Positions 1 to 64,000 of a stretch of 64,000 nucleotides of DNA are shown here, one piece after another. Location of the stretch: NCBI GenBank assembly GCA_009664345.1, contig CP043547.1, positions 682,001-746,000 of the forward strand, written 5' to 3'. The position numbers were made by a program, and so were the translations under genes. The notes beneath the pieces were generated by a model, which saw only the letters and a list, made by a program, of their open reading frames with translations, was not told where the DNA came from and did not search any database. Each line of letters begins with the position of its first letter. Position 1 is the first letter of the stretch. Origin of the DNA: Planctomycetales bacterium 10988 (lineage in GTDB: Bacteria; Planctomycetota; Planctomycetia; Pirellulales; Pb10988).

Positions 1-2
1 AA

Positions 3-515
3 GAGCTACTGGCCGACGCCCGGTACAATCTGGATCATGCCACCGTACGGGCTCCAGCCAATGGGACCGTTCAGCAACTTGCCCTCCGCCCCGGAGCCCG
101 TGTTGCCGCCTTGCCGCTGCGTGCCGCCTTGGTTTTCGTCGATACAAACCGAACACGTATCTCGGTTGCCATCAATCAAAATCAGCTTCGCTATGTAAAA
201 CCAGGCCAAAAAGCGGAGGTCGTCCTAAAATATCAACCGGGAATGACGCTTGAGGCAGAGGTTGTCGGAATTACTCCCGTTACCTCTGGTGGTCAGGTCC
301 AGAGTTCGGGAGTCGTCGAAGACCTAACTCCTAAACAACTCAAATCGGAACCCTATCAAGTCGTCCTCGCACTTACCGACGATCGGCTGAAAGAGAATGA
401 CCTTCCCGGCGGAGCAGTGGGGGTCGCCGCGATTTATACAGAACGCGTAACGTTCACCCATGTCATTCGACGGGTCATGCTCAGGATGCAAGCCTGGATC
501 AATTATGTCTTTTAA
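3..515 (+). CDS. HlyD-family membrane fusion protein, C-terminal part
   Basis: The gene enters from the left edge, so its start and membrane anchor are missing. The reading frame is open from base 3 and ends with TAA at 513-515. The first visible residues include ATVRAPANGTV, the usual lipoyl-like hairpin end of HlyD/EmrA periplasmic adaptors. A beta-barrel region follows (VRAPANG, then VKPGQKAEVVLKYQPG) and the tail THVIRRVMLRMQAW matches the C-terminus of YibH-like members. Such proteins link an inner-membrane transporter to an outer-membrane channel. The C-terminus looks complete, so the insertion sequence 60 bases downstream did not cut it. No partner transporter is visible in the window. 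The TolC-type gene at 11 kb could be a partner, but nothing in the sequence shows it. Confidence 0.8.
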   Translation, partial: ELLADARYNLDHATVRAPANGTVQQLALRPGARVAALPLRAALVFVDTNRTRISVAINQNQLRYVKPGQKAEVVLKYQPGMTLEAEVVGITPVTSGGQVQSSGVVEDLTPKQLKSEPYQVVLALTDDRLKENDLPGGAVGVAAIYTERVTFTHVIRRVMLRMQAWINYVF

Positions 516-593
516 ATAGAAATACGCCCCTGGACGGATCACTGGATCAGAAGACTTTAGTGAGGCGAACGACCTAGGCTTTGTCTGAAAAGG

Positions 594-1093
594 TTAGGCG
601 ATGATTAATTTCAAGTAGCGTTGAATGATCGCCAGTTTGAGCATGCCGGCATAGTTGAGGGCGGTTTTCTCGAAGCGTGCGAAGACACGGCGGCATTCTT
701 TCAGCCAGCCGATGACGCGCTCGATGAGGTTGCGGCGGCGGTATTGAGCGGGATCGAACCCGGCCGCTCGCCGGTTTCGCTCGCTCGACTTGGAGGGGAT
801 TACCGGAGTGATTCCCAGCGACTCCAGGAGCTCGTCGATCCAATCTGCTCGGTAGGCTTTATCGCCCGCCAGCCGCATCGGCCAGGCCAGCGGTGGGCCG
901 CACGAGTCGATGAAATCCTCTTCGGCACGTTCGAGCAACGGCGCAAGCGCGGTGCTCTCGTGGGCTTGTCCGGCAGTGAGATGGAAGGCCAGCGGATGTC
1001 CTTGCCCGTCGCACAGGAGGTGGATTTTCGTGGAAAAACCCCCGCGAGAACGGCCTAAGGCGTGGTCGCTTGGCTCGTGCGGGTCGCTTTTTT
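594..1093 (-). CDS. IS5-family transposase orfB, read by frameshift (copy A)
   Basis: This frame continues the transposase after the A-run at 1088-1093. It starts as SDPHEPSDHALGRSRGGF and carries the rest of the DDE domain: GQAHEST, then AGDKAY with the second Asp, and the helix RRNLIERVIGWLKECRR with the final Glu. It ends LKLIIA with TAA at 594-596, inside the left inverted repeat region. No own start codon is evident, which fits expression only as an orfA-orfB fusion. This copy has no internal stop, unlike copy B. It may therefore supply transposase for both copies. Confidence 0.75.
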
Positions 1094-1432
1094 GCCGCCG
1101 CCTGCCGCACAACGATGGGCTCGGACGGAGGTCCCGTCGACGCACCACAGTTCGCCCTCGATCGCCCCGGTATCGAGGTAGGCCGCTCGCAACCGATCGA
1201 GAATCTGGTCGAGCGTCCCGTCGGCATTCCAGGCATTGAAGCGGTGATAAATCGTCTGCCACGGGCCGTACTCCGCGGGGAGGTCTCGCCAAGGAGACCC
1301 GGTCCGCAAGACCCACAAAATGGCGTTGATCACCTGACGTCGATCCTTCGGCGGCCGCCCGGTCCGTTGGGGTTGGGGGAACAGATCGTGGATACATTCC
1401 CACTGATCGTCGGTCAGTTGATGGCGTGGCAT
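1055..1432 (-). CDS. IS5-family transposase orfA (copy A)
   Basis: The 125-residue product begins MPRHQLTDDQW and contains the N-terminal DUF4096-like region with TGRPPKDRR and the first catalytic part VDGTSVRAH, where the Asp of the DDE triad is expected. The frame stops just after GGGKKATRTSQATTP. A run of six A on the coding strand (window 1088-1093) codes for KK at this point and is a likely slippage site for a -1 shift into orfB, giving the full transposase. This two-frame design is usual in the IS427 group. The gene looks intact and possibly functional. Confidence 0.85.
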   Translation of the reverse strand: MPRHQLTDDQWECIHDLFPQPQRTGRPPKDRRQVINAILWVLRTGSPWRDLPAEYGPWQTIYHRFNAWNADGTLDQILDRLRAAYLDTGAIEGELWCVDGTSVRAHRCAAGGGKKATRTSQATTP

Positions 1433-1766
1433 AAGAACCTCCTTGGCGAAAGAAACGAGTTCCTTCCAGTCTGCAAAAGTGCGAACAGAGATGCAAGTAC
1501 CTTTTCAGACAGAGCCTAGCCTGCGGAACCTCAATCTCAGCTGAAGTCTTGGCCCTTCTATAAGGCATATCCTTCCGCATTCATCAAGTGCGATGTGCTT
1601 TTCACACGTATTACTGTGATCTCTTTGCCCCCCCTTGCCTGCTATTAGTCCTGACCAATCTATTTTGGACAATTATATTGATCCGGCACGCTAAATATCC
1701 ACCATCTATGTGTCAATATACGTGGTGGAAGCCGGTTAGCTATGCTGGTGGGTTTTAGCGAGGAGA

Positions 1767-1812
1767 AGCCTCGATTTGATCTTCTGACCGGGGATCATGT
1801 CGAGGCTTTTTT
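1767..1812 (+). terminator. Hairpin plus T-run upstream of the DUF1257 gene
   Basis: AGCCTCGA at 1767-1774 pairs with TCGAGGCT at 1800-1807, followed by a T-run to 1812. No gene precedes it on the plus strand, only IS copy A. It therefore either terminated a lost gene or acts as a leader/attenuator for the gene starting at 1865. Similar hairpins precede the small genes at 15-17 kb. Confidence 0.6.
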
Positions 1813-1864
1813 GTGTTTATGGGTGAGGTCAGCATTCAAGTCAACTGAAACAAAGGAGAAGAGA

Positions 1865-2234
1865 ATGTCACATATTGTGGAAATACAGACGGAAGTTCGA
1901 GATGTGAATGCGCTGCGGGCGGCGTGTGAAAGGTTGCGATTGCCGCTGCCTGTGAAAGGGAATATTTAAGTTGTTTAGTGGTGAAGTGGAAGGTTTGGGG
2001 GTGGAACTTCCGGGGTGGCGATATCCGGTTGTTTATAACTTGGCGAGCGGAGAGTGCCGGTATGATCATTTCAATGGCAGGTGGGGTGATCCGCAGGAGC
2101 TTGACCGGCTGCTACAAAGATATGCGGTAGAAAAAGCGAAATTGGAGGCGAGAAATCGTGGCCATCTTGCTACCGAACAGCTGCTGGCGGATGGCTCGAT
2201 CAAGGTGACCGTGAGCATGGGAGGTGCTGCATGA
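1865..2234 (+). pseudogene. DUF1257-family protein, frameshifted
   Basis: The first frame starts at ATG 1865 behind an AGGAGAAGAG ribosome site and reads MSHIVEIQTEVRDVNALRAAC up to VKGN, then stops at 1967-1969. The second frame takes over at 1968-1971 with KLFSGEVEGLGVELPGW and runs through the conserved GRWGD and ADGSIKVTV segments to GGAA at 2234. Together they make one DUF1257 protein (related to Ycf35 of plastids), with a single-base length error near 1966. DUF1257 genes are common in planctomycetes next to DUF2997, as here; function is unknown. The break could be a real mutation or a sequencing error, since both halves are otherwise well preserved. Confidence 0.75.
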
Positions 2235-2326
2235 GGAAAACGATCGAAATCATCGTCTCTCCGCAAGGACAAAGCCGTGTCGAGACTAAAGGTTTTACTG
2301 GAGGTGAATGTCGAGAGGCTAAATAA
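2231..2326 (+). pseudogene. DUF2997-like protein, truncated
   Basis: The ATG overlaps the TGA of the DUF1257 gene (ATGA), indicating translational coupling. The product MRKTIEIIVSPQGQS, then VETKGFTGGECREAK, matches the beginning of DUF2997 proteins, which normally continue for another 30-40 residues. The stop TAA at 2324-2326 lies exactly on the border of the IS630 relic. Removing that relic and one copy of its TA target gives GCT AAA TAG, still a stop, so the gene may already have been shortened before the insertion. Function unknown. Confidence 0.65.
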
Positions 2327-2742
2327 GTCCTCCCCGGTAGCGGAGTGAAGTTTATCCAACTTTGGCGAAGGTGTTTTTCATGTCTTGATAATAGCGGGCA
2401 AAGCGTCCGAGCGTTGCAACACTGCGGAGATTCCGCCATGGTGAAACCGTCGCCGAGTCCGATCAGATCGTTACTACAAAAAAGCGCTTTTCGAATCTGT
2501 TGCCATGTCCAACCGTCTGCGAAGAGGAGCAAGACATGGGCTCGCTGAGACATTCGAGGGTCCGTCCCGGAGCGATAAACGTTCAGCAAGTGTTTGCGTT
2601 GCTCGGTGGAGAATTGAATAAATTGAAGAATCGGATTCATGGCCTGACCTCTTGGTTTTTGTTTTTTGTTTCTCATAAACAAACGGTAGAGGCAGGCCCT
2701 ACCTTTTCACCCCTTCCACTCCGATTTCAATGGGGAGGTGTT
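2326..2742 (-). mobile_element. Internally deleted IS630-type element (MITE-like)
   Basis: A 417-bp unit is flanked by TA at 2324-2325 and 2743-2744, the target used by IS630/Tc1-mariner elements. Its ends share an imperfect inverted repeat: AGTCCTCCCC with CGGAGTG on the left, and, read inward from the right, AACACCTCCCC with CGGAGTG. Only the head and tail of a transposase are left inside. This is the structure expected of a non-autonomous deletion derivative that could be mobilised by a full-length relative elsewhere in the genome. Confidence 0.65.
2352..2640 (-). pseudogene. IS630-family transposase remnant (head plus tail)
   Basis: From ATG 2640 the minus strand reads MNPILQFIQFSTEQRK, then SQRAHVLLLFADGWTWQQI, the N-terminal helix-turn-helix of IS630-type transposases, up to about ALFCSNDLI. 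The middle, including the catalytic DDE core, is absent. In another frame the sequence ends TLGRFARYYQDMKNTFAK, then VG and TAA at 2352-2354, a typical transposase C-terminus. The gene therefore lost several hundred bases and a frame and cannot encode an active enzyme. Confidence 0.7.
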
Positions 2743-3398
2743 TAGATGCAAAATAAACAAGTATCAGAAGAGGTGATCGTATAACGAATTCCTCTCGACC
2801 AAGCTAAGAAATACGAATGATAGGGGTCTTCTAGTGAGGAGGATGCTTGGTAAAGTGGCCATAAGATAAATTGCTGAAGGAGTTTGTCATTCGCCATCGA
2901 GTAAATAGCATCCTCTAACAGTAGGATTGAGGTATCCATAGGCATTAGTGTCGTGGAATAATCTACAACCAGATCAAATACCCACACATCAGGGCAGTCA
3001 TCACAAGAAATAGCCGCAGAGAATGCAGATTTTTCTACCTGTCGGAAAGATAAGGTGGAAAGAATATCAACTAGTTCTTGATCATTCATGATGGTTGCGA
3101 TCGTTGAGAGTTCTTTAAAGTGCATCTGTAATAAATATAAAGCTTCCCTCTCATCGCACATTGTGGAAGATGGGACAAAGTATAAATCATCTGTAGTGGG
3201 AATAGCGGCTTTATAACATCTTCGAAGTCGCTCCATGACATCGGTCCCGAATTCATATTCCTCAAACACTAACTCCAGTCCATCACCGTGGGGCGCAAAA
3301 TAATGAAAGAAACCCACCAAATCTGAGGTCTCATAAACCGTTTCGGGAGGAATGCCAAAGATTCGAGCCCACTTGCGAAGCTGTTCCATTTCATTCAT
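2742..3398 (-). CDS. Hypothetical protein, 218 residues
   Basis: The product begins MNEMEQLRKWARIFGIP and is a soluble, acidic protein without signal peptide or membrane segment. I do not recognise the family. Its stop codon TAA at 2742-2744 includes the TA at the right border of the IS630 relic, so the natural C-terminus may have been replaced by the insertion: without the relic the frame would read on into the DUF2997 region. It lies between the two inverted IS5 copies and is transcribed toward the DUF1257/DUF2997 pair. Codon use is plausible and the frame is long, so I take it as a real gene, possibly slightly truncated. Confidence 0.55.
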   Translation of the reverse strand: MNEMEQLRKWARIFGIPPETVYETSDLVGFFHYFAPHGDGLELVFEEYEFGTDVMERLRRCYKAAIPTTDDLYFVPSSTMCDEREALYLLQMHFKELSTIATIMNDQELVDILSTLSFRQVEKSAFSAAISCDDCPDVWVFDLVVDYSTTLMPMDTSILLLEDAIYSMANDKLLQQFILWPLYQASSSLEDPYHSYFLAWSRGIRYTITSSDTCLFCI

Positions 3399-3583
3399 TT
3401 TAAGTTCTTCCCTAGAGATAAAATTATAAATTAAATTCTATTTGGAACTCATCGCTTAGCGAGCCACTACATTTGGAGTAAAAACAGGCCAAGATCTTAG
3501 GCTCTGTCTGAAAAGGTACTTGCATCTCTGTTCGCACTTTCTCAGACTGGAAGGAACTCGTTTCTTTCGCCAAGGAGGTTCTT

Positions 3584-3961
3584 ATGCCACGCCATCAACT
3601 GACCGACGATCAGTGGGAATGTATCCACGATCTGTTCCCCCAACCCCAATGGACCGGGCGGCCGCCGAAGGATCGACGTCAGGTGATCAACGCCATTTTG
3701 TGGGTCTTGCGGACCGGGTCTCCTTGGCGAGACCTCCCCGCGGAGTACGGCCCGTGGCAGACGATTTATCACCGCTTCAATGCCTGGAATGCCGACGGGA
3801 CGCTCGACCAGATTCTCGATCGGTTGCGAGCGGCCTACCTCGATACCGGGGCGATCGTGGGCGAACTGTGGTGCGTCGACGGGACCTCCGTCCGAGCCCA
3901 TCGCTGTGCGGCAGGCGGCGGCAAAAAAGCGACCCGCACGAGCCAAGCGACCACGCCTTAG
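3584..3961 (+). CDS. IS5-family transposase orfA (copy B)
   Basis: This 125-residue frame is almost identical to orfA of copy A (a few substitutions such as PQWTG for PQRTG and AIVGEL for AIEGEL). It starts MPRHQLTDDQW with an AAGGAGG ribosome site just upstream and ends after GGGKKATRTSQ. The six-A slippage run is at 3923-3928. orfA is intact, but the fused product would be truncated because orfB is broken downstream. Confidence 0.8.
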   Translation: MPRHQLTDDQWECIHDLFPQPQWTGRPPKDRRQVINAILWVLRTGSPWRDLPAEYGPWQTIYHRFNAWNADGTLDQILDRLRAAYLDTGAIVGELWCVDGTSVRAHRCAAGGGKKATRTSQATTP

Positions 3962-4421
3962 GCCGTTCTCGCGAAGGTTTTTCCACGAAAATCCACCTCC
4001 TGTGCGACGGGCAGGGACATCCGCTGGCCTTCCATCTCACTGCCGGACAAGCCCACGAGAGCACCGCGCTGGTGCCGTTGCTCGAACGTGCCGAGGAGGA
4101 TTGCATCGACTCGTGCGGCCAACCGCTGGCCTGGCCGATGCGGCTGGCGGGCGATAAAGCCTACGGGCAGATTAGATCGACGAGCTCCTGGAGTCGCTGG
4201 GAATCACTCCGGTGATCCCCTCCAAGTCGAGCGAACGAAACCGGCGAGCGGCCGAGTTCGATCAAGACCAATACCACCGCCGCAACCTCATCGAGCGCGT
4301 CATCGGCTGGCTGAAAGAATGCCGTCGCGTCTTCGCACGCTTCGAGAAAACCGCCCTCAACTATGCCGGCATGCTCAAACTGGCGATCATTCAACGCTAC
4401 TTGAAATTAATCATCGCCTAA
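3923..4421 (+). pseudogene. IS5-family transposase orfB, frameshifted (copy B)
   Basis: From the slippage run the frame reads SDPHEPSDHALGRSREGF and continues through AGDKAYG. There copy B has TACGGGCAGATTAG where copy A has TACCGAGCAGATTGG on the coding strand. The one-base deletion moves the rest, including the RRNLIERVIGWLKECRR helix with the last catalytic Glu, into the frame that ends at 4421. The copy is therefore unlikely to make active transposase and would depend on copy A in trans. Confidence 0.8.
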
Positions 4422-4443
4422 CCTTTTCAGACAAAGCCTAGGG

Positions 4444-5439
4444 ATGATGGAACGGCAAATGATCCAACTGGTCAATATCGTTGATGATTTGCTGGACGTT
4501 TCCCGGATCACCCAATCGAAACTCGAACTGAGGACAAAAAAGGTCAATTTAGCAGAGGTTGTACAATCAGCCATTGAATCTTCTCAAAAGAACTTGGAAG
4601 ACTCCGACCATCAACTCACGCTGAACCTCCCGCAACAGAGTATCTTTTTAGAGGCGGATCCATATCGACTTGCACAAGTCTTCTCGAATTTATTGAGCAA
4701 TGCCGGGAAATATACGTCAGCCGGAGGAAAGATCGAGGTCTCCGTCAAGCAGGAAGGCGACGAAGCTGTCATTAAAATTACCGATAATGGAATCGGCATC
4801 CCTCACGAGAAGCTCGATTCGATTTTTGAAATGTTCTCTCAAGTGGATCAGCCGAAAGAACGTGCCAATACCGGTTTAGGTATCGGATTGAGCTTGGTTC
4901 GTTCCCTCATTGAAATGCATGGCGGTCAGGTGGTGGCCACAAGTGATGGGGAGAACCAAGGAAGCACTTTTCAGGCTCGGTTACCTATTCTAAGTAAAGA
5001 AGAGAAACGATTAGATAAAAGAGAGGGCAGTGACTCTGTTGTTTCACAAGCTGCTTCGACTTCCGCCCAGCATCGCATCCTCGTTGTCGATGACAATGAA
5101 TCCGCGGCGAAAATGTTATGCTTGGCATTAAACCTCTTCGAGCATGAAGTGCATCATGCCAAGGATGGGAAGGAAGGAGTCAAGATGGCCATAGAACTTG
5201 TGCCTGAGGTCGTCCTCATGGACCTTGGAATGCCCAAAATGGATGGATATGAAGCTGCACGACGAATACGAGGTCATTTACCAGAGAATAAAATTCTCCT
5301 GATCGCTCTCAGTGGGTGGGGACAAGAAGCTGATCGATCAAAGACCAAAGAAGCCGGGTTTGATTATCACCTAGTCAAACCGATTACTCCTTCCGAAGTA
5401 CACGAACTCCTCCTCAAATGGCTCCCAGATTCGGAATAA
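4444..5439 (+). pseudogene. Hybrid sensor histidine kinase, N-terminal part lost
   Basis: The sequence begins within the dimerisation domain (MIQLVNIVDDLLDVSRI) directly after IS copy B; the phospho-accepting His and any sensor domains are gone. What follows is well preserved: a HATPase domain with N-box FSNLLSNAGKY (about residues 80-90), G1 DNGIGIP (114-120) and G2 GLGIGLSL (144-151), then a receiver domain starting RILVVDDNES (211) with phospho-acceptor Asp260 in VLMDLGMPKMDG and the Lys in VKPI. Without the His box it cannot autophosphorylate. The ATG at 4444 could still allow a fragment to be made. It was probably a PAS-type hybrid kinase before the insertion. Confidence 0.8.
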
Positions 5440-5636
5440 TTCCTATTTAAACTATTATTCGTTATGAATCGGCGAGAATGCTGGAATCGGAATCATTCTT
5501 GCATCCTTTCACGTAAGGCTGTCACTTCTTTTTCACAGCCCTGTTACGAACATCCTGCTGATCGCCCGCAACCATAGCAGCGATGATAATTGTCCTCGGA
5601 AATAATTCTTTTATAGGATCGTGAAAGGTAGATATC

Positions 5637-7415
5637 ATGGTGGCGACAGTAAGCGACTTTTTATTAGAACGGCTGCAACAGTGGGGAGTAGACCGGATTT
5701 ATGGTTATCCCGGCGATGGGATCAACGGAATCATGGGGGCATTGGACCGCGCAAGCGACGAACTCCAGTTCGTTCAGGCTCGCCATGAAGAAATGGCAGC
5801 GTTCATGGCCTGTAGTCATGCAAAATTTAGCGGTCGTGTTGGAGTCTGCCTTGCCACTTCCGGTCCGGGAGCGATTCATTTACTCAATGGGCTTTATGAT
5901 GCCAAACTCGATCATCAGCCGGTCGTTGCGATCGTCGGCCAACAGCCCCGCTCGGCCATGGGCAGTCATTATCAACAAGAAATAGACCTTCACACGCTCT
6001 TTAAAGATGTTGCCCATGAATATGTCCATACGGTGAGCACGCCTGAGCAACTTCCGGTTCTAATCGATCGTGCCATTCGGATCGCTATGGTCGAACGGAC
6101 TCCGACTTGCTTAATCATCCCGGCTGACGTTCAGGAATTAGATGCCGTCGTTGAAACTCCGCATGAATTCAAAATGGCCCCAGGAAGTATCGGTGTCACC
6201 AAGCCCATCGTCGTTCCTCCCGAGAAGGAATTGCACCGAGCTGCCGAGATCCTAAACACCGGGGAAAAGGTCGCCATCCTTGTTGGGCAAGGAGCACGTC
6301 GAGCGGCCGATGAGGTGATTCAGGTCGCAGAAGCGTTAGGGGCAGGCGTGGCCAAAGCACTGTTGGGCAAAGATGTCCTTCCCGATGATTTACCCTTCGT
6401 CACAGGTTCGATCGGGCTACTTGGGACTCAAGCCAGTTATGACCTGATGATGAACTGTGATACGCTGTTGATTGTGGGGTCAAGCTTTCCTTATTCCCAG
6501 TTCCTCCCGGAATTTGATCAGGCTCGCGCGATTCAGATTGACATTGATGGAAAAATGATTGGGATCCGTTATCCGACGGAATTGAACTTAGTAGGAGATG
6601 CGAAAGACACCTTGAGCCGTCTATTACCTCTGTTGCAGACAAAGGAAGATCGTTCTTGGAGAGGGGCAATTGAAAAGTCTATTGAGGATTGGTGGGAGGT
6701 TGTCGAGAAACGGGCGATGCAAGAGGCCGATCCGGTGAATCCCCAGCGGATTTTTTGGGAGCTTTCCTCGCATCTTCCGAATGAATGTATTATTGCCGCC
6801 GACTCGGGTTCGGGGACGAATTGGTTTGCCAGAGATGTCAAGATTCGCAAAGGGATGCGGGCCTCGCTCTCGGGTACGCTGGCGACGATGGGCTGTGGAG
6901 TTCCGTATGCGATCGGGGCAAAATTCTGCTTTCCGAATCGACCTGTGTTAGCATTGGTAGGTGATGGCGCCATGCAAATGAATGGGTTGGCAGAACTCTT
7001 GACCATTAAGAAATATTGGCAAAGCTGGGACGATCCCCGGCTGGTAATTCTGGTGCTTCACAACAATGATCTGAACCAAGTGACTTGGGAGATGCGGGCA
7101 ATGGAAGGAAACCCCAAATTTGAAGCTTCTCAAACCCTTCCTGATATGGACTACGCAGCCTTTGCAGAGAGTATTGGTCTGCGAGGCCTTCGCATCGAAT
7201 CGCCCGACCAGATCAATCCAACTTGGCAGGACGCCTTTCAATCCGGTTGTCCGGTCGTCATCGATGCGCTGAGCGATCCGGAAGTCCCCCCTCTTCCTCC
7301 GCACGTAACCTGGGAGCAGGCCAAAGCGATGCTCTCTTCTATTTTCAAAGGAGACCCAGAGTCCGCGTCAATCATCAAACAATCATTCCAAGGGAAGATC
7401 GCAGAATATCTTTGA
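5637..7415 (+). CDS. ThDP-dependent enzyme, pyruvate oxidase / acetolactate synthase type
   Basis: The 592-residue protein has the three-domain layout of the family. The N-terminal pyrimidine-binding domain has the conserved Glu in ARHEEMAAFMA (about residue 51). The central domain follows (ILVGQGARRAADE, about 217). The C-terminal diphosphate-binding domain has LVGDGAMQMNG (about 440) and the metal-binding stretch ending HNNDLNQVTWE. The gene is preceded by a GAAAGGTAG ribosome site and stands alone. The family includes pyruvate oxidase (PoxB), acetolactate synthase and related decarboxylases, and sequence reading does not separate these. The substrate is most likely pyruvate, and PoxB-like use in stress or overflow metabolism is possible. 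No frameshift is seen, in contrast to both neighbours. Confidence 0.8.
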   Translation: MVATVSDFLLERLQQWGVDRIYGYPGDGINGIMGALDRASDELQFVQARHEEMAAFMACSHAKFSGRVGVCLATSGPGAIHLLNGLYDAKLDHQPVVAIVGQQPRSAMGSHYQQEIDLHTLFKDVAHEYVHTVSTPEQLPVLIDRAIRIAMVERTPTCLIIPADVQELDAVVETPHEFKMAPGSIGVTKPIVVPPEKELHRAAEILNTGEKVAILVGQGARRAADEVIQVAEALGAGVAKALLGKDVLPDDLPFVTGSIGLLGTQASYDLMMNCDTLLIVGSSFPYSQFLPEFDQARAIQIDIDGKMIGIRYPTELNLVGDAKDTLSRLLPLLQTKEDRSWRGAIEKSIEDWWEVVEKRAMQEADPVNPQRIFWELSSHLPNECIIAADSGSGTNWFARDVKIRKGMRASLSGTLATMGCGVPYAIGAKFCFPNRPVLALVGDGAMQMNGLAELLTIKKYWQSWDDPRLVILVLHNNDLNQVTWEMRAMEGNPKFEASQTLPDMDYAAFAESIGLRGLRIESPDQINPTWQDAFQSGCPVVIDALSDPEVPPLPPHVTWEQAKAMLSSIFKGDPESASIIKQSFQGKIAEYL

Positions 7416-7496
7416 GTATTGAAAACAAACGTTTTGTTGAAGGAGGCGGAGGAAGTCTCTCTTTTCCGTCTTCTTCTTTACGATCTCGTCAATAAA

Positions 7497-9736
7497 TTAA
7501 AGCTGAGAGCGAGCTTCTTCTTTACAATGGTTTGCTTGGAGTTCATAGCATTGGGAAACGTTTTCGAGTATTTCTCCCACGAAGGGATGGTCGAAGCTGA
7601 TCTTCTCGGCTTTTGATCGAAATTGGGTGGCGAGTTCGTGCTCCTCTTCACCTCCGGTACCCCAGGCAACCCCTCTAGAGTTGACGATTCCATAGTAGAG
7701 ACCCTTCCCAAGTTCCTCCGTCCCGATCTCCTCGACTATCTCCCGCACTGCCTCACATGGCCAGGTCCCATCCGGGTCAGAGGGGGCATGTGCAAATAGT
7801 TCGCCCAGTTTACTATCACAAATTCCGAGCCGATTTGTTTTGCGAGCTAATTGACGGACCTCCTCACACCATTGTCTCAATTTTTCTTCTTGAATCTTGC
7901 CGTCAGGCTCGGTGCCAGGAATGGTTTTCCATCCGTGAAGAAGATGATAGGCGTATTCAACTCTATTCTTCTCTTCTTGGGTAGGTTCTTGTTGGACATG
8001 ATCAGCCACACTGAGAAGTTCGATAAAAAACTTGGGAGACTTTTCCAGCTGTGAATGTAGTGTCTTGGGCGAATGAATACTGAACTCGCCGAGAAGAGGG
8101 AGAAAGAACCACTCGATCGTTGCCAAACGACACTCGTAGTCACCACTGCTTTGATTTTGCAGGTAGCCGATCAGTTCTTGGATATGATGCTGATCGATCC
8201 GCTCCCGTAGTTCTTTTTGGCGAGGAGCAGGAAGCTTCATTACGGTTTCGAGCGTTTCAAGCAGACACTCTGGATCGAGGGGGTGTTCGCTATGAGTTGC
8301 CATCGAAAGCAGAAGGATGGCAGCATCGACTCGCTCGACTTCGATCAGCTTGGAGGCAGCCAGTGAGACTTCATCTGGAGTCAATTTCGGATTATGTGCA
8401 TGGACTCGCTCCCAATAATGTTGGGCGGTTGACGGGCCTAAATCGTCCGCTTTTCGCCATGCCTCTAGTGAGAAGGTCAGCATTGATAAGAAGTAAGCCC
8501 TGCTAATATCGGTCTGACAAAGTGAGACTGCGTGATCCGCCCAGTCCCAGTCCTCGGGAGAAAAACGATTCCAAACATATCCACAAGCGAGTTGTAAGTC
8601 CGTTGGATTCCCTTCAAGCTTCGCCGGGATGATAGCTGTTTCATATTCGGCACCCGTCGCCATGAAGACTGCTCTGCCAACTCTGGATGGGTCCCCAGCG
8701 ATTTCAGCCAACGATTCGATGCCGGAAAAACCGTCGGAATCTAGAATCTCCTGAATCGCAGCACAACGGGCCTTGTCAAGCTCGCGTTGTGATTCGTTGT
8801 GATCTTTCCCGGCTTGGAAGAATCGATGTAGCCAAGTTTCAAATAGCCAAGCATTCTGGTAGATAGGGCTTTGAGGAGCAAGTTGTTCGAGCACCATTTC
8901 TAAATCGGAGAGTAAATTTTTCGGCAGTGACCAATGGGGACCATCGTATTTGCGGTAATTCTCCAACTGCTGGGATAGCTTTTCGTAGATCGGCTTGCGC
9001 TCAAAGTCAGGCAGTTCCGAGTGGGCAAGGGATGTTAATTGAGAGATTAGCTTTGGATGTAATTGAGGGGGAATATTACCGAGAATCTCAAAGACCTTGA
9101 TCCAGCGTGCTGAACGGTTTCCAGCATGATCGAGAACCTGTTCGATGATCGCCGTATTAAAAGTAGCGAGCTCGCCGTAAGTAGTCCCTTCCTGCCAATG
9201 GTCTGCCCAATCCCGCCAATAAGGTTTAGAGGTATGCGTCGCGGTTGCCCCAGGGGAGGGGAGCAATTGCAGCAACAGATTCCAAGTGGCTTCGGGATTT
9301 TGCTTCAAGAGAAAATGAAGCGTTTTAATACGCTCCTCCACATTCGCCTGAGTCTGTGGAAACCAAGAAGATAAAATCGTCCCAAGGCTACGCATGGGTC
9401 GGTTACTCCATTTTCCCCCTCGATCCTTCTCCCCAAGTGTCAACAGAATGGAGGCCACCTTGAGCAGATGACGGGTGACCAAGCTAAGGTTTCGAGGGCC
9501 CACAAAAGTCCCGCATGATTGCATTGCCCGAAGCTAGGGTCCTCCTCTTCCTCCTTGAAAAGTAGGCACAGCTGGGAGTTCACCGATTTCAAATCTCTCT
9601 TGACTTCCCTCAGAAAAATCTCGGGGCTCGCCTCCGCAAGCAGTGGAAGATTCGAACCCAAAGAAGCCCAACGATGCCAAGTTGCATCCTGGCATAGGAC
9701 TTCGGCTACAACACGGCGAACGAACGGCTTTCCCAT
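7497..9736 (-). pseudogene. C-terminal part of a large helical-repeat protein, frameshifted
   Basis: The reading starts around 9736 (GKPFVRRVVAEVLCQ) and runs through PLLAEASPEIFLREV and GLLWALETLAWSP. A single-base loss near 9475 moves it to the frame HLLKVASILLTLGE, NRPMRSLGTIL, which stays open for more than 600 residues to the stop at 7497. The composition is helix-rich with repeated Trp/Leu patterns. From memory it resembles the C-terminal region of very large (over 1000 residue) bacterial proteins, some of them STAND-like, but I cannot name the family. Any N-terminal effector or NTPase domain is missing, because the sequence joins directly to a different decayed gene at about 9738. Confidence 0.6.
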
Positions 9737-9739
9737 TTA

Positions 9740-10697
9740 AAATTTTCAAAGGGCTTTCAACGGATTGCGTGGTCCAACCTGCTGTCTCCTCAAAAGTACT
9801 TTTTAGGATCACTCCATCTCGGGTTGCGGTCGTGACCTGGTATTCCCCGGCATCCAAGAACATGACTTCGTGACTATGTCCTCCCACTTCGTGCCTGTGC
9901 CATGTGGACGGGGTCGTTAACAGCGAGGTATTCGGTTGTTCGAGCCAATACACACCGCGTTTCGGTCCTTTTCTGTCACTAATCACGACATCGTCATCTC
10001 CATCGCGATCCATCTCGAAAGGAACAATCGACATGATCCAGCCAGCAGGTTGCAGTCGATGAAGGGGCCAAGACTCGACGGGGAGAGATTCGATCGGGTC
10101 CCGTGGTGGGGCAAGAAGTGCGACCTGGCCGTTCGTGCCTTTCGAACCGAGAATGATCCCTTACAGCGAATTTCTGCGATTAATGGGGGCCGCAAACATC
10201 CAGCGTGTTTGCCCGTTGCAGCTTGTAACTTCCCTCGTTTTCCAATTCGAAGATTTCAATAATTCATCGCGAGAAGGTGTCTTGGAGGAACCATGATAGC
10301 GGTGTACCAGGACGCATTGCTGGTCCCCTTCATGGCATGAGATGATCTCGGCGATGCCATCAGCATTCGTATCGATCGCGACGGCATCTTCAGCCGAAGT
10401 CCGCTCTCCCACAACCACACGTGGCCAAGGCTACGTCGCTTTCGCTGGCTCAGGACAAAAATAGATACAAACATGCCCTGACTGCTCCCAGCCGGTAACG
10501 ATGTCGTCACGTCCGTCGTGATCAATATCATACAGGCGAACGCCGTCGGCTCCACGACCCGCAGCATCAATCGTATGCCGAGGCCAACCAGCTTCCTTAA
10601 CTTGTGCCGTGACAGGAGAGCCTATCAGACACACCAGCAGCAGCGAAAGCTTCAGACTTTGCCGCAAACGTAGAGGGAAAGAGATAGGTCGATTCAT
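9740..10697 (-). pseudogene. Secreted FG-GAP/VCBS repeat protein, decayed
   Basis: From ATG 10697 the frame opens with a signal peptide (KLSLLLVCLIGSPVTAQ) followed by FG-GAP calcium-binding loops: DIDHDGRDDIVTGW, then DTNADGIAEIISC, then DRDGDDDVVISD. All three parts lie in one frame but are separated by two nonsense codons: TAG at 10431-10433, where CAG would be expected, and TAA at 10161-10163. The frame then loses similarity near 9740, where it meets the decayed helical-repeat gene. It was probably a periplasmic or surface beta-propeller protein, a class very common in planctomycetes. Confidence 0.75.
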
Positions 10698-11059
10698 AGA
10701 TTTTTTTCACTAGCCCGAAATACAGAGAAGTAGAGCCTCTAGCCTAATGGCAACTGTAGGCAAAGAGCAACTCCTTCAACAACGTCGCACGTGTTAGGAG
10801 GCGTGATTATCTACGGAGATTTAACGAAAAAGATATCCGTGATTTACCTAAATTTGTTGGTTCAGGAGAAAAGAATTCTTGGAGGATCACCTAACAAAAC
10901 ATAATCGTAATCTTCTAAACTCCGTAGCCCTTACAATCGACTCAATTGGTAGAGAAACCTCAAGATTGGAAGAAGGTTAGTAGAGAGATTTTTAGACGAA
11001 GAGGCCGATAAAATACCTAAGAGTATTTTTTTCTTTGTCACGTGTTGAGCGTTTTCTTA
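10698..11059. other. Intergenic region before the TolC-type gene
   Basis: AT-rich, with no convincing ORF. It should hold the promoters of the decayed FG-GAP gene (minus) and the TolC/multicopper oxidase pair (plus). A weak hairpin AAATAC/GTATTT at 11011-11028 followed by T residues lies just upstream of the plus-strand gene. No clear operator for a copper-responsive regulator was seen. Confidence 0.4.
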
Positions 11060-12646
11060 ATGAAGTTCAAGTCGATTCCCATTCCGGTAATCTGTTGCAC
11101 CTTGGTCCTAACGGGTTGTGCGTTCAATCGTCCTGTGTCGAAAATAAACTCAGCCTCGGCGGAAGCTCCCTCGCCGCAGTCAGAAAGTGTTAAGCTAGGG
11201 AGGGAAGACTCTTCAAGGTCTTTTCCTCTCAAGCAAGTTGCATATCGAACACCGGACTCTCCTTCAGAAGAAACGCAAACCTTGGCTTTACAGGTTTCCA
11301 CTCAACCTTCGTCCCAACCGATCCTCAAGCCTTTTGTCGAAAGCCAGCGTCGTCTTCAAGGTACAAAGCTTTCCGAAGTTGCTCCTGGTATCCGTTGGCA
11401 AACGGAAAACGGTCCTACTTTGCCGAGTGGGAATGCCTACGACCTTGAGTCGTTGCTGAGTATCGCCGCGGCAAATAATCCAACGATCCGTCAGGCTCGT
11501 TATCAGATCTCTGGCACTCTTGCCCAGGCTCTGCAAGCGGGACTTTACCCCAACCCGCGGTTGTCATATGTAGCCGAAAATATCGGCTCTGAAGGCACTG
11601 CCGGCGAGTTCCAAGGATTAGAGGTGACGCAGCGTTTCGTGACTGCTCATAAGTTAGACTTGAGTCGCAGAAAATATTTAAAGCGGGCCAAGGTCGCCGA
11701 GCATCTGGCCATGATGCAACAGTTCAAGGTTTGTAACGATGTGCGGATTCACTTTGCCAAGGCGCTCGCTGCTCAACAGACGTTAGCCTATCGTCAAGAA
11801 ATCTTGAAAACCGCAGAAGACAATTATTTGACAACGAGAGAATTATTTAATTTGGGTCAAGCAAATGAAGTCGATGTTCATCGCATCAATGCCGATTTGC
11901 GACGGCATCAACTTGCGGTTTTGGCCGCGGAAAATCGTCTCTTTCAAGAACGGATGCAACTATCGGCTGTCATCGGAGTCGATCTATCGGAGGGACCGCT
12001 TGAAGGTGAGTTAACAAGCCCCCGAGGGATGATCCAACTTAATCAAGCGATGGAACGGATACTCACCCAGAGTCCTGAAGTGTTGGCAGCTTATGCCAAG
12101 TTGAGCGAGGATCGTACAACCATTCGTCGCGAAGAAGTGGAGTGGGTGCCCGATCTCGTGGTGTCAGGAGGGTCAGGATATAACTTTGAATCCGAAGACC
12201 CTGTCGCCAGCGCTCGCTTGGAAATCGAGGTGCCACTTTATGACAAGAATCAAGGTACGATCAAGCAGGCCTATGTAGATTATTGCCGGCAGCAAAAGGA
12301 AGTCCGACGTACCGAGATGCACCTTCGAATGCGATTGGCCGAAGAATATGAGCAATACATTACCGCCTTGCAGCATATAATGAGTTATGAGGAAACGGTG
12401 CTCCCCGAATCGAAAGCGGCCTATGAATCGGCGTTGCACAGTTATAAAGTCGATCGTACAGATTGGCCTAGAGTACTTGAAATGCATCGAGAGTACACGA
12501 TGCGACGAATTGAGTATGTAGCCCATCTAGTCGATCGGCGGGTGAGCGAAGTTCTGATCGATGGCTTTTTACTCCACGGAGGGTTAGAAGCTGCTTCCAA
12601 TCCGAACCCCCCAGGGCATATCGATTCGACACCGAATCCTCGTTAA
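11060..12646 (+). CDS. TolC-family outer-membrane efflux lipoprotein
   Basis: I chose ATG 11060 because it gives a lipoprotein signal MKFKSIPIPVICCTLVLTGC, with the lipobox Cys at residue 20; an upstream GTG at 11042 is also in frame. The 528-residue product has a low-complexity linker, then two OEP domains in tandem: the first with AANNPTIRQARYQ and YPNPRLSY, the second near ILTQSPEVLAAYAKL and VPDLVVSGGSGY. These are the helix-strand repeats that form TolC trimers. NPTIRQAR together with the lipid anchor resembles the CusC/CzcC branch for metal efflux. The next gene, a multicopper oxidase, supports a copper role. No inner-membrane pump is adjacent. Confidence 0.85.
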   Translation: MKFKSIPIPVICCTLVLTGCAFNRPVSKINSASAEAPSPQSESVKLGREDSSRSFPLKQVAYRTPDSPSEETQTLALQVSTQPSSQPILKPFVESQRRLQGTKLSEVAPGIRWQTENGPTLPSGNAYDLESLLSIAAANNPTIRQARYQISGTLAQALQAGLYPNPRLSYVAENIGSEGTAGEFQGLEVTQRFVTAHKLDLSRRKYLKRAKVAEHLAMMQQFKVCNDVRIHFAKALAAQQTLAYRQEILKTAEDNYLTTRELFNLGQANEVDVHRINADLRRHQLAVLAAENRLFQERMQLSAVIGVDLSEGPLEGELTSPRGMIQLNQAMERILTQSPEVLAAYAKLSEDRTTIRREEVEWVPDLVVSGGSGYNFESEDPVASARLEIEVPLYDKNQGTIKQAYVDYCRQQKEVRRTEMHLRMRLAEEYEQYITALQHIMSYEETVLPESKAAYESALHSYKVDRTDWPRVLEMHREYTMRRIEYVAHLVDRRVSEVLIDGFLLHGGLEAASNPNPPGHIDSTPNPR

Positions 12647-12759
12647 GAAACAGCACGGAGAGCCTGTGGCCAATTTTGCTGGAAGCATGGACAGCCTGAG
12701 AAAAGGCACCGTTTCAATCAAAGTTGTCTACCTCCTCGAAGAATTGCAGGAACAAACGT

Positions 12760-14244
12760 ATGCCCAATTCAAAACCCTCCCCACGAAGAGACTTTTTCAA
12801 AACGGGAGCCTTTGCCGCCATGGCATTTGCTTCTGGGAACGCTATGGCTGAGGAAACTAACCAGCCTCAATCCTCATCACCTTCGAACACGGATTCAGAT
12901 CAGTTGGCAGAACCAAGGTCGAGTTTATCTCAAGTACAAGACGAGTACGAAGGCTTTTCTCGATATCAGCCGAGTCGAGGAAATAGTCCCGATAGTGACT
13001 TTTATCTTGGAAAGCTCGTTCCTGGTTTTCGCCCACTTCAAAACGGCCCCGCTCCGTTTGTCGCGCCCGACTTGCAAAAACTACCTTTTGAAATGAAAGA
13101 CGGGGTGAAGGAATTTCATCTTGTAGCCGAGCAGGTCGAGCGAGAATTTCTTCCCGGCTATAAAATGGTCGTTTGGGGATTCAATGGCTCGATGCCAGGG
13201 CCGACAATTGAAGTCACGCAGGGGGACCGCGTGCGGATCGTCTTTCAGAACAATCTTCCCGAAGAAACGACCGTGCATTGGCATGGGCTGGAACTTCCCG
13301 TCCAGTACGATGGCGCAAGCATGTTGACGCAAAAGATGGTCGCACCGGGGAAATCCTATGTGTACGAATTTGATGTTCATGAAGAAGGAACGTTTTTCTA
13401 TCACTCCCATGTGGCGATGCAAGAGGCCATCGGCATGGTCGGCTGGCTGATCATCCATCCTAAGCAACCGTTTGATCCCCCGGTCGATCGGGACTTTGGT
13501 TTGATCTTTCAGAACTTTCATATCGAGCCAAATCAAACCATCAACGACTCTTGGGCAATGGATTGGAACTGGCATACCATCAATGGTCGAAGTGGCCCCT
13601 ACACCACGCCGCTGGTTGTGAAACATGGCGAGCGTGTCCGTGTGCGAATCATGAACTTCGCCCCCATGCAGCATCATCCTGTTCATCTCCACGGTCATAC
13701 CTTCTGGATCACTGGCCATGAAGGGGCAAGAATTCCCAAGTCAGCCTGGGTGCCGCGGAACAACGAAATTATTGGCGTTGCCCAAGCAACGAGCTTCGAG
13801 ATCATTGCCAATAACCCTGGAGATTGGATGTTTCACTGTCACATGACGCATCATATGATGAACCACATGGTCCGCCATGTGGGGCCCAGGTTGCGAGAGG
13901 GGGAATCCGTGGATCGGTATCTTGCAAATGTCGATTCGCGTCCGTCGGTTGATTTCACCAGAGAAAGTGAAGGGTTCTTGACTCCAGGATATCCTCAGAA
14001 GATGAAGGGGATGAGCATGAGCAAGGACTTCATGATGAAAATTTGGTCGAGGCGGGAAGTACAAGGGATGCGTGAAATGTGGCCGATGGCTGTCAAAGGC
14101 CTGATGACGGTCCTACGTGTTTTGCCCGAGGACCTCTATAACGAGGTAATGCATTCGGAGAAGGAGATCCCCAAAGGCTCCGTCTTTCAAGAGATTGTCA
14201 AACGTTTTGGCAATGGTGAAGACTATAAATGGCAGTCGATGTAA
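12760..14244 (+). CDS. Multicopper oxidase, Tat-exported
   Basis: Start ATG 12760 (MPNSKPSPRRDFFKTGA) gives a Tat signal with the RRDFFK motif and an AGGAA ribosome site; upstream in-frame ATGs are less likely. The 494-residue mature fold shows all four copper motifs in order: TVHWHGLELP, TFFYHSHVAM, HHPVHLHGHTFW and MFHCHMTHHMMNHM. These bind the type 1 copper and the trinuclear cluster, so the enzyme should oxidise a substrate with O2 in the periplasm. The C-terminal tail has Met-rich stretches (KMKGMSMSKDFMMK) that may bind Cu(I). It probably forms a copper-detoxification unit with the TolC-type gene 113 bases upstream, similar in role to CopA/CueO. Substrate not shown. Confidence 0.88.
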   Translation: MPNSKPSPRRDFFKTGAFAAMAFASGNAMAEETNQPQSSSPSNTDSDQLAEPRSSLSQVQDEYEGFSRYQPSRGNSPDSDFYLGKLVPGFRPLQNGPAPFVAPDLQKLPFEMKDGVKEFHLVAEQVEREFLPGYKMVVWGFNGSMPGPTIEVTQGDRVRIVFQNNLPEETTVHWHGLELPVQYDGASMLTQKMVAPGKSYVYEFDVHEEGTFFYHSHVAMQEAIGMVGWLIIHPKQPFDPPVDRDFGLIFQNFHIEPNQTINDSWAMDWNWHTINGRSGPYTTPLVVKHGERVRVRIMNFAPMQHHPVHLHGHTFWITGHEGARIPKSAWVPRNNEIIGVAQATSFEIIANNPGDWMFHCHMTHHMMNHMVRHVGPRLREGESVDRYLANVDSRPSVDFTRESEGFLTPGYPQKMKGMSMSKDFMMKIWSRREVQGMREMWPMAVKGLMTVLRVLPEDLYNEVMHSEKEIPKGSVFQEIVKRFGNGEDYKWQSM

Positions 14245-14270
14245 AAAACACTTTTTATAGACAGAAGCAA

Positions 14271-14309
14271 AGAAGGCAGAGGGTGATTCTATTTCAACCT
14301 CTGCCTTCT
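14271..14309. terminator. Strong hairpin between convergent genes
   Basis: AGAAGGCAGAGG at 14271-14282 pairs perfectly with CCTCTGCCTTCT at 14298-14309. It lies 26 bases past the multicopper oxidase stop and just past the end of the minus-strand DUF1552 remnant. It is probably a bidirectional terminator. The T-run is weak on both sides. Confidence 0.7.
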
Positions 14310-14338
14310 CTCTATATTAAAAAGCGATTTTCGAATTC

Positions 14339-14695
14339 CTAAACAAGCATTTCGGTCAGTGGGCCGTGATGCATGTCTTCAGTAAGATTCGGATCGAGTG
14401 TTCCGAAGGTATCGTACGGAATGCCGGAGGCGTGCAAGAGCGTATTGTAGAGACTATTGATCGTGCGATGCCCGCGATTAGCATAATTCGAAAATTGCAA
14501 ATAACGCCCGCCCGACTTGATTTTTCCATCGGCCGTTCCCAGGACCACGAATGGCCATTCAAAACTTTGGCTATGATGCGTTTCAGCTCCGTCACTGAGA
14601 TATACGACCATCGTCCGGTCGAGCATGGTGCCATTCCCTTCAGGAATCTGATCGAGTGCCCGCATGGTGCGTGCGATAAGTCTACGGCCTATACG
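14339..14695 (-). pseudogene. DUF1552 protein, C-terminal remnant
   Basis: The frame reads LDQIPEGNGTMLDRTMVVYL, SDGAETHHSQSFEWPFVVLG, then GGRYLQFSNY, GHRTINSLYNTLLHASG and DPNLTEDMHHGPLTEML, the standard C-terminal third of planctomycete DUF1552 proteins (about 400-470 residues, alkaline-phosphatase-like fold, usually Tat-secreted and paired with DUF1592/DUF1588). The first 300 or so residues are missing: upstream of about 14695 the translation no longer fits the family and a stop follows. It is a deletion remnant. Its partner cytochrome-type DUF1592 gene is not in the window. Confidence 0.75.
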
Positions 14696-14801
14696 TATCT
14701 TTCTTTCGCTCCGCGAAGAGAGAACTCAGTGCGGTGCCGATCGGTGCGGTGATCGTTCGCTAGAAAAACTTACTTGAGATTCAACGTTTGAGGAATTGCT
14801 C

Positions 14802-15253
14802 ATGACAGAAACCGTCAAGCAAAAAGAACCTTTCGATTGGGTGCTTATCCCACTTCTCATCGTCATCGTCGGGGGGTGATTTATTTCCAGACGAGTTCCT
14901 CTCCGCCGAAGGTCCACCGCCAGTTTCTGGCCACGATCCAGCAGGGGGCGAGTTCGGATACATATATCCTTCGCATCTGGCACGAAAACAAGCTGCCGCT
15001 AGAGGAAGTCATCGTTTACGGCAGTGTGTCGGGCCCTTCGATCGCGGGGACCCCGCAGAGATATGAGCGAAGCCTGCCCGTTTGGGAGGCCAAGCTAGAG
15101 CACGCCATCACGCTGGCGTACCCCCTGACCGGCAAATACCAGGGCTCTCCGATCAAGGTCGTGATCGCCATCAAGCCTAGCAACGCCAAGAACTGTTTCG
15201 TCTCGGGGACTTGGCAAGATCAGCAGTGGGACCTTGAACTGGATTACCAGTAG
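14802..15253 (+). pseudogene. Small membrane-anchored protein, frameshifted in a G-run
   Basis: ATG 14802 with a TTGAGGAA ribosome site opens MTETVKQKEPFDWVLIPLLI, a membrane segment, but the frame stops at 14877 right after six G (14871-14876). In the shifted frame it continues VIYFQTSSSPPKVHRQFLAT to DLELDYQ at 15253, a coherent 120-residue soluble domain. A one-base error in the G-run explains both halves. It may be a sequencing error or a phase-variable or broken tract. The product would be about 150 residues, with one N-terminal membrane helix and an extracellular domain of unknown family. It opens the cluster of small genes that runs to 17.6 kb. Confidence 0.6.
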
Positions 15254-15288
15254 CGATCCACGAGTGTTCGAATAATCAAAGTTTTGGA

Positions 15289-15327
15289 ACCGACCTGCCT
15301 GCGGCAATGTGGGAGGTCGGTCTTTTT
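15289..15327 (+). terminator. Rho-independent type terminator
   Basis: ACCGACCT at 15289-15296 pairs with AGGTCGGT at 15314-15321, followed by CTTTTT. It ends transcription of the small membrane gene, or acts as a leader for the gene starting at 15370. Confidence 0.75.
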
Positions 15328-15369
15328 ATGCGCGATTCAAAAAACACTTTTTGTATGGGAGACATTTGG

Positions 15370-16320
15370 ATGTCCATGATCACTGAAGAAACGACCTTGC
15401 TTTCTCAGCCCGAACTCGCGGCTTCGCATCGGTTGCGAAGGACGATGGCCGCCGCTCGGCTGGGGTTTACTTGGCTCGGCGTCCGCAAGTCGCTGACCTC
15501 GCAACAGAAAAACCAAGCCGCCCACTCGTTCGGTGCCGAGGGGAATTATCTCTCTGCCGGGAAAAAGTTGTTCAATACCTCGCATCCGGCCTACAAGGCG
15601 GTGACCGCGATCCGCAGCCAGGCCACCAGCTACTGGAAGGGAAGCAGTCTCCCATTTCCCGAAGCGGGCATTTGGCTGATTCGGCAGGAGGCGATTGGAG
15701 AGTTCGATCAAAAGATGGCCCGGTTTCGCGAAGAACTCGCCGCTGCCGTGGCGGAGCTCGACCAACAATACGACGAGCTGAAGGAAGCGGCCCAAGTTCG
15801 GCTCGGCGAGCTTTTTCATGCTGGCGACTACCCCGCCTCGTTGATCGGGATGTTTGCCATCGAGCACGACTATCCCTCAGTCGAGCCGCCGAACTACCTC
15901 CAGCAGTTGGAACCCGAGCTTTACCAACAAGAGTGCCAACGGGTGCAGGCCCGGTTCGAGGAGGCCGTGCAACTCGCGGAACAGGCCTTCATCGAAGAAT
16001 TGTCCAAGTTGGTGGAGCATCTGTACGAGCGATTGAGCGGGCAGGTCGATGGCAAGCCCAAAATCTTTCGGGATACGGCGATCAGCAACTTGACCGAATT
16101 CTTCGAGCGGTTTCGCCAACTGAATATTCATTCCAACGCCCAACTCGACGCCTTGGTGGATCAGGCCCGCGAGATTGTTTCCGGGGTCAGGCCCCACCAA
16201 CTTCGCGAGAACGATACGTTGCGAGACCGCATCGCCGGGCAATTGTCCGAGGTTCGCGGCTCGCTCGATGATCTGTTGGTTGATCGTCCACGGCGAAACA
16301 TCCTCCGCAAACCCCGCTAA
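15370..16320 (+). CDS. Hypothetical planctomycete protein, 316 residues, coiled coil
   Basis: I prefer ATG 15370 (MSMITEETTLLSQPEL), preceded by GGGAG, to the longer in-frame start at 15307, which would lie inside the terminator. The protein is mostly helical and charged. The N-terminal half has RLGFTWLGVRKSLTSQQKN and SYWKGSSLPFPEAGIWLI; the middle has a strong heptad pattern (EELAAAVAELDQQYDELKEA) and a long Glu/Gln-rich helix. The arrangement weakly recalls DUF3150-type proteins found in phages and mobile islands, but I could not confirm this. It is followed 10 bases later by another small gene, suggesting an operon. No enzymatic motif is visible. Confidence 0.7.
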   Translation: MSMITEETTLLSQPELAASHRLRRTMAAARLGFTWLGVRKSLTSQQKNQAAHSFGAEGNYLSAGKKLFNTSHPAYKAVTAIRSQATSYWKGSSLPFPEAGIWLIRQEAIGEFDQKMARFREELAAAVAELDQQYDELKEAAQVRLGELFHAGDYPASLIGMFAIEHDYPSVEPPNYLQQLEPELYQQECQRVQARFEEAVQLAEQAFIEELSKLVEHLYERLSGQVDGKPKIFRDTAISNLTEFFERFRQLNIHSNAQLDALVDQAREIVSGVRPHQLRENDTLRDRIAGQLSEVRGSLDDLLVDRPRRNILRKPR

Positions 16321-16330
16321 CTTCGAGGAA

Positions 16331-16576
16331 ATGATGGAACTCCATATCAAGCCCTCTGGAAACGTTCATTGTCTTTATGACGAACTACGCCCGCTTCGCG
16401 AACTCGGCCAACTTGCCATTCGTCGAGGGTCGCAGGTGGAACCGACCACGGAAGGAAACTGGCAAGCTGATCTTGCTTTGGTGGGCGGTCCGAAACTTGG
16501 TCCGTTCGCCACACGTTCGGAAGCCCTGGCGGCAGAAGTCTGCTGGCTGGAGGAACATTGGTTTCCGCATCAATAA
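16331..16576 (+). CDS. Small hypothetical protein, 81 residues
   Basis: This gene starts 10 bases after the preceding stop, at ATG ATG (16331/16334), with GAGGAA as ribosome site. The product reads MELHIKPSGNVHCLYDELRP, then ALVGGPKLGPFATRSEALAA and EVCWLEEHWF. I remember similar short proteins as frequent in planctomycete genomes beside DUF1257/DUF2997-type genes, but no function is known to me. It is probably co-transcribed with the coiled-coil gene upstream. The A-rich/T-rich palindrome at 16596 follows it. Confidence 0.65.
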   Translation: MMELHIKPSGNVHCLYDELRPLRELGQLAIRRGSQVEPTTEGNWQADLALVGGPKLGPFATRSEALAAEVCWLEEHWFPHQ

Positions 16577-16595
16577 GCAGAACTGAACAGTAAAT

Positions 16596-16613
16596 CAAAA
16601 AGTGCTTTTTAAA
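16596..16613. repeat. AAAAAGTGCTTTTT near-palindrome
   Basis: CAAAAAGTGCTTTTTAAA lies between the 81-residue gene and the next start at 16655. Closely related strings occur at 14243-14259, 15339-15355 and 50939-50956, each in intergenic sequence. It could be a weak terminator or a dispersed regulatory site. Confidence 0.5.
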
Positions 16614-16654
16614 TTTTTCTATCGCCATATATCTCACATATATAAGGAGAAAAG

Positions 16655-17053
16655 ATGACTACGCCCATAGAAAGTACTCATACTCAAAACGTAAGCCACC
16701 AAGTCAATGCCTTTATCGACGGTTTGAAAGAAGCGATTGTCGTCTCGATGGCCGCTGCTGCTGAGGGCATTCGCCTGGAAAGCGAAGTCGCCCGCGTCAT
16801 GCAACGGATGGGTGCCTATCACGCGGTGCTGGAAGGAATCGAATCGCAGAAGCAAGCCCTTCGCGATCTATTGAAGCAGAACCGTAGTGCCGCGGAAAAG
16901 GAAAGCCTCCGCTTCCAGATCAAACTCCTCGACCAACAGACCATCGCCGTGCTTACCCGTTCCGGACTATCAACTGAAGTCGCCGAGCAAACGGTAATCA
17001 ATCAACTACCCGAACCTACTCGTGACGACAGAGGCCGCTTCGCCAAGACCTAG
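16655..17053 (+). CDS. Hypothetical protein, 132 residues
   Basis: It has a very good ribosome site (AAGGAGAAAAG) directly before ATG 16655. The protein is helical and soluble: VNAFIDGLKEAIVVSMAAAA, then MQRMGAYHAVLEGIESQKQA, LKQNRSAAEKESLRFQ, ending RDDRGRFAKT. The basic RGRFA tail is common in small planctomycete and phage proteins. No family is recognised. It is preceded by the palindrome at 16596 and followed by a terminator at 17091, so it is probably monocistronic. Confidence 0.65.
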   Translation: MTTPIESTHTQNVSHQVNAFIDGLKEAIVVSMAAAAEGIRLESEVARVMQRMGAYHAVLEGIESQKQALRDLLKQNRSAAEKESLRFQIKLLDQQTIAVLTRSGLSTEVAEQTVINQLPEPTRDDRGRFAKT

Positions 17054-17090
17054 ACATCCAAACAACGATCTAAAAACCGAATCCCAAGAT

Positions 17091-17113
17091 AAGCCCGCTT
17101 GCCGGGCTTTTTC
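17091..17113 (+). terminator. Rho-independent terminator
   Basis: AAGCCCG at 17091-17097, loop CTTGC, CGGGCTT at 17103-17109, then TTTC. It ends the 132-residue gene and lies 15 bases before the next start. Confidence 0.8.
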
Positions 17114-17128
17114 TATTTCCAATTTTCA

Positions 17129-17362
17129 ATGGAGAACAACATCATGACTCAACGTGAACTCGATCAAGCCATCGCCACCCAAACCGGGGAATCACTCTGC
17201 GAAATCCGTCGTCTCGGTTTCAGTATCGCCGACCCTTTCGATCACGACTTCGATCCCGAGCCGGATGACCTCCCTCCCCAAGTCATCGATTGGGATGACG
17301 TCGAAGTCTACCGCGCGATGGATACCCTCAAACGATCCCTCGGTCGCCGCATGGCTGCCTGA
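17129..17362 (+). CDS. Small acidic hypothetical protein, 77 residues
   Basis: Start ATG 17129 (MENNIMTQRELDQAIA) lies after the terminator; ATG 17144 is an alternative. The product has an N-terminal helix (TQRELDQAIATQTGESLCEI), a very acidic middle (DPFDHDFDPEPDDLPPQVID) and a short basic end (KRSLGRRMAA). The acidic stretch could mimic nucleic acid or bind metal, but this is speculation. I think relatives occur in other planctomycetes; no function known. Confidence 0.6.
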   Translation: MENNIMTQRELDQAIATQTGESLCEIRRLGFSIADPFDHDFDPEPDDLPPQVIDWDDVEVYRAMDTLKRSLGRRMAA

Positions 17363-17423
17363 GCAATACCAAACGTGAGCGCCTTTCCAAAAACATCTTC
17401 CCACGAAGTACAAGGAAACCCCA

Positions 17424-17597
17424 ATGGGCTACACCGCCAGAGATAAACTGAATTCCATTTACCTCTCCAGCAGTCTCATTCTCGCCGGACTTTTTTCGTC
17501 ACTCTCAGGAAGTTGGCTGATGTTCCTGATCATCGCGGCAGCCATGATCACCGCCTTGGTCTTGACCAGCGACATCCGACTTACTCACAGAAGATAA
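17424..17597 (+). CDS. Small membrane protein, 57 residues
   Basis: ATG 17424 follows a CAAGGAAACCCC ribosome site and the frame ends at TAA 17595-17597. The peptide MGYTARDKLNSIYLSSSLIL continues into a hydrophobic stretch (AGLFSSLSG) and a second one (WLMFLIIAAAMITALVL), ending SDIRLTHRR. Two membrane helices with a basic end facing the cytoplasm are likely. It is the last gene of the small-gene cluster and is followed by a hairpin at 17616. Phage holins and small toxins have this shape, but the sequence gives no proof of either. Confidence 0.6.
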   Translation: MGYTARDKLNSIYLSSSLILAGLFSSLSGSWLMFLIIAAAMITALVLTSDIRLTHRR

Positions 17598-17615
17598 CCA
17601 ACCAGAACAAAAAAT

Positions 17616-17667
17616 CCCTCGTCCAATGCCAACAAGGTTCAAAACTTGTCGCGGCGTTGGGCGAGGG
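17616..17667. terminator. Hairpin at the end of the small-gene cluster
   Basis: CCCTCG at 17616-17621 pairs with CGAGGG at 17662-17667, with an inner stem CCAA/TTGG and GCC/GGC separated by single mismatches. No T-run follows on the plus strand; A residues precede it, so on the minus strand it has a short T-run and may terminate the toxin-immunity transcript. Confidence 0.55.
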
Positions 17668-17799
17668 TATTTCGTCCCCATTCCTCTACAGAACAATGAG
17701 GCCATTGTTTTAGCTATCAGCGCTATGCAATTTTGGATGTTAGGGGGGCTGCGGGAAGGAGATGAATGCCAAAGGGGTTTGGTCCTTCGAATCTGGAGG

Positions 17800-17956
17800 C
17801 ATCCTTGGGGCGTCTGCTATCGATATCGGAAGGCTCCCGCTTGTGCGGCGATCCGGGTACAAGTTATAGAACTCCCGTGAAGGGCTCTCCATTCAGCAGC
17901 GATTGGGTAGTTTTTGAATCTTCATCAAGCTCTTCGTCATGTTTTCGAAGAGGCGT
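17800..17956 (-). pseudogene. YwqK-like immunity gene, decayed fourth array copy
   Basis: The translation PLRKHDEELDEDSKTTQSLL, then NGEPFTGVL, is almost that of the gene at 18522-18983 and is followed after a TAA by LVPGSPHKREP. The bases before it, ACACCCTTCGGTATCGCC, match those before the intact copy, but the start codon has become ACG (window 17954-17956) instead of ATG. The rest of the protein is lost. It is the most distal member of the tandem array. Confidence 0.8.
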
Positions 17957-18007
17957 GGCGATACCGAAGGGTGTCATTTCGGATTTTCGGAGAAGTGGCC
18001 CTCTCTA

Positions 18008-18469
18008 CTATTCCTCGGGGTCTTCGAAACCCGGAGAGGGTTCATCCCCGCGTTCTTCACCTTCGTGGCCGTAGCAAGATCTTCGGCGTGCCAGCAAAAT
18101 TTTGTATCCATCCGAATCCTTGTCGAGCATGTAATCCTCGATCATGTTGCCTTCCCCATCCCATCGTTTTCGGCGTTTGCAAATCCCCAGTTCGATCTCG
18201 CTCTCTTCCCCAAGCTGTCCGTTTTCATGCCACTCCTTGCTGATACCATGTCCGCATCCTCCCTTATACTCCCTCAGGGATTCCAGTCTCCCCGACGGCC
18301 ACCAGCTCTTGTAGTAACCATGGGGAACCCCGTCGAGAAATTCTTGTTCCCATCGACCGGTCGAGCCGGGCATCGGGATCAAGATTCCGGTAAAAGGCTC
18401 GTCGTCCAGCAAAAGGATCATTCCCCCTTCGTCTTCATCGAGTTCTCCGTCGTGCCTTCGAAGGGTCAT
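18008..18469 (-). CDS. YwqK-like (MORN-type) immunity protein candidate, copy 3
   Basis: Start ATG 18469 (MTLRRHDGELDEDEGG) is aligned with the starts of the paralogues; the longer start at 18481 is less likely. The 153-residue protein has the pattern of YwqK antitoxins, made of short MORN-like beta repeats: FLDGVPHGYYKSWWPSGRLE, then KGGCGHGISKEWHENGQLGE, then ELGICKRRKRWDGEGNMIED. YwqK of Bacillus subtilis neutralises the YwqJ deaminase toxin, and two YwqJ-like domains lie upstream here. Its role as immunity protein is therefore inferred from family and position. The C-terminus GHEGEERGDE is shared with copies 1 and 2. Confidence 0.75.
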   Translation of the reverse strand: MTLRRHDGELDEDEGGMILLLDDEPFTGILIPMPGSTGRWEQEFLDGVPHGYYKSWWPSGRLESLREYKGGCGHGISKEWHENGQLGEESEIELGICKRRKRWDGEGNMIEDYMLDKDSDGYKILLARRRSCYGHEGEERGDEPSPGFEDPEE

Positions 18470-18521
18470 GGCGATATCCAAAAGGTGTTTTATAGGCCGT
18501 CGACGGGGAAATCCCTATCTG

Positions 18522-18983
18522 CTATTCCTCAGGGCCTTCAAAACCCGGCAAGATTTCGTCACCACGTTCTTCGCCTTCGTGGCCGTAGCAGGACTTACGA
18601 TAAGCGAGTAGAAGCCCGTGGTACTTTGAACCCTCTTCGAGAGTGTATTCTTCGATCAGGTTACCTTCTTCATCCCATCGCTTACGGTGTTTGCATATCC
18701 CAAGCTCGTACACACTCTCTTCCTCAAGGTTTCCCTTTTCGTACCACCTCTTGTAGAAGCCGTGTAAAGATCCCCACCTACTTTCTTGGAGGGATTTCGT
18801 CTGACCTGAAGGCCACCAGCTCCTAAAGTGGCCGTGCGGTAATCCGTCTTGATATTCCGACTCCCACCTGTGCGGCGATCCAGGTACTGGTACTAGGACA
18901 CCCGTGAAGGGATCTCCATCCAGCAGCAACCGGGTAGTTTCTGGATCTTCATCAAGCTCTTCGTTGTGTTTTCGAAGGGGCAT
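18522..18983 (-). CDS. YwqK-like (MORN-type) immunity protein candidate, copy 2
   Basis: This 153-residue paralogue starts MPLRKHNEELDEDPET and contains YQDGLPHGHFRSWWPSGQTK, LHGFYKRWYEKGNLEEESVY and KHRKRWDEEGNLIEEY. It is separated by about 50 bases from each neighbour. The upstream bases ACACCCTTCGGTATCGCC recur before copy 4 and, with changes, before copy 3, showing that the unit duplicated together with its leader. Differences lie mainly in the repeat faces, as expected if each copy protects against a different toxin variant. No toxin gene lies between copies 1, 2 and 3. Confidence 0.75.
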   Translation of the reverse strand: MPLRKHNEELDEDPETTRLLLDGDPFTGVLVPVPGSPHRWESEYQDGLPHGHFRSWWPSGQTKSLQESRWGSLHGFYKRWYEKGNLEEESVYELGICKHRKRWDEEGNLIEEYTLEEGSKYHGLLLAYRKSCYGHEGEERGDEILPGFEGPEE

Positions 18984-19032
18984 GGCGATACCGAAGGGTG
19001 TTTTTGGACTTTCGAAAGAATGGCTCTCTCTG

Positions 19033-19494
19033 CTATTCCTCGGGGTCTTCGAAGCCCTGGATGATTTCGTCCCCGCGTTCTTCGCCCTCGTGGCCGTAGC
19101 ACATCATACGGGACTCCAGCAGCATCTCATGCTCCCTCGATCCCTCCCCAAGCACGTAGTCTCTGACCGGGTTGCCCTCCTCGTCCCATTGTATGAGCCG
19201 TCTGCAAATCCCAAGCTCGTACTCGCCCTCTTCCTTGGGCCGTCCGCTCTCATACCATTTCTTGCTGGGGCCGTGTTGGCAACCCCATTTGAATGTCCGA
19301 AGAGATTTCATTTGCCCGGAAGGCCACCAGCTCCGGCTGAGGCCGTGAAGTATCCCATTCCGGTATTCCTGCTCCCACCGATCGGTATCGTTGGGTGATG
19401 GTATGAGGACCCCCGTGAAGGGTACCCCATCCAACATCATCTGATCGGTCTCGGGGAAATAATCGAGCTCTCCGTGGTGCCTTCGGGGGGGCAT
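19033..19494 (-). CDS. YwqK-like (MORN-type) immunity protein candidate, copy 1
   Basis: It is the first gene after the orphan toxin cassette (gap about 90 bases) and has its own ribosome site AGGAGAAGCC. The product MPPRRHHGELDYFPETDQMM continues with YRNGILHGLSRSWWPSGQMK, QHGPSKKWYESGRPKEEGEY and LIQWDEEGNPVRDY. As the direct neighbour it is the best candidate partner of the orphan deaminase at 19585. The tail CYGHEGEERGDEI is shared with the other copies. Assignment as immunity protein follows the known YwqJ/YwqK pairing. Confidence 0.78.
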   Translation of the reverse strand: MPPRRHHGELDYFPETDQMMLDGVPFTGVLIPSPNDTDRWEQEYRNGILHGLSRSWWPSGQMKSLRTFKWGCQHGPSKKWYESGRPKEEGEYELGICRRLIQWDEEGNPVRDYVLGEGSREHEMLLESRMMCYGHEGEERGDEIIQGFEDPEE

Positions 19495-19584
19495 TGGCTT
19501 CTCCTGTTGCTAGGGCTAATAAATCCTTGGGAACGGCCGGCGTTATATGGGGTTGTGTTGGCGGCGAACGGGGCCGTGCGCCCG

Positions 19585-20835
19585 CTACTTGAAGGTCTTG
19601 ACGTGATCCGTGAGCCCGACGACGACGTCCAGGAGCGATCCCTTGCAGACCTTACAACGGGCCATCGGCATTCCAACGCTATTGGCCTTGGAGTCGAGCG
19701 CTCGGACGTTGAAGATGAGGAAGTCCCCCTCAACGCTTCTAGGATCCACGTCCTTGGGCAAGTTCCGCTTGAATGCCGCCTGGCTGAGTGCGTCGTACTC
19801 GGCATGTTGCCCCACCGCTCCCACCATGGCTTTGAATGGTGGGTTGCCGGCACCGCGGTAGTCGCTGATCATCCTCTCAGCCAATCCATGAAGACCATCC
19901 CATGGGCTCCTTGCTTCGGGGTAGTTTTGGCCTAGGAAGATCTCGCCAGTGGTCCGATCCTTCAGGATCGTCAATACAGGTCCAGAGCCATCGTCCTCTC
20001 CTGATATCGGCTTCAGCTTAAGCGTCTTATCGTGCAATACGATTTCAGTTTTTCCAGTTTTCCATGCGATCATCATTTCGGCAAGTACATCTGCGGCTTT
20101 GTTCCTTAGCTCTTCGAAGATCTCTTTAAGTTCTCCCATGGGTATATTGAATTTTCTGGCAAGATCTGCCATTAATTCAGGCTTCAGCGGTGAGATCTCC
20201 TCCATCAGGTTGGCCAAAACTTTTTTGTAGGTTTCTTTTCCAATCCCAGCTCCATCTTCCCCTCGGAGGAGGAGTTCGAGTGCGGTATCGTACGCATGTT
20301 TAGCATATAATTGGAGCTTTCTGTAATCCGTCTTTGGCAACTCTTCAATTTTGTCTCTAAGCCGTCGGAGGCCTGCGAGGACCTCGGCAAGGGCCTCACT
20401 CGGGTCGGAAATTTCTCGGAGCGCGTCGGAAATTTCTTTGGCGGCTAGTTCACAGCGTGCCCCGGTTTCATTGTGGACCCAAACTCCCGACTCACCGACG
20501 AAGTAGGTGTGGGTCTCCTCGACGCAGAGGTTATAGGTGGTGAAGGTATCGCCGGGATCGGCTTTTTCCGACTCGATCTTGATGATGCGAGCGGTGCGAC
20601 CTTCGGGAAGTGAAAGCGTAGCACCGAGGGTGAGTTCCTCGGCGTCAATGAACTTCTGTTGCTCGATGACGTAGAAGGGATGATTGCCCGTCGTCGAGAG
20701 GACTTCCTCATCCCCGGAGTCGGTACGGATGGTGAGGTGGTAAAGTAAACCGGGATGAGTCGTGAAGGTGGCTAGCACCTTCTGGTAGACCGGAGTGATG
20801 TTCTCGTGGGAATCCTGTTCGTGACGGGTCAGCAC
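19585..20835 (-). CDS. Orphan Hint-YwqJ-like deaminase toxin cassette
   Basis: The frame is open from a stop at 20917-20919; the first usual start is GTG 20835, but translation is in-phase with a Hint domain from about 20910 (SFGTKVHTLEGLKNIEEIRY). This matches the giant protein from ACFPAGTMVHTLEGL onward, yet the expected nucleophile Cys is absent. The Hint domain ends ETHTYFVGESGVWVHN and is followed by a helical linker and a deaminase domain with GPVLTILKDRTTGEIFLGQN, the zinc/catalytic HAEYDAL (about 19795) and RCKVCKG (about 19655). No secretion or adhesin part is present, and no ribosome site is clear. It is best explained as a spare or displaced toxin tip that can replace the tip of the giant protein by recombination in the Hint region. 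Confidence 0.82.
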   Translation of the reverse strand: MLTRHEQDSHENITPVYQKVLATFTTHPGLLYHLTIRTDSGDEEVLSTTGNHPFYVIEQQKFIDAEELTLGATLSLPEGRTARIIKIESEKADPGDTFTTYNLCVEETHTYFVGESGVWVHNETGARCELAAKEISDALREISDPSEALAEVLAGLRRLRDKIEELPKTDYRKLQLYAKHAYDTALELLLRGEDGAGIGKETYKKVLANLMEEISPLKPELMADLARKFNIPMGELKEIFEELRNKAADVLAEMMIAWKTGKTEIVLHDKTLKLKPISGEDDGSGPVLTILKDRTTGEIFLGQNYPEARSPWDGLHGLAERMISDYRGAGNPPFKAMVGAVGQHAEYDALSQAAFKRNLPKDVDPRSVEGDFLIFNVRALDSKANSVGMPMARCKVCKGSLLDVVVGLTDHVKTFK

Positions 20836-20954
20836 GAGGTCCCCGTAGCGAATTTCCTCGATGTTTTTGAGGCCCTCAAGCGTATGGACCTTCGTACCGA
20901 ATGAAGTCTGTTGGTGTCAGGCCAATTGCTTCACACAGAGGTGGAGACATACGC

Positions 20955-21410
20955 TCATTCTTGACCGGACGCATCCTCGGGCAGAGGCGGCTGCTCCTGG
21001 GCATGCTCGATGTAGGGGGCGAGTCGCTTCCACTGCTTTTGCAGAATGCGGAGTCCTTCGGGGTCTTCCTCAACCTTGTAGTCCTCAACGAGGTTCCCCT
21101 CTTCATCCCAACGTCTACGGGTTACGTACCTTCCAACTTCAACTTCAGCCTGTTCCGCTAGCTGGCCATTCTGGTGCCAAACCTTCTGACTGCCGTGGGG
21201 AATTCCCATCAGGAAATCTTCTTCCTTCCAAAGTTTTCCGTAAGCCCAAGTCCTTGACTTTCCCCAAAGGAGTCCATCACGGTACTCCTGTTCCGAATCC
21301 AGTTCGTTGTGATGGTGGACACTTATACCGGTAAAGGGGCTGCCTTGGTAATGCTCCAGGCCGTCATCACCGGGATAGTCGAGATCGTAATCCATAACTT
21401 TTTTTTTCAT
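20955..21410 (-). CDS. YwqK-like immunity protein for the giant toxin
   Basis: ATG 21410 (MKKKVMDYDLDYPGDD) has AAAGGTAG just upstream and lies 42 bases after the stop of the giant gene, so the two are probably co-transcribed. The 151-residue product has the same repeat plan as the array copies but is clearly more divergent: YRDGLLWGKSRTWAYGKLWK, GIPHGSQKVWHQNGQLAEQA, RRRWDEEGNLVEDY. Position directly after a YwqJ-like toxin domain is typical for the immunity gene. It stops 36 bases before the start of the orphan cassette frame. Confidence 0.8.
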   Translation of the reverse strand: MKKKVMDYDLDYPGDDGLEHYQGSPFTGISVHHHNELDSEQEYRDGLLWGKSRTWAYGKLWKEEDFLMGIPHGSQKVWHQNGQLAEQAEVEVGRYVTRRRWDEEGNLVEDYKVEEDPEGLRILQKQWKRLAPYIEHAQEQPPLPEDASGQE

Positions 21411-21452
21411 AATTTCTACCTTTAAGTGTTCGATGATGTGTGAGGACAAAAC

Positions 21453-24400
21453 TCACAGAAGAAAATCGGAGAGAGCTCTCACCCCGCGAGTCAAATTTTT
21501 GCAGACCTTGCACCTCTCAATCGACATTCCCATCGAGGACGTCTCCTTGTCTTTGGTTCGTATGTTGAAGACCACAAAGTCATCAAAGTCTACCGCGTTT
21601 TGAGAGGCCCCTCTTGCCTTCAGGGCCTGGTTCAACGCATCAATCTCGGCATGGGAGCCTGCCCAGCCCGTCTTCATCGGCACATATGGCGGGTTTCCAG
21701 CCTCAATGTACTGATCCAACCTATCGTCAAGGTCATCGACAAGGTCTGGCCAAGGTGCCCCTACATAGTTTTGACCGTAGTAAAGTTTCCCTGTTTTTAG
21801 ATCCTTTAGCACGGTCAAAACCGGCCCTCTGGGAGTATAGGCAGCTTTCAACTTCTTTCCGCCTAACCCGTTGTCGACCTCTATGAACTTCTTCCCTGGG
21901 GGCTCCGTGTTCTCAACCTCCACCAACGCGGCGAACATCTCGATGGCCGCGTCTCTAAGTTCCTCGGCCAGCTCCTGACTCAGCGGGTCGGTCCATTTTG
22001 GATCCCTTTCCCGGGCGAACTTCTTCAGAAAATAGGCGTAAAGCTCTCTGTCAATTTCTCCTTTTCTTGCGAGGTCATTGATGACATCGTAGGCATCTTT
22101 AAAATAGTCTGTTACATCAGGATTTGCACTTAACTTCTTGAGATGATCAAGGATGATCTCCAATTTGGAGTCGTTAGGTCCCATGTCCCCAAACGCTTCA
22201 ACGATCCTTTCGATCGTACTCAGACAGGGAGCGCTACGAGCATTGTGTACCCAGGCACCTGCTTCCCCTACGAAAAAGGTGTGGGTTTCTTCGACACAGA
22301 GGTTGTAGGTGGTAAAGAGCTCTCCGGGAGGGGCGAACTCTCCGGATGTTTGGAGAACCCTCGCCGTGCGACCTTCCGGCAAGGAGAGGAGATCCCCGGG
22401 CCGGAGCATTTTCGCATCTACAAAGTTGAGATCCTGAATGCGATAGAAAGGATGGTTGCAGGTGGTTGTAATACGTTCTTCGACACCGGCATCCGTTTGA
22501 ATGTCGAGGTGATAGAGCTTGGCGGGATTCGTCTCAAAAGACTTGAGCACCTTGCGGTAGAGCGGGGTGGTATCCTCGTGGGTGCTGTTTTCTTTGCGGG
22601 TTAATACCAACTCTCCGGGCTGAACATCTTGGATCTCTTTCAGTCCCTCTAAAGTGTGGACCATCGTACCTGCAGGGAAGCACGCTATGGAATTTTTTAT
22701 TCTCTCGGCGGTTTCCGCCATTTCGTCTAGGTGCGGCCTTAGGTCTTCCAGCCGGTTTTTGAGCGTGGTGAAGGGGAGATCAGGCATTAGCTTTAGGGTC
22801 GTCCCGGCGATCTTCTCAAGCCAGCGGGTGACCTTGGTACCCTTGAACGCGACGAGCGCCGGAGTTGCCGTGCCTCCGGTAAGTGATTCAATCGCTAGGT
22901 CAGCGGCGACCTCGTACAGAATCATCCCGGTGATCCGTCCGGCGAGTTGGAATCGCTCGTCCTCGGTCATCTCCGTGAATTGCTGCTCGATCAGGTCCAC
23001 CAGGGCGGTGATTGTCTCGGAGGCCACGTCCAGCACGAGCCTTGTTTCGGGCGTGAGCTTGGGAGCAATCGAATCGAAATCTCCCTCCAGGATAGCCGTC
23101 GCCATCTCCGGATTGCTGGCAATCAGCTTCAGGTCTTTCAGAACAGCCTGGACGTAAGGCTGAAGATTTTCTTCGTAGAACTCGCTGTATTCTTCGTACT
23201 TATCGCTGGCGTCTTGGAAGGCTAAGTGAATGGGCGAAGAATATCCTTCGATTTCGTCGGTGAATTGGGAGAGGATGCTGTGGGTAATCCATCGTTGGGG
23301 AGAGTAGCGGTACGCGATTTCCCCGGCCTTCCAAGCAAGGTCCCCAACCAACTCGATATCCCCGTAAAGCCCGTCGTAGAAGAAGCCGACAAGCATTCCA
23401 TAATGGAAATTTCTGGCCCCATTGAAGACGCGCAGAGGATCTGAAAGGAAGTGAGCGAGCTGCAGGTTTAACTTGGCGTAGCCCTCTGCAGCCGCCCAGA
23501 GGGCATCGGGGGTAGCAATCACGACCGATTCCGCCCACGAGTAGCTTTGCGTCGCTACCGTGGTGGTCAGGTTGTAGGCTTCTCGGGAACTATCACCCAG
23601 AAATTCAAACCAGGTACGGGGGTCAGCCACGGTGGTCTCGACGACATCCGCGTAGAGGTCGACCGTGGAGAAGTCGAAGATGACGTTTTCGTGTTCCGTC
23701 CCGTGGACGTCACTTTGGGAGATGATGGGATCGGCTTCATTTAGCTCATAGCCGAAGGCAAGCCGTAAGGCAACGTTGGAGAGCAGATTTTTATAAGGAA
23801 TCTCGTCCTCATATTCTGGGTAGAATCCTCGGGTGATGGCGTCAAGGATAAAATCAGTACCTTCAGCAATGCCATTCCAGTCGGAGGGATGGTAGTCGGC
23901 AGCTTCATAACCGTAAGCGAATGAGTAATCTAACCCCAACTGCCCACCATCCGGCTGATCCGGGAAACCCAAGCCAATTGGAGGAATCATATGAAAATTG
24001 GGATCCTCCTCATCCCCTTCGGGTTGATTTTCAGCACTCCAAAAATCTCCAAAGGTACCTGTCGACCCGAAGAAATGGTAGTCAAAGTTCTGGTCAGAAA
24101 ATTCGGGGTTTTCGCTATAACTAATTTCGGATGGCACTTTGGAATACCGGTAGGCGTCGAAGTAATCAAAGCCATCGGAGGCCATACCGTCGCCGAGAGA
24201 TATGAACGTGAAGCCGTCCCCAAGAGTAATATGACCAAAGTCAGGAATGGCCAAGCTGATATTCGGATAAGCCGTTTGCTCAAACTCATCCCAGTCAGAA
24301 TTTAGGAATTGTGGATTGGCCGAAGGCTCCACATGAAGCCCACGAAACCCATAACCATCTACCACCGAGAAATGCAAATAGGTCGGAAGATCAAACTCGC

Positions 24401-27400
24401 CAACGAGGGGGGGAGAGTCGAAGATGGGGAAATAGAGTGGCGAATCGAATTCCTCGTTTGCAATGGATTGCTCGCGTTGAAGTAGATAATTGAGTTGATG
24501 ATCCCGGCTGGCATCCAAAAGATTGTGGATTTGAAAGGATTGGGCACCCGCCGCACTGACAGAGTAGTTGAGCATCGCCAACACAGAACCGGCTTCGAAC
24601 GCCTGGTTTGCGGTAGCAACACCTTGGTCTGTAAGCTCTTGCTGATCGGCTACGGCTTCTACATACTCATCGTCGATGAGGGCGGCCTCTAGCTCGTACT
24701 CGCTGAGCGCCGATTCCTGGTTTAAGGAATTCTCCAAAGCATCACGGTAAAAGGAGCTGGCATCTTTTGAGAATTCCTTCTGAATCTGGGTTCTCTGCTG
24801 CTGGAAGAGTTCTCCCTCGGCTTGCTGTAGGGCCAAAAAGTTATCAATGGCAGAATGGACACGGTTCGCATGATCGGTCATCTCTTGAGTTATCGCCAGG
24901 GTTGCTTGCCTGCTGGCTTGTAGGTCCGCCTCCAGCCAGGTGGAAAATGCCTCTTGTTCCAGCCGTGCATAATTTTGTTTGGCTCCATCAAGGGATTCGA
25001 TGCGGAGTTCATCAAGTTCAGTTAGTTTGGCCGCATAGGCATCCGAGTCGCCGATGACAAGCTCATCTTTCTCAGCCAGCTCACGTCCGGTGATGTAAGC
25101 CGCTTGAATTTCCGCTCGTTGAAGTCGATATGCTTGCTCGGCCTCCGAGACGCCTAAGATAAAATCTTTTCGCGCTTGGGAGGAGGCTCGCGAATTGTTA
25201 GCAGTCTGCCTTGCCACAAATTGGGCAAGATCTCTCTCCGAAGCAGCGGTTGAAAGGCTGCTTTGTCTCTGTGCTACCGAGGTCGCCAAAGTGTAGTCGT
25301 TACGTGTCTCTGCTATAATCAAAGCATCCGCGACCATCCGCGTTGTGATGTAGGTCGTCCATTGGTTTTTCGCATCGGCACGAGCCACCAAGGTCTCTCC
25401 CCAAGAGCTGACCGCTTCGATGGCAGCTGCGTTGTGAGCAAGGGGTAAACCGAGAATTGTCCAAGGATTTACATTGCCATCTTCAACCTTCGCCGCCAAA
25501 ACCAAAAAACCTTCTGAGACGTTTTCGACCGTGACCGAAAAACTACCATCCGATTCCGTAAGAATTGGATCGGCGAGCCCGTCTCCGTCTGGGTCGAAAC
25601 TATCGGACACCCCGTCGCCATCGACATCGATACGAATCTCAATCTGGGCTACGCTTTGGCTGCTGGCGACAATTTGTCCAAAAATATCCAGCTTTTCAGG
25701 TTCATTCGAGTTAAATGACGCCTCAAGAGATACCACCTGGTAGGAAGAGCCGGTCGAGAGAAGGGTGACTTCGCCGGAAGCGTTACCAGGATCGAGTTGT
25801 TCCCATTCCGAAACAGTATTCCCCACGATTGTTCGAGCCCGGATCGTGGTGGGCACATTTTGAGGAAATCCCTGAGGGGTGTAATAGAAGTTCCCCTCTG
25901 CGTCTGTATATGTTGATCCATCAGCCTGTCCATCTCCGTCCCAGTCGATTTCTACTTGAACAAAGATCGGAAGGGACCCGACATCGACTTGCCCTACGAT
26001 GGTCGCATCCAAAGTTTCTCCATCTGCGGGGGTGCCAGTGTCATTGAGGAGTCGTAGCACGCTAAAGGAAGCGTTTGTGGTAAGAGTCTCCTCGACCCCA
26101 TGAATTTGGATTTGGTTTGCATTTGATTGGGCCAACAGGAAGTTAGCCGATGCAGTGGTCTGCCCTACCTCCTTGAGCCCGAGAGCGGTTGACTGGGCAA
26201 CCGCGTGGGCTTCATCCAAGAATGCCAGATCCCGAGAATAATCGAAATCGATGGAAGCCAGCTTCGTTCCAAACGCCGCTTGCAGCGTAGCAAGGGACTG
26301 ACTGAGGGAGTCGGCAAAGGTCGTCCCCTCGACAAGGTAGTCTTTGCTCGCCGTTGAAGTAGCCTTTACCCAGTCTACGGCAGCACTCTGCAGCCCCTCC
26401 GTGAGTTTGACGGAGGCATCAGCCTGGCTTAGTCTAAGCTTGTTCGATGGCTCTGTGGAGGAGAAGCTGGAACCAGTAGTCCTGGCTTCGGCAGACATGG
26501 TCGCGAGGGACCTATAATATTCTAAAGATGCTTCCTCATTTTCTTGAACGAAAGTTTTCCTAGCCAAAGCGCTCGATTTAACCGATTCGAGGTCTGCTTT
26601 TGCCATTTCCGACGTGAACGCATGGAGTAGTTCCCGTTCTTGTTTGGCGTAAAGATCATTTTTAACACCTATATTCAAGGTGTGCTGCTTGGTGGCATCA
26701 GCCTGGGCAAAAATCTTTTCCTGCTGAGCCATCTGAGATTGGACCTGCAGCGCTTGGTTCAATAAAGCCTCTGCAAGCTGATGGCTTGCCCCACTTCCGG
26801 AAAAGTTTTCGAGATAGCTGGAATAGGAAGGACCTACTGAGGTAATCCAAGCAGCGTAGGCAGCCCGTCTTTCCGCTTCTGCTTCGGTATCCTCTGCGGT
26901 CAAAGCTTCAATTTCCTCCAAAGCAAGGGAGTAATGATAGCTAATTTCAGCAGAAGCTTGTTCTCGAAACAGACGTTGGGTGGTGCTCAGGCCATCGTTC
27001 GGATCCACCTCCAGTAACTTTGCCAAATAATCGACCTGGGATTGTTGAGTCCCCGTAACCCATGTAGTTTTCGCTTTGGACCTCTCGACGGCATAGGTGT
27101 ACTCGATGTCCGATTTCGATTTTCTGAGTTCTTGTTCGGCCAGGTTGATGCTCTCTGAAAAGCTCAAATCCAGATTTGCCAGGGCCGCCAGATAGGCGTG
27201 GTCGCTGTTGGCAGCCGAGAGTGCCAGGGATTCTCCGGCCTCGGCATAGGTGTTGGTGCTTTCAGAACGGTAATCCAGAATGGTGTCGATGTACTGAGTC
27301 ATCATCTCAGCTACATCCACTTTTTTCTGGGATTCTGAATATCCTCTTAGATAGTCAATAAAATTCAGTTGTGATCGTTGATAGGTCAGCCATAAGGTTG

Positions 27401-30400
27401 CCTCTCGAAGGAAGACTCGATCTTCCATGGCCTGCAGGGTGGTCGCTCGGCGATACGTCCTTTCTCCTTCCGCGTTTCCTGCCTTCCAATCCCGCAACGC
27501 TTCTGCTGAAATTTTATCATACGCAACGCTCGCTACTTCGATGGCGTCCTCAAAGTCGGCTTGGGCCTTCAATGTGCCAAGAAACCTACTCAGATCAATT
27601 TCAGCATTCGCTTTTTCGAGATTAAATTTGACATCTGCCAGAAGGTCTTCCCTTGTCTTTTGCAAGGAAGTTTGAGTCTGGACATAATCCAGGTCGGCGG
27701 TGGCCCTCGCCAGCTGGAAAGTGACCAGAGAATCTTCCTCATTTTCTTCTCTTTCCAGATCCAAGATCACCTCATTCAAAAGACCTATGGGAAGGTCGGC
27801 CTCAGCCGCAGAGACGAGCTTTTCATAATTTAGTTGATTTTCTGAAAGCTTTACGGCGTGGGCCGTAGATAATTTTGCCCTGGCCGATTCCAGGTAATTC
27901 GTTATCGATCGATCGAGCTTGTCATACTTGGCCCTGGAGTCCACTAATTCAACCGTTCGGGTAAACTCGGTGTCTGCCAGAGATTTTGCTAGGGTAGCAT
28001 CCGCTTCGATGGCTTCGGTCGCCGTGGTGTAACTGGTGAAGTCGGCGAGGGACCAACCCGGAGATGTCGAAAGCTTGCCATGATCTCTTTCCAGCTCTAT
28101 CTGCATTAACTTCCGATAATAAATTTTTGAATGCTGGGTTTCCTCCTCGCCACGCTGCAACGTAAGTTCGAGTTGAGCATCATCCTGGGATTCATTTGTC
28201 GTAAGATCAAGAAACTTTAGCCATACACCCTCCTTGTTGTAAGCTAACTCCATCTTTTCGTACTCCAGATACCACTCCGTTACCACTTCCAGCTTGGCTC
28301 TGTCTTTGGCGGCAACATCCTCGTAAGTATAAACGGCTCCAGAGAATGCATCCCAAAATGGAATCGCGGCGGATTCTACGAATTCAGATTCAATCCCCAC
28401 CGGTTTGAAGGGAGCCATCGCAGTAGATTTGGCATGCTCAAAGGTTGTTGAGGACAAGGCTAGTATATAGGTCTTTTCAATAAGCGCTTCTTCGACGATC
28501 TGACCATATTGAACCTCGGCTTGTTTGGAGGCTACATCAAAGTCGAGCCTTGCCAGCTTCTCATTCGTCGCTTGGCTGACCTCGGCCTCTACTTGAAGAC
28601 GTTGAATTTCTGCCAAAGCCAGATCGGAGTGATAGAGATGCCACGAATCTGGGTCGGTACCCCGCCAAGCTTCTACGGTTGTTTGATACGCAGCAAGTAC
28701 ATCTCTCCTAAAGCTGGTATGGTGATCGGATAGAGCGAGTTCTAAATCGCGCTGATAAGCCGCAAGGTCTACGGCATATCTTTTCTGTTCCTCGGCTAAT
28801 TCAACTGTAAGTCGATATGCGCTGTCTGCCCCACTTTTCTCAAATTCCGACTGTGCCTCGGCGACCTGTACTTCGTAAGTCGCGCTGACAAGTGCGCTGT
28901 GGGTAAAATGAATCGTCTTGGCGTCGTGAAGCCTCGATGCCTGATCATCCTGAGCCTTCGCTTTGTTTTCCTCCAGCTTCGATTGGATGGGAAGCAGCTT
29001 TTCAAGCAGCGACATTCTTTCGTTTAAATGATCTAAGGCTATGTTATAATTATGCCTATGTTCAGATGTAGAAATTTGCTCTAATGCTTCGTCCTTGGCG
29101 GCCTGATCTATAGTTTCATCCGATTCAACGGAACGAGACCTCTCCCAAAATCGATAATAAGCAACATCCTGATCGTTCTTCAAATCAATGATATTATCGG
29201 TGAAAAGTTTATACTCTTCGGAAAATTGAGCATTCCGGGATGCAAGTTCGACAGAGAGAGTATTGACCCTAGCTGTTCGCGCCCGAATAAATTCAATGGT
29301 GAATTGGTGATCGATCTCCGCCCGTTGGCTCTCACGCAGACGGGTAGCTTCTATGGTCTTCTTTTCGGCCTCGAACTGACTCTCGATGTCTCGAACGACC
29401 CGCTCAAATTCTAAATCCAAGTGCTTGCTTGTGTACTCGTTATTTCTTTCAGCAATGTCTCTTTCATGGTCGGCTCGCTCAAACGCCAGGTCCGTTTGAT
29501 AGACTGTCCAATCCGAGTCGTCTTGGTCCTGTGACCAGGAAGCGAAGCTGCTGAGTTGCAAATCAACCTTTGTCAACGCAAAGGCCAGCTCGATGGACGC
29601 AACTTCACGATCATAATTAAGTTTTGCCGTTGCTTTATCGAGCTCCCAATTTCTTTCGGCCTTTGCAAGTGCGGTCTGATAACGCTCCTCGATCTGTGCT
29701 GATTCCTGTAAATACTCCAGAAGAGCGTTCGCGCGATTGCTTGCATCCCAGTCCCAGAAGTCGTGGTGAGTCTGATGGTACTGGGTAGTCGCCTCGGTGC
29801 TCGCCTTACCAAATTCAAAATGGGCGTTATTTACCGCTTTCTGCCAAATCGCTTCAGCATTGGCAATGGCGATTCCTTCATCGACATACCTCGATAACTC
29901 GATTCGATCTAAATCTTCTTCAGCCTGCCGGAGTGCCTCCTCATTTTCTTCGGATGGATGGGCTTGGTAGGCAGCAGACAGTTGATTAACTCTGGCCTCG
30001 TATGGAGCAAGTATTTGGTCAGTTAGGTTACCTTGGCCGACGACGAATGCCTCATAGATCAATTCGAGTCCGAAAGTTTTTGCATCTCTAAGCAACTCGG
30101 CAGTCCCGATTTGAAGATAGTAGTTCGTTAGTGCGAAATCGTATGAATCTTGGAAGGGATTTATCTCCGCTAGGGCCTCATTGAAGGCTTCCAATGCATC
30201 AGCCAATTCTTCACCCCGCGTCACCTCGGCGGTTCCTGTTTGGTTGTACGGATCGTTGGGATTATTTCCAACGATATTGTAATAGACCGCATCGGCGTCA
30301 CTGATGGCGTCATTGTACGTTTGAAGCGGTGAATCAAGTGCCTCATCTCGATCGTCTTCGGCTTGCTCGACATCGGCAAGGTAGGAGGTCGTCGCCTCTG

Positions 30401-33400
30401 GACTGAAGACAGGTCCTGTGAGAGAGGGGAGTTGGGGGACATCTTCGGGGGCTTCGGGCAGAGTGTAAGAAGCGGGAGCTTCGGGCCAGACGAAGTCAAA
30501 TAATTCAAACCCAATGATTAAATTGCTATAGGCTCCAAGGATGCTGTCCAATTGTGCTTTCGCAGCGTCTTTATCCTGAGTGGCCTGACTCTTGGCACTC
30601 GTGATTGCTGCTTCGAGTGCGCCAATGAGGCCGTCGTCTGCGAGATTCGGATCACCATGGAGTAAAGTTTCATGGTTCGTTGAGGCAGTATTGAGGTCTG
30701 TTTCCAACTGAGCTTGTGCCAGCAGGAGGGCATCCTCCGCAGCCTGAATTGCCGCGTCTATCTCTGCTTCATAGTTTGCTTCGAAATCCGGGTCATCCGG
30801 ACCTGTGGGAGAGGAGACTTCTGGGAATTCCGGGAAGGGTTGGAGTTCATACACGGTAATTTCCGTGGACTCACTCACCGTCGCAGATAGAAGAGGGCTA
30901 CCGAGTTCATCCGTAGCCGTAACCGTCAACGTGGCGGTACCCACAAAGCCATTTGGCTGATAAACCACTAACTCCAAATCGGATAAGATGTCCTCTAGGT
31001 CCCCTGAGAGAACGAGTGTTTTGGTGTTTAACCCACTCAAGGTCGAGGAAGAAAGCTCTCCATCAAACAAGAAGTAACCTTCCGTTGTTGTGAGAACCAC
31101 CTCGTGCGTATCCGCCTCTGAGTCAATGTCGCTGACCGAGAATTGGCGATAGCCTGAGAAAGAAATTGTTTCGTTCACCTCGGTGATCAACGAAGAGGGC
31201 AACTTCAGCGTTGGGGCATCGTTGACATTACTTACTTCCGCCAGGTTTACCTCAAGGGTAGTTATTTCGCTGCCATAGCCTTCGTCATAAGCCCTGACAG
31301 TCATGTCAACCGTGCCATGATAATCAGCCAAAGGTTGAATACGAATGTTCGCCAGAGCCAGATTGAGGGCAGGGGAGGTTCCGACCAACGTGACCGAACG
31401 GGTGTCGTTACCAATTAAATAGGCAAGGTCCGAGGTCGTCCCTTCGATGTCAAATGTCGCAACATCACTGGCCAAAGAGAGCGTGATCAATCGATCGTCG
31501 CCATCGGCATCCTCAACCTGAATGGAAGATGCCCCTGTTAAATGAAACTCGGAATCTTCTTCTACTTGGATCGGGGTTGTTAGAGTGAGTGAAATCTCAG
31601 TCGGATCATTGATGGATTCAATTTCCAGGTTGATCGACTTTTGTTCTAGCAAGGTGTTTCCAGGAGAGGAGAGTTGTTCTGCAACGAATTGGAGTGTGAC
31701 CTCCCCTGAAAGATCGGTCTCAGGTTGATAGCTCAGTGTTTGAAGAAGGGAGTTGAGAACATCAACTTGACCGCCGACCTGAAGCGAGTTGGACCCATTT
31801 CCCGTCAAATCAACCCCTGGGAAGGCCGAGTCATCGAATGTTAATACACCCGTTGTCACCGAAATTGAAAGTTGAATCTCATTCTGAGGCAAAAGTGCGT
31901 TGATCGCTGGAAGGTCCTCTGGCGAGAACGCATAGTTAGAATCTTCCTCAATGACAATTCGGTCTGTTTCCCAGCTTATTTGCCCATCAAAATCCGTACT
32001 AGGCACCTGTTGATAGGTAACCCATTCGCCCATATTAGTAGGATCAATGCTACTTATTCCAGTGTCTGTATATGTAGCCAAACTCTCTATAGCCCGAATT
32101 TCAAAACTGACCTGATCATCCAGCGTTGAAAAATAATTGGAAAGATCAACATGAAATAGCGAATTTGGACGTACATAAACATTTGAAGCAGGATCGTCGA
32201 CTACCGTGATTACCGTGTAACCATCTGAAGTTGGAATTTTGATTTCAAGGCTGTAATCAGACTTTGTATGAGGATACAGATCGGGATCCTCAGGAAGAAT
32301 AAAGCTCAGGTCTTCTATATAACCGGTGAGAACCAAAGACTGTTCTAATCCTGGCGTGTTCGCATCGTCAAAGAAGGTGCTGAATTGAACGTCGAGATAG
32401 TGGAGTTTCGGGGCTTCGGAAATTTCCACATCGCCAGCAATAGGGCTGGAGATTGTCTGAGGCATCCATTGAGAGGAGAGTGGATCAGCCACTCCGCTTA
32501 GGGTTTTTGAAATGCGAAGAGAGATCGCTCCCAAGCCTTGACTATGTTCGTGGTCGATGAGAAGAGAAAACGGACTCCCTGGGTCCACCAGGGTAGAATC
32601 GTCCGCGCTACCGTCTTGATCGAGGTCGATTTCAAGAAAGAATATGGCCCCCTCTTCCTCTTGAACAGCTTGGATTTCCCCTTCAATCAATAACTTTGAT
32701 TCGCTGGAATTACCTAGCCCCTCGGTGACGGTTGTGATTGTTAGATTTTCCCAAGTTGGAAGTTCTGCCTGGGGAGTAACCTCATTTAAAAAGATGATGG
32801 AAGCCCAATCGCCAGTTTCTTCTACAAAAGTTCCTGAGTCGAAATCAAAATAGATTTCGATGGCGCGGAATCTTACAGCTTGCTGTCCTTCGGGATTGGT
32901 CTCTTCAAAGACATAGTTGAAGGCAAAGCCCGCTTCGCCGGAAGTGTGAGAATAGAGAACGAAGGATTCGTAAACCGGAGGGTCCCCCGTGGAAGTATCT
33001 GGGTCGTAGTCAACCCAAGGTGGATTTCCTCCATCCCAACTACCGCTATCTCCCAACCAATCTACTTCGATCCGATACTCGTACCCTTGCTTTACTTCGT
33101 CGCTCAGCGTTCCAGAAATGCGAGCGATGTGTTCAGACGGAGAAACTTCCTTTACATAGTCAACATTTAGATCTCCGATCGAAGGTAAAGTATTCGCGAT
33201 CTCCTTGTAGACAAACTCGATGCTTTGCCAACTTCCGCTGATGAAGGAACCTTGAGTGATGTCCCATTTGACGGCTCTTAGCTGGATCGATACTTCCCCG
33301 TATCCAATCAACAATCCTGGCTCGTAGGTAAAGGTGCCATCCTCGTTAATTGTGTATAAGATGTCATCCACGATCTCGTCACCATCGAGATCGATTTCGA

Positions 33401-36400
33401 TGAAATGGTGAAGACTCAATCCATCCTCATCCGAGAGGGAGCCATGCAGGACCGGCTTGGTTGTTTCTTGACTGGGATCACCAGGTTGGGCTCCTTCGAT
33501 TTCGTCATATTCCGCCAGCATTAAATTGTTGATTGAAGGTGCGGCAGGTACTTCTATGCGGTAAGTGAAGGTGAGCGTTTGCCATTCCCCATAAACATAC
33601 CCAATGGTCGCGTTGTCCCATTCAAGAGTTCGAACACGGACGGTTACCTCTTCTCCATCCTCGTAATCACCTGATAATCGATAGCTAAAACTTTCCCCGA
33701 CGCCAACCGAGAGAGAACGGTCCACACTCTCTCCAAGGACGGGATCATAGTTTTCATCGATTTCAATAAAGGTCTGAATGGCACTACCGTCGAGGTCCAC
33801 AAGTGTCCCCGATATTTGAGGGTTGGTAGTCTCTTTTTGATTTTCTACAACTGTATAGTCGACAAAGTCAAAGTCTTGGATTGTAGCAATCTGATTTTCA
33901 ACCATCGTGTAAGCAACATCAAAGGCTGTCCACTCTCCAAAGACCTCCTCGGAATTTTCAAAATCCCATTCAACAGGCCTAATGTTAATGTCGTCATTCG
34001 CCCCTGTTTGAAGATGTGGGGTCAAGTCATAAGTGAAAAAGCCATTTTCAACGAGTGCAAACTCTCCTTCATCCACCAGGCTGTCGCCATTCCAGTCAAT
34101 ATGTGTGTATAAATATTTTCCGCCCTCTTGATCAAAAACAAAACCTACCAAGCGGGTATCACCTTGATAGATACCGTTTTCCTGCTCCCCTTGAATTCTA
34201 AGATTTGACAATATTGGGGGTGCATTGGAACCGGGATCACCGGACGGTTGTGGCTGGACCGTCAAGGTGAAATCATAGTGCCTTGTAAGGGAAGTGCCAT
34301 CTATCGTTTCGTCGTCGCTGACTAAGATGCGTATCACCGCTTCGCCAGTGACATCCTGATTGAGTTCAAATGTTAGATCCCCTGAATAAAGGTCTATCGA
34401 TGGCAATTGAACAAAGTCTGCCTCCCCAATGGTTTGATTCGCCTGAACCGCCACGGCAATGCTAAGGGATTGGAGTTCATGGGAGGGACCCGCCACCAGA
34501 TCATAAATATATTCAGGGATCGTGACTTCACCAGAATTGACTGGAATTGTAAAGTCCCCCATATATTTAAAGGACGGTGGACGATTCTTGGGATTGATCG
34601 TTAAAGTAAAGTCCTGAGGATCAGAGGTATCGATCCCTCTCCCATCTGTCGTTCTGCCCCCATCATCTTGAACGGTTACTCGAAAAGTGACCGTTCCCCA
34701 CTTTTCTGGGTATGTATCAAACTTTAAAGTTCCATTGGATGTTTCGTCTGTGTCGATGTTTAAATACTGAACAATCTCTGCTCCTGTCAGAATTTCCACG
34801 TGATACGAGAGAGCCTTCTGAGTTGATTCGTATGGAGCGCCTGGTAGAAAAGATAGCCAATCTCCAATTTCTTGAGGGCCGCCGTCCTCGAAGAAAACTG
34901 GGAAAGACTGCAACACTTCGAAGCTTGGTTTGTGATTTGGCTGGAGATTGAGTGTTAGTGTGCGAGTGATAGATACCGTATCTCCTCCAAAGGATTCTGT
35001 TGCGATTGCTTCAATCTGAAGCTCGACAGTCCCTTCATAATCTAGGGGAGGAGTAAATTTTACCTCTCCTAAATCCAGCTGATTAGCATTGATTTCTTCA
35101 AGATCTGGAGTGTCGATCAGCCAGGAACCATCGAGCTGAAGAGCGCCCAGGGAGAAAGTCGAACCTTCGGGAAAGCCTTCCATTCGAATTTGTAAAGTTT
35201 CTGAATCATCGCTTGTGTGACTCTCAACAAGAAGTGGAATCTCCGTTTGATTGATGGTGTACTCGCCGGTAGATAAATTTGTGATCAGAACCGGAGAATC
35301 GGCTACTGCCTCAATGACAAGATCGATACTTTCGGTGATGGTATGCGTTATCGAACTTTCGTTGATTCCATTATCATTTAAAGAGATCATCAACTCATCC
35401 GGGCCGCTGTAATTAGCGTCCCCGCGATATTGAAGCGATGTCAGCGCGGATTGAATTGTTAAAAGGTCCCCTTCAATTTCAAGGATTGAAGAAGGTGTCA
35501 CATCGCCTGAAGTCAATGTCAGAACTCCGTGGCTAACTTCAAGCGTTAAGAAATAGGTACCTGACTCTCCGGGTTGATCGGTTAAGTTCAATCCTGTGAA
35601 GGTTGCCAGTTGATCCTCGAAGAAAGTGAATGTCGTAGGTAGGTCGACGAACGTAGGTGAATCGTTCTCAGGTGCAACTTCGATGGTAAAGTCGTAACTC
35701 TGCGACTTTATGATTCCATCAATATTTGCATCGTCCTCAATGATGACCTGAAACTCAAAGGTACCAAAAACGTTCTCTGCTAGTTGAAATTCAAGGTCGC
35801 GATGATAAAGCTCGTTCTGTTCATCGTACCATTGAACAATCTTTGGAAAACCCGTCGCTGTAAAAGAATCCTCGATGTTGGCCGTGTCAGAAACGACCTC
35901 AAAACTATAGGTTTGGCTTTCACGTTCTCCTACAGAAACGCTGGTAATAAAATCTTCAATTACATGCAGTTTCGGCAGACCGTTTTCTTGTTCATCTTCC
36001 GTGACCCCAACGGTTGACTGTGAAAGAGCAAGAGAAGGAGGATCGTTCACATTTTGAACAACAATCGTAAAATTTTGTTCGACGGTAAAGCCGGGCGTTC
36101 CATCTTCATTGAAGTCCGTTAAGGAAACAAGAATCGTCGCGGTGCCATGGGCATGCTCTTCTGTTTGAAACACCAAGGCCCAGGGTAAGGAATGGATATC
36201 CCCTAGCTCCTCGAATCGAGGTGAGCCTTCCGGCGTGAAGGTCAAAGTGTCATCTGTCAGGTTTTCAGCAACTGTTACAACGATTTCGAAATCTTTATTT
36301 TCGTTGTCCGGACCCGTAATTACACTCTGCAACCAATTTTCAATTCGGTGAAAACCTAACACGCCATGAGCAGTTTCATCTTCGGCAACTAGCGTCGAAG

Positions 36401-39245
36401 AACCCAGCAAAGTAAATGTCGGAGGTTGATTGACAGGGAGAATATGAATCGGCAAATTTACCAGAGTTATTTCTTCCGCTGGGCCATAGCCATGATTGCC
36501 TCGATCCCCCACTTGGATAGAAAGTCTAGCTTCTCCAAAATCTTCTTCTTCAGGGGTATAAAGCAGGCTAGCAAGCTTTGTATTGAGACTGGCCAGCGTT
36601 CCAATGATTAGCAAGGAGTCTTCAGGAGAGGTATAAGCTTGTAAGTCCTCATCGAAGAATTGAAGCTTTCCTTTTGTGACGGAAATCGTCACTTCCAATT
36701 CATCTGTATCCAACGCATCTGGATCAGAGATCACCAAAGGTGCCAAGGTAAGGGGGGTATCTTCGAGAGTTACCACATTCCCTAACAGATATTCCTCTTG
36801 GCCATTAACCTGAGGACCTTGGTTTGGGGAATCGTAGTAGTTTCCAGCGACGTCGAGAGTACCTCCGCTCCCTCCGCCATAGGGCTCTAGAAAGGCAGCC
36901 GATGCATAAATGGCGTTGGGATTATTGGGGTCGGTCGTGAAAGGAACCGGAGAAAGGGTTACCGTCGATGGAACCGATAAATCGAGAGAAAGGATGGTAA
37001 GTTTGGCGGATTCATAATCTGGATTATTAGGGTTTTGTGGGTCTTCAACAATCGTTTGGGTTGCCAATAGGATTTCAGGTTTACGATCGTGTCCAAGCTC
37101 ATATAAATCGTTATCCCCTAGGGTAATTAAATCGGTAGAAGCAATCCCCGTTATGTGTTTATCTGTTAAATCGAAGCTACCGAGGCTGACGGTCCTTCGG
37201 ACCATCGGAGAGTCAGCGGGATCGCTTGGATCGTAGTTATGATTCCAAGTAAAAATTTGGAGTTCCGCGTTCTCCGGTGAAGTTGCGTTCTGCGAAGCAG
37301 TTATAATTTCTGCATAGCCATCTTCATCTAGGTCCGCCACGGCTACGAAGATATCGTAATCGTGGTAAACCATCGGATCGTCATCGTAATCAAGACCGAC
37401 GATTGGAGTTGCCTCGCTCCCAGAGAGCAGATGCTGATCATCGGGGTGACCACTAAAGACAGGGATAAGTCCTCTGCCGGTCAATCCCGTTGAGGCAATG
37501 ATGTCAGGATAGCCGTCGTTGTTTACATCACCCGTGTTTACGATGGTCGAGGCTGTGGAATAGCTAAGATCAAAGGCATAAAATTCCATTAAAAGATCGG
37601 GCTTGTCACGTCCATTGGGTGCCCCGCTGTAAACTCGGACTGGAGGTGTATTCGCCCGGTATTTATGATGGCCTGGCGATACGATAATGTCAGAATATCC
37701 ATCCTGGTTGATGTCCGTCGAAGTGATATTCACACCATCCCAGTGGTGGAAGGTTGGAGAACTCTCGGAGGTTTTATAATCCTCATACGCATAGAATTCC
37801 CAAAGTTTAACAAGGCCCCCCTCGCTAGGCCTCACCTTGCCGTCAAAAACCTTGATGAGATCGAAGCCAACATGGTCGGGATTGTTTACATCAAACCCGG
37901 TCCGATAACCCGGAGCGGTCATCAAGTCTGGGATACCATCCCGATTGACATCTCCCAATGCGACATTCACTCCAAAATCGCTCAACGATCCATAGGGGAG
38001 ATATTCACTGCTCACGTACGGAGTGAAATACAGCCACTGAGATAAATCGTTCGTATTGAAGGTTCGAACTACATGACTTCCAGTCGCGTCGAGACCGGTA
38101 GCCACAAAGAATTCTGAGGCTGGGGCAAAGATATTGGGTTTCCAATTCCCCACCATGGGAACCATCGATCCAGCGAGCGACGAAAAGCTCTCTAGCAGAA
38201 GGGGTTGCTCGAAACTGACTTCTTCAAAAAGAGTACTTGAGTCATTTGACGGATCGGCATCGGTTAAAGTGCCGTCCTTATCAAGCTTAAAAATTCCATT
38301 GCCTGAACTGTCGATATAAAAGAATCCCAACCGATCGTTATGATGAGGATTGCTTTGATTTCCCGCTTCAGGCTTCCACCAATTTCCAGTCAGGGGTTGA
38401 ATGTTTGATGCTGAGGAATTGATCTGGATGGTTTTATAATGGTTGGCAATAAAGTCGCTACTACTAAAATTGGGCGGAGTATAGCCGGTAGTGGCGATGT
38501 CTTTGTAGACGGATAGATCGAAGTCGACTAAAGTAAAGGTTCCATTTAGAAAGAACCCTATTTCGTCGCTCGTTTCATTGGTGACAGGCGTGTCGTTCAC
38601 GATTTTGGTGTGATCGAACCAGTTTCCGACAACCGCCAATCCATACCCGGAATTGAACTGCAAAATAGGGTCGCCCTGGCTGTCAAAATTGCCATCGACA
38701 TCGAGGACGAGCATCCCATCTCGGTGAATCCCAATCTCGTCAAATCCATCCCCATCCCAGTCGCCCACAATCGGCTGATCCGTTGCCAGCCCATAAACAA
38801 AGCTGCGATCGCTATTGGCGGCTGAGGTTGGGTCCCAAACGCCATTTCCATTCACATCGAGCATCCAAGTCCCAAGTCCATTGGAATCCGTAAAAAGTCC
38901 AAGAGAATCGTAGGTGTTATCAGACCCCTTCCAACGGCCTTTCAAGATTTGGTCCGCCGCTGGGGAAGGGTTATTGACAGGATCGATTCGGGCTTCCACC
39001 GGAGACCCAAATTGTCCCGTCAGGATCGTCTGGGTTTGTCCAATATCTTCAAAAGTCAGCGAAAAATCTTGTAGATATTGGGCTGAATCCGTTTGATAGA
39101 TCCCAAGGTAATCCCCTGTCATCATCTGCCTTGGTTCAAGCTGCTCAATGGCAAGATTTTCCGGCTCCCGATTTTTGCGTCGGCGGGCTTGACGGGATTT
39201 TTGGATATACTTCGACCAACGTTTCCAAGCAGATTGTTTTGCCAT
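21453..39245 (-). CDS. Giant LEPR-motif surface protein with Hint and YwqJ-like deaminase toxin tip
   Basis: The uninterrupted 5930-residue frame starts MAKQSAWKRWSKYIQ and carries IEQLEPRQMMTG at 34-44, the N-terminal mark of planctomycete extracellular proteins. Residues about 425-650 hold FG-GAP loops (DVNRDGIPDL, DINQDGYSDI, DVNNDGYPDI, DLDEDGYAEI). About 830-2790 is a series of cadherin-like or CHDL-like beta domains (EDTPLTLAPL, NDPPSLALSQSTVGVTEDE, YRGDANYSGPDELMISLND). About 2810-4390, and again 4610-4930, are Ala/Glu/Gln-rich helices likely to be coiled coil, with two small DGDGxAD beta domains between. A helical segment leads to a Hint domain at about 5520-5667 (CFPAGTMVHTLEG to WVHN). 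The last 260 residues are a deaminase: GPVLTVLKDLKTGKLYYGQN, HAEIDAL (about 5865), CKVC (about 5912). It probably forms a long cell-surface fibre that releases the toxin by Hint cleavage; target and export route are not visible. Confidence 0.88.
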   Translation of the reverse strand: MAKQSAWKRWSKYIQKSRQARRRKNREPENLAIEQLEPRQMMTGDYLGIYQTDSAQYLQDFSLTFEDIGQTQTILTGQFGSPVEARIDPVNNPSPAADQILKGRWKGSDNTYDSLGLFTDSNGLGTWMLDVNGNGVWDPTSAANSDRSFVYGLATDQPIVGDWDGDGFDEIGIHRDGMLVLDVDGNFDSQGDPILQFNSGYGLAVVGNWFDHTKIVNDTPVTNETSDEIGFFLNGTFTLVDFDLSVYKDIATTGYTPPNFSSSDFIANHYKTIQINSSASNIQPLTGNWWKPEAGNQSNPHHNDRLGFFYIDSSGNGIFKLDKDGTLTDADPSNDSSTLFEEVSFEQPLLLESFSSLAGSMVPMVGNWKPNIFAPASEFFVATGLDATGSHVVRTFNTNDLSQWLYFTPYVSSEYLPYGSLSDFGVNVALGDVNRDGIPDLMTAPGYRTGFDVNNPDHVGFDLIKVFDGKVRPSEGGLVKLWEFYAYEDYKTSESSPTFHHWDGVNITSTDINQDGYSDIIVSPGHHKYRANTPPVRVYSGAPNGRDKPDLLMEFYAFDLSYSTASTIVNTGDVNNDGYPDIIASTGLTGRGLIPVFSGHPDDQHLLSGSEATPIVGLDYDDDPMVYHDYDIFVAVADLDEDGYAEIITASQNATSPENAELQIFTWNHNYDPSDPADSPMVRRTVSLGSFDLTDKHITGIASTDLITLGDNDLYELGHDRKPEILLATQTIVEDPQNPNNPDYESAKLTILSLDLSVPSTVTLSPVPFTTDPNNPNAIYASAAFLEPYGGGSGGTLDVAGNYYDSPNQGPQVNGQEEYLLGNVVTLEDTPLTLAPLVISDPDALDTDELEVTISVTKGKLQFFDEDLQAYTSPEDSLLIIGTLASLNTKLASLLYTPEEEDFGEARLSIQVGDRGNHGYGPAEEITLVNLPIHILPVNQPPTFTLLGSSTLVAEDETAHGVLGFHRIENWLQSVITGPDNENKDFEIVVTVAENLTDDTLTFTPEGSPRFEELGDIHSLPWALVFQTEEHAHGTATILVSLTDFNEDGTPGFTVEQNFTIVVQNVNDPPSLALSQSTVGVTEDEQENGLPKLHVIEDFITSVSVGERESQTYSFEVVSDTANIEDSFTATGFPKIVQWYDEQNELYHRDLEFQLAENVFGTFEFQVIIEDDANIDGIIKSQSYDFTIEVAPENDSPTFVDLPTTFTFFEDQLATFTGLNLTDQPGESGTYFLTLEVSHGVLTLTSGDVTPSSILEIEGDLLTIQSALTSLQYRGDANYSGPDELMISLNDNGINESSITHTITESIDLVIEAVADSPVLITNLSTGEYTINQTEIPLLVESHTSDDSETLQIRMEGFPEGSTFSLGALQLDGSWLIDTPDLEEINANQLDLGEVKFTPPLDYEGTVELQIEAIATESFGGDTVSITRTLTLNLQPNHKPSFEVLQSFPVFFEDGGPQEIGDWLSFLPGAPYESTQKALSYHVEILTGAEIVQYLNIDTDETSNGTLKFDTYPEKWGTVTFRVTVQDDGGRTTDGRGIDTSDPQDFTLTINPKNRPPSFKYMGDFTIPVNSGEVTIPEYIYDLVAGPSHELQSLSIAVAVQANQTIGEADFVQLPSIDLYSGDLTFELNQDVTGEAVIRILVSDDETIDGTSLTRHYDFTLTVQPQPSGDPGSNAPPILSNLRIQGEQENGIYQGDTRLVGFVFDQEGGKYLYTHIDWNGDSLVDEGEFALVENGFFTYDLTPHLQTGANDDINIRPVEWDFENSEEVFGEWTAFDVAYTMVENQIATIQDFDFVDYTVVENQKETTNPQISGTLVDLDGSAIQTFIEIDENYDPVLGESVDRSLSVGVGESFSYRLSGDYEDGEEVTVRVRTLEWDNATIGYVYGEWQTLTFTYRIEVPAAPSINNLMLAEYDEIEGAQPGDPSQETTKPVLHGSLSDEDGLSLHHFIEIDLDGDEIVDDILYTINEDGTFTYEPGLLIGYGEVSIQLRAVKWDITQGSFISGSWQSIEFVYKEIANTLPSIGDLNVDYVKEVSPSEHIARISGTLSDEVKQGYEYRIEVDWLGDSGSWDGGNPPWVDYDPDTSTGDPPVYESFVLYSHTSGEAGFAFNYVFEETNPEGQQAVRFRAIEIYFDFDSGTFVEETGDWASIIFLNEVTPQAELPTWENLTITTVTEGLGNSSESKLLIEGEIQAVQEEEGAIFFLEIDLDQDGSADDSTLVDPGSPFSLLIDHEHSQGLGAISLRISKTLSGVADPLSSQWMPQTISSPIAGDVEISEAPKLHYLDVQFSTFFDDANTPGLEQSLVLTGYIEDLSFILPEDPDLYPHTKSDYSLEIKIPTSDGYTVITVVDDPASNVYVRPNSLFHVDLSNYFSTLDDQVSFEIRAIESLATYTDTGISSIDPTNMGEWVTYQQVPSTDFDGQISWETDRIVIEEDSNYAFSPEDLPAINALLPQNEIQLSISVTTGVLTFDDSAFPGVDLTGNGSNSLQVGGQVDVLNSLLQTLSYQPETDLSGEVTLQFVAEQLSSPGNTLLEQKSINLEIESINDPTEISLTLTTPIQVEEDSEFHLTGASSIQVEDADGDDRLITLSLASDVATFDIEGTTSDLAYLIGNDTRSVTLVGTSPALNLALANIRIQPLADYHGTVDMTVRAYDEGYGSEITTLEVNLAEVSNVNDAPTLKLPSSLITEVNETISFSGYRQFSVSDIDSEADTHEVVLTTTEGYFLFDGELSSSTLSGLNTKTLVLSGDLEDILSDLELVVYQPNGFVGTATLTVTATDELGSPLLSATVSESTEITVYELQPFPEFPEVSSPTGPDDPDFEANYEAEIDAAIQAAEDALLLAQAQLETDLNTASTNHETLLHGDPNLADDGLIGALEAAITSAKSQATQDKDAAKAQLDSILGAYSNLIIGFELFDFVWPEAPASYTLPEAPEDVPQLPSLTGPVFSPEATTSYLADVEQAEDDRDEALDSPLQTYNDAISDADAVYYNIVGNNPNDPYNQTGTAEVTRGEELADALEAFNEALAEINPFQDSYDFALTNYYLQIGTAELLRDAKTFGLELIYEAFVVGQGNLTDQILAPYEARVNQLSAAYQAHPSEENEEALRQAEEDLDRIELSRYVDEGIAIANAEAIWQKAVNNAHFEFGKASTEATTQYHQTHHDFWDWDASNRANALLEYLQESAQIEERYQTALAKAERNWELDKATAKLNYDREVASIELAFALTKVDLQLSSFASWSQDQDDSDWTVYQTDLAFERADHERDIAERNNEYTSKHLDLEFERVVRDIESQFEAEKKTIEATRLRESQRAEIDHQFTIEFIRARTARVNTLSVELASRNAQFSEEYKLFTDNIIDLKNDQDVAYYRFWERSRSVESDETIDQAAKDEALEQISTSEHRHNYNIALDHLNERMSLLEKLLPIQSKLEENKAKAQDDQASRLHDAKTIHFTHSALVSATYEVQVAEAQSEFEKSGADSAYRLTVELAEEQKRYAVDLAAYQRDLELALSDHHTSFRRDVLAAYQTTVEAWRGTDPDSWHLYHSDLALAEIQRLQVEAEVSQATNEKLARLDFDVASKQAEVQYGQIVEEALIEKTYILALSSTTFEHAKSTAMAPFKPVGIESEFVESAAIPFWDAFSGAVYTYEDVAAKDRAKLEVVTEWYLEYEKMELAYNKEGVWLKFLDLTTNESQDDAQLELTLQRGEEETQHSKIYYRKLMQIELERDHGKLSTSPGWSLADFTSYTTATEAIEADATLAKSLADTEFTRTVELVDSRAKYDKLDRSITNYLESARAKLSTAHAVKLSENQLNYEKLVSAAEADLPIGLLNEVILDLEREENEEDSLVTFQLARATADLDYVQTQTSLQKTREDLLADVKFNLEKANAEIDLSRFLGTLKAQADFEDAIEVASVAYDKISAEALRDWKAGNAEGERTYRRATTLQAMEDRVFLREATLWLTYQRSQLNFIDYLRGYSESQKKVDVAEMMTQYIDTILDYRSESTNTYAEAGESLALSAANSDHAYLAALANLDLSFSESINLAEQELRKSKSDIEYTYAVERSKAKTTWVTGTQQSQVDYLAKLLEVDPNDGLSTTQRLFREQASAEISYHYSLALEEIEALTAEDTEAEAERRAAYAAWITSVGPSYSSYLENFSGSGASHQLAEALLNQALQVQSQMAQQEKIFAQADATKQHTLNIGVKNDLYAKQERELLHAFTSEMAKADLESVKSSALARKTFVQENEEASLEYYRSLATMSAEARTTGSSFSSTEPSNKLRLSQADASVKLTEGLQSAAVDWVKATSTASKDYLVEGTTFADSLSQSLATLQAAFGTKLASIDFDYSRDLAFLDEAHAVAQSTALGLKEVGQTTASANFLLAQSNANQIQIHGVEETLTTNASFSVLRLLNDTGTPADGETLDATIVGQVDVGSLPIFVQVEIDWDGDGQADGSTYTDAEGNFYYTPQGFPQNVPTTIRARTIVGNTVSEWEQLDPGNASGEVTLLSTGSSYQVVSLEASFNSNEPEKLDIFGQIVASSQSVAQIEIRIDVDGDGVSDSFDPDGDGLADPILTESDGSFSVTVENVSEGFLVLAAKVEDGNVNPWTILGLPLAHNAAAIEAVSSWGETLVARADAKNQWTTYITTRMVADALIIAETRNDYTLATSVAQRQSSLSTAASERDLAQFVARQTANNSRASSQARKDFILGVSEAEQAYRLQRAEIQAAYITGRELAEKDELVIGDSDAYAAKLTELDELRIESLDGAKQNYARLEQEAFSTWLEADLQASRQATLAITQEMTDHANRVHSAIDNFLALQQAEGELFQQQRTQIQKEFSKDASSFYRDALENSLNQESALSEYELEAALIDDEYVEAVADQQELTDQGVATANQAFEAGSVLAMLNYSVSAAGAQSFQIHNLLDASRDHQLNYLLQREQSIANEEFDSPLYFPIFDSPPLVGEFDLPTYLHFSVVDGYGFRGLHVEPSANPQFLNSDWDEFEQTAYPNISLAIPDFGHITLGDGFTFISLGDGMASDGFDYFDAYRYSKVPSEISYSENPEFSDQNFDYHFFGSTGTFGDFWSAENQPEGDEEDPNFHMIPPIGLGFPDQPDGGQLGLDYSFAYGYEAADYHPSDWNGIAEGTDFILDAITRGFYPEYEDEIPYKNLLSNVALRLAFGYELNEADPIISQSDVHGTEHENVIFDFSTVDLYADVVETTVADPRTWFEFLGDSSREAYNLTTTVATQSYSWAESVVIATPDALWAAAEGYAKLNLQLAHFLSDPLRVFNGARNFHYGMLVGFFYDGLYGDIELVGDLAWKAGEIAYRYSPQRWITHSILSQFTDEIEGYSSPIHLAFQDASDKYEEYSEFYEENLQPYVQAVLKDLKLIASNPEMATAILEGDFDSIAPKLTPETRLVLDVASETITALVDLIEQQFTEMTEDERFQLAGRITGMILYEVAADLAIESLTGGTATPALVAFKGTKVTRWLEKIAGTTLKLMPDLPFTTLKNRLEDLRPHLDEMAETAERIKNSIACFPAGTMVHTLEGLKEIQDVQPGELVLTRKENSTHEDTTPLYRKVLKSFETNPAKLYHLDIQTDAGVEERITTTCNHPFYRIQDLNFVDAKMLRPGDLLSLPEGRTARVLQTSGEFAPPGELFTTYNLCVEETHTFFVGEAGAWVHNARSAPCLSTIERIVEAFGDMGPNDSKLEIILDHLKKLSANPDVTDYFKDAYDVINDLARKGEIDRELYAYFLKKFARERDPKWTDPLSQELAEELRDAAIEMFAALVEVENTEPPGKKFIEVDNGLGGKKLKAAYTPRGPVLTVLKDLKTGKLYYGQNYVGAPWPDLVDDLDDRLDQYIEAGNPPYVPMKTGWAGSHAEIDALNQALKARGASQNAVDFDDFVVFNIRTKDKETSSMGMSIERCKVCKNLTRGVRALSDFLL

Positions 39246-39791
39246 GTTTTTTATGGATTTTATAAAATCAAGAAATTCTTATAACACGAACGGTAGGTGA
39301 AAAAGCAGTCGACTCGTATCCTTGTCGACAATTTAGGGATTTGATCGGCTTGATAGAGCTTCAAGAATCCTAATGATCGGCGGGTTCGGTGCCCCAAACA
39401 TCATGTTTGGCTCTCTGAAAAGTTTCATCAGAGTTGGGGTTCTTCAAGGATTGAGGAAGAGGATTATTGCCCTCAATTTTAGTAACGATTTTGACGCTTG
39501 TAATAGATAGGATACCGATTTCTGCAAGAAATCAATACACAAAACGTAAGTTTTTTTGAGTAAGTCACTAGTGTTTACTGGCAAAAGACTTGCGTCATCC
39601 CTTAGTGATACTTAGGGAAAGAAATGAGGATCGGTACACCTGTCAATCAGCAGAACTACCCCCTCTATCGAATGGGAAAATTAACTCAGTATAATACATG
39701 GCAATATAAGCTAAATAGAACGGCTATTCTAATATCTCTTTTCAGTTAGGTTTGAAAAGGAGATTTCAGAAAGAGTATTATTCCATCCCCC
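39246..39791. other. Intergenic region upstream of the giant toxin gene
   Basis: About 545 bases without a convincing gene. It separates the divergent giant toxin gene (minus) from the plus-strand conflict region, so it should contain the promoter of the former. It holds a 17-base palindrome (39394-39410) and AT-rich stretches near 39480-39560. No strong ribosome site for the giant gene was seen within 12 bases of its ATG. Confidence 0.5.
39394..39410. promoter_or_regulatory. 17-base palindrome, possible operator
   Basis: CCAAACATCATGTTTGG is a perfect palindrome around a central C. With a one-base centre it cannot form a normal hairpin, so a dimeric repressor site is the more natural reading. 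It lies about 150 bases upstream of the giant toxin gene. No regulator gene is adjacent. Confidence 0.35.
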
Positions 39792-40463
39792 GTGAACTTC
39801 TTTATGTCCCGGCTCCTTTCGACCGAGTCCAACCGATGCTCATTATGCGACAATAGTTCGGGGGTCGATCATTCCCGATTTGGCGAAGCGGATGTACTGC
39901 TAGTACAAGTTTTTTCTAAGACACAGAATTATATTAAGAACTTTTTGCAATGGCTAAGCTTAATAGGCGATTTTGATGGAGACGCCTTCGGGAAGTATCT
40001 AACACCAACCAAACGTTGTCCAAAAGATGAAGTGCTTTATCGAGGCTTGTGGAGTATTCAGGTTTCTAGCCGGATGTTGGTAATTAATGGTTTCCAAGGG
40101 AAAACCATGTTGTCTTTAGGGTATGTAGCGTTAAGATTTTACTCCTCGGTTATACGCTATAAGATGATGCATGGTCTATCTATATATTGCCGTTTGCTTG
40201 AGACACCACCGACAGCGAAAGTGCAAATCAACGGATGGTTAAAGAAGTGTTGTGCGGTGCAATATGGCTGCACAGCGAGTTGGGATATCAATCATCCACT
40301 ACTGAGGTGGCCACGTTTGGAGGCTATAGCAGTGGATGGAGCGGATATGCCGGGGGAGGAAATCTTTAATAGAATGCAGCTAGCCAATGCCATACTAAGC
40401 TGTGATACTACCACAGGGATGACTTCGTCTTTAATTAATCCATTATACAACTCGACCCGGTGA
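39792..40463 (+). CDS. Possible hypothetical protein, 223 residues
   Basis: A 223-residue frame starts MNFFMSRLLSTESNR. It has several Cys (NRCSLCDNS, KKCCAVQYGC) and no signal peptide, repeat or motif that I recognise. No clear ribosome site precedes it. The amino acid composition is unusual for this genome, so it may be a chance frame or a decayed gene. It sits between the giant toxin gene and the STAND NTPase gene, with 128 bases to the latter. Confidence 0.25.
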   Translation: MNFFMSRLLSTESNRCSLCDNSSGVDHSRFGEADVLLVQVFSKTQNYIKNFLQWLSLIGDFDGDAFGKYLTPTKRCPKDEVLYRGLWSIQVSSRMLVINGFQGKTMLSLGYVALRFYSSVIRYKMMHGLSIYCRLLETPPTAKVQINGWLKKCCAVQYGCTASWDINHPLLRWPRLEAIAVDGADMPGEEIFNRMQLANAILSCDTTTGMTSSLINPLYNSTR

Positions 40464-40591
40464 GTGAGGGGCCGTTAAGAGATTGCATTCTACGCATTTT
40501 TCATGTACCTACCATCAAAATTGAACTAAACTCTTTCGTCATTGAATTTCGCCCGCTCCCTCCTTAACCACAAGCTCGTCTATTTGAGTGT

Positions 40592-43500
40592 ATGTTTATG
40601 TCTGAAACTATCAACGTGGGATCCGTAAGAGGAAAAGTCGATTTTGCTGTCATCACGATTAGAAATGATGAGTACGAAGCCGTTTGGGGTAGAGTACCTA
40701 ACCTAAAGCTCGTAACCCATGGTCAAAGGTTTTACCGGTACGGCACAATAAAGACTGTTCGCAACGAGTCGGTAAACATTGCGATTGCCAGAACATCGGG
40801 GCAAGGTCAAGGACCAGCCCAGCAAATTGCAAACAATATGCTCACGGAACTCGAACCAAAGTGGGTCGTATTAGCAGGAATAGCCGGCGCGTTTCCCAAT
40901 GATGACTTCTCTTTGGGAGACGTTGTTTTAGCTTCTAGAATAGTTGACTTTTCGGTGCAAGCAGCAATTAATGGAGGTACGACGGAGTATGCCCCAGGTG
41001 GCGGGCCAGCCCACCGAGATGTACAGAATCTATTGGCAATCATCTCAAGCCTGAACGATACTCTAAGAGGCTGGAACAGTCAGGACATGTTGGGGTTGGA
41101 GAAGCCTACTTTGATAATTCCAGAGTCGGATGAAGACGACCGGATTTATGGTGAAAACCATCGAGTCGAAGTCTTCAAGTCAATTCGGCGTCACTTCTCG
41201 AAGGACAGACTACCAAAATTCCACGACGCTTGTTTGGCTACTTCCAACACATTGGTCAAAGACTCCGCGTTGGTTACCGAGTTCAGGCAGGTGGCGCGTA
41301 ACGTTGAATTTGTGGAAATGGAGGCCGGTGGTGTCTTTTTGGCCTGCCACAATCACCAAATTCCACTCTTGTGTATTCGAGGCATAAGCGATGTTGTTGG
41401 ATTCAAACGTGGTCCGGATTGGACTGAATTTGCATGCAACACAGCTGCGGCATTTTTCATTACGGCGGTGAAAAATTTACCCCTTGAAGTTTGGGGACCA
41501 ACATTGGAACCTAGAGGTCCATCGACTCCCAAGGACCTGGGTGCTGACATTCCCGCTGCCGAGGCGACGAAGTCACGAAGTGTTAAAGAGTTGCTAGCTG
41601 AAATGCTTCGCTTCTCTAAAGGACTTCTACACTACGAAATAAACGACGAAGAGCGTCTCCATCTTAGTATTGATGATAGGCTCTGCGAACTCGATCAAAA
41701 GCACAAAGTTTCGCTTTTGCTGGGAAGACCCGGTAGCGGAAAAACTTGTTTGTTGGCACATATTGGAAACAAATTCATTTCGAAAGGACATGCGGTCCTC
41801 GCAATCAAGGCAGATCTCTTTCCACATGACAAGTCCCTGGAGAAATGGGCAAATGACGAGTTAGGCCCCGACTGGAATTTTTATGAATTAGTTCAAACTG
41901 TGTCGGCATGTGAGACAGTTGTCGTGCTGGTAGATCAGCTGGATGCATTGGCAAATACCGTCGATCTGATGTCGTCGAGATTGAATGAACTTCTTGCTTT
42001 TATCGAGAGGTGTAGCAATCTTGCAAATGTTCATGTTATTAGTTCCTGTAGGAATTTTGACTTCTCGTATGATCCTCGATTCCGGCGGCTGAATCCGCGA
42101 ATTTTTGAGATTGAAGTTCCGACTTGGGACGAAGCCAGCAAGAAGTTGCGGGATTCAGGAATTGACGCGGATCAAATCCAACCAAAGTTAAAGGAGCTGC
42201 TTCGGACGCCACAGCACCTGACCATGTTCCTGCGTCTAAACTCTGTTTCTGGATCAAAAGTATTTGAAACGTATTCCGAGATGCTGGGCGAATTCTGGAA
42301 TGCCATTGTCATCACAAAAGCGGAAATAGATTTCGTGCATCAACTGACGCGGCAACTGGTTGAAACAGAATCCATATGGACTCCGATGGCCGCTCTAGAG
42401 GGAGATGAGGCAATTATTACCAAGTTGTCTTCTGAGGGACTTTTAGAACGTAAGAACAACCGACTCAGATTTTCGCACCAAACCATTCAAGAGTACGCGG
42501 TGGCGAGAATGTTTGCTGAAGCGAATGATCCGTTAGCCAATTTTGTTTTGAATCACCAAGAGACAATATTCCAACGCCCAACGATTTGGGCCGTCCTAAC
42601 TTATCTCCGTGATAACGCTAAAGTGAAATATCGTTTAGAAGTCAATGCGATTCTAGAAGGCCAACCACGCCTGCACGTCAAATTGCTGCTTGTTGATTTT
42701 ATCTGTCGCCAGCCTGATCCGACCGAGCACGAAATCGAAATCATTGGTAGATGGCTTAGCGATAAAGAACTCCGGCTGAGAATTCTCAGCGGTATCAACA
42801 ATAACCCTGCTTGGTTTAAGACGTTCAAGCATTCACATTTACCTTCTATTATGGGAGATCCCCAAATTGAGCAATGGCCTTTGATCTCGGTACTCAGGAA
42901 TGCATGGAAATTTGACTGGGACACCACCTACAAACTTATTACGGCAAATTGGGCTAGATGTAGCGAATTTGATGAAATGACGCTAAGAGCGATGGAAGAT
43001 TGTGAAAGATGGACGTCAAAGGTCGTTTCGCTGATAGAACACGTTGCAACGCGAATTAAGCGACAAAACGGCCACAGCCATCAGATCGAAAGTATTGTCG
43101 GTGTTATGTCCGTCAAGGCACCAGAGGATGCTGCGAGGCTGGCGGCGAGAGTTGTTGCCACTCCGACCAAGAAACAGCCGGAGGGGAAAAGTCCCTATAA
43201 CAGCCCGCTGGAATTGCGTGAAGGATGGTACGACTTGGAAGAAATCGCTAAGGCGGCCCCTGCTGTTTTCTTGAGTGAGATCACCGAATGGCTAGTAGCA
43301 ACTGCAGAAAAGTTTCACGAGGGGAACAGCGGCTCAGCTTCAGTACAGCACTATCACGGAACCTGCTGGACGTTGGATAACCAACTACATCAACGTGAGT
43401 CGCCGGTACTAACGGCTATACAAACATGTGTCGATCTGATGTCAAAAGAACATCCGAAGCAGTTCGTTAACTTGTTTCGGCGGTATTGGCATTCTGAAAA

Positions 43501-45454
43501 CGCCGTAGTCCATCGCATATTTATTGACGGTTTGATGAATGTTGATGCGGGGTGCTCCAAAGATGTCTTTGAGTACCTTATGGGTGATGATCGACGCTTC
43601 ACGGTTGGCCGGCTTGGAAGCACGCAGAAGTCTCAATCCGGTCAGTTGATCAACCACGTGTTCACTCATCTAGATGAAATTCAAAGAGAGCAGCTTATCG
43701 AGAAAATTCGCAGATGGAGCTACTACAAATTAGATATCGAACTGAATGACTCACAGCAAGAGTGGGATCGAGAGTCTCGGCTGCATCTTCTTGACGCGAT
43801 ACCCGTTGAATTTCGATCCGATTCACTTTCCCAATTCATTGAAAGCGAAAAAAGGGAAATACCAAATTGGGACCGGGAACCCACGAGGGGACATTCTGGA
43901 AGAGTGAAGATAATTCCGCCGATGGAACAAGCAGAAATGGAAACTGCCACTGATCAAAGATTGATAGAAGCGTTCTCGAAACAAAAATCTGACCGCCTTA
44001 ATTTGAGTGAAGTTGACGATGGATTCGAGGAACAGGGTGGGAGTGAAGCCGCAGCAAACGAATTATCAAAACTTGCGGAATCGAATCCTTCCAGAGCCTC
44101 AGAAATCATTCGATTGTTGGTTTCAAAGGGGATGACGAGAAATATCCACCAGACTTTGCGAGGGTTTTCCGTAAATAAAGATCGTGAACTCGTTTTCTCG
44201 CTAATCACAGAAATCAGCGGCCAATGTGATGAAAGGGAAGCCTTTCGATCCGCCGCATCTGAAGTGTTGCTATCGCATTGTGATGATGATGGCCTGCCTG
44301 AGGAAATTATAGGTTTATTGGAATCATGGCTCGCGAAACCATGGGATATTACCCGCGATCTAGTTGGCGAAGATGGCAAAAACGAGTGGCGTCCTGAGCA
44401 AAGCCTTCTCTGGACGAGTCTCGGTTCTGTAATCATTGATACCGATAATTCCTACTTCCCACTTATCGCCTTGACTCAGAGCCTTCTCAACAAGAATAAT
44501 CCGCAGGGCGATCGCTGGATCACGATACTTCACTCCCACCTTGATAAAGAAGTCTCCTACAAAACGTGGCGAATGTTCTGCCATAGTCTCTATCACATCC
44601 GAGAATCATATTGTTCGGATGAAAGGGGTAGGGCTTTGATTGAGAAATTATTCGAGAAATTCCCGCAACTTGCTGCGGAGCCATCTGGCTGCAGGTTACT
44701 TGCGATGCTTTCCACAATCCTCGAACCGAATTTCCTAAAGGTTATCTTCGCCCGGCTTACTGAATCGGGAGATAATTTCGACCAGCAGGCAGCTGGAGAG
44801 TTGATAACCCTTTGTGCTTTGCTGGATGAAACGAAAAACTGGGGGGCATCAACGCTAGACCATCACCTGGTCAAAGAGAAGAGTCCTCCGCCGGCATTCC
44901 TAGTTGGAGTCACGCATGCTGCAGTCAATCTCTGGAGCGACTTAAACAAGCCGAAAGAATGCTCAAAAATTATCGCTCAGGTGGTTGGCTTCGGCTGTGC
45001 TGAGGCAACAGATGCCTTACAACGGTTGTTTTGGAACGAAATAGTACTCTCTGCCGACAACCAGACCTCCGCTATCTTGCGGGAACTAACGGCTAAGATC
45101 GAAACGGTGAATGGGGAGCTAGCGAAGGAGGTACTAGGTCGGCTTACTGGTATTCTTCCTCATCTAAGACCAAAAATCCTTGCCTTCGCTCAGCGGTTGC
45201 TTGATACTCGTTGCGACGAGCTGCGGCGGCTTGAATTCAACGCCTATGAAGTCGGGCCTTATTTAGTTGAGATTGCAATGACTCTTCAACGATTCGATGA
45301 TACTCGATCGGCAGGGCTAGACCTGTTTGAGAAGTTGCTGGCTACCGGGCTAGCTGAAGCGGAGAAGGCCTTAAAAGATGTTGATTCCGTCGACGCTGTA
45401 GCACCAGAACACCCACGAGCATCCCGTCGTCGACGTAGAAGAAATAGACCTTAA
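40592..45454 (+). CDS. STAND NTPase with nucleoside-phosphorylase-like domain, probable defence protein
   Basis: The 1620-residue protein begins with a nucleoside phosphorylase/MTA-SAH nucleosidase-like domain (about residues 15-310): FAVITIRNDEYEAVW, VVLAGIAGAFPNDDFSLGDVV, VEFVEMEAGGVFLACH and LCIRGISDVV, which keeps the phosphate/ribose-side Glu-Met-Glu motif and the Asp of the base pocket. A NACHT-like ATPase follows, with Walker A GRPGSGKT (378-385) and Walker B VVVLVDQLDAL (about 443-453). The winged-helix end FSHQTIQEYAVARMF is typical of NACHT modules. The remaining 1000 residues are helical repeats likely to sense a ligand. Such PNP-STAND proteins are known as bacterial anti-phage or conflict proteins; the phosphorylase domain could destroy a nucleotide pool on activation. 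Substrate and trigger are inferred only. Confidence 0.85.
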   Translation: MFMSETINVGSVRGKVDFAVITIRNDEYEAVWGRVPNLKLVTHGQRFYRYGTIKTVRNESVNIAIARTSGQGQGPAQQIANNMLTELEPKWVVLAGIAGAFPNDDFSLGDVVLASRIVDFSVQAAINGGTTEYAPGGGPAHRDVQNLLAIISSLNDTLRGWNSQDMLGLEKPTLIIPESDEDDRIYGENHRVEVFKSIRRHFSKDRLPKFHDACLATSNTLVKDSALVTEFRQVARNVEFVEMEAGGVFLACHNHQIPLLCIRGISDVVGFKRGPDWTEFACNTAAAFFITAVKNLPLEVWGPTLEPRGPSTPKDLGADIPAAEATKSRSVKELLAEMLRFSKGLLHYEINDEERLHLSIDDRLCELDQKHKVSLLLGRPGSGKTCLLAHIGNKFISKGHAVLAIKADLFPHDKSLEKWANDELGPDWNFYELVQTVSACETVVVLVDQLDALANTVDLMSSRLNELLAFIERCSNLANVHVISSCRNFDFSYDPRFRRLNPRIFEIEVPTWDEASKKLRDSGIDADQIQPKLKELLRTPQHLTMFLRLNSVSGSKVFETYSEMLGEFWNAIVITKAEIDFVHQLTRQLVETESIWTPMAALEGDEAIITKLSSEGLLERKNNRLRFSHQTIQEYAVARMFAEANDPLANFVLNHQETIFQRPTIWAVLTYLRDNAKVKYRLEVNAILEGQPRLHVKLLLVDFICRQPDPTEHEIEIIGRWLSDKELRLRILSGINNNPAWFKTFKHSHLPSIMGDPQIEQWPLISVLRNAWKFDWDTTYKLITANWARCSEFDEMTLRAMEDCERWTSKVVSLIEHVATRIKRQNGHSHQIESIVGVMSVKAPEDAARLAARVVATPTKKQPEGKSPYNSPLELREGWYDLEEIAKAAPAVFLSEITEWLVATAEKFHEGNSGSASVQHYHGTCWTLDNQLHQRESPVLTAIQTCVDLMSKEHPKQFVNLFRRYWHSENAVVHRIFIDGLMNVDAGCSKDVFEYLMGDDRRFTVGRLGSTQKSQSGQLINHVFTHLDEIQREQLIEKIRRWSYYKLDIELNDSQQEWDRESRLHLLDAIPVEFRSDSLSQFIESEKREIPNWDREPTRGHSGRVKIIPPMEQAEMETATDQRLIEAFSKQKSDRLNLSEVDDGFEEQGGSEAAANELSKLAESNPSRASEIIRLLVSKGMTRNIHQTLRGFSVNKDRELVFSLITEISGQCDEREAFRSAASEVLLSHCDDDGLPEEIIGLLESWLAKPWDITRDLVGEDGKNEWRPEQSLLWTSLGSVIIDTDNSYFPLIALTQSLLNKNNPQGDRWITILHSHLDKEVSYKTWRMFCHSLYHIRESYCSDERGRALIEKLFEKFPQLAAEPSGCRLLAMLSTILEPNFLKVIFARLTESGDNFDQQAAGELITLCALLDETKNWGASTLDHHLVKEKSPPPAFLVGVTHAAVNLWSDLNKPKECSKIIAQVVGFGCAEATDALQRLFWNEIVLSADNQTSAILRELTAKIETVNGELAKEVLGRLTGILPHLRPKILAFAQRLLDTRCDELRRLEFNAYEVGPYLVEIAMTLQRFDDTRSAGLDLFEKLLATGLAEAEKALKDVDSVDAVAPEHPRASRRRRRRNRP

Positions 45455-45604
45455 CTTCGTTTCTAAGAATCGCCGAGTTAGTAGTACTTAGTAACATTGA
45501 TGTAGTGAACAGATTTTCGGTCGAAAGAATGACCGTTTGCTTGAGCTCAAGCACGCTTGTCTGTTTCAGACCTGGAACAGTGGTACTATCTGATTTGCAA
45601 GAGC

Positions 45605-45840
45605 TCTTTTAATGGCATCGACCGTGCGTAAGTAATGGACCTCCAGCCATGTCGCGAGGATCGTATCGGCGAGCATCTTTTTTCAAAGCCGCCAATTGCA
45701 GCCGGGTGGTTTCCGCTGTCAGGACGTCCTCGCTTGAAAGCAGCCGAATCCAGGCTTCCTCGGCGGTTCGGGCCAAGTCACCTAGGTACTGCCAACAATG
45801 ACGATACGCAGCACACTGCTCACGACACCGACGATCCTTT
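45605..45840 (-). pseudogene. Fragment related to the gene at 47627-48460
   Basis: The translation YLGDLARTAEEAWIRLLSSE, then DVLTAETTRLQLAALKKDA, is close to NLGDLSKVAEEAWLNLCAQE and DVLSKEVLRRQLAALKEEI of the gene at 47.6 kb. A frame change then gives LADTILATWLEVHYLRTVDA, matching the next part of that gene (TVVSTWMELQYLRCVDA). N- and C-terminal parts are missing. It is a decayed duplicate or a relic of a related mobile gene. Confidence 0.65.
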
Positions 45841-46016
45841 CGCCCCCCCCAAGGCAGTCTTTGACGCATTGACCTTCTTCGCCCCGAAAGTATTATCTAG
45901 CCGTCAATGCATCCTGTTCTTCCACTCCGCATTGCACTGCTTATTGGCGATGCTCCAGGAAAAAGGTAGGAGAGGAGCTATTAAAAGTACGGAGGTAATC
46001 TGAGGCTACTCTCCCG

Positions 46017-46907
46017 TTAGAAAGAACGTCGATGATTTTTGAGAGCCCGCAGCTTCCTGAGATGTTCCTGAACCGACGGTGTTGTCTGAACGGAGCCCTT
46101 TCCGTTCCTTTCTCGCTTCTGACTGTTTGAGGATCTTTTCTTTCGCCTCGAAGGCGGGGGATCGATTGGTTCTCCTTGAAGTACTTTTCTTGCTAGTTGA
46201 ACTGTCATTAATTGCAACGTATTGATCCTTTTACCTCGCTGGAGAGGGTCTTTGATCGTTTTCGCCTCCCGCAGCTGATGGGCGAATTCCATGTTCCAAA
46301 GGTCAATGTCTGGGGTACGTGGGAGTGTGAGCGAGGCCAATAGTGCTTGGAACGATAGCTCGGTCGTTGATTCCGGTTGGAGATAAACCATCAGCGTCGG
46401 CTGCTCTTTTTCATCCCAGTTACGATAAAACTCTTGAATTGCTATCTTGAGCTTGATCCGGCCTCCTGTCAGTGCCAACCATGCCCACAACTGACGCAGC
46501 TCAGGATTTCGAAAGCCCCTCAAGGGGGCACCTTCTACGATCCGTATCAGTAGCCAATCACGTGCCTGAAGACCCTCACGTACGTCGAAGAACAATTCCT
46601 CATATGCCTCAATAGTTGCTTCGGGAAGCTTGCAACATTCAGCGATTTCTTCCCTGCTCATCCCGGTCAGGACATGTGCCTCTAAACTCGCCCGCTGCAA
46701 ACCATCCTCTTCGAAGATCATTCTCGCGTGATGGATTGCCGGATAGGATTGAGAGTTGGGGTCTTGAAGATAGGAGAGGGCGTGTCGAAAGAAGAGATCA
46801 TCGATCTGAGATCCGTCTAGCTCTTGATGCCCTCTCTCGGCCTCTTCCCATCGCCATCGACAGCTTTCCCATATTCGACACTGTTTGCTCGAATGTTGTA
46901 TACTCAT
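46017..46907 (-). CDS. Hypothetical protein with a sigma-like helix-turn-helix, 296 residues
   Basis: I chose ATG 46907 (MSIQHSSKQCRIWESC) over an upstream start at 46985 because the extra residues look non-coding. Near the middle it has MSREEIAECCKLPEATIEAY, a helix-turn-helix resembling sigma region 4, followed by EELFFDVREGLQARDWLL. The C-terminus is strongly basic (PPPSRRKKRSSNSQKRERNG), suggesting nucleic-acid binding. I recall similar proteins scattered in planctomycete accessory regions, next to genes like the one at 47.6 kb. Function unknown; a regulator or replication accessory is possible. Confidence 0.6.
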   Translation of the reverse strand: MSIQHSSKQCRIWESCRWRWEEAERGHQELDGSQIDDLFFRHALSYLQDPNSQSYPAIHHARMIFEEDGLQRASLEAHVLTGMSREEIAECCKLPEATIEAYEELFFDVREGLQARDWLLIRIVEGAPLRGFRNPELRQLWAWLALTGGRIKLKIAIQEFYRNWDEKEQPTLMVYLQPESTTELSFQALLASLTLPRTPDIDLWNMEFAHQLREAKTIKDPLQRGKRINTLQLMTVQLARKVLQGEPIDPPPSRRKKRSSNSQKRERNGKGSVQTTPSVQEHLRKLRALKNHRRSF

Positions 46908-46985
46908 CACGATTCTCTTTTCATGAATTTTGGATTTAAGTCTTTGTTCTGACACTCTGAGGAAAGATGTATCAACGAGGTGCAT

Positions 46986-47626
46986 GGACGGAGATTGTAC
47001 ATTTCCAGTTTCCTTTGGTGATGATTCCTTTCAGCAAAACCACACACACATAACACTACCGAATGAAGAGAAAAATCAAGAGAGCAATCTCGAAAGTATG
47101 CCAATTTCTCAAAGGCAAATAGAGTTCTTCAAAAGATGTCTACCAGAGAAACAGTTGGATCGCCATCGTCTTCCGTCACGTCGAAAGGGTGCGGGAAGCG
47201 TAGAGGAGATTCTAAACACAGAATCGGACAGAAGGATTGAGTACTTGGAAACGTGTCAGCCGAACTACGGTTGATCACGAACTCGCGAACGTAGCGATTG
47301 TTCAAAGGTAAAACGAAATGTAGTCATATCCCCCGGATACTACGGCCTTTCGTTCCATTCGCCCCCCCGCTTGGTCTTCTAAAGAATCCCCTGATGGTGA
47401 ACGGGGCTATCAAGGGGAGCCTACTCTCCTCAAATCCTTATGGCAGCCATATACGCCTCCATGGTATTCTATTTAGCATTGCTAAAGCTTGAAATTGCAG
47501 TGGATTCCCTGAACTTTAAGTCTTTAAAGAACCTCTCGCTGAAGCTTAACAGATCGAAGTTTTTTAAATACTGGTTTTTAAACTTTCGATCTGATGGAGA
47601 CCAAAAGTTCTCTTCACCCGCCTAAC
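46986..47626. other. Intergenic region with no convincing gene
   Basis: AT-rich. A plus-strand frame ending at 47274 contains MPISQRQIEFFKRCLPEKQL but lacks a good ribosome site and a recognisable family, so I do not call it. No repeats or hairpins of note were found. Confidence 0.4.
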
Positions 47627-48460
47627 CTAACCTACCTTTGATTGGTTATAAATTTTTAAAGCGGGGGCGATCGTTTTGTTAGGAAGCCGCCTTCTTAACT
47701 GGACGAGTTGTTTAATTCCCGTTTGCATACGCCGATCAGCGGACTCTAGCCGCTTGACCAAGATGCTGGTTTGCCCTGTATTGCGTGGTGTTGGATCGGC
47801 ATCGACACAGCGTAAATACTGGAGTTCCATCCAAGTAGAAACCACCGTCTCAGTTAACAACTTTTCTAGAATCGATTCGGAACCGTCGAGAATCTCTTCT
47901 TTCAATGCAGCCAACTGCCGACGTAGGACTTCTTTACTTAACACATCCTCCTGCGCACAAAGATTGAGCCAAGCCTCTTCGGCGACCTTCGATAGATCAC
48001 CAAGATTTTTCCATAGCTCGGGGTGAAGGTCCAAATATTTCTTCATCACCCTTAAAGCTCGCTCGTTGCCTGCATTTGCTTTTTCTACAGTACGACGAAA
48101 AGCTTCACGAACTTCCTCCTCTGGCGAAGGTTTGTTCTCTTCACTCATTTTCTTTTTTCTCCTTTTCCTCCATTCGTGTCCTTTATGTAAATAAAAGCCT
48201 TCACGGATGAGGACAGCCCGAAACACCAAAGTAATGCCTTCACTAAGTTGTTGCAGCAATTGATCGGCTTCTTCAAAGGACGAAAGTTGTTGATCCCAAT
48301 ACTCTCGATCACGCACTCGCTGGAGACGCCGCTCGCAATCTTCTTGAGCGGCAGCTTTTGCTTTCTTTCCACTCCCGAGATATTCCTTGACTGGGCGACC
48401 ATCTACCCGCTTATTTCGATAATAATAGCTCTTACCATTGCGTTTGGTGTCCCAGCTCAT
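47627..48460 (-). CDS. Hypothetical planctomycete protein, 277 residues
   Basis: It begins MSWDTKRNGKSYYYRNKRVD with a short Tyr/Arg-rich motif, VKEYLGSGKKAKAAAQEDCE, that I remember as common to many planctomycete accessory proteins. A basic stretch (WRKRRKKKMSEENK) separates this from a helical C-terminal half with LHPELWKNLGDLSKVAEEAW and RRQLAALKEEI. No catalytic motif is visible. It may bind DNA. A frameshifted fragment of a relative lies 2 kb downstream at 45605, so the gene type has been copied in this region. The C-terminus AGNERALRVMKKYLDLHPE suggests a helical partner-binding domain. Confidence 0.65.
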   Translation of the reverse strand: MSWDTKRNGKSYYYRNKRVDGRPVKEYLGSGKKAKAAAQEDCERRLQRVRDREYWDQQLSSFEEADQLLQQLSEGITLVFRAVLIREGFYLHKGHEWRKRRKKKMSEENKPSPEEEVREAFRRTVEKANAGNERALRVMKKYLDLHPELWKNLGDLSKVAEEAWLNLCAQEDVLSKEVLRRQLAALKEEILDGSESILEKLLTETVVSTWMELQYLRCVDADPTPRNTGQTSILVKRLESADRRMQTGIKQLVQLRRRLPNKTIAPALKIYNQSKVG

Positions 48461-48920
48461 CTCCTCTGTTGCACGACTTTTATCGTCGATCCCCTGTTAA
48501 AATAGAGAAAATTGAAGCGGGTCGAACTCAAGGATGATTAGCGGTTCAAAAGGAGAAGCGTGACCGGTGAATAAGTAATTATTCTACGGGTCAACTTCGA
48601 CAATTGTTTAGTTCACACCGTACTCAGATGTACTGTTTTCTGAAGTGTCAGACTTCTCTGTCCCCTCGGACATCGCGTGTCGAAACGATATAGATCATCG
48701 CTGAAAAAATATTTGTTTTTATCAACCCTTGATTTTAAAGATTTCATCTCTTGTTCATAGAGCAAAGTAAATTTTATTAAGTGATTCTATCGCTCTGAGG
48801 AATCAAAATACTTCTCCAAGACAAAGCCATCAGCGAGTTCAAAAGTGAACACATGCCAGCCGCAGCGACTTGGGAGAGTTCTGCTGTGTTTTGGCATGTG
48901 CTATTCCTCTCGATTCAAGG
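48461..48920. other. Intergenic region with no convincing gene
   Basis: AT-rich sequence between the 277-residue gene and the polymerase fragment. Plus-strand frames here are shadows of the polymerase fragment. No hairpin or repeat of note was seen. Confidence 0.4.
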
Positions 48921-49380
48921 TTAGACTCCTGCCTTGATCCAGCAGGGGATGGATTTACTCTCGACGGTTATGTGGATATCGGGGACGACTTGCTGCATTC
49001 CCTCGATCATGAGTCGTTCTATTTCCCGAGTATGTTGAGCCAGGTCAGAGTTCTCTGGAACTTCGATCAATACCTCGTCGTGGATGAAATTGACGAGGCG
49101 GTAACCTGCTCGCCAAAGTTTCCAGAGGGCAAGCTTTGCCCCATCGGCAGCCAGACCCTGGAAGATCGTATTGTGGCGGGCACAGTAGGTTGCTTCGGCC
49201 CGTAGTCGGCCTGTGAGGGTGAAGACTGCTTCCTTGCCAACGAGGCCCATTACCGCCCGCTGCAGCGAAGGAGAGGCGTCACGATTATGGATATCAAACC
49301 GATGCTTCTCGGGGAGTAACTCAATCCGTCCTTCCACTTTCGACCAGAAATAATCAATATCTGGCTGTTGATAAGTAGTC
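48921..49380 (-). pseudogene. Family A DNA polymerase, C-terminal fragment
   Basis: The frame, open from the edge of the IS5-type element, reads TTYQQPDIDYFWSKVEGRIE, then ARHNTIFQGLAADGAKLALW and VNFIHDEVLIEVP. The last is motif C of family A polymerases (HDE, with the catalytic Asp). It ends at 48921. The other 80 percent of the polymerase, including motif A and any exonuclease, is missing, and it does not reappear on the far side of the element, so a deletion accompanied or followed the insertion. The branch with ARHNTIFQG looks like the accessory polymerases on planctomycete islands, not the housekeeping polA. Confidence 0.8.
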
Positions 49381-49382
49381 CT

Positions 49383-50911
49383 CCCTGAAAAAGTCTTAAA
49401 AATTCAATTTTTCCTGGGTATGATAGCTTTAACACCGGCGAAGGGTAGGGTAAACTTTGCCAGGATTTTCGGCCTTGACCTTGCAAACCTTGCAAACGGA
49501 GAACGGTGATGAAGCCGCCTTTGAACCCAGAGTCGAACCAGCAGGACCTGTTTCGGGCGTCGTTCGAGCAGATTCTCAACCCCGAGCATCCGCTTGTTCG
49601 TCTCGCCGAGCGGATCGATTGGCGGCGGTTTGAGGCGGCGTTCGAGGGCTGTTATGCCGCCGACTTCGGGGCTCCGGCGAAGGCCACCCGGCTGATGGTC
49701 GGGCTGCATTATCTCAAGCACGCCTTCGGCGAGTCGGACGAATCGCTGCTGGATCGTTGGGTGGAAAACCCGTACTGGCAGTGCTTTTGCGGCTTCACGA
49801 CGATGCAACATGTGCCGCCGATTCATCCCACCGCGCTCATCAAATGGCGGCAACGCGTCGGGGCCGAACGGCTGCAACAGCTGCTGGAAGAGACCCTCGC
49901 TCTGGCCGTTCGTAGCAAGCAAGTCCGGCCTCAAGAGCTGCGGCAGGTCACCGTCGACACGACCGTGCAGGAGAAAAATATCACGCCGCCGACTCGAAGT
50001 TGCTGCTGAAGGCGATCCACAAACTCGGCAAGGCGGCCAAAACGCGGGGCATTCGCCTGCGGCAATCGTATGTCAACGTCGCCAAGCAGGCCGCCCTGCA
50101 AGCGAGTCGTTATGCCCACGCCAAGCAGTTCAAGCGGATGCGACGCCGCCTCAAAAAGCTCCGCACTTGCCTCGGTCGGGTGATCCGCGACGTCCGCCGC
50201 AAGCAGCCGAAGCCCGATTTTTCCCTGGAAAAACTGCTGTTCTTGTGCGAACGCGTCCACCGGCAGCAGCCGCATGATAAGCAAAAACTCTACAGCCTCC
50301 ACGAGCCGGAGGTGGTTTGCATCAGCAAAGGCAAGGCCCACCGGCGGTACGAATTCGGGCAAAAGATCGCCCTCGCGACGAGCAATCGCGGCAATTGGGT
50401 CGTCGGCGTGCGGCTGTGCGAGGGCAATCCGTACGACGGCCACACCCTCGCCGCGACGCTGCAAACGGTCGAGTCGACGACCGGCCAAGCGGTGAGCGAC
50501 GCCTTCGTTGACAAGGGATATCGCGGCCATGATTACCGTGGTCCAGCGAGGGTTCACTTGGCCGGCAGCAGCACGCGAGGCCTGAGTCGGACCCAGAAAA
50601 AACGCCGCCGACGCCGCAACGCGATCGAGCCAAAGATCGGCCACCTCAAGTCGGACCACCTTCTGGGACGTTGCTTTCTCAAGGGCTTGGCCGGTGACGC
50701 GATCAACGCGGTCTTGGCTGGAGCGGCGGCGAACATCCGAAAACTACTTTTGGCTTTCGGGCCTGCGCGGATTGGTTGGCCGTGGCAACAGCTCGCCCTG
50801 CTCCTCAAGCTCCTCAAAGAAGCGTTTACCTGCCCAGCAATGGCTCCCCCCCGAACCCGCACTCCCCTCCTCGCTTGATAAAAGCGAGAAAAAAAGACCT
50901 TTTTTCAGGGA
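49383..50911 (+). mobile_element. IS5-family insertion sequence with broken transposase
   Basis: The left end reads TCCCTGAAAAAGTCTT and the right end, inward, TCCCTGAAAAAAGGTCTT, giving inverted repeats at 49383 and 50911. The interior is GC-rich, unlike both flanks. It encodes a 460-residue type transposase in two frames. No clear target duplication is visible, which fits the loss of polymerase sequence on one side. It is not related to copies A and B at the nucleotide level. Confidence 0.8.
49509..50878 (+). pseudogene. IS5-family transposase, frameshifted
   Basis: The first part starts MKPPLNPESNQQDLFRASFE, contains LYxLKHAFxESDE-like and VENPYWQCFCG motifs, and runs to VTVDTTVQEKNIT with the first catalytic Asp. 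Near 49990 a small deletion changes the frame; the second part continues DSKLLLKAIHKLGKAAKTRG, SYVNVAKQAALQASRY, then DKGYRGHDY with the second Asp and RRRNAIEPKIGHLKSDH with the Glu. The full-length protein would be about 455 residues, normal for this group (transposase with DDE and N-terminal DUF772). As it stands the gene is inactive unless the shift is a sequencing error. Confidence 0.8.
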
Positions 50912-50938
50912 CGACTAAGTACTTTTTGACATTACCAA

Positions 50939-50956
50939 TCAAAAGTGCTTTTTATA
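50939..50956. repeat. TCAAAAGTGCTTTTTATA near-palindrome
   Basis: This lies between the IS right end and the stop codon of the dehydrogenase/synthase fusion gene. It matches the string at 16596-16613 almost exactly. On either strand it could act as a short terminator. Confidence 0.45.
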
Positions 50957-50965
50957 TTTGGTACG

Positions 50966-53900
50966 TTACGCAGCTTCAAGAATCCCGGCTCCGAAGGTGA
51001 ACCCACCGCCGAAGGCACAGAGTCCAAGTTTCTTTCCAGGCTCGACATGCGTGAGCAACTCGGCCAAACAAAGCGGGATGCTGCTACTGGAAGTATTCCC
51101 ATAATGACGAATGTTACTGTAGACCTCGGCATGGATGCGTTGCGAGATCGTATCGAGAATCCGTTGATTCGCCTGGTGCGGTACGACGAGGTGTAAATCA
51201 TCGAGGCCGATCTCATCTTGCTGACAGGCATGATTGAGACTCGTTACCATTGAGCGAACCGCCTCCCGGAAGACCCGGGTGCCATTCATGTGAATGTAGC
51301 CATCTTTAGGAAAAGGCACCGCCAGCGAGGAGCCGTCTTCGCCGATCGCCGAGAGTTCCGGTCGCGAGACTCGGGCTCGGGCATGTTGCAGATGATCTTC
51401 TCCATAGAGGACCGTGGCCGAGGCGGCATCCCCGAAGAGAATCGCCGTTTGCAGATCATTCAAATCCAACAGCGGCGACATCACCTCGGTCGTGACAATC
51501 AGCACGCGGCCATCGGGGCGGCTTTGCAAGAAATCGTAGCCATTCTGCAAAGCATACAGGTAACCACTGCACGCGGCATTGATATCATAGGCTTGGATCA
51601 TCGACCCGCCTTGCGAATAGCTGAGCGAATTCAGCAACTGGCAAGCCATCGAAGGTGTCACCGCCGTGGGGCTGGTCGTATGCACGATCACGAGGTCGAG
51701 ATCGTCGAGCTTGAGATTCTCACGCTCGAACAATTCCCAACAGGCTTGGCCAGCCAAGTGCAGGGCGTCCTCACGATCATTAATCCAGAACCGCGACTCA
51801 ATCCCCGTGCGGCGGACAATATCATCCGGCGTCATCTCTTTGTTTTTACCAAGGAGTTCTTCGTTCGAAATCGATCGACTCCCGGTGACGCAGACGACTT
51901 CGGAAAGCCCCACCCCATATTTTCGCGGTTTCGAAGCACGATCCTTCGGCAGCGGCAAACGCCGATCAATCGGCTTCTTGGTGAGCTTCGGCGTGCCGGG
52001 TTGTTCTTGAGTGACTTGTTTACGGCGTGCCCTCCCGGCTGCGGTTCGCAAGACAAGCAACGTCTCGCCGACGTCGATCGAATCGCCACTTCCCGCCTTC
52101 AAAGTTTCGACCGTTCCAGAGTTGGGTGAAATCAACTCGAAGACCGACTTGGTTGCTTCCAATTCGGCGATGACTTGCCCGCGTTCGACCTGGTCGCCGG
52201 GTTTGACATACATTTCCAAAATCTGCACCGATTCATCCGCAGGGCCGGAGCCGATGGCTTCGATCTCACAGAGTCCCTCTTCGGCGGCAGCGGATTGAAT
52301 CCATTCCAAGTCGAAGTCCAACAACTCCGCGGAAGTTTCCAGCACCTTGCGGAAGGAAGGCATCACTTCGAGCTGATTCGCGAAGTTGCAGGGCACCCAT
52401 GTATCCGATCGCGTAACTCGGCGAATCGAGACCGGAACTCGTGTCTTCTCGGCAACCGTCGCGGCGATCTCCGCGCCAAACCCACAGGTGTGATTGTCTT
52501 CATGCACGATCACCAGGCGAGCGGTTTTCTCGGCGGAAGATAGCACCGTCTTCTCATCCCAAGGCGACAACGAACGCAAGTCGATCACTTCCGCTTCGAC
52601 GCCGGATTTTTCCAGAGCATCCGCAGTTTTCACACAATGCTTGACCGTATTCCCCCAGCCAACCAAGGTAATATCGCGACCGACACGAACCTTGCGGGCA
52701 CTCCCCAGCGGAACGATCGTCTTGGCCGGATCGGCGGTCGTGGCGTTCTCCGAAATGTTGAGACAGCTTTTCGGATAGAAAAAGATCGTCGGTCGTTCCG
52801 ACATAAACGCGGTATTGAGCAACCCGGCGACATCGGCGGCCGTCGAAGGCATCACCACATCAACGCCGGGAATATGCGAAGCGATCGCTTCATAGCTCTG
52901 ACCGTGGAAGGGACCAAGTCCCGGGCGATAGGCACCGCAAGGCACCATCAAAATCACCGGAGCTTCCCAACTTCCATTGGTACGCCAGTAAAGCGTGCCC
53001 ATTTCGGAAACAATTTGATTGAAGGCCAAAGGCAAGAAATCAGCAAATTGCATGAAAGCCACCGGGCGTTTTCCAGCCAAAGCTTGCCCGATCGCCGTCC
53101 CCAAAATCGTCGATTCCGACAGCGGGGCATTGATCACTCGCCCAGGATATTCAGTACTCAACCCCTTGGTCACGCCAAAAACATCCCCTTTGGGGTCTTC
53201 AATATCTTGGCCGAGCAAATAAACCCGATCATCATGTTCCAGCCGTTGACGCAAAGCCTCATTGAGGGCTTCCCGCATGTTTCGTTTGGGAGCGACGTCC
53301 TCTTCTTTTCGCTCGGCTCGCGGATTGGTGAGGTCCGCCATGATCGGCTTCTTGGCATCGAGGAAGGCCACGGGGTCCCCTTCCATCGCCGCCGCTTCTT
53401 CCGCGTCTTCGACTTGTTTCGTGACTTCTTGTCGGATCTCCGCCAGGGTCTCCGGCGAGATCCCTTCTTCCAATAAGTACTTTTCGAATCGAAGGATCGG
53501 ATCGCCTTGCTCGATCGAGGACTTGATATTTTCTTCGGTGCGGTAAACCGATTGATCATCGGCATTCGTGTGACTACAAAGCCGTTCGACTTGCATCACA
53601 ACAAAGGCCGGTTTGCGACTCTCTCGCATTTCATCAACGATGTAGCCAAGTTCTTCATAGACCGAAACGACATTCGTTCCATCGACATAATGAATCGGAA
53701 TGCCATAGAACTCGCTCATCATCCCGCCATCGAGGGCGTAGAAGGTTTTCCCTTCCGTCTTCGTCGAGATCGCATAACGATTGTCTTCGATCACGAACAA
53801 GACCGGCAAATTCTCCCGAGCAGCCTCAGCGACCCCTTCGAGATATTCCCCTTCTTGCGTGGTTCCATCGCCATCGCCACAGAGCACGATCGGACGACTC

Positions 53901-54304
53901 GGATGATCTTTGATGGCCGCGGCGAGACCCGCTGATTGTACGGAATTATTTCCCAGCGGTCCCACGATACTCATGATATTGAGTTCGCGGGCACTCATGT
54001 GGGCGCTCATCTGCCGACCATTCGAATGCGAGGCGGCATTACAATAGAGCGAATCGAAAAAGGCCTTCGGGTTCATTCCCCGAGCCAGCATCAGGGCCTT
54101 GTCGCGATAATGACAATGGAGGAAATCTTCCTGAATCAAGTGAGGAGCCAAACCAGCGATGGCCTCATGCCCGGTCCCAGAAACCTGAAAGAAAACCTCT
54201 CCCCGGCGGGTGAGTTCTTCTTCCAACAGGTCGACCTGTCGGGCCATCCGCATCCAACGATAAAGCGACAAAAGCGTGCGGTGATTCATGCGATTCCGAT
54301 CCAT
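50966..54304 (-). CDS. Fusion: 2-oxoacid dehydrogenase E1 alpha, E1 beta, lipoyl domain, ketoacyl-ACP synthase III
   Basis: I place the start at ATG 54304 (MDRNRMNHRTLLSLYRWMRM), since residues before it do not look like protein. The 1112-residue chain has four modules. E1 alpha: about 1-320, ThDP motif GDGDGTTQEGE (143-153) to EDNRYAIS. E1 beta: 340-665, with LGQDIEDPKGDVFGVTKG and HEDNHTCGFGAE. Lipoyl domain: 680-755, with ELEATKSVFE and acceptor Lys719. Ketoacyl synthase III: 800-1112, with DINAACSGYLYAL (Cys912), VVPHQANQRI (His1043) and HYGNTSSSS (Asn1070), the complete triad. The chain could decarboxylate a 2-oxoacid, carry the acyl group on lipoate and hand it to a synthase that extends it with malonyl-ACP, making a primed (for example branched) chain. 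The linked reaction is inferred; each module is clear. Confidence 0.85.
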   Translation of the reverse strand: MDRNRMNHRTLLSLYRWMRMARQVDLLEEELTRRGEVFFQVSGTGHEAIAGLAPHLIQEDFLHCHYRDKALMLARGMNPKAFFDSLYCNAASHSNGRQMSAHMSARELNIMSIVGPLGNNSVQSAGLAAAIKDHPSRPIVLCGDGDGTTQEGEYLEGVAEAARENLPVLFVIEDNRYAISTKTEGKTFYALDGGMMSEFYGIPIHYVDGTNVVSVYEELGYIVDEMRESRKPAFVVMQVERLCSHTNADDQSVYRTEENIKSSIEQGDPILRFEKYLLEEGISPETLAEIRQEVTKQVEDAEEAAAMEGDPVAFLDAKKPIMADLTNPRAERKEEDVAPKRNMREALNEALRQRLEHDDRVYLLGQDIEDPKGDVFGVTKGLSTEYPGRVINAPLSESTILGTAIGQALAGKRPVAFMQFADFLPLAFNQIVSEMGTLYWRTNGSWEAPVILMVPCGAYRPGLGPFHGQSYEAIASHIPGVDVVMPSTAADVAGLLNTAFMSERPTIFFYPKSCLNISENATTADPAKTIVPLGSARKVRVGRDITLVGWGNTVKHCVKTADALEKSGVEAEVIDLRSLSPWDEKTVLSSAEKTARLVIVHEDNHTCGFGAEIAATVAEKTRVPVSIRRVTRSDTWVPCNFANQLEVMPSFRKVLETSAELLDFDLEWIQSAAAEEGLCEIEAIGSGPADESVQILEMYVKPGDQVERGQVIAELEATKSVFELISPNSGTVETLKAGSGDSIDVGETLLVLRTAAGRARRKQVTQEQPGTPKLTKKPIDRRLPLPKDRASKPRKYGVGLSEVVCVTGSRSISNEELLGKNKEMTPDDIVRRTGIESRFWINDREDALHLAGQACWELFERENLKLDDLDLVIVHTTSPTAVTPSMACQLLNSLSYSQGGSMIQAYDINAACSGYLYALQNGYDFLQSRPDGRVLIVTTEVMSPLLDLNDLQTAILFGDAASATVLYGEDHLQHARARVSRPELSAIGEDGSSLAVPFPKDGYIHMNGTRVFREAVRSMVTSLNHACQQDEIGLDDLHLVVPHQANQRILDTISQRIHAEVYSNIRHYGNTSSSSIPLCLAELLTHVEPGKKLGLCAFGGGFTFGAGILEAA

Positions 54305-54992
54305 GGAAGTTGTCCAGCCTAAGAAATGAGGTGCTCGGCTCAAGACTGTGAATGTCAGGGGGCAAAAACCGCAGCAAGGTAGCGAGTCAACAGCCAACAG
54401 TACCTTGGGGAAGTTTTGTTCCTTAACTAAATGGTATCTTCGTGATTGATTCTCGTGGCGATTCGCCGTGTCTATCCGCCGGTTGCCGCTTGCGACCAAG
54501 TCCGTTGCGGCACCGTGCATCGAAAGAAACTCCGGGGGCACCCACCCGAGGAGGTCTTCCACCAAGACTGAGGATTCGCCCTGAACCAAAGCGGAACGAG
54601 TACGAAATGAAAGTCCATGTTGTTATCCGCCATCATGTGTATCGAGCTTCATGCTGCAAAGCTTTAACGATTTTATAGGTTTTACCGCCCCCTTTTTGCC
54701 CCACACGAGCAATAACAGAACGATCCCTTCCCACTTTTCTTTCCTAAGCTGGGCAGCTTCACCAAGTTCTCACCCACACAGTCCAAGAAGGGGATTTCGT
54801 TAAAGAAGGGTCTGTCTCGGGTCAATCTACGAAGATTACACAAGAGAGAGCACTTCGAGAAACGCCACAGGTCATCCATAACCCGTGTATTTCCCATTGC
54901 GCGGCCATCATAGGCCATTTTCGAGATCTCGCCTAGGTTAGCTTTCCGAGAAATGAAGAACCTTTGGAGGACCGCTTATTTAAGACAATAAG
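54305..54992. other. Intergenic region, possible gene remnants
   Basis: No convincing full gene. A minus-strand frame at 54682-54918 (MAYDGRAMGNTRVMDDLWRF) is not recognised and could be a relic. The stretch should hold the promoter of the dehydrogenase/synthase fusion gene. No terminator-like hairpin stands out. Confidence 0.4.
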
Positions 54993-55472
54993 TTAAGAAG
55001 TGAGCAATCCTAAGCAGCCACAGCTAATTGCAAGAAGCATTAAGAACAAAAGTAAGATAATTAATAGCGAAGAAGATGAGGAGGTTTTTCTTAGCTCCTC
55101 AAAATTAGGATCTGTAGCAATGATTTCATCCATTAAGGCCTGAGCTTCTTTATCTGTAGAGGAGGGGTCCGCAAATATTATCAATAAATTGCAACCATAT
55201 GTTTTGTCACCACCTCCAGTAACGTTTTTTACAAAAGCAGTGTATCTATAGCCTTTTGCATGGTTTTCAGCTACTTCTTTCGCCAATCGAGCATGCAGAT
55301 AGCCTAATTCCTCTCCATTTGCTCTCTTACACAAAATAGCATTCTCATCAACCGGATTGTCTTCTTCATGTTCGAGAACCAGTTGTTCATATAGCTTTAA
55401 TCGAGAGATATTACGCTGTCGAAAACCGCGTGTAACACCAACAATCTTTGTATATAAATGATCAACCGCCAT
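54993..55472 (-). CDS. HIRAN-domain protein with C-terminal membrane helix
   Basis: The 159-residue product begins MAVDHLYTKIVGVTRGFRQR and shows the HIRAN fold pattern: VGVTRGFRQRNISRLK, LVLEHEEDNPVDENAIL and GEELGYLHARLAKEVAEN. HIRAN domains bind DNA ends or stalled forks, or serve as small binding modules in bacterial proteins. A Ser-rich linker (TSSSSS) leads to a hydrophobic helix LLIILLLFLMLLAISCGCLG at the end, so the protein is probably tail-anchored in the membrane, unusual for HIRAN proteins. Poor codon similarity to the GC-rich neighbours suggests acquisition. Function unknown. Confidence 0.75.
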   Translation of the reverse strand: MAVDHLYTKIVGVTRGFRQRNISRLKLYEQLVLEHEEDNPVDENAILCKRANGEELGYLHARLAKEVAENHAKGYRYTAFVKNVTGGGDKTYGCNLLIIFADPSSTDKEAQALMDEIIATDPNFEELRKTSSSSSLLIILLLFLMLLAISCGCLGLLTS

Positions 55473-55525
55473 ATGATTTTACCCCGTTTAGGAGAATTCC
55501 TTTCTGCTAATAAACTGCAAATTTT

Positions 55526-55951
55526 CTAAGGATACAAACGATAACGATCCTCGGGATAGAAGATGCGTTTGATGGCACCGACAAGCAGACCATAGCGTTC
55601 CTGTTCTAAAGAAGTTTTCTTGGGATCGGCAAAAGAAGGGAAGGCGTTTTCACCGCCGGCATCACATTCTTTCTCAGCCATTGCAGCGCGAAAGGACCAA
55701 TACATCCCATCGAGAACCATCATCTCGCAATCCATCGGATAATAATCGGCTCGCCACTGCCAAACTTCGAGAAAGTTCAACACCTGAAAAAACTCATCTC
55801 GCTGACAATCCCTTGTTTGAATGCGACCCACCGGATTTTCCTTGGTACCGATTCCTCGAAAGCGAATTTGTCCGGCCTTGAGACGAACGGAAACAACTCC
55901 GGTGAAGCAGTGATTTTCTACAAGTTCAAACTCGACATCTCCCAATGACAT
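55526..55951 (-). CDS. Hypothetical protein, 141 residues
   Basis: I prefer ATG 55951 (MSLGDVEFELVENHCFTGVV), preceded by AAGGAGAATC, over an upstream start at 55999 that would overlap the ComM stop. The protein is small and soluble with a beta-rich first half (VVSVRLKAGQIRFRGIG) and a C-terminal helix (RYGLLVGAIKRIFYP). No family recognised. It lies 38 bases after the ComM gene on the same strand and may be its operon partner. Confidence 0.6.
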   Translation of the reverse strand: MSLGDVEFELVENHCFTGVVSVRLKAGQIRFRGIGTKENPVGRIQTRDCQRDEFFQVLNFLEVWQWRADYYPMDCEMMVLDGMYWSFRAAMAEKECDAGGENAFPSFADPKKTSLEQERYGLLVGAIKRIFYPEDRYRLYP

Positions 55952-55989
55952 CGTTTGATTCTCCTTGGACTTATTCAGAGAGGCACAAG

Positions 55990-57528
55990 CTATCGCCACA
56001 GGCGGCGGTCGATGGAGCGGTAGTTGATGGCTTCGGCGAGGTGGGTCATTTCGATGGTGGGGCTCTCTTCGAGGTCGGCAATCGTGCGGGAGATGCGAAG
56101 AATTTTGTCATGAGCCCTGGCGGAAAGGCCGAGTTCTTCCGCACTTGCCTTCAATAGCGACCGCCCGGCGTGATTCAATTGACAATAGGAACGGACTTCC
56201 TTGGACTTCATCTGCCCGTTTCGCCGGGTCGAGGTGTTGCGAAAACGCTCCGCCTGCCGCTGGCGAGCACGGTCCACCATCTCCCTCATCTTCTCACTGC
56301 TCGTGCCATTTGTATTCGAGGCCAATGACTCAAACGGCACGGCGGGGACTTCAATTTGAATATCCATCCGGTCCAGCAGCGGCCCGCTCAGCTTACCCAT
56401 ATACCGTTCGATCTGAGCCGGGGAACAATTGCAACTCCGCCGAACATCATTGCGAAACCCACACGGACACGGATTCAACGCCGAAATCAGAATAAAATCC
56501 GCCGGAAAAGAGGCAGTCATCCTCGCCCGACTGATGGTGATTTCGTTTTCTTCCAAAGGTTGCCGCAAGACCTCCAGCGTTCTGCGATTGAATTCCGGCA
56601 GTTCATCGAGAAAAAGAACGCCGTTATGCGAAAGTGAAATTTCGCCGGGGTTGGGGATCGTGCCTCCGCCGACGAGGCCCGCTTCGGAAATGGTATGATG
56701 CGGACTGCGAAAAGGTCGGGTTGCCAAGAGCGGCTGATCACCCGGCAACAACCCAGCAGCACTATAGATCCTCGTAGTTTCAATCGCTTCCTCCGCCGAA
56801 AGCGTCGGCATGATGGTCGGCATTCGCTGAGCCAACATCGTCTTGCCGGAACCGGGCGGTCCGACCATCAGGCAATTATGCGAACCGGCAGCCGCAACGG
56901 TCAACGCCCGCTTCGCCATCTCCTGACCACGTACATCACTATAGTCTATTTCATAGGTGCCGAAGTTCGTAAAAAGCCGGTCGAGATCGGGCGAGGTCGG
57001 CTCAAGTTCAAAATCTTCCGAGAGAGAAGCGATCGCTTCACTCAAAGAAGAAATAGCATAAACCGGAATCGATTCCACCACAGCGGCCTCGGCGGCGTTT
57101 TCGCGGGGAACGAGGATTCCCTCAATGTTTCCTTGCTTGGCGGCGGCCATCGCCATCGAAAGTGCCCCACGCAGGGGTCTTGTCGAACCATCGAGAGCCA
57201 ACTCTCCGACCACGGCAAAACGGCCCAGCTTTTTACTTTCCATCTGGCCAGAAGCCGCCAACACTCCCAAAGCAATCGAAAGATCGAAGAAAGCGGCTTG
57301 TTTCGGCAAATCTCCAGGAGCAAGATTGATCGTGACGCGGTCTTGAGGACGTTCAAAGCCGGAGTTCACAATCGCCCGTTCTACTCGTTGGGTACTCTCG
57401 CGAACGGCTGCCTCGGGCAAGCCCACCAGAATCGTCTTGGGGAGAGCAGCGGTCGAAACATCGACTTCCACTTCAACGGGGACAGCTTCAATTCCTAACA
57501 ACGAAAAAGTGTTAAGTTTCGCCAGCAT
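55990..57528 (-). CDS. comM: YifB/ComM-family Mg-chelatase-like AAA ATPase
   Basis: The 512-residue protein has the full family layout: a Lon-like N-terminal domain with LVGLPEAAVRESTQRVERAI and VTINLAPGDLPK, then the AAA domain with Walker A MVGPPGSGKTMLAQRMP (about 225-235) and Walker B NGVLFLDELPEF, and the C-terminal Mg-chelatase-type segment with CGFRNDVRRSCNCSP (a Cys cluster) and LSARAHDKILRISRTIADLE. In other bacteria ComM is a hexameric helicase that helps branch migration during natural transformation. Length and motifs are normal. The start MLAKLNTFSLLGIEAVPVEV is the usual one. It overlaps no neighbour and looks chromosomal. Confidence 0.92.
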   Translation of the reverse strand: MLAKLNTFSLLGIEAVPVEVEVDVSTAALPKTILVGLPEAAVRESTQRVERAIVNSGFERPQDRVTINLAPGDLPKQAAFFDLSIALGVLAASGQMESKKLGRFAVVGELALDGSTRPLRGALSMAMAAAKQGNIEGILVPRENAAEAAVVESIPVYAISSLSEAIASLSEDFELEPTSPDLDRLFTNFGTYEIDYSDVRGQEMAKRALTVAAAGSHNCLMVGPPGSGKTMLAQRMPTIMPTLSAEEAIETTRIYSAAGLLPGDQPLLATRPFRSPHHTISEAGLVGGGTIPNPGEISLSHNGVLFLDELPEFNRRTLEVLRQPLEENEITISRARMTASFPADFILISALNPCPCGFRNDVRRSCNCSPAQIERYMGKLSGPLLDRMDIQIEVPAVPFESLASNTNGTSSEKMREMVDRARQRQAERFRNTSTRRNGQMKSKEVRSYCQLNHAGRSLLKASAEELGLSARAHDKILRISRTIADLEESPTIEMTHLAEAINYRSIDRRLWR

Positions 57529-57670
57529 GCCGTTACCTGAAATGAGTAGAAACGATAGAAACTCCTAACCGTAAACACTAAAAAGTCTAATTGAGTTTCT
57601 AATAAACATCAATACACTATCGAAGAAACTCTAAAATTTTCCAGGATTTTATTGATTCATGCCATCGTCA

Positions 57671-58210
57671 TTAACGAGGATGTAGAGCAAAATAGATCCC
57701 TGTGTATACTTTTGGATCAACAAGTTTGCCCGCTTTTAATTGTTGTCGTAAAAATTTGGCAACGACCTCCAAGGGGACAACATGTACGGTGATATTTTCA
57801 CCATCTACACCACCGCCTTTGGCTACTTGTTTAACATCTCTGGCAAGATAAAAGTTAACAACCTCATTCGAGCAACCGGCAGAAGGAGGTCCCCAAGTTA
57901 ACAAACGAATTTTCTTCGCTTCAAAGCCGGTCTCTTCATAAAGTTCTCGGACTGCTGCTTCCCCTAAAGACTCTTCAGCAAAATCGACTTCATCACCTAC
58001 TAATCCGGAAGGAAGTTCAATCACTTTAGTTTTCACCGCAGGTCGAAATTGCTCCGTTAACACGATTTCTTTTTTACGTGTTAAAGCAACGACCGAGACA
58101 ATCCCGGTGACATTTAAACGACGAGCATATTCCCAACGTCCCTCTTTAACAAGTTCTAAATATTTTCCTTTTCCTAAGTCTTCAATCGTCGGCTGATTTT
58201 CATCAGTCAT
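57671..58210 (-). CDS. Nudix hydrolase, ADP-ribose pyrophosphatase type
   Basis: Start ATG 58210 (MTDENQPTIEDLGKGKYLEL) gives 179 residues. The Nudix box is complete: GEAAVRELYEETGF, preceded by ELPSGLVGDEVDFAEESL. VVALTRKKEIVLTEQFRPAV just before is typical of the ADP-ribose pyrophosphatase (NudF-like) branch. The enzyme probably hydrolyses ADP-ribose to AMP and ribose-5-phosphate in the cytosol. It is the last of three same-strand genes with 24-28 base gaps, after nadE and pncA, so a role in NAD turnover is a fair inference. Confidence 0.85.
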   Translation of the reverse strand: MTDENQPTIEDLGKGKYLELVKEGRWEYARRLNVTGIVSVVALTRKKEIVLTEQFRPAVKTKVIELPSGLVGDEVDFAEESLGEAAVRELYEETGFEAKKIRLLTWGPPSAGCSNEVVNFYLARDVKQVAKGGGVDGENITVHVVPLEVVAKFLRQQLKAGKLVDPKVYTGIYFALHPR

Positions 58211-58243
58211 AGAAAACAAGCTCCTTCTCTATATTTAATTAAT

Positions 58244-58867
58244 CTATTTTAAGACATTTTGGGTCGTCGTTAATTGAGCACCAGCATCTTCCATTGTTTG
58301 CCATGCAGAAGAAACATCGTTTAGATGAGTCTCGATTCCTTCACAAGCATTCTGAATGACTTTGACTTGATAGCCGAGTTGACAGGCATCAAGGACGGTT
58401 GCAAGCACACAATACTCCGTTGCCAAGCCAACGACAAATAAATGTTGAACCGCTTTCATTGATAGATATTCATGTAGTCCCGTTGTCTGTCGATTACTAT
58501 CAAAAAAACCACTATAGCTATCAAAGTCTTTATGATAACCTTTATGTATCTGTTTGACAGAAGAAGGCAAAATCAACAGTGGTGAACATTCCGCTCCGAC
58601 ACTTTCCTGAAGACAATGATTGGGCCATAAAATTTGTTTCCCGTAGGATGTTTCAACACAGTCACCTACCTGCTTTCCTTCATGACTGGAAGCAAAACTA
58701 ATATGTCCTGGGGGATGCCAATCTTGAGTTGTAATAATAGGTTTAAAATGTGGGATCAATTGATTGATATGTGGAATGATACGATCCCCATGCGGCACAG
58801 CCAAGGCTCCACCGGAAAGAAAATCATTTTGCAAATCGACGATAAGTAGAGCGGAAGTATTCTTCAT
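58244..58867 (-). CDS. pncA: Nicotinamidase
   Basis: The 207-residue isochorismatase-fold protein carries all expected residues: Asp11 in IVDLQNDF, Lys109 in QIHKGYHKDFDSYSGF, and Cys153 in GLATEYCVLATV as the catalytic triad, plus the metal ligands in TTQDWHPPGHISFAS (Asp49, His51, His55). It converts nicotinamide to nicotinic acid for the NAD salvage pathway. It lies 27 bases downstream of nadE and 33 before the Nudix start, and is probably one operon with them. Length and start are normal. Confidence 0.92.
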   Translation of the reverse strand: MKNTSALLIVDLQNDFLSGGALAVPHGDRIIPHINQLIPHFKPIITTQDWHPPGHISFASSHEGKQVGDCVETSYGKQILWPNHCLQESVGAECSPLLILPSSVKQIHKGYHKDFDSYSGFFDSNRQTTGLHEYLSMKAVQHLFVVGLATEYCVLATVLDACQLGYQVKVIQNACEGIETHLNDVSSAWQTMEDAGAQLTTTQNVLK

Positions 58868-58894
58868 TGTTATATAGATAATACAAATTTAACT

Positions 58895-60922
58895 TTATTC
58901 TGTTTCTAACAAGTTACGAAGGTCTTGAAGTTCCTTTTCAAAACCACCCGAGAGAATCGGAAAGCGGCACCAAGTTTTCGGGTCTAAATTTTCATCATCT
59001 AAATGAAAAGAAGGGGCATATCGCTCGCGTTTCCATTGATTTCGACACCAAAGTTTAAAGAATCGCTCGATCCAGAGAATCAGTTGATTTCTTTCAAACT
59101 GTGGAAACTCGGCTTCCATACAAATTAACACTTCCACAGGCGAACGCTTGTCCCGAATAGCCGCCTTTTCCACTGCATCCAACAATGGATACGGCATTAA
59201 ATCCGTTTCATCCGTTTGCGATTGTTCCGAGGGCCGAAGTTCCGCAGTCGGATTTTGTTCATTTACATAGGAGAGAAAAGGAACCGACGAGGCGTCTTCA
59301 TTTCCTTCTATTTCTTGCCACTTCAACCACTTCCTCAAGAATGATTTTCCAATACCGGAAATGGGGCTTAAACCCCCGCAAGTATCGCCATCCATGGTGG
59401 TATAACCAACGGCAGCTTCGGAACGATTACTTGTTGCTAACAACAAAGCATTTTCAAGGTTGGCAAGCATCCATACACTCGGACCTCTTGCACGGGCTTG
59501 GATATTTTGTTTCGTGATGTCATCTTGTTGCCAAGTTAATTCGCGACCAATTGCATCAGCAATAAGCTGATCATATTGTTTTACAATGGGATCAACATCA
59601 AGTGTATAAAACTTTGCTCCTACGCCTTCCGCAACGGCTTTCGCGGCTTCCCAAGTCACTTGTGAACTGTTTCGCGTTTTTTGATAAACACAAGTTAACA
59701 AGTGTGAGGTAATACAACGGCAGATTTCTTCTTGCGAAGCATCCTGACGGTTTAGATGCTCAAAATCTGTAAACACTTTTTGTTTACATAAAAATCGTTT
59801 ACAAAATGGAAGAACGCCTAACTCTTTCACCCCAAGGCGAATCATTTTCGCCACTAGCAATGCAATCGCCGCCGAATCCGAACCACCACTTAAGGAAACA
59901 ACAAAACCGTGCGAGTGACTTTTTCTTGCATAGTCGAACAAACCCAATGCGACTGAGCGAGTGAACTCTTCAAAGTACAGATACGGTCCTTTTTCCCAAG
60001 ATTCTTGCACGATTCGATAGGGAACAGGAAGTTGTTCAGGATATTCAAATTCTATCTTTAAATGATCATCACTCAATTGTTTTTCATCAACATTCGAAGT
60101 TCCAATCGTCGATTGACGCATTCGTGTTTGATTTAAATCGATGACAGTAGAAATCAGTAACGATTCCTGATAGGAAAAACGTGGTCCAATCGTACACATT
60201 TTTCCGCCGGAAGCGATCATTGCTCCGCCATCGTAGATGGCGCGACCGGCTTCATTTCCTAATAGGTTTGTATAAATATAATTGACGGCAAACGCGCGGG
60301 AGCCTTCTAAAACAAATCGTTCCCGAACCCCAAATTTATCAAAGGCAAAGTGGCTTGCGCTAGGATTCATCAAGAGGTCGATTCCACTCATTGCAAATTG
60401 TCGACCAGGGCGGTTTGCTACCCAGGCATCTTCACAAATTTCAAAACCAATTTTGACCCCACCGCAATTGAACGTTAAATCCCCAAGTGGTATCTCATTC
60501 GTTCCGGCTTGATAGAGCGAACGTTTGCCAGGAGGCCACGGTTTAAACCAACGCGGTTCATAATGAATGCCGGCGCCTGCTAAATATTGTTTTGCAACAA
60601 GGCCATGAATTTTTCCATTAACAACAAAACAAACGGCATTAAATAAATGGTGGCGATAGCGAAGAGGTAAACCAAAACAAACCGCTAAATCTTTTGTATA
60701 AGGAAGGAGAGATTCTAAAACTTCCCAAGCGGTGGAGGCAAGTTCCGGCGCGAAGAACATATCTTCACAGCCATATCCGGAAATACAAAGTTCCGGTAAA
60801 CAAAGTAAACTGATTTGTTGCTCGCGTGCCTCTGCTAAAACTTTTTGGATTCGTGAAGCATTTCCATTCCAGTCGAGCGGAGTTTGGTTTAAGACCCCGG
60901 CTCCGACTTTAATCAGTTTCAT
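58895..60922 (-). CDS. nadE: Glutamine-dependent NAD+ synthetase
   Basis: The 675-residue chain is the two-domain form. The N-terminal nitrilase-type glutaminase has Glu in LLCLPELCISGYGCEDMF, Lys in LVAKQYLAGAGIHYEPRW and Cys in IGFEICEDAWVANRPG. The C-terminal synthetase has the PP-loop VVSLSGGSDSAAIALL (about 340-355) and later ATSNRSEAAVGYTTMDGD. It amidates nicotinic acid adenine dinucleotide to NAD using glutamine and ATP. Length fits the long bacterial form. It leads a likely operon with pncA and the Nudix gene, giving salvage and final synthesis of NAD plus clearance of ADP-ribose. Confidence 0.93.
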   Translation of the reverse strand: MKLIKVGAGVLNQTPLDWNGNASRIQKVLAEAREQQISLLCLPELCISGYGCEDMFFAPELASTAWEVLESLLPYTKDLAVCFGLPLRYRHHLFNAVCFVVNGKIHGLVAKQYLAGAGIHYEPRWFKPWPPGKRSLYQAGTNEIPLGDLTFNCGGVKIGFEICEDAWVANRPGRQFAMSGIDLLMNPSASHFAFDKFGVRERFVLEGSRAFAVNYIYTNLLGNEAGRAIYDGGAMIASGGKMCTIGPRFSYQESLLISTVIDLNQTRMRQSTIGTSNVDEKQLSDDHLKIEFEYPEQLPVPYRIVQESWEKGPYLYFEEFTRSVALGLFDYARKSHSHGFVVSLSGGSDSAAIALLVAKMIRLGVKELGVLPFCKRFLCKQKVFTDFEHLNRQDASQEEICRCITSHLLTCVYQKTRNSSQVTWEAAKAVAEGVGAKFYTLDVDPIVKQYDQLIADAIGRELTWQQDDITKQNIQARARGPSVWMLANLENALLLATSNRSEAAVGYTTMDGDTCGGLSPISGIGKSFLRKWLKWQEIEGNEDASSVPFLSYVNEQNPTAELRPSEQSQTDETDLMPYPLLDAVEKAAIRDKRSPVEVLICMEAEFPQFERNQLILWIERFFKLWCRNQWKRERYAPSFHLDDENLDPKTWCRFPILSGGFEKELQDLRNLLETE

Positions 60923-61064
60923 GATCTCTTTCTAATGGGCTAGTGATCGCAAAGAAAGATACTACTTTTCCACTCCTGCTCTTATCTTAGGAGATTTTTG
61001 GAAAATGTATAGTTCTACTTTCTCTAACGATTCTGATCATGGCAAGGATCAAGCTTTACATATA

Positions 61065-61101
61065 AAAAAACGAGCCAGTGAAAAGGATCACTAGCTCGTA
61101 A
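61065..61101 (-). terminator. Rho-independent terminator of the Cys-rich protein gene
   Basis: ACGAGCCAGTGA at 61072-61083 pairs with TCACTAGCTCGT at 61090-61101 (one G-T wobble on the minus strand). On the minus strand the stem is followed by seven T (61071-61065). It lies 23 bases past the stop at 61125. Confidence 0.88.
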
Positions 61102-61124
61102 AATTTTCAATGCTTCCGCTTCAT

Positions 61125-62288
61125 TTAAGAAGAACTTGCTGACCAGCCGTTTTCATCCGTGATGGGTTCCGGTGAATATTGTTGTGTTTCGATTCGTACT
61201 CGTTCGCGATTTCGCATCTCTTGTTCAAGTCGCGACCCTTGGAACGATACCGGTTTCATTTTGGATTGGTATTGAAATCCGATCCGCGTGAAGGTCGGCA
61301 CTTGCGAGGCTTCTTGTTCAAACGCTTGCGTATGGCTGGCAAGTCGAACCGAACTCGGTTGGCGATACGGCAGACGTGCAACATTCGGCTGTTCCGCCTG
61401 AGGCTTGGCAGCAGGATTCGTCGGTGATCGTAGCGTGGGAACGGTATCCCAGTCGGCAGATTTGGTTTCTTGATGGTTGACAGGAGATCGCGACTCGCTG
61501 CCGTAAGGGTTTGTTCCCATCGTCGAAGTCGTCGGGTAATTCTGCGTAGCAGGGGAAGAAACATACTGTTGAGATTGCCCGTGATTGGGCCAGTAGGATG
61601 TTTGTGGGTCTGCAAACGTACTCGTCGGCGGAGCGGTCGTCGTATTCGGAAGCGCCGGAGTCGGAGTGTTCGGAGTTGCCGGAATCGTCGTCGAGGGAAC
61701 CGTGCCTTGATAAATCGCATTGGGGTCCGAACTCGAAACCGGAGCAGGCACGCCACAATTTCCACTCGGACAACTCGGCGTTACCGTGCCGTATCCGCTT
61801 ACCGTTGTTCCGCAATTGCCCGAAGCACAAGAGCCCGTAGAGCAGGTTCCGGTCGCACAGGTGTTACAAGGATTACAACAAGCCCCAGTATTCACGAACG
61901 TCGGACGATAGGTCGTAAAGGGAACGACTCGATAAGTGCGAACGTATTTCGTAACCGGACGCATGGCCGTGACAGGGCAACCCGTGCAGGGGTCGGTTTG
62001 CTGAACTTGTTGATAACAAGTCTGAGGCACGGTCACCATTTGTCGTCGGTAGCAGGTTTGCGGTACATACTGACACGTTTGACAAGTAGGAGCCGCACGG
62101 GGATTGCAGGCACCGTAGTTCGCATAGGTCGAGACAGGCGCACAATAATTCGCGGTTACTTCTTCTCCGTGGAAGAGATCGTTCAACCATCGGAAGAGAC
62201 AGGCCTCGGAGACTCCAGGGCTCGCGAAAACCAGCCCGAACGTGCTTAACCACACGATTCCGGCCTGAAAGGATTTAGGGAAGATCAT
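61125..62288 (-). CDS. Cys- and Pro-rich secreted protein
   Basis: With start ATG 62288 (MIFPKSFQAGIVWLSTFGLV) the protein has a signal peptide ending near SPGVSEA. The mature N-terminal part has many paired Cys: CNPRAAPTCQTCQYVPQTCY, then VPQTCYQQVQQTDPCTGCPV and CCNPCNTCATGTC, followed by CSTGSCASGNCG. The middle is a Pro/Thr/Ser-rich, low-complexity region, and the C-terminus is basic (QGSRLEQEMRNRERVR). Such Cys-rich repeats with VTVPQTCY-like strings are common in planctomycete envelope proteins and may be disulfide-linked in the cell wall. In-frame starts at 62300 and 62321 are possible. Its own terminator follows. Confidence 0.7.
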   Translation of the reverse strand: MIFPKSFQAGIVWLSTFGLVFASPGVSEACLFRWLNDLFHGEEVTANYCAPVSTYANYGACNPRAAPTCQTCQYVPQTCYRRQMVTVPQTCYQQVQQTDPCTGCPVTAMRPVTKYVRTYRVVPFTTYRPTFVNTGACCNPCNTCATGTCSTGSCASGNCGTTVSGYGTVTPSCPSGNCGVPAPVSSSDPNAIYQGTVPSTTIPATPNTPTPALPNTTTAPPTSTFADPQTSYWPNHGQSQQYVSSPATQNYPTTSTMGTNPYGSESRSPVNHQETKSADWDTVPTLRSPTNPAAKPQAEQPNVARLPYRQPSSVRLASHTQAFEQEASQVPTFTRIGFQYQSKMKPVSFQGSRLEQEMRNRERVRIETQQYSPEPITDENGWSASSS

Positions 62289-62321
62289 GATGTTCCTCAT
62301 TGAGAATGTCACTATGGTCAA

Positions 62322-63078
62322 TGTATGGGAATAGGAAAAAGGTTCATTCCGTTTAAAAGGTTTAAATCTTACAAATCGAATGATTGGAAAGATTCAACCG
62401 AATTGACAAAACCTTTACTCCTTTCTCGTATTTAAAAAATTCAATTTTCTTCAAGTGTCTTGCTAGGAAACAACTTGTAGAGTCGGTTGCTATTAGTTTA
62501 TTTAGAACCCGACTGGCTCCGACCTTGTTTTTTAGCTTTTCTTAAGGAAAAACGAAGATTCGCGGAGGAAAATTAGCTGTCTTAGCGATTACGAGGTCGG
62601 GCAAAATGACCAACCACCGAAATAGAAAGAACAACAACTTTTCTCCCAATAGGAGGAGCTTCTGTAATAAACGTAGATTATTTATTCACAACAAAAGCTA
62701 AATCAGTTAGAAAACCTTTTTATTTCCATCCTTAAGATTTTCAATTAAGGCAATTATAAAGATTGTTTCCATCTTAACTTTTGTAACACACCCCATCGCT
62801 CAGCATACCTCCCCCCTGATCGTGTTGAGATCAGGGGAATTCTTGAAAAGGACGCGATGTGCTGTTGAGGGATCAAGTCAGCAGCGAAGGGAACCGGAAC
62901 GGGTTGAGAAATGTCTGGTCGAGTAGTTGCAGGATGGTCCCTCAGAAAAATTCTTTTACCCCCCTGACGAGTTTCGTTTTGCAAGTATAATAGAAGTTCC
63001 TTTTTTTCGCTTTTTGTAAATTTGATCCGTTTACGTATCCAACAGATTTCCAACGACTTGGAAGAGAGAAGTAAGCAA
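62322..63078. other. Long intergenic region upstream of leuC
   Basis: About 750 bases with no convincing gene. The left half is AT-rich and should hold promoters for the Cys-rich gene (minus) and leuC (plus). The right half contains the paired segments annotated at 62813-62943. A 99-residue minus-strand frame at 62754-63053 crosses these and has no protein-like features. Confidence 0.5.
62813..62943 (+). promoter_or_regulatory. Structured leader candidate upstream of leuC
   Basis: CCCCTGATC at 62813-62821 and GATCAGGGG at 62829-62837 form a perfect 9-bp stem with a 7-base loop. Downstream, GAGGGATC at 62867-62874 can pair with GGTCCCTC at 62936-62943, enclosing about 60 GC-rich bases. The end lies 135 bases before leuC. 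A leader RNA with a regulatory role is possible; no known riboswitch or leader peptide was recognised. Confidence 0.4.
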
Positions 63079-64000
63079 ATGGCCCCTCGGACGATGTTTG
63101 AAAAGATTTGGGATGAACATGTCGTTTACTCCGAAGAGGGCAAACAGACGATTCTCTATATTGATCTGCACCTCGTTCATGAAGTCACCAGCCCGCAGGC
63201 GTTTGAAGGCTTGCGTTTAGCCGGTCGCAAGGTCCGCCGCCCGGAACGCACCTTGGCCACGGTCGATCATAATGTGCCGACCACCGATCGCGCCCTGCCG
63301 ATTGCCGACCCGATTTCCAAGAAACAACTCGATACCCTCCGCGAAAACTGCGAGGAATTCGGGGTGAAGCTGTACGACTTGCATCATCGCAAACAAGGGA
63401 TTGTGCATGTCATTGGTCCCGAACTTGGCCGCACCCAACCGGGAATGACGATCGTTTGCGGCGATAGCCACACTTCAACGCATGGTGCCTTCGGGGCACT
63501 GGCTTTTGGAATTGGGACCAGTGAAGTTGAACACGTCATGGCAACGCAAACCCTCTTGCAAAACAAGCCGAAAACCTTCGAAGCCCGCTTTGAGGGAAGC
63601 TTGCCAAACGGCGTGACTGCCAAGGATTTAGTCCTTTATTTCATCGGGCAAATCACCACGAGCGGGGGAACCGGGTATTGCATCGAATACACCGGGGAAG
63701 CCATCCGCAACATGACGATGGAAGAGCGAATGACCGTCTGTAATATGACGATCGAAGGCGGAGCCCGTGCCGGCATGATTGCCCCGGATCAAACAACCTT
63801 CGATTATTTGGAAGGTCGCGAGTTCGCTCCGCAAGACTTTGAAGCAGCCGTCGAACGCTGGAAGCAACTGCCTTCCGATCCAGGTGCGAAGTACGATCGC
63901 GTCGAAGTTTATCAAGCGAAAGATGTCATTCCGCAGGTTTCTTGGGGAACCAACCCCGGCCAAGTGATGCCGATTTCGGAAAAGATTGTGGACCCGGCTC
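63079..64000 (+). CDS. leuC: 3-isopropylmalate dehydratase large subunit (leuC), 5' part
   Basis: ATG 63079 follows GAAGAGAGAAGTAAG and opens [20 protein letters not shown]. The 307 visible residues show the aconitase-superfamily pattern of Leu[67 protein letters not shown] and [33 protein letters not shown] carries the first and conserved Cys and His residues near the iron-sulfur cluster; the other two Cys lie beyond the window. With LeuD it isomerises 2-isopropylmalate to 3-isopropylmalate in leucine synthesis. The gene runs off the right edge, where leuD may follow. The start agrees with the usual family start. Confidence 0.95.

Follow-up and report, generated by a model that had tools for sequence, protein, structure and literature searches.

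Here we describe a single gene, on the minus strand at positions 50966..54304 of the 64,000-nucleotide stretch of DNA that was analysed (the window), whose 1112-residue product (P0001) joins four modules on one chain: first E1 alpha, then E1 beta, then a lipoyl domain, and last a ketoacyl synthase III (KSIII). Comparison with its relatives suggests that the protein is probably a self-contained, CoA-independent primer enzyme of type II fatty acid synthesis. In the usual route, the product of E1 is passed by E2 to CoA, and the resulting acyl-CoA is then used by FabH. In the fusion, the KSIII core would replace the E2 acyltransferase core and acyl-CoA would be bypassed. We know of no described enzyme in which an acyl group passes from lipoate to a synthase, and a search of open-access literature, which omits most subscription journals, found no description of such a fusion.

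Modules, active sites and family members

The reading frame of P0001 is open throughout and terminates at a stop codon; it also stays open 5' as far as a TTG at 54589, and the homology of relatives begins near the ATG at 54304. The assignment of the whole gene is based on the frame, on Pfam matches, and on the residues of 32 fusions. The E1 alpha module (residues 16-308; 53381..54259, minus strand) matches Pfam E1_dh (PF00676, 1.5e-43) and carries the ThDP motif GDGDG (143-147), N175, and H245. The E1 beta module (residues 341-645; 52370..53284, minus strand) matches PF02779 and PF02780 (Transket_pyr, residues 341-515, 1e-28; Transketolase_C, residues 534-645, 3e-32) and contains E397 and H467. 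The lipoyl domain (residues 691-752; 52049..52234, minus strand) matches Biotin_lipoyl (PF00364, 1e-14), has an E2p with lipoyl domains as its best solved relative, and carries the putative lipoyl Lys719 (52148-52150, minus strand). The KSIII module (residues 798-1110; 50975..51913, minus strand) matches PF08545 and PF08541 (ACP_syn_III, residues 906-969, 9e-18; ACP_syn_III_C, residues 1027-1110, 2.5e-21), contains Cys912, His1043, and Asn1070, and scores 208 bits against the FabH model of NCBIfam (TIGR00747), below the curated cut-off of 292. An AlphaFold model of the whole chain has a mean pLDDT of 68, too weak for placing domains. A reading made earlier from the sequence alone had held that all four modules keep their catalytic residues, and GDGDG 143-147, K719, C912, H1043, and N1070 are indeed all present.

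With its E1 alpha and beta modules bearing ThDP residues and a lipoyl domain bearing a lipoyl-type lysine, the fusion resembles PDH, BCKDH, and acetoin DH. Unlike these 2-oxo acid dehydrogenase complexes, it carries a condensing enzyme in place of an acyltransferase core and an E3-binding domain. A Pfam search of P0001 returned no acyltransferase core (PF00198), as the sequence-only reading had also concluded, and no E3-binding domain was found by Pfam between the lipoyl and KSIII modules, where the segment is short and modelled by AlphaFold as low-confidence coil. That reading had named residues 755-800 as a place where an acyltransferase might lie hidden; none was found there, the gap (residues 756-796, about 41 residues) being too short for an E2 core, devoid of a Pfam match, and mostly of low confidence in the AlphaFold model. 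What the gap does contain is a motif, K-x-V/L-T-x-E-x-P-G-T-P followed by basic residues (residues 762-777; 51974..52021, minus strand), which was identified by listing the linkers, recurs between the lipoyl and KSIII modules of relatives, and could be a docking site.

The family comprises 32 distinct four-module proteins with 42-60% identity to P0001, carried by Pirellulales, Phycisphaera, and Kiritimatiellota. Besides the host, 11 genomes of its order have the identical arrangement of modules (50-60% identity), as do four genomes of another family of the same phylum (f68) and about 30 of 146 genomes from the class to which Pontiellaceae belong, with Pontiellaceae genomes among them; in a twelfth genome of the host's order (G695), the fusion is present as two adjoining ORFs. 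Cultured carriers seem to include Rosistilla oblonga CA51 (PMC7716947), Phycisphaera mikurensis (PMC8882080), and Pontiella. An assembly or frameshift artefact is ruled out, given that the module order is identical in dozens of genomes. The architecture had been called uncommon in the sequence-only reading; its order is confirmed, but rather than being isolated it forms a family. Every catalytic residue tested in all four modules is invariant in 32/32 fusions, down to 42% identity, namely GDG, N175, H245, E397, and H467 of E1, and K719, C912, H1043, and N1070 of the lipoyl and KSIII modules. Because the catalytic residues of all four modules are invariant across 32 proteins, selection evidently maintains the fusion as an enzyme of four parts.

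The CoA site and the origin of the architecture

Trp32 and Arg151 of FabH sandwich the adenine ring of CoA (PMC4606726). The Trp32 position is occupied by Trp in 30 of 31 stand-alone FabH proteins of the same order, the FabH of the host genome included, whereas it is Asp, Ala, or Glu in 32/32 fused KSIII modules; in P0001 it corresponds, by comparison with FabH, to Asp828 (51821..51823, minus strand). The fused KSIII modules resemble acyl-CoA-fed FabH (e.g. the branched-chain FabH of bacilli) in family and in retaining the FabH residues Cys112, His244, Asn274, and Arg249. They are unlike FabH in lying within a dehydrogenase chain, in never having Trp32, and in forming a clade apart from the FabH of the same order. 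Since Cys-His-Asn and Arg249 are kept and Trp32 is gone, the residues suggest that the fused modules are functional condensing enzymes in which CoA is no longer bound in the customary manner. The loss of Trp32 falls short of proof because Arg36, which in FabH contacts the pantetheine moiety of CoA and is also situated on the ACP path, is retained in nearly all fused KSIII modules, and these may thus still bind CoA. The Arg151 position is uninformative since it is variable in fused KSIII and stand-alone FabH alike. Position 87, which is Phe87 in FabH and shapes the starter pocket of the E. coli enzyme, is Thr in all 32 fused modules.

The fused members form one clade in both the KSIII tree (unrooted; support 100/100) and the E1 tree (support 100). 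In the latter, family f51 contributes the neighbouring group, made up of E1ab-lipoyl-E2 fusions that share with P0001 the order E1-lipoyl-transferase (join supported at SH-aLRT 94); in the next group out, lipoyl-E2 is encoded by a gene of its own that comes after the E1ab genes. The nearest E1 relatives thus have an E2-type core at the very position occupied by KSIII in P0001. The E2-type cores of the nearest E1ab family (L009-L015, L131-L134) carry DHRxxNG as opposed to the usual DHRxxDG, with the catalytic Asp replaced by Asn, and the reaction of that E1ab-lipoyl-E2-like family may differ from that of canonical E2.

Family f3, which belongs to the same order, has a second combination of E1, lipoyl, and KSIII, in which a gene encoding a lipoyl-KSIII protein (product of approximately 440 residues) directly adjoins the E1ab genes of a distant E1ab clade. 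Of 196 genomes examined from the order, 16 encode the lipoyl-KSIII protein, every one of them from f3, and its adjacency to E1ab was seen in the three genomes inspected; this arrangement is not known to have been described. Like the fusion, it is made up of E1, lipoyl, and KSIII and has no E2 core; unlike the fusion, it consists of two genes, has a different E1 lineage and a separate KSIII clade, and carries Tyr at position 32 and Val at the Arg36 position. Because the f3 E1 lies across well-supported branches from the fusion E1, the tree indicates that E1-lipoyl-KSIII was assembled at least twice. The KSIII identities (split versus stand-alone 36%, split versus fused 30%) and the different site residues favour independent origins of the two KSIII lines, the KSIII tree being unrooted. 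The best reason to think that the lipoyl arm would serve KSIII is this repeated joining of the two, at a place where other lineages carry an E2 core. On balance, we lean towards a reading in which the acyl group passes from lipoate straight to the Cys of the condensing enzyme, a CoA-independent entry built at least twice in planctomycetes with KSIII at the E2-core position.

The placement of KSIII where sister fusions have an E2-type core is also compatible with a reading in which KSIII stands in for E2, carrying the acyl group from lipoate to Cys912 and on to CoA or ACP without condensation, so that the protein would be a single-chain acyl-CoA- or acyl-ACP-forming dehydrogenase. Transfer of a Cys-bound acyl group to CoA would reverse the opening half-reaction of FabH, and the Arg36 kept in nearly all fused modules fits such a role. 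We nevertheless regard it as unlikely, as loss of the adenine-stacking Trp in every member would be odd if the product were CoA-bound, and the malonyl-decarboxylating His and Asn, kept in 32/32, would be needless in a plain acyltransferase.

Proposed reaction and genome context

In the proposed reaction, the ThDP-dependent E1 half would decarboxylate a 2-oxo acid and reductively acylate the lipoyl arm, with lipoate presumably attached at the K719 site. The acylated arm would then swing to KSIII, of its own chain or of a neighbour in an oligomer, and hand the acyl group directly to Cys912. With His1043 and Asn1070, KSIII would decarboxylate malonyl-ACP and condense the two to yield 3-oxoacyl-ACP, and the dihydrolipoyl arm would be reoxidised by the common E3 of the cell. 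Direct transfer from lipoate to the synthase Cys had been put forward in the sequence-only reading and is probably correct, as judged from the loss of Trp, the E2-type core in relatives, and the second pairing of E1 with lipoyl-KSIII.

The host genome encodes aceE with an adjacent E2 (an AceE-type pyruvate dehydrogenase), a second E2 beside an E3, and, elsewhere, a normal stand-alone FabH; both E2s have PF00198 cores, and no other alpha/beta-type E1 was found in this genome. Given this complement, the fusion is taken to be an extra, dedicated 2-oxo acid decarboxylase, and a role as housekeeping PDH is ruled out by the aceE and E2 located elsewhere. The two separate E2s do leave room for an arrangement in which the modules are joined for co-expression or closeness, while E1-lipoyl works with a separate E2 in trans and the acyl-CoA formed is used by KSIII as it would be by an ordinary FabH, acyl-CoA to FabH being the known route. 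We give this little credence: Trp32 is lost in every fused KSIII, yet not in the FabH of the same order; the E2s adjoin aceE and E3 and appear to have partners of their own; and lipoyl and KSIII have come together on two occasions, in one case in a protein that lacks E1.

The genes near homologues, which the sequence-only reading had singled out for inspection, include no conserved neighbours among 30 loci, except in Kiritimatiellales, and none among 8 close relatives. By eye, the Kiritimatiellales neighbours resemble ptsP and an ammonium transporter gene, and in one relative (L063) the fusion lies downstream of genes that by eye resemble rpsL, rpsG, and fusA. A KAS-like gene (FabF-type by eye) is found near the fusion in two f68 genomes (L065, 4696-6102; L067, 14821-16164). 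No biosynthetic cluster was seen beside the fusion gene within the window. Membership in a biosynthetic gene cluster is rejected because these 30 loci and 8 close relatives show no conserved neighbours outside Kiritimatiellales, and the secondary metabolite role raised in the sequence-only reading loses its footing for the same reason.

Several other features of the window were recorded. A transposase in two overlapping frames (DUF772, then DDE; 49506-50878, plus strand) lies 88 bp beyond the fusion gene and is adjoined by a DNA polymerase A fragment (48921-49337). A giant protein of 5930 residues (21453-39245, minus strand) has a pretoxin HINT domain and a YwqJ-like deaminase at its end, and the region downstream (18008-21449, minus strand) encodes several small, related MORN-like proteins and a further HINT cassette (19585-20835); by analogy, this region possibly represents a polymorphic toxin locus of the kind involved in interbacterial competition, one that includes orphan cassettes and perhaps immunity genes. 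A 1620-residue protein (40592-45454, plus strand) combines a PNP_UDP_1 phosphorylase-superfamily domain with an AAA/STAND-like NTPase, a build that matches candidate anti-phage defence proteins.

Substrate and significance

The closest solved relatives of E1 alpha are the 2-oxo acid DH alpha of T. thermophilus (140 bits) and human BCKDH alpha, human branched-chain E1 scoring 111 bits and PDH 88. The substrate call from E1 is weak, however, because the branched-chain E1 alpha of P. putida scores below PDH against the fusion E1 alpha; comparison of E1 beta with branched-chain E1 and PDH gave mixed results. An isobutyryl primer, derived from 2-oxoisovalerate, gives rise to even-numbered iso fatty acids. 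Cultured Kiritimatiellota (Pontiella, Kiritimatiella, and Tichowtungia) have C18:0 together with i-C12:0, i-C14:0, i-C16:0, and i-C18:0 as major acids, in sets that vary (PMC7356697, PMC10880615). No copy of the fusion was identified in Kiritimatiella glycovorans. We therefore propose, with moderate confidence, that the 2-oxo acid is branched, 2-oxoisovalerate supplying an isobutyryl primer for even-numbered iso fatty acids. Confidence is held at moderate because the major fatty acid of Rosistilla ulvae is C16:0 (PMC8303584), this species being a congener of the apparent carrier R. oblonga. Even-numbered iso acids thus appear not to be the main product everywhere. An enzyme that supplies starters to a dedicated lipid or to a secondary metabolite, and not to bulk fatty acids, would accommodate the mainly C16:0 bulk acids of a Rosistilla and the KAS-like gene in two f68 genomes, but is very unlikely given that close relatives have no conserved neighbourhood and that the window holds no biosynthetic cluster beside the gene.

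If the preferred reading, a CoA-independent primer enzyme, is true, acyl-CoA would be unnecessary for starting fatty acids, 2-oxo acids would feed the synthase through a lipoate arm, and a condensing enzyme would join the acceptors of lipoate-bound acyl groups. The fusion would also offer a compact tool for producing branched primers, and one gene could explain the even-numbered iso fatty acids of Kiritimatiellota.
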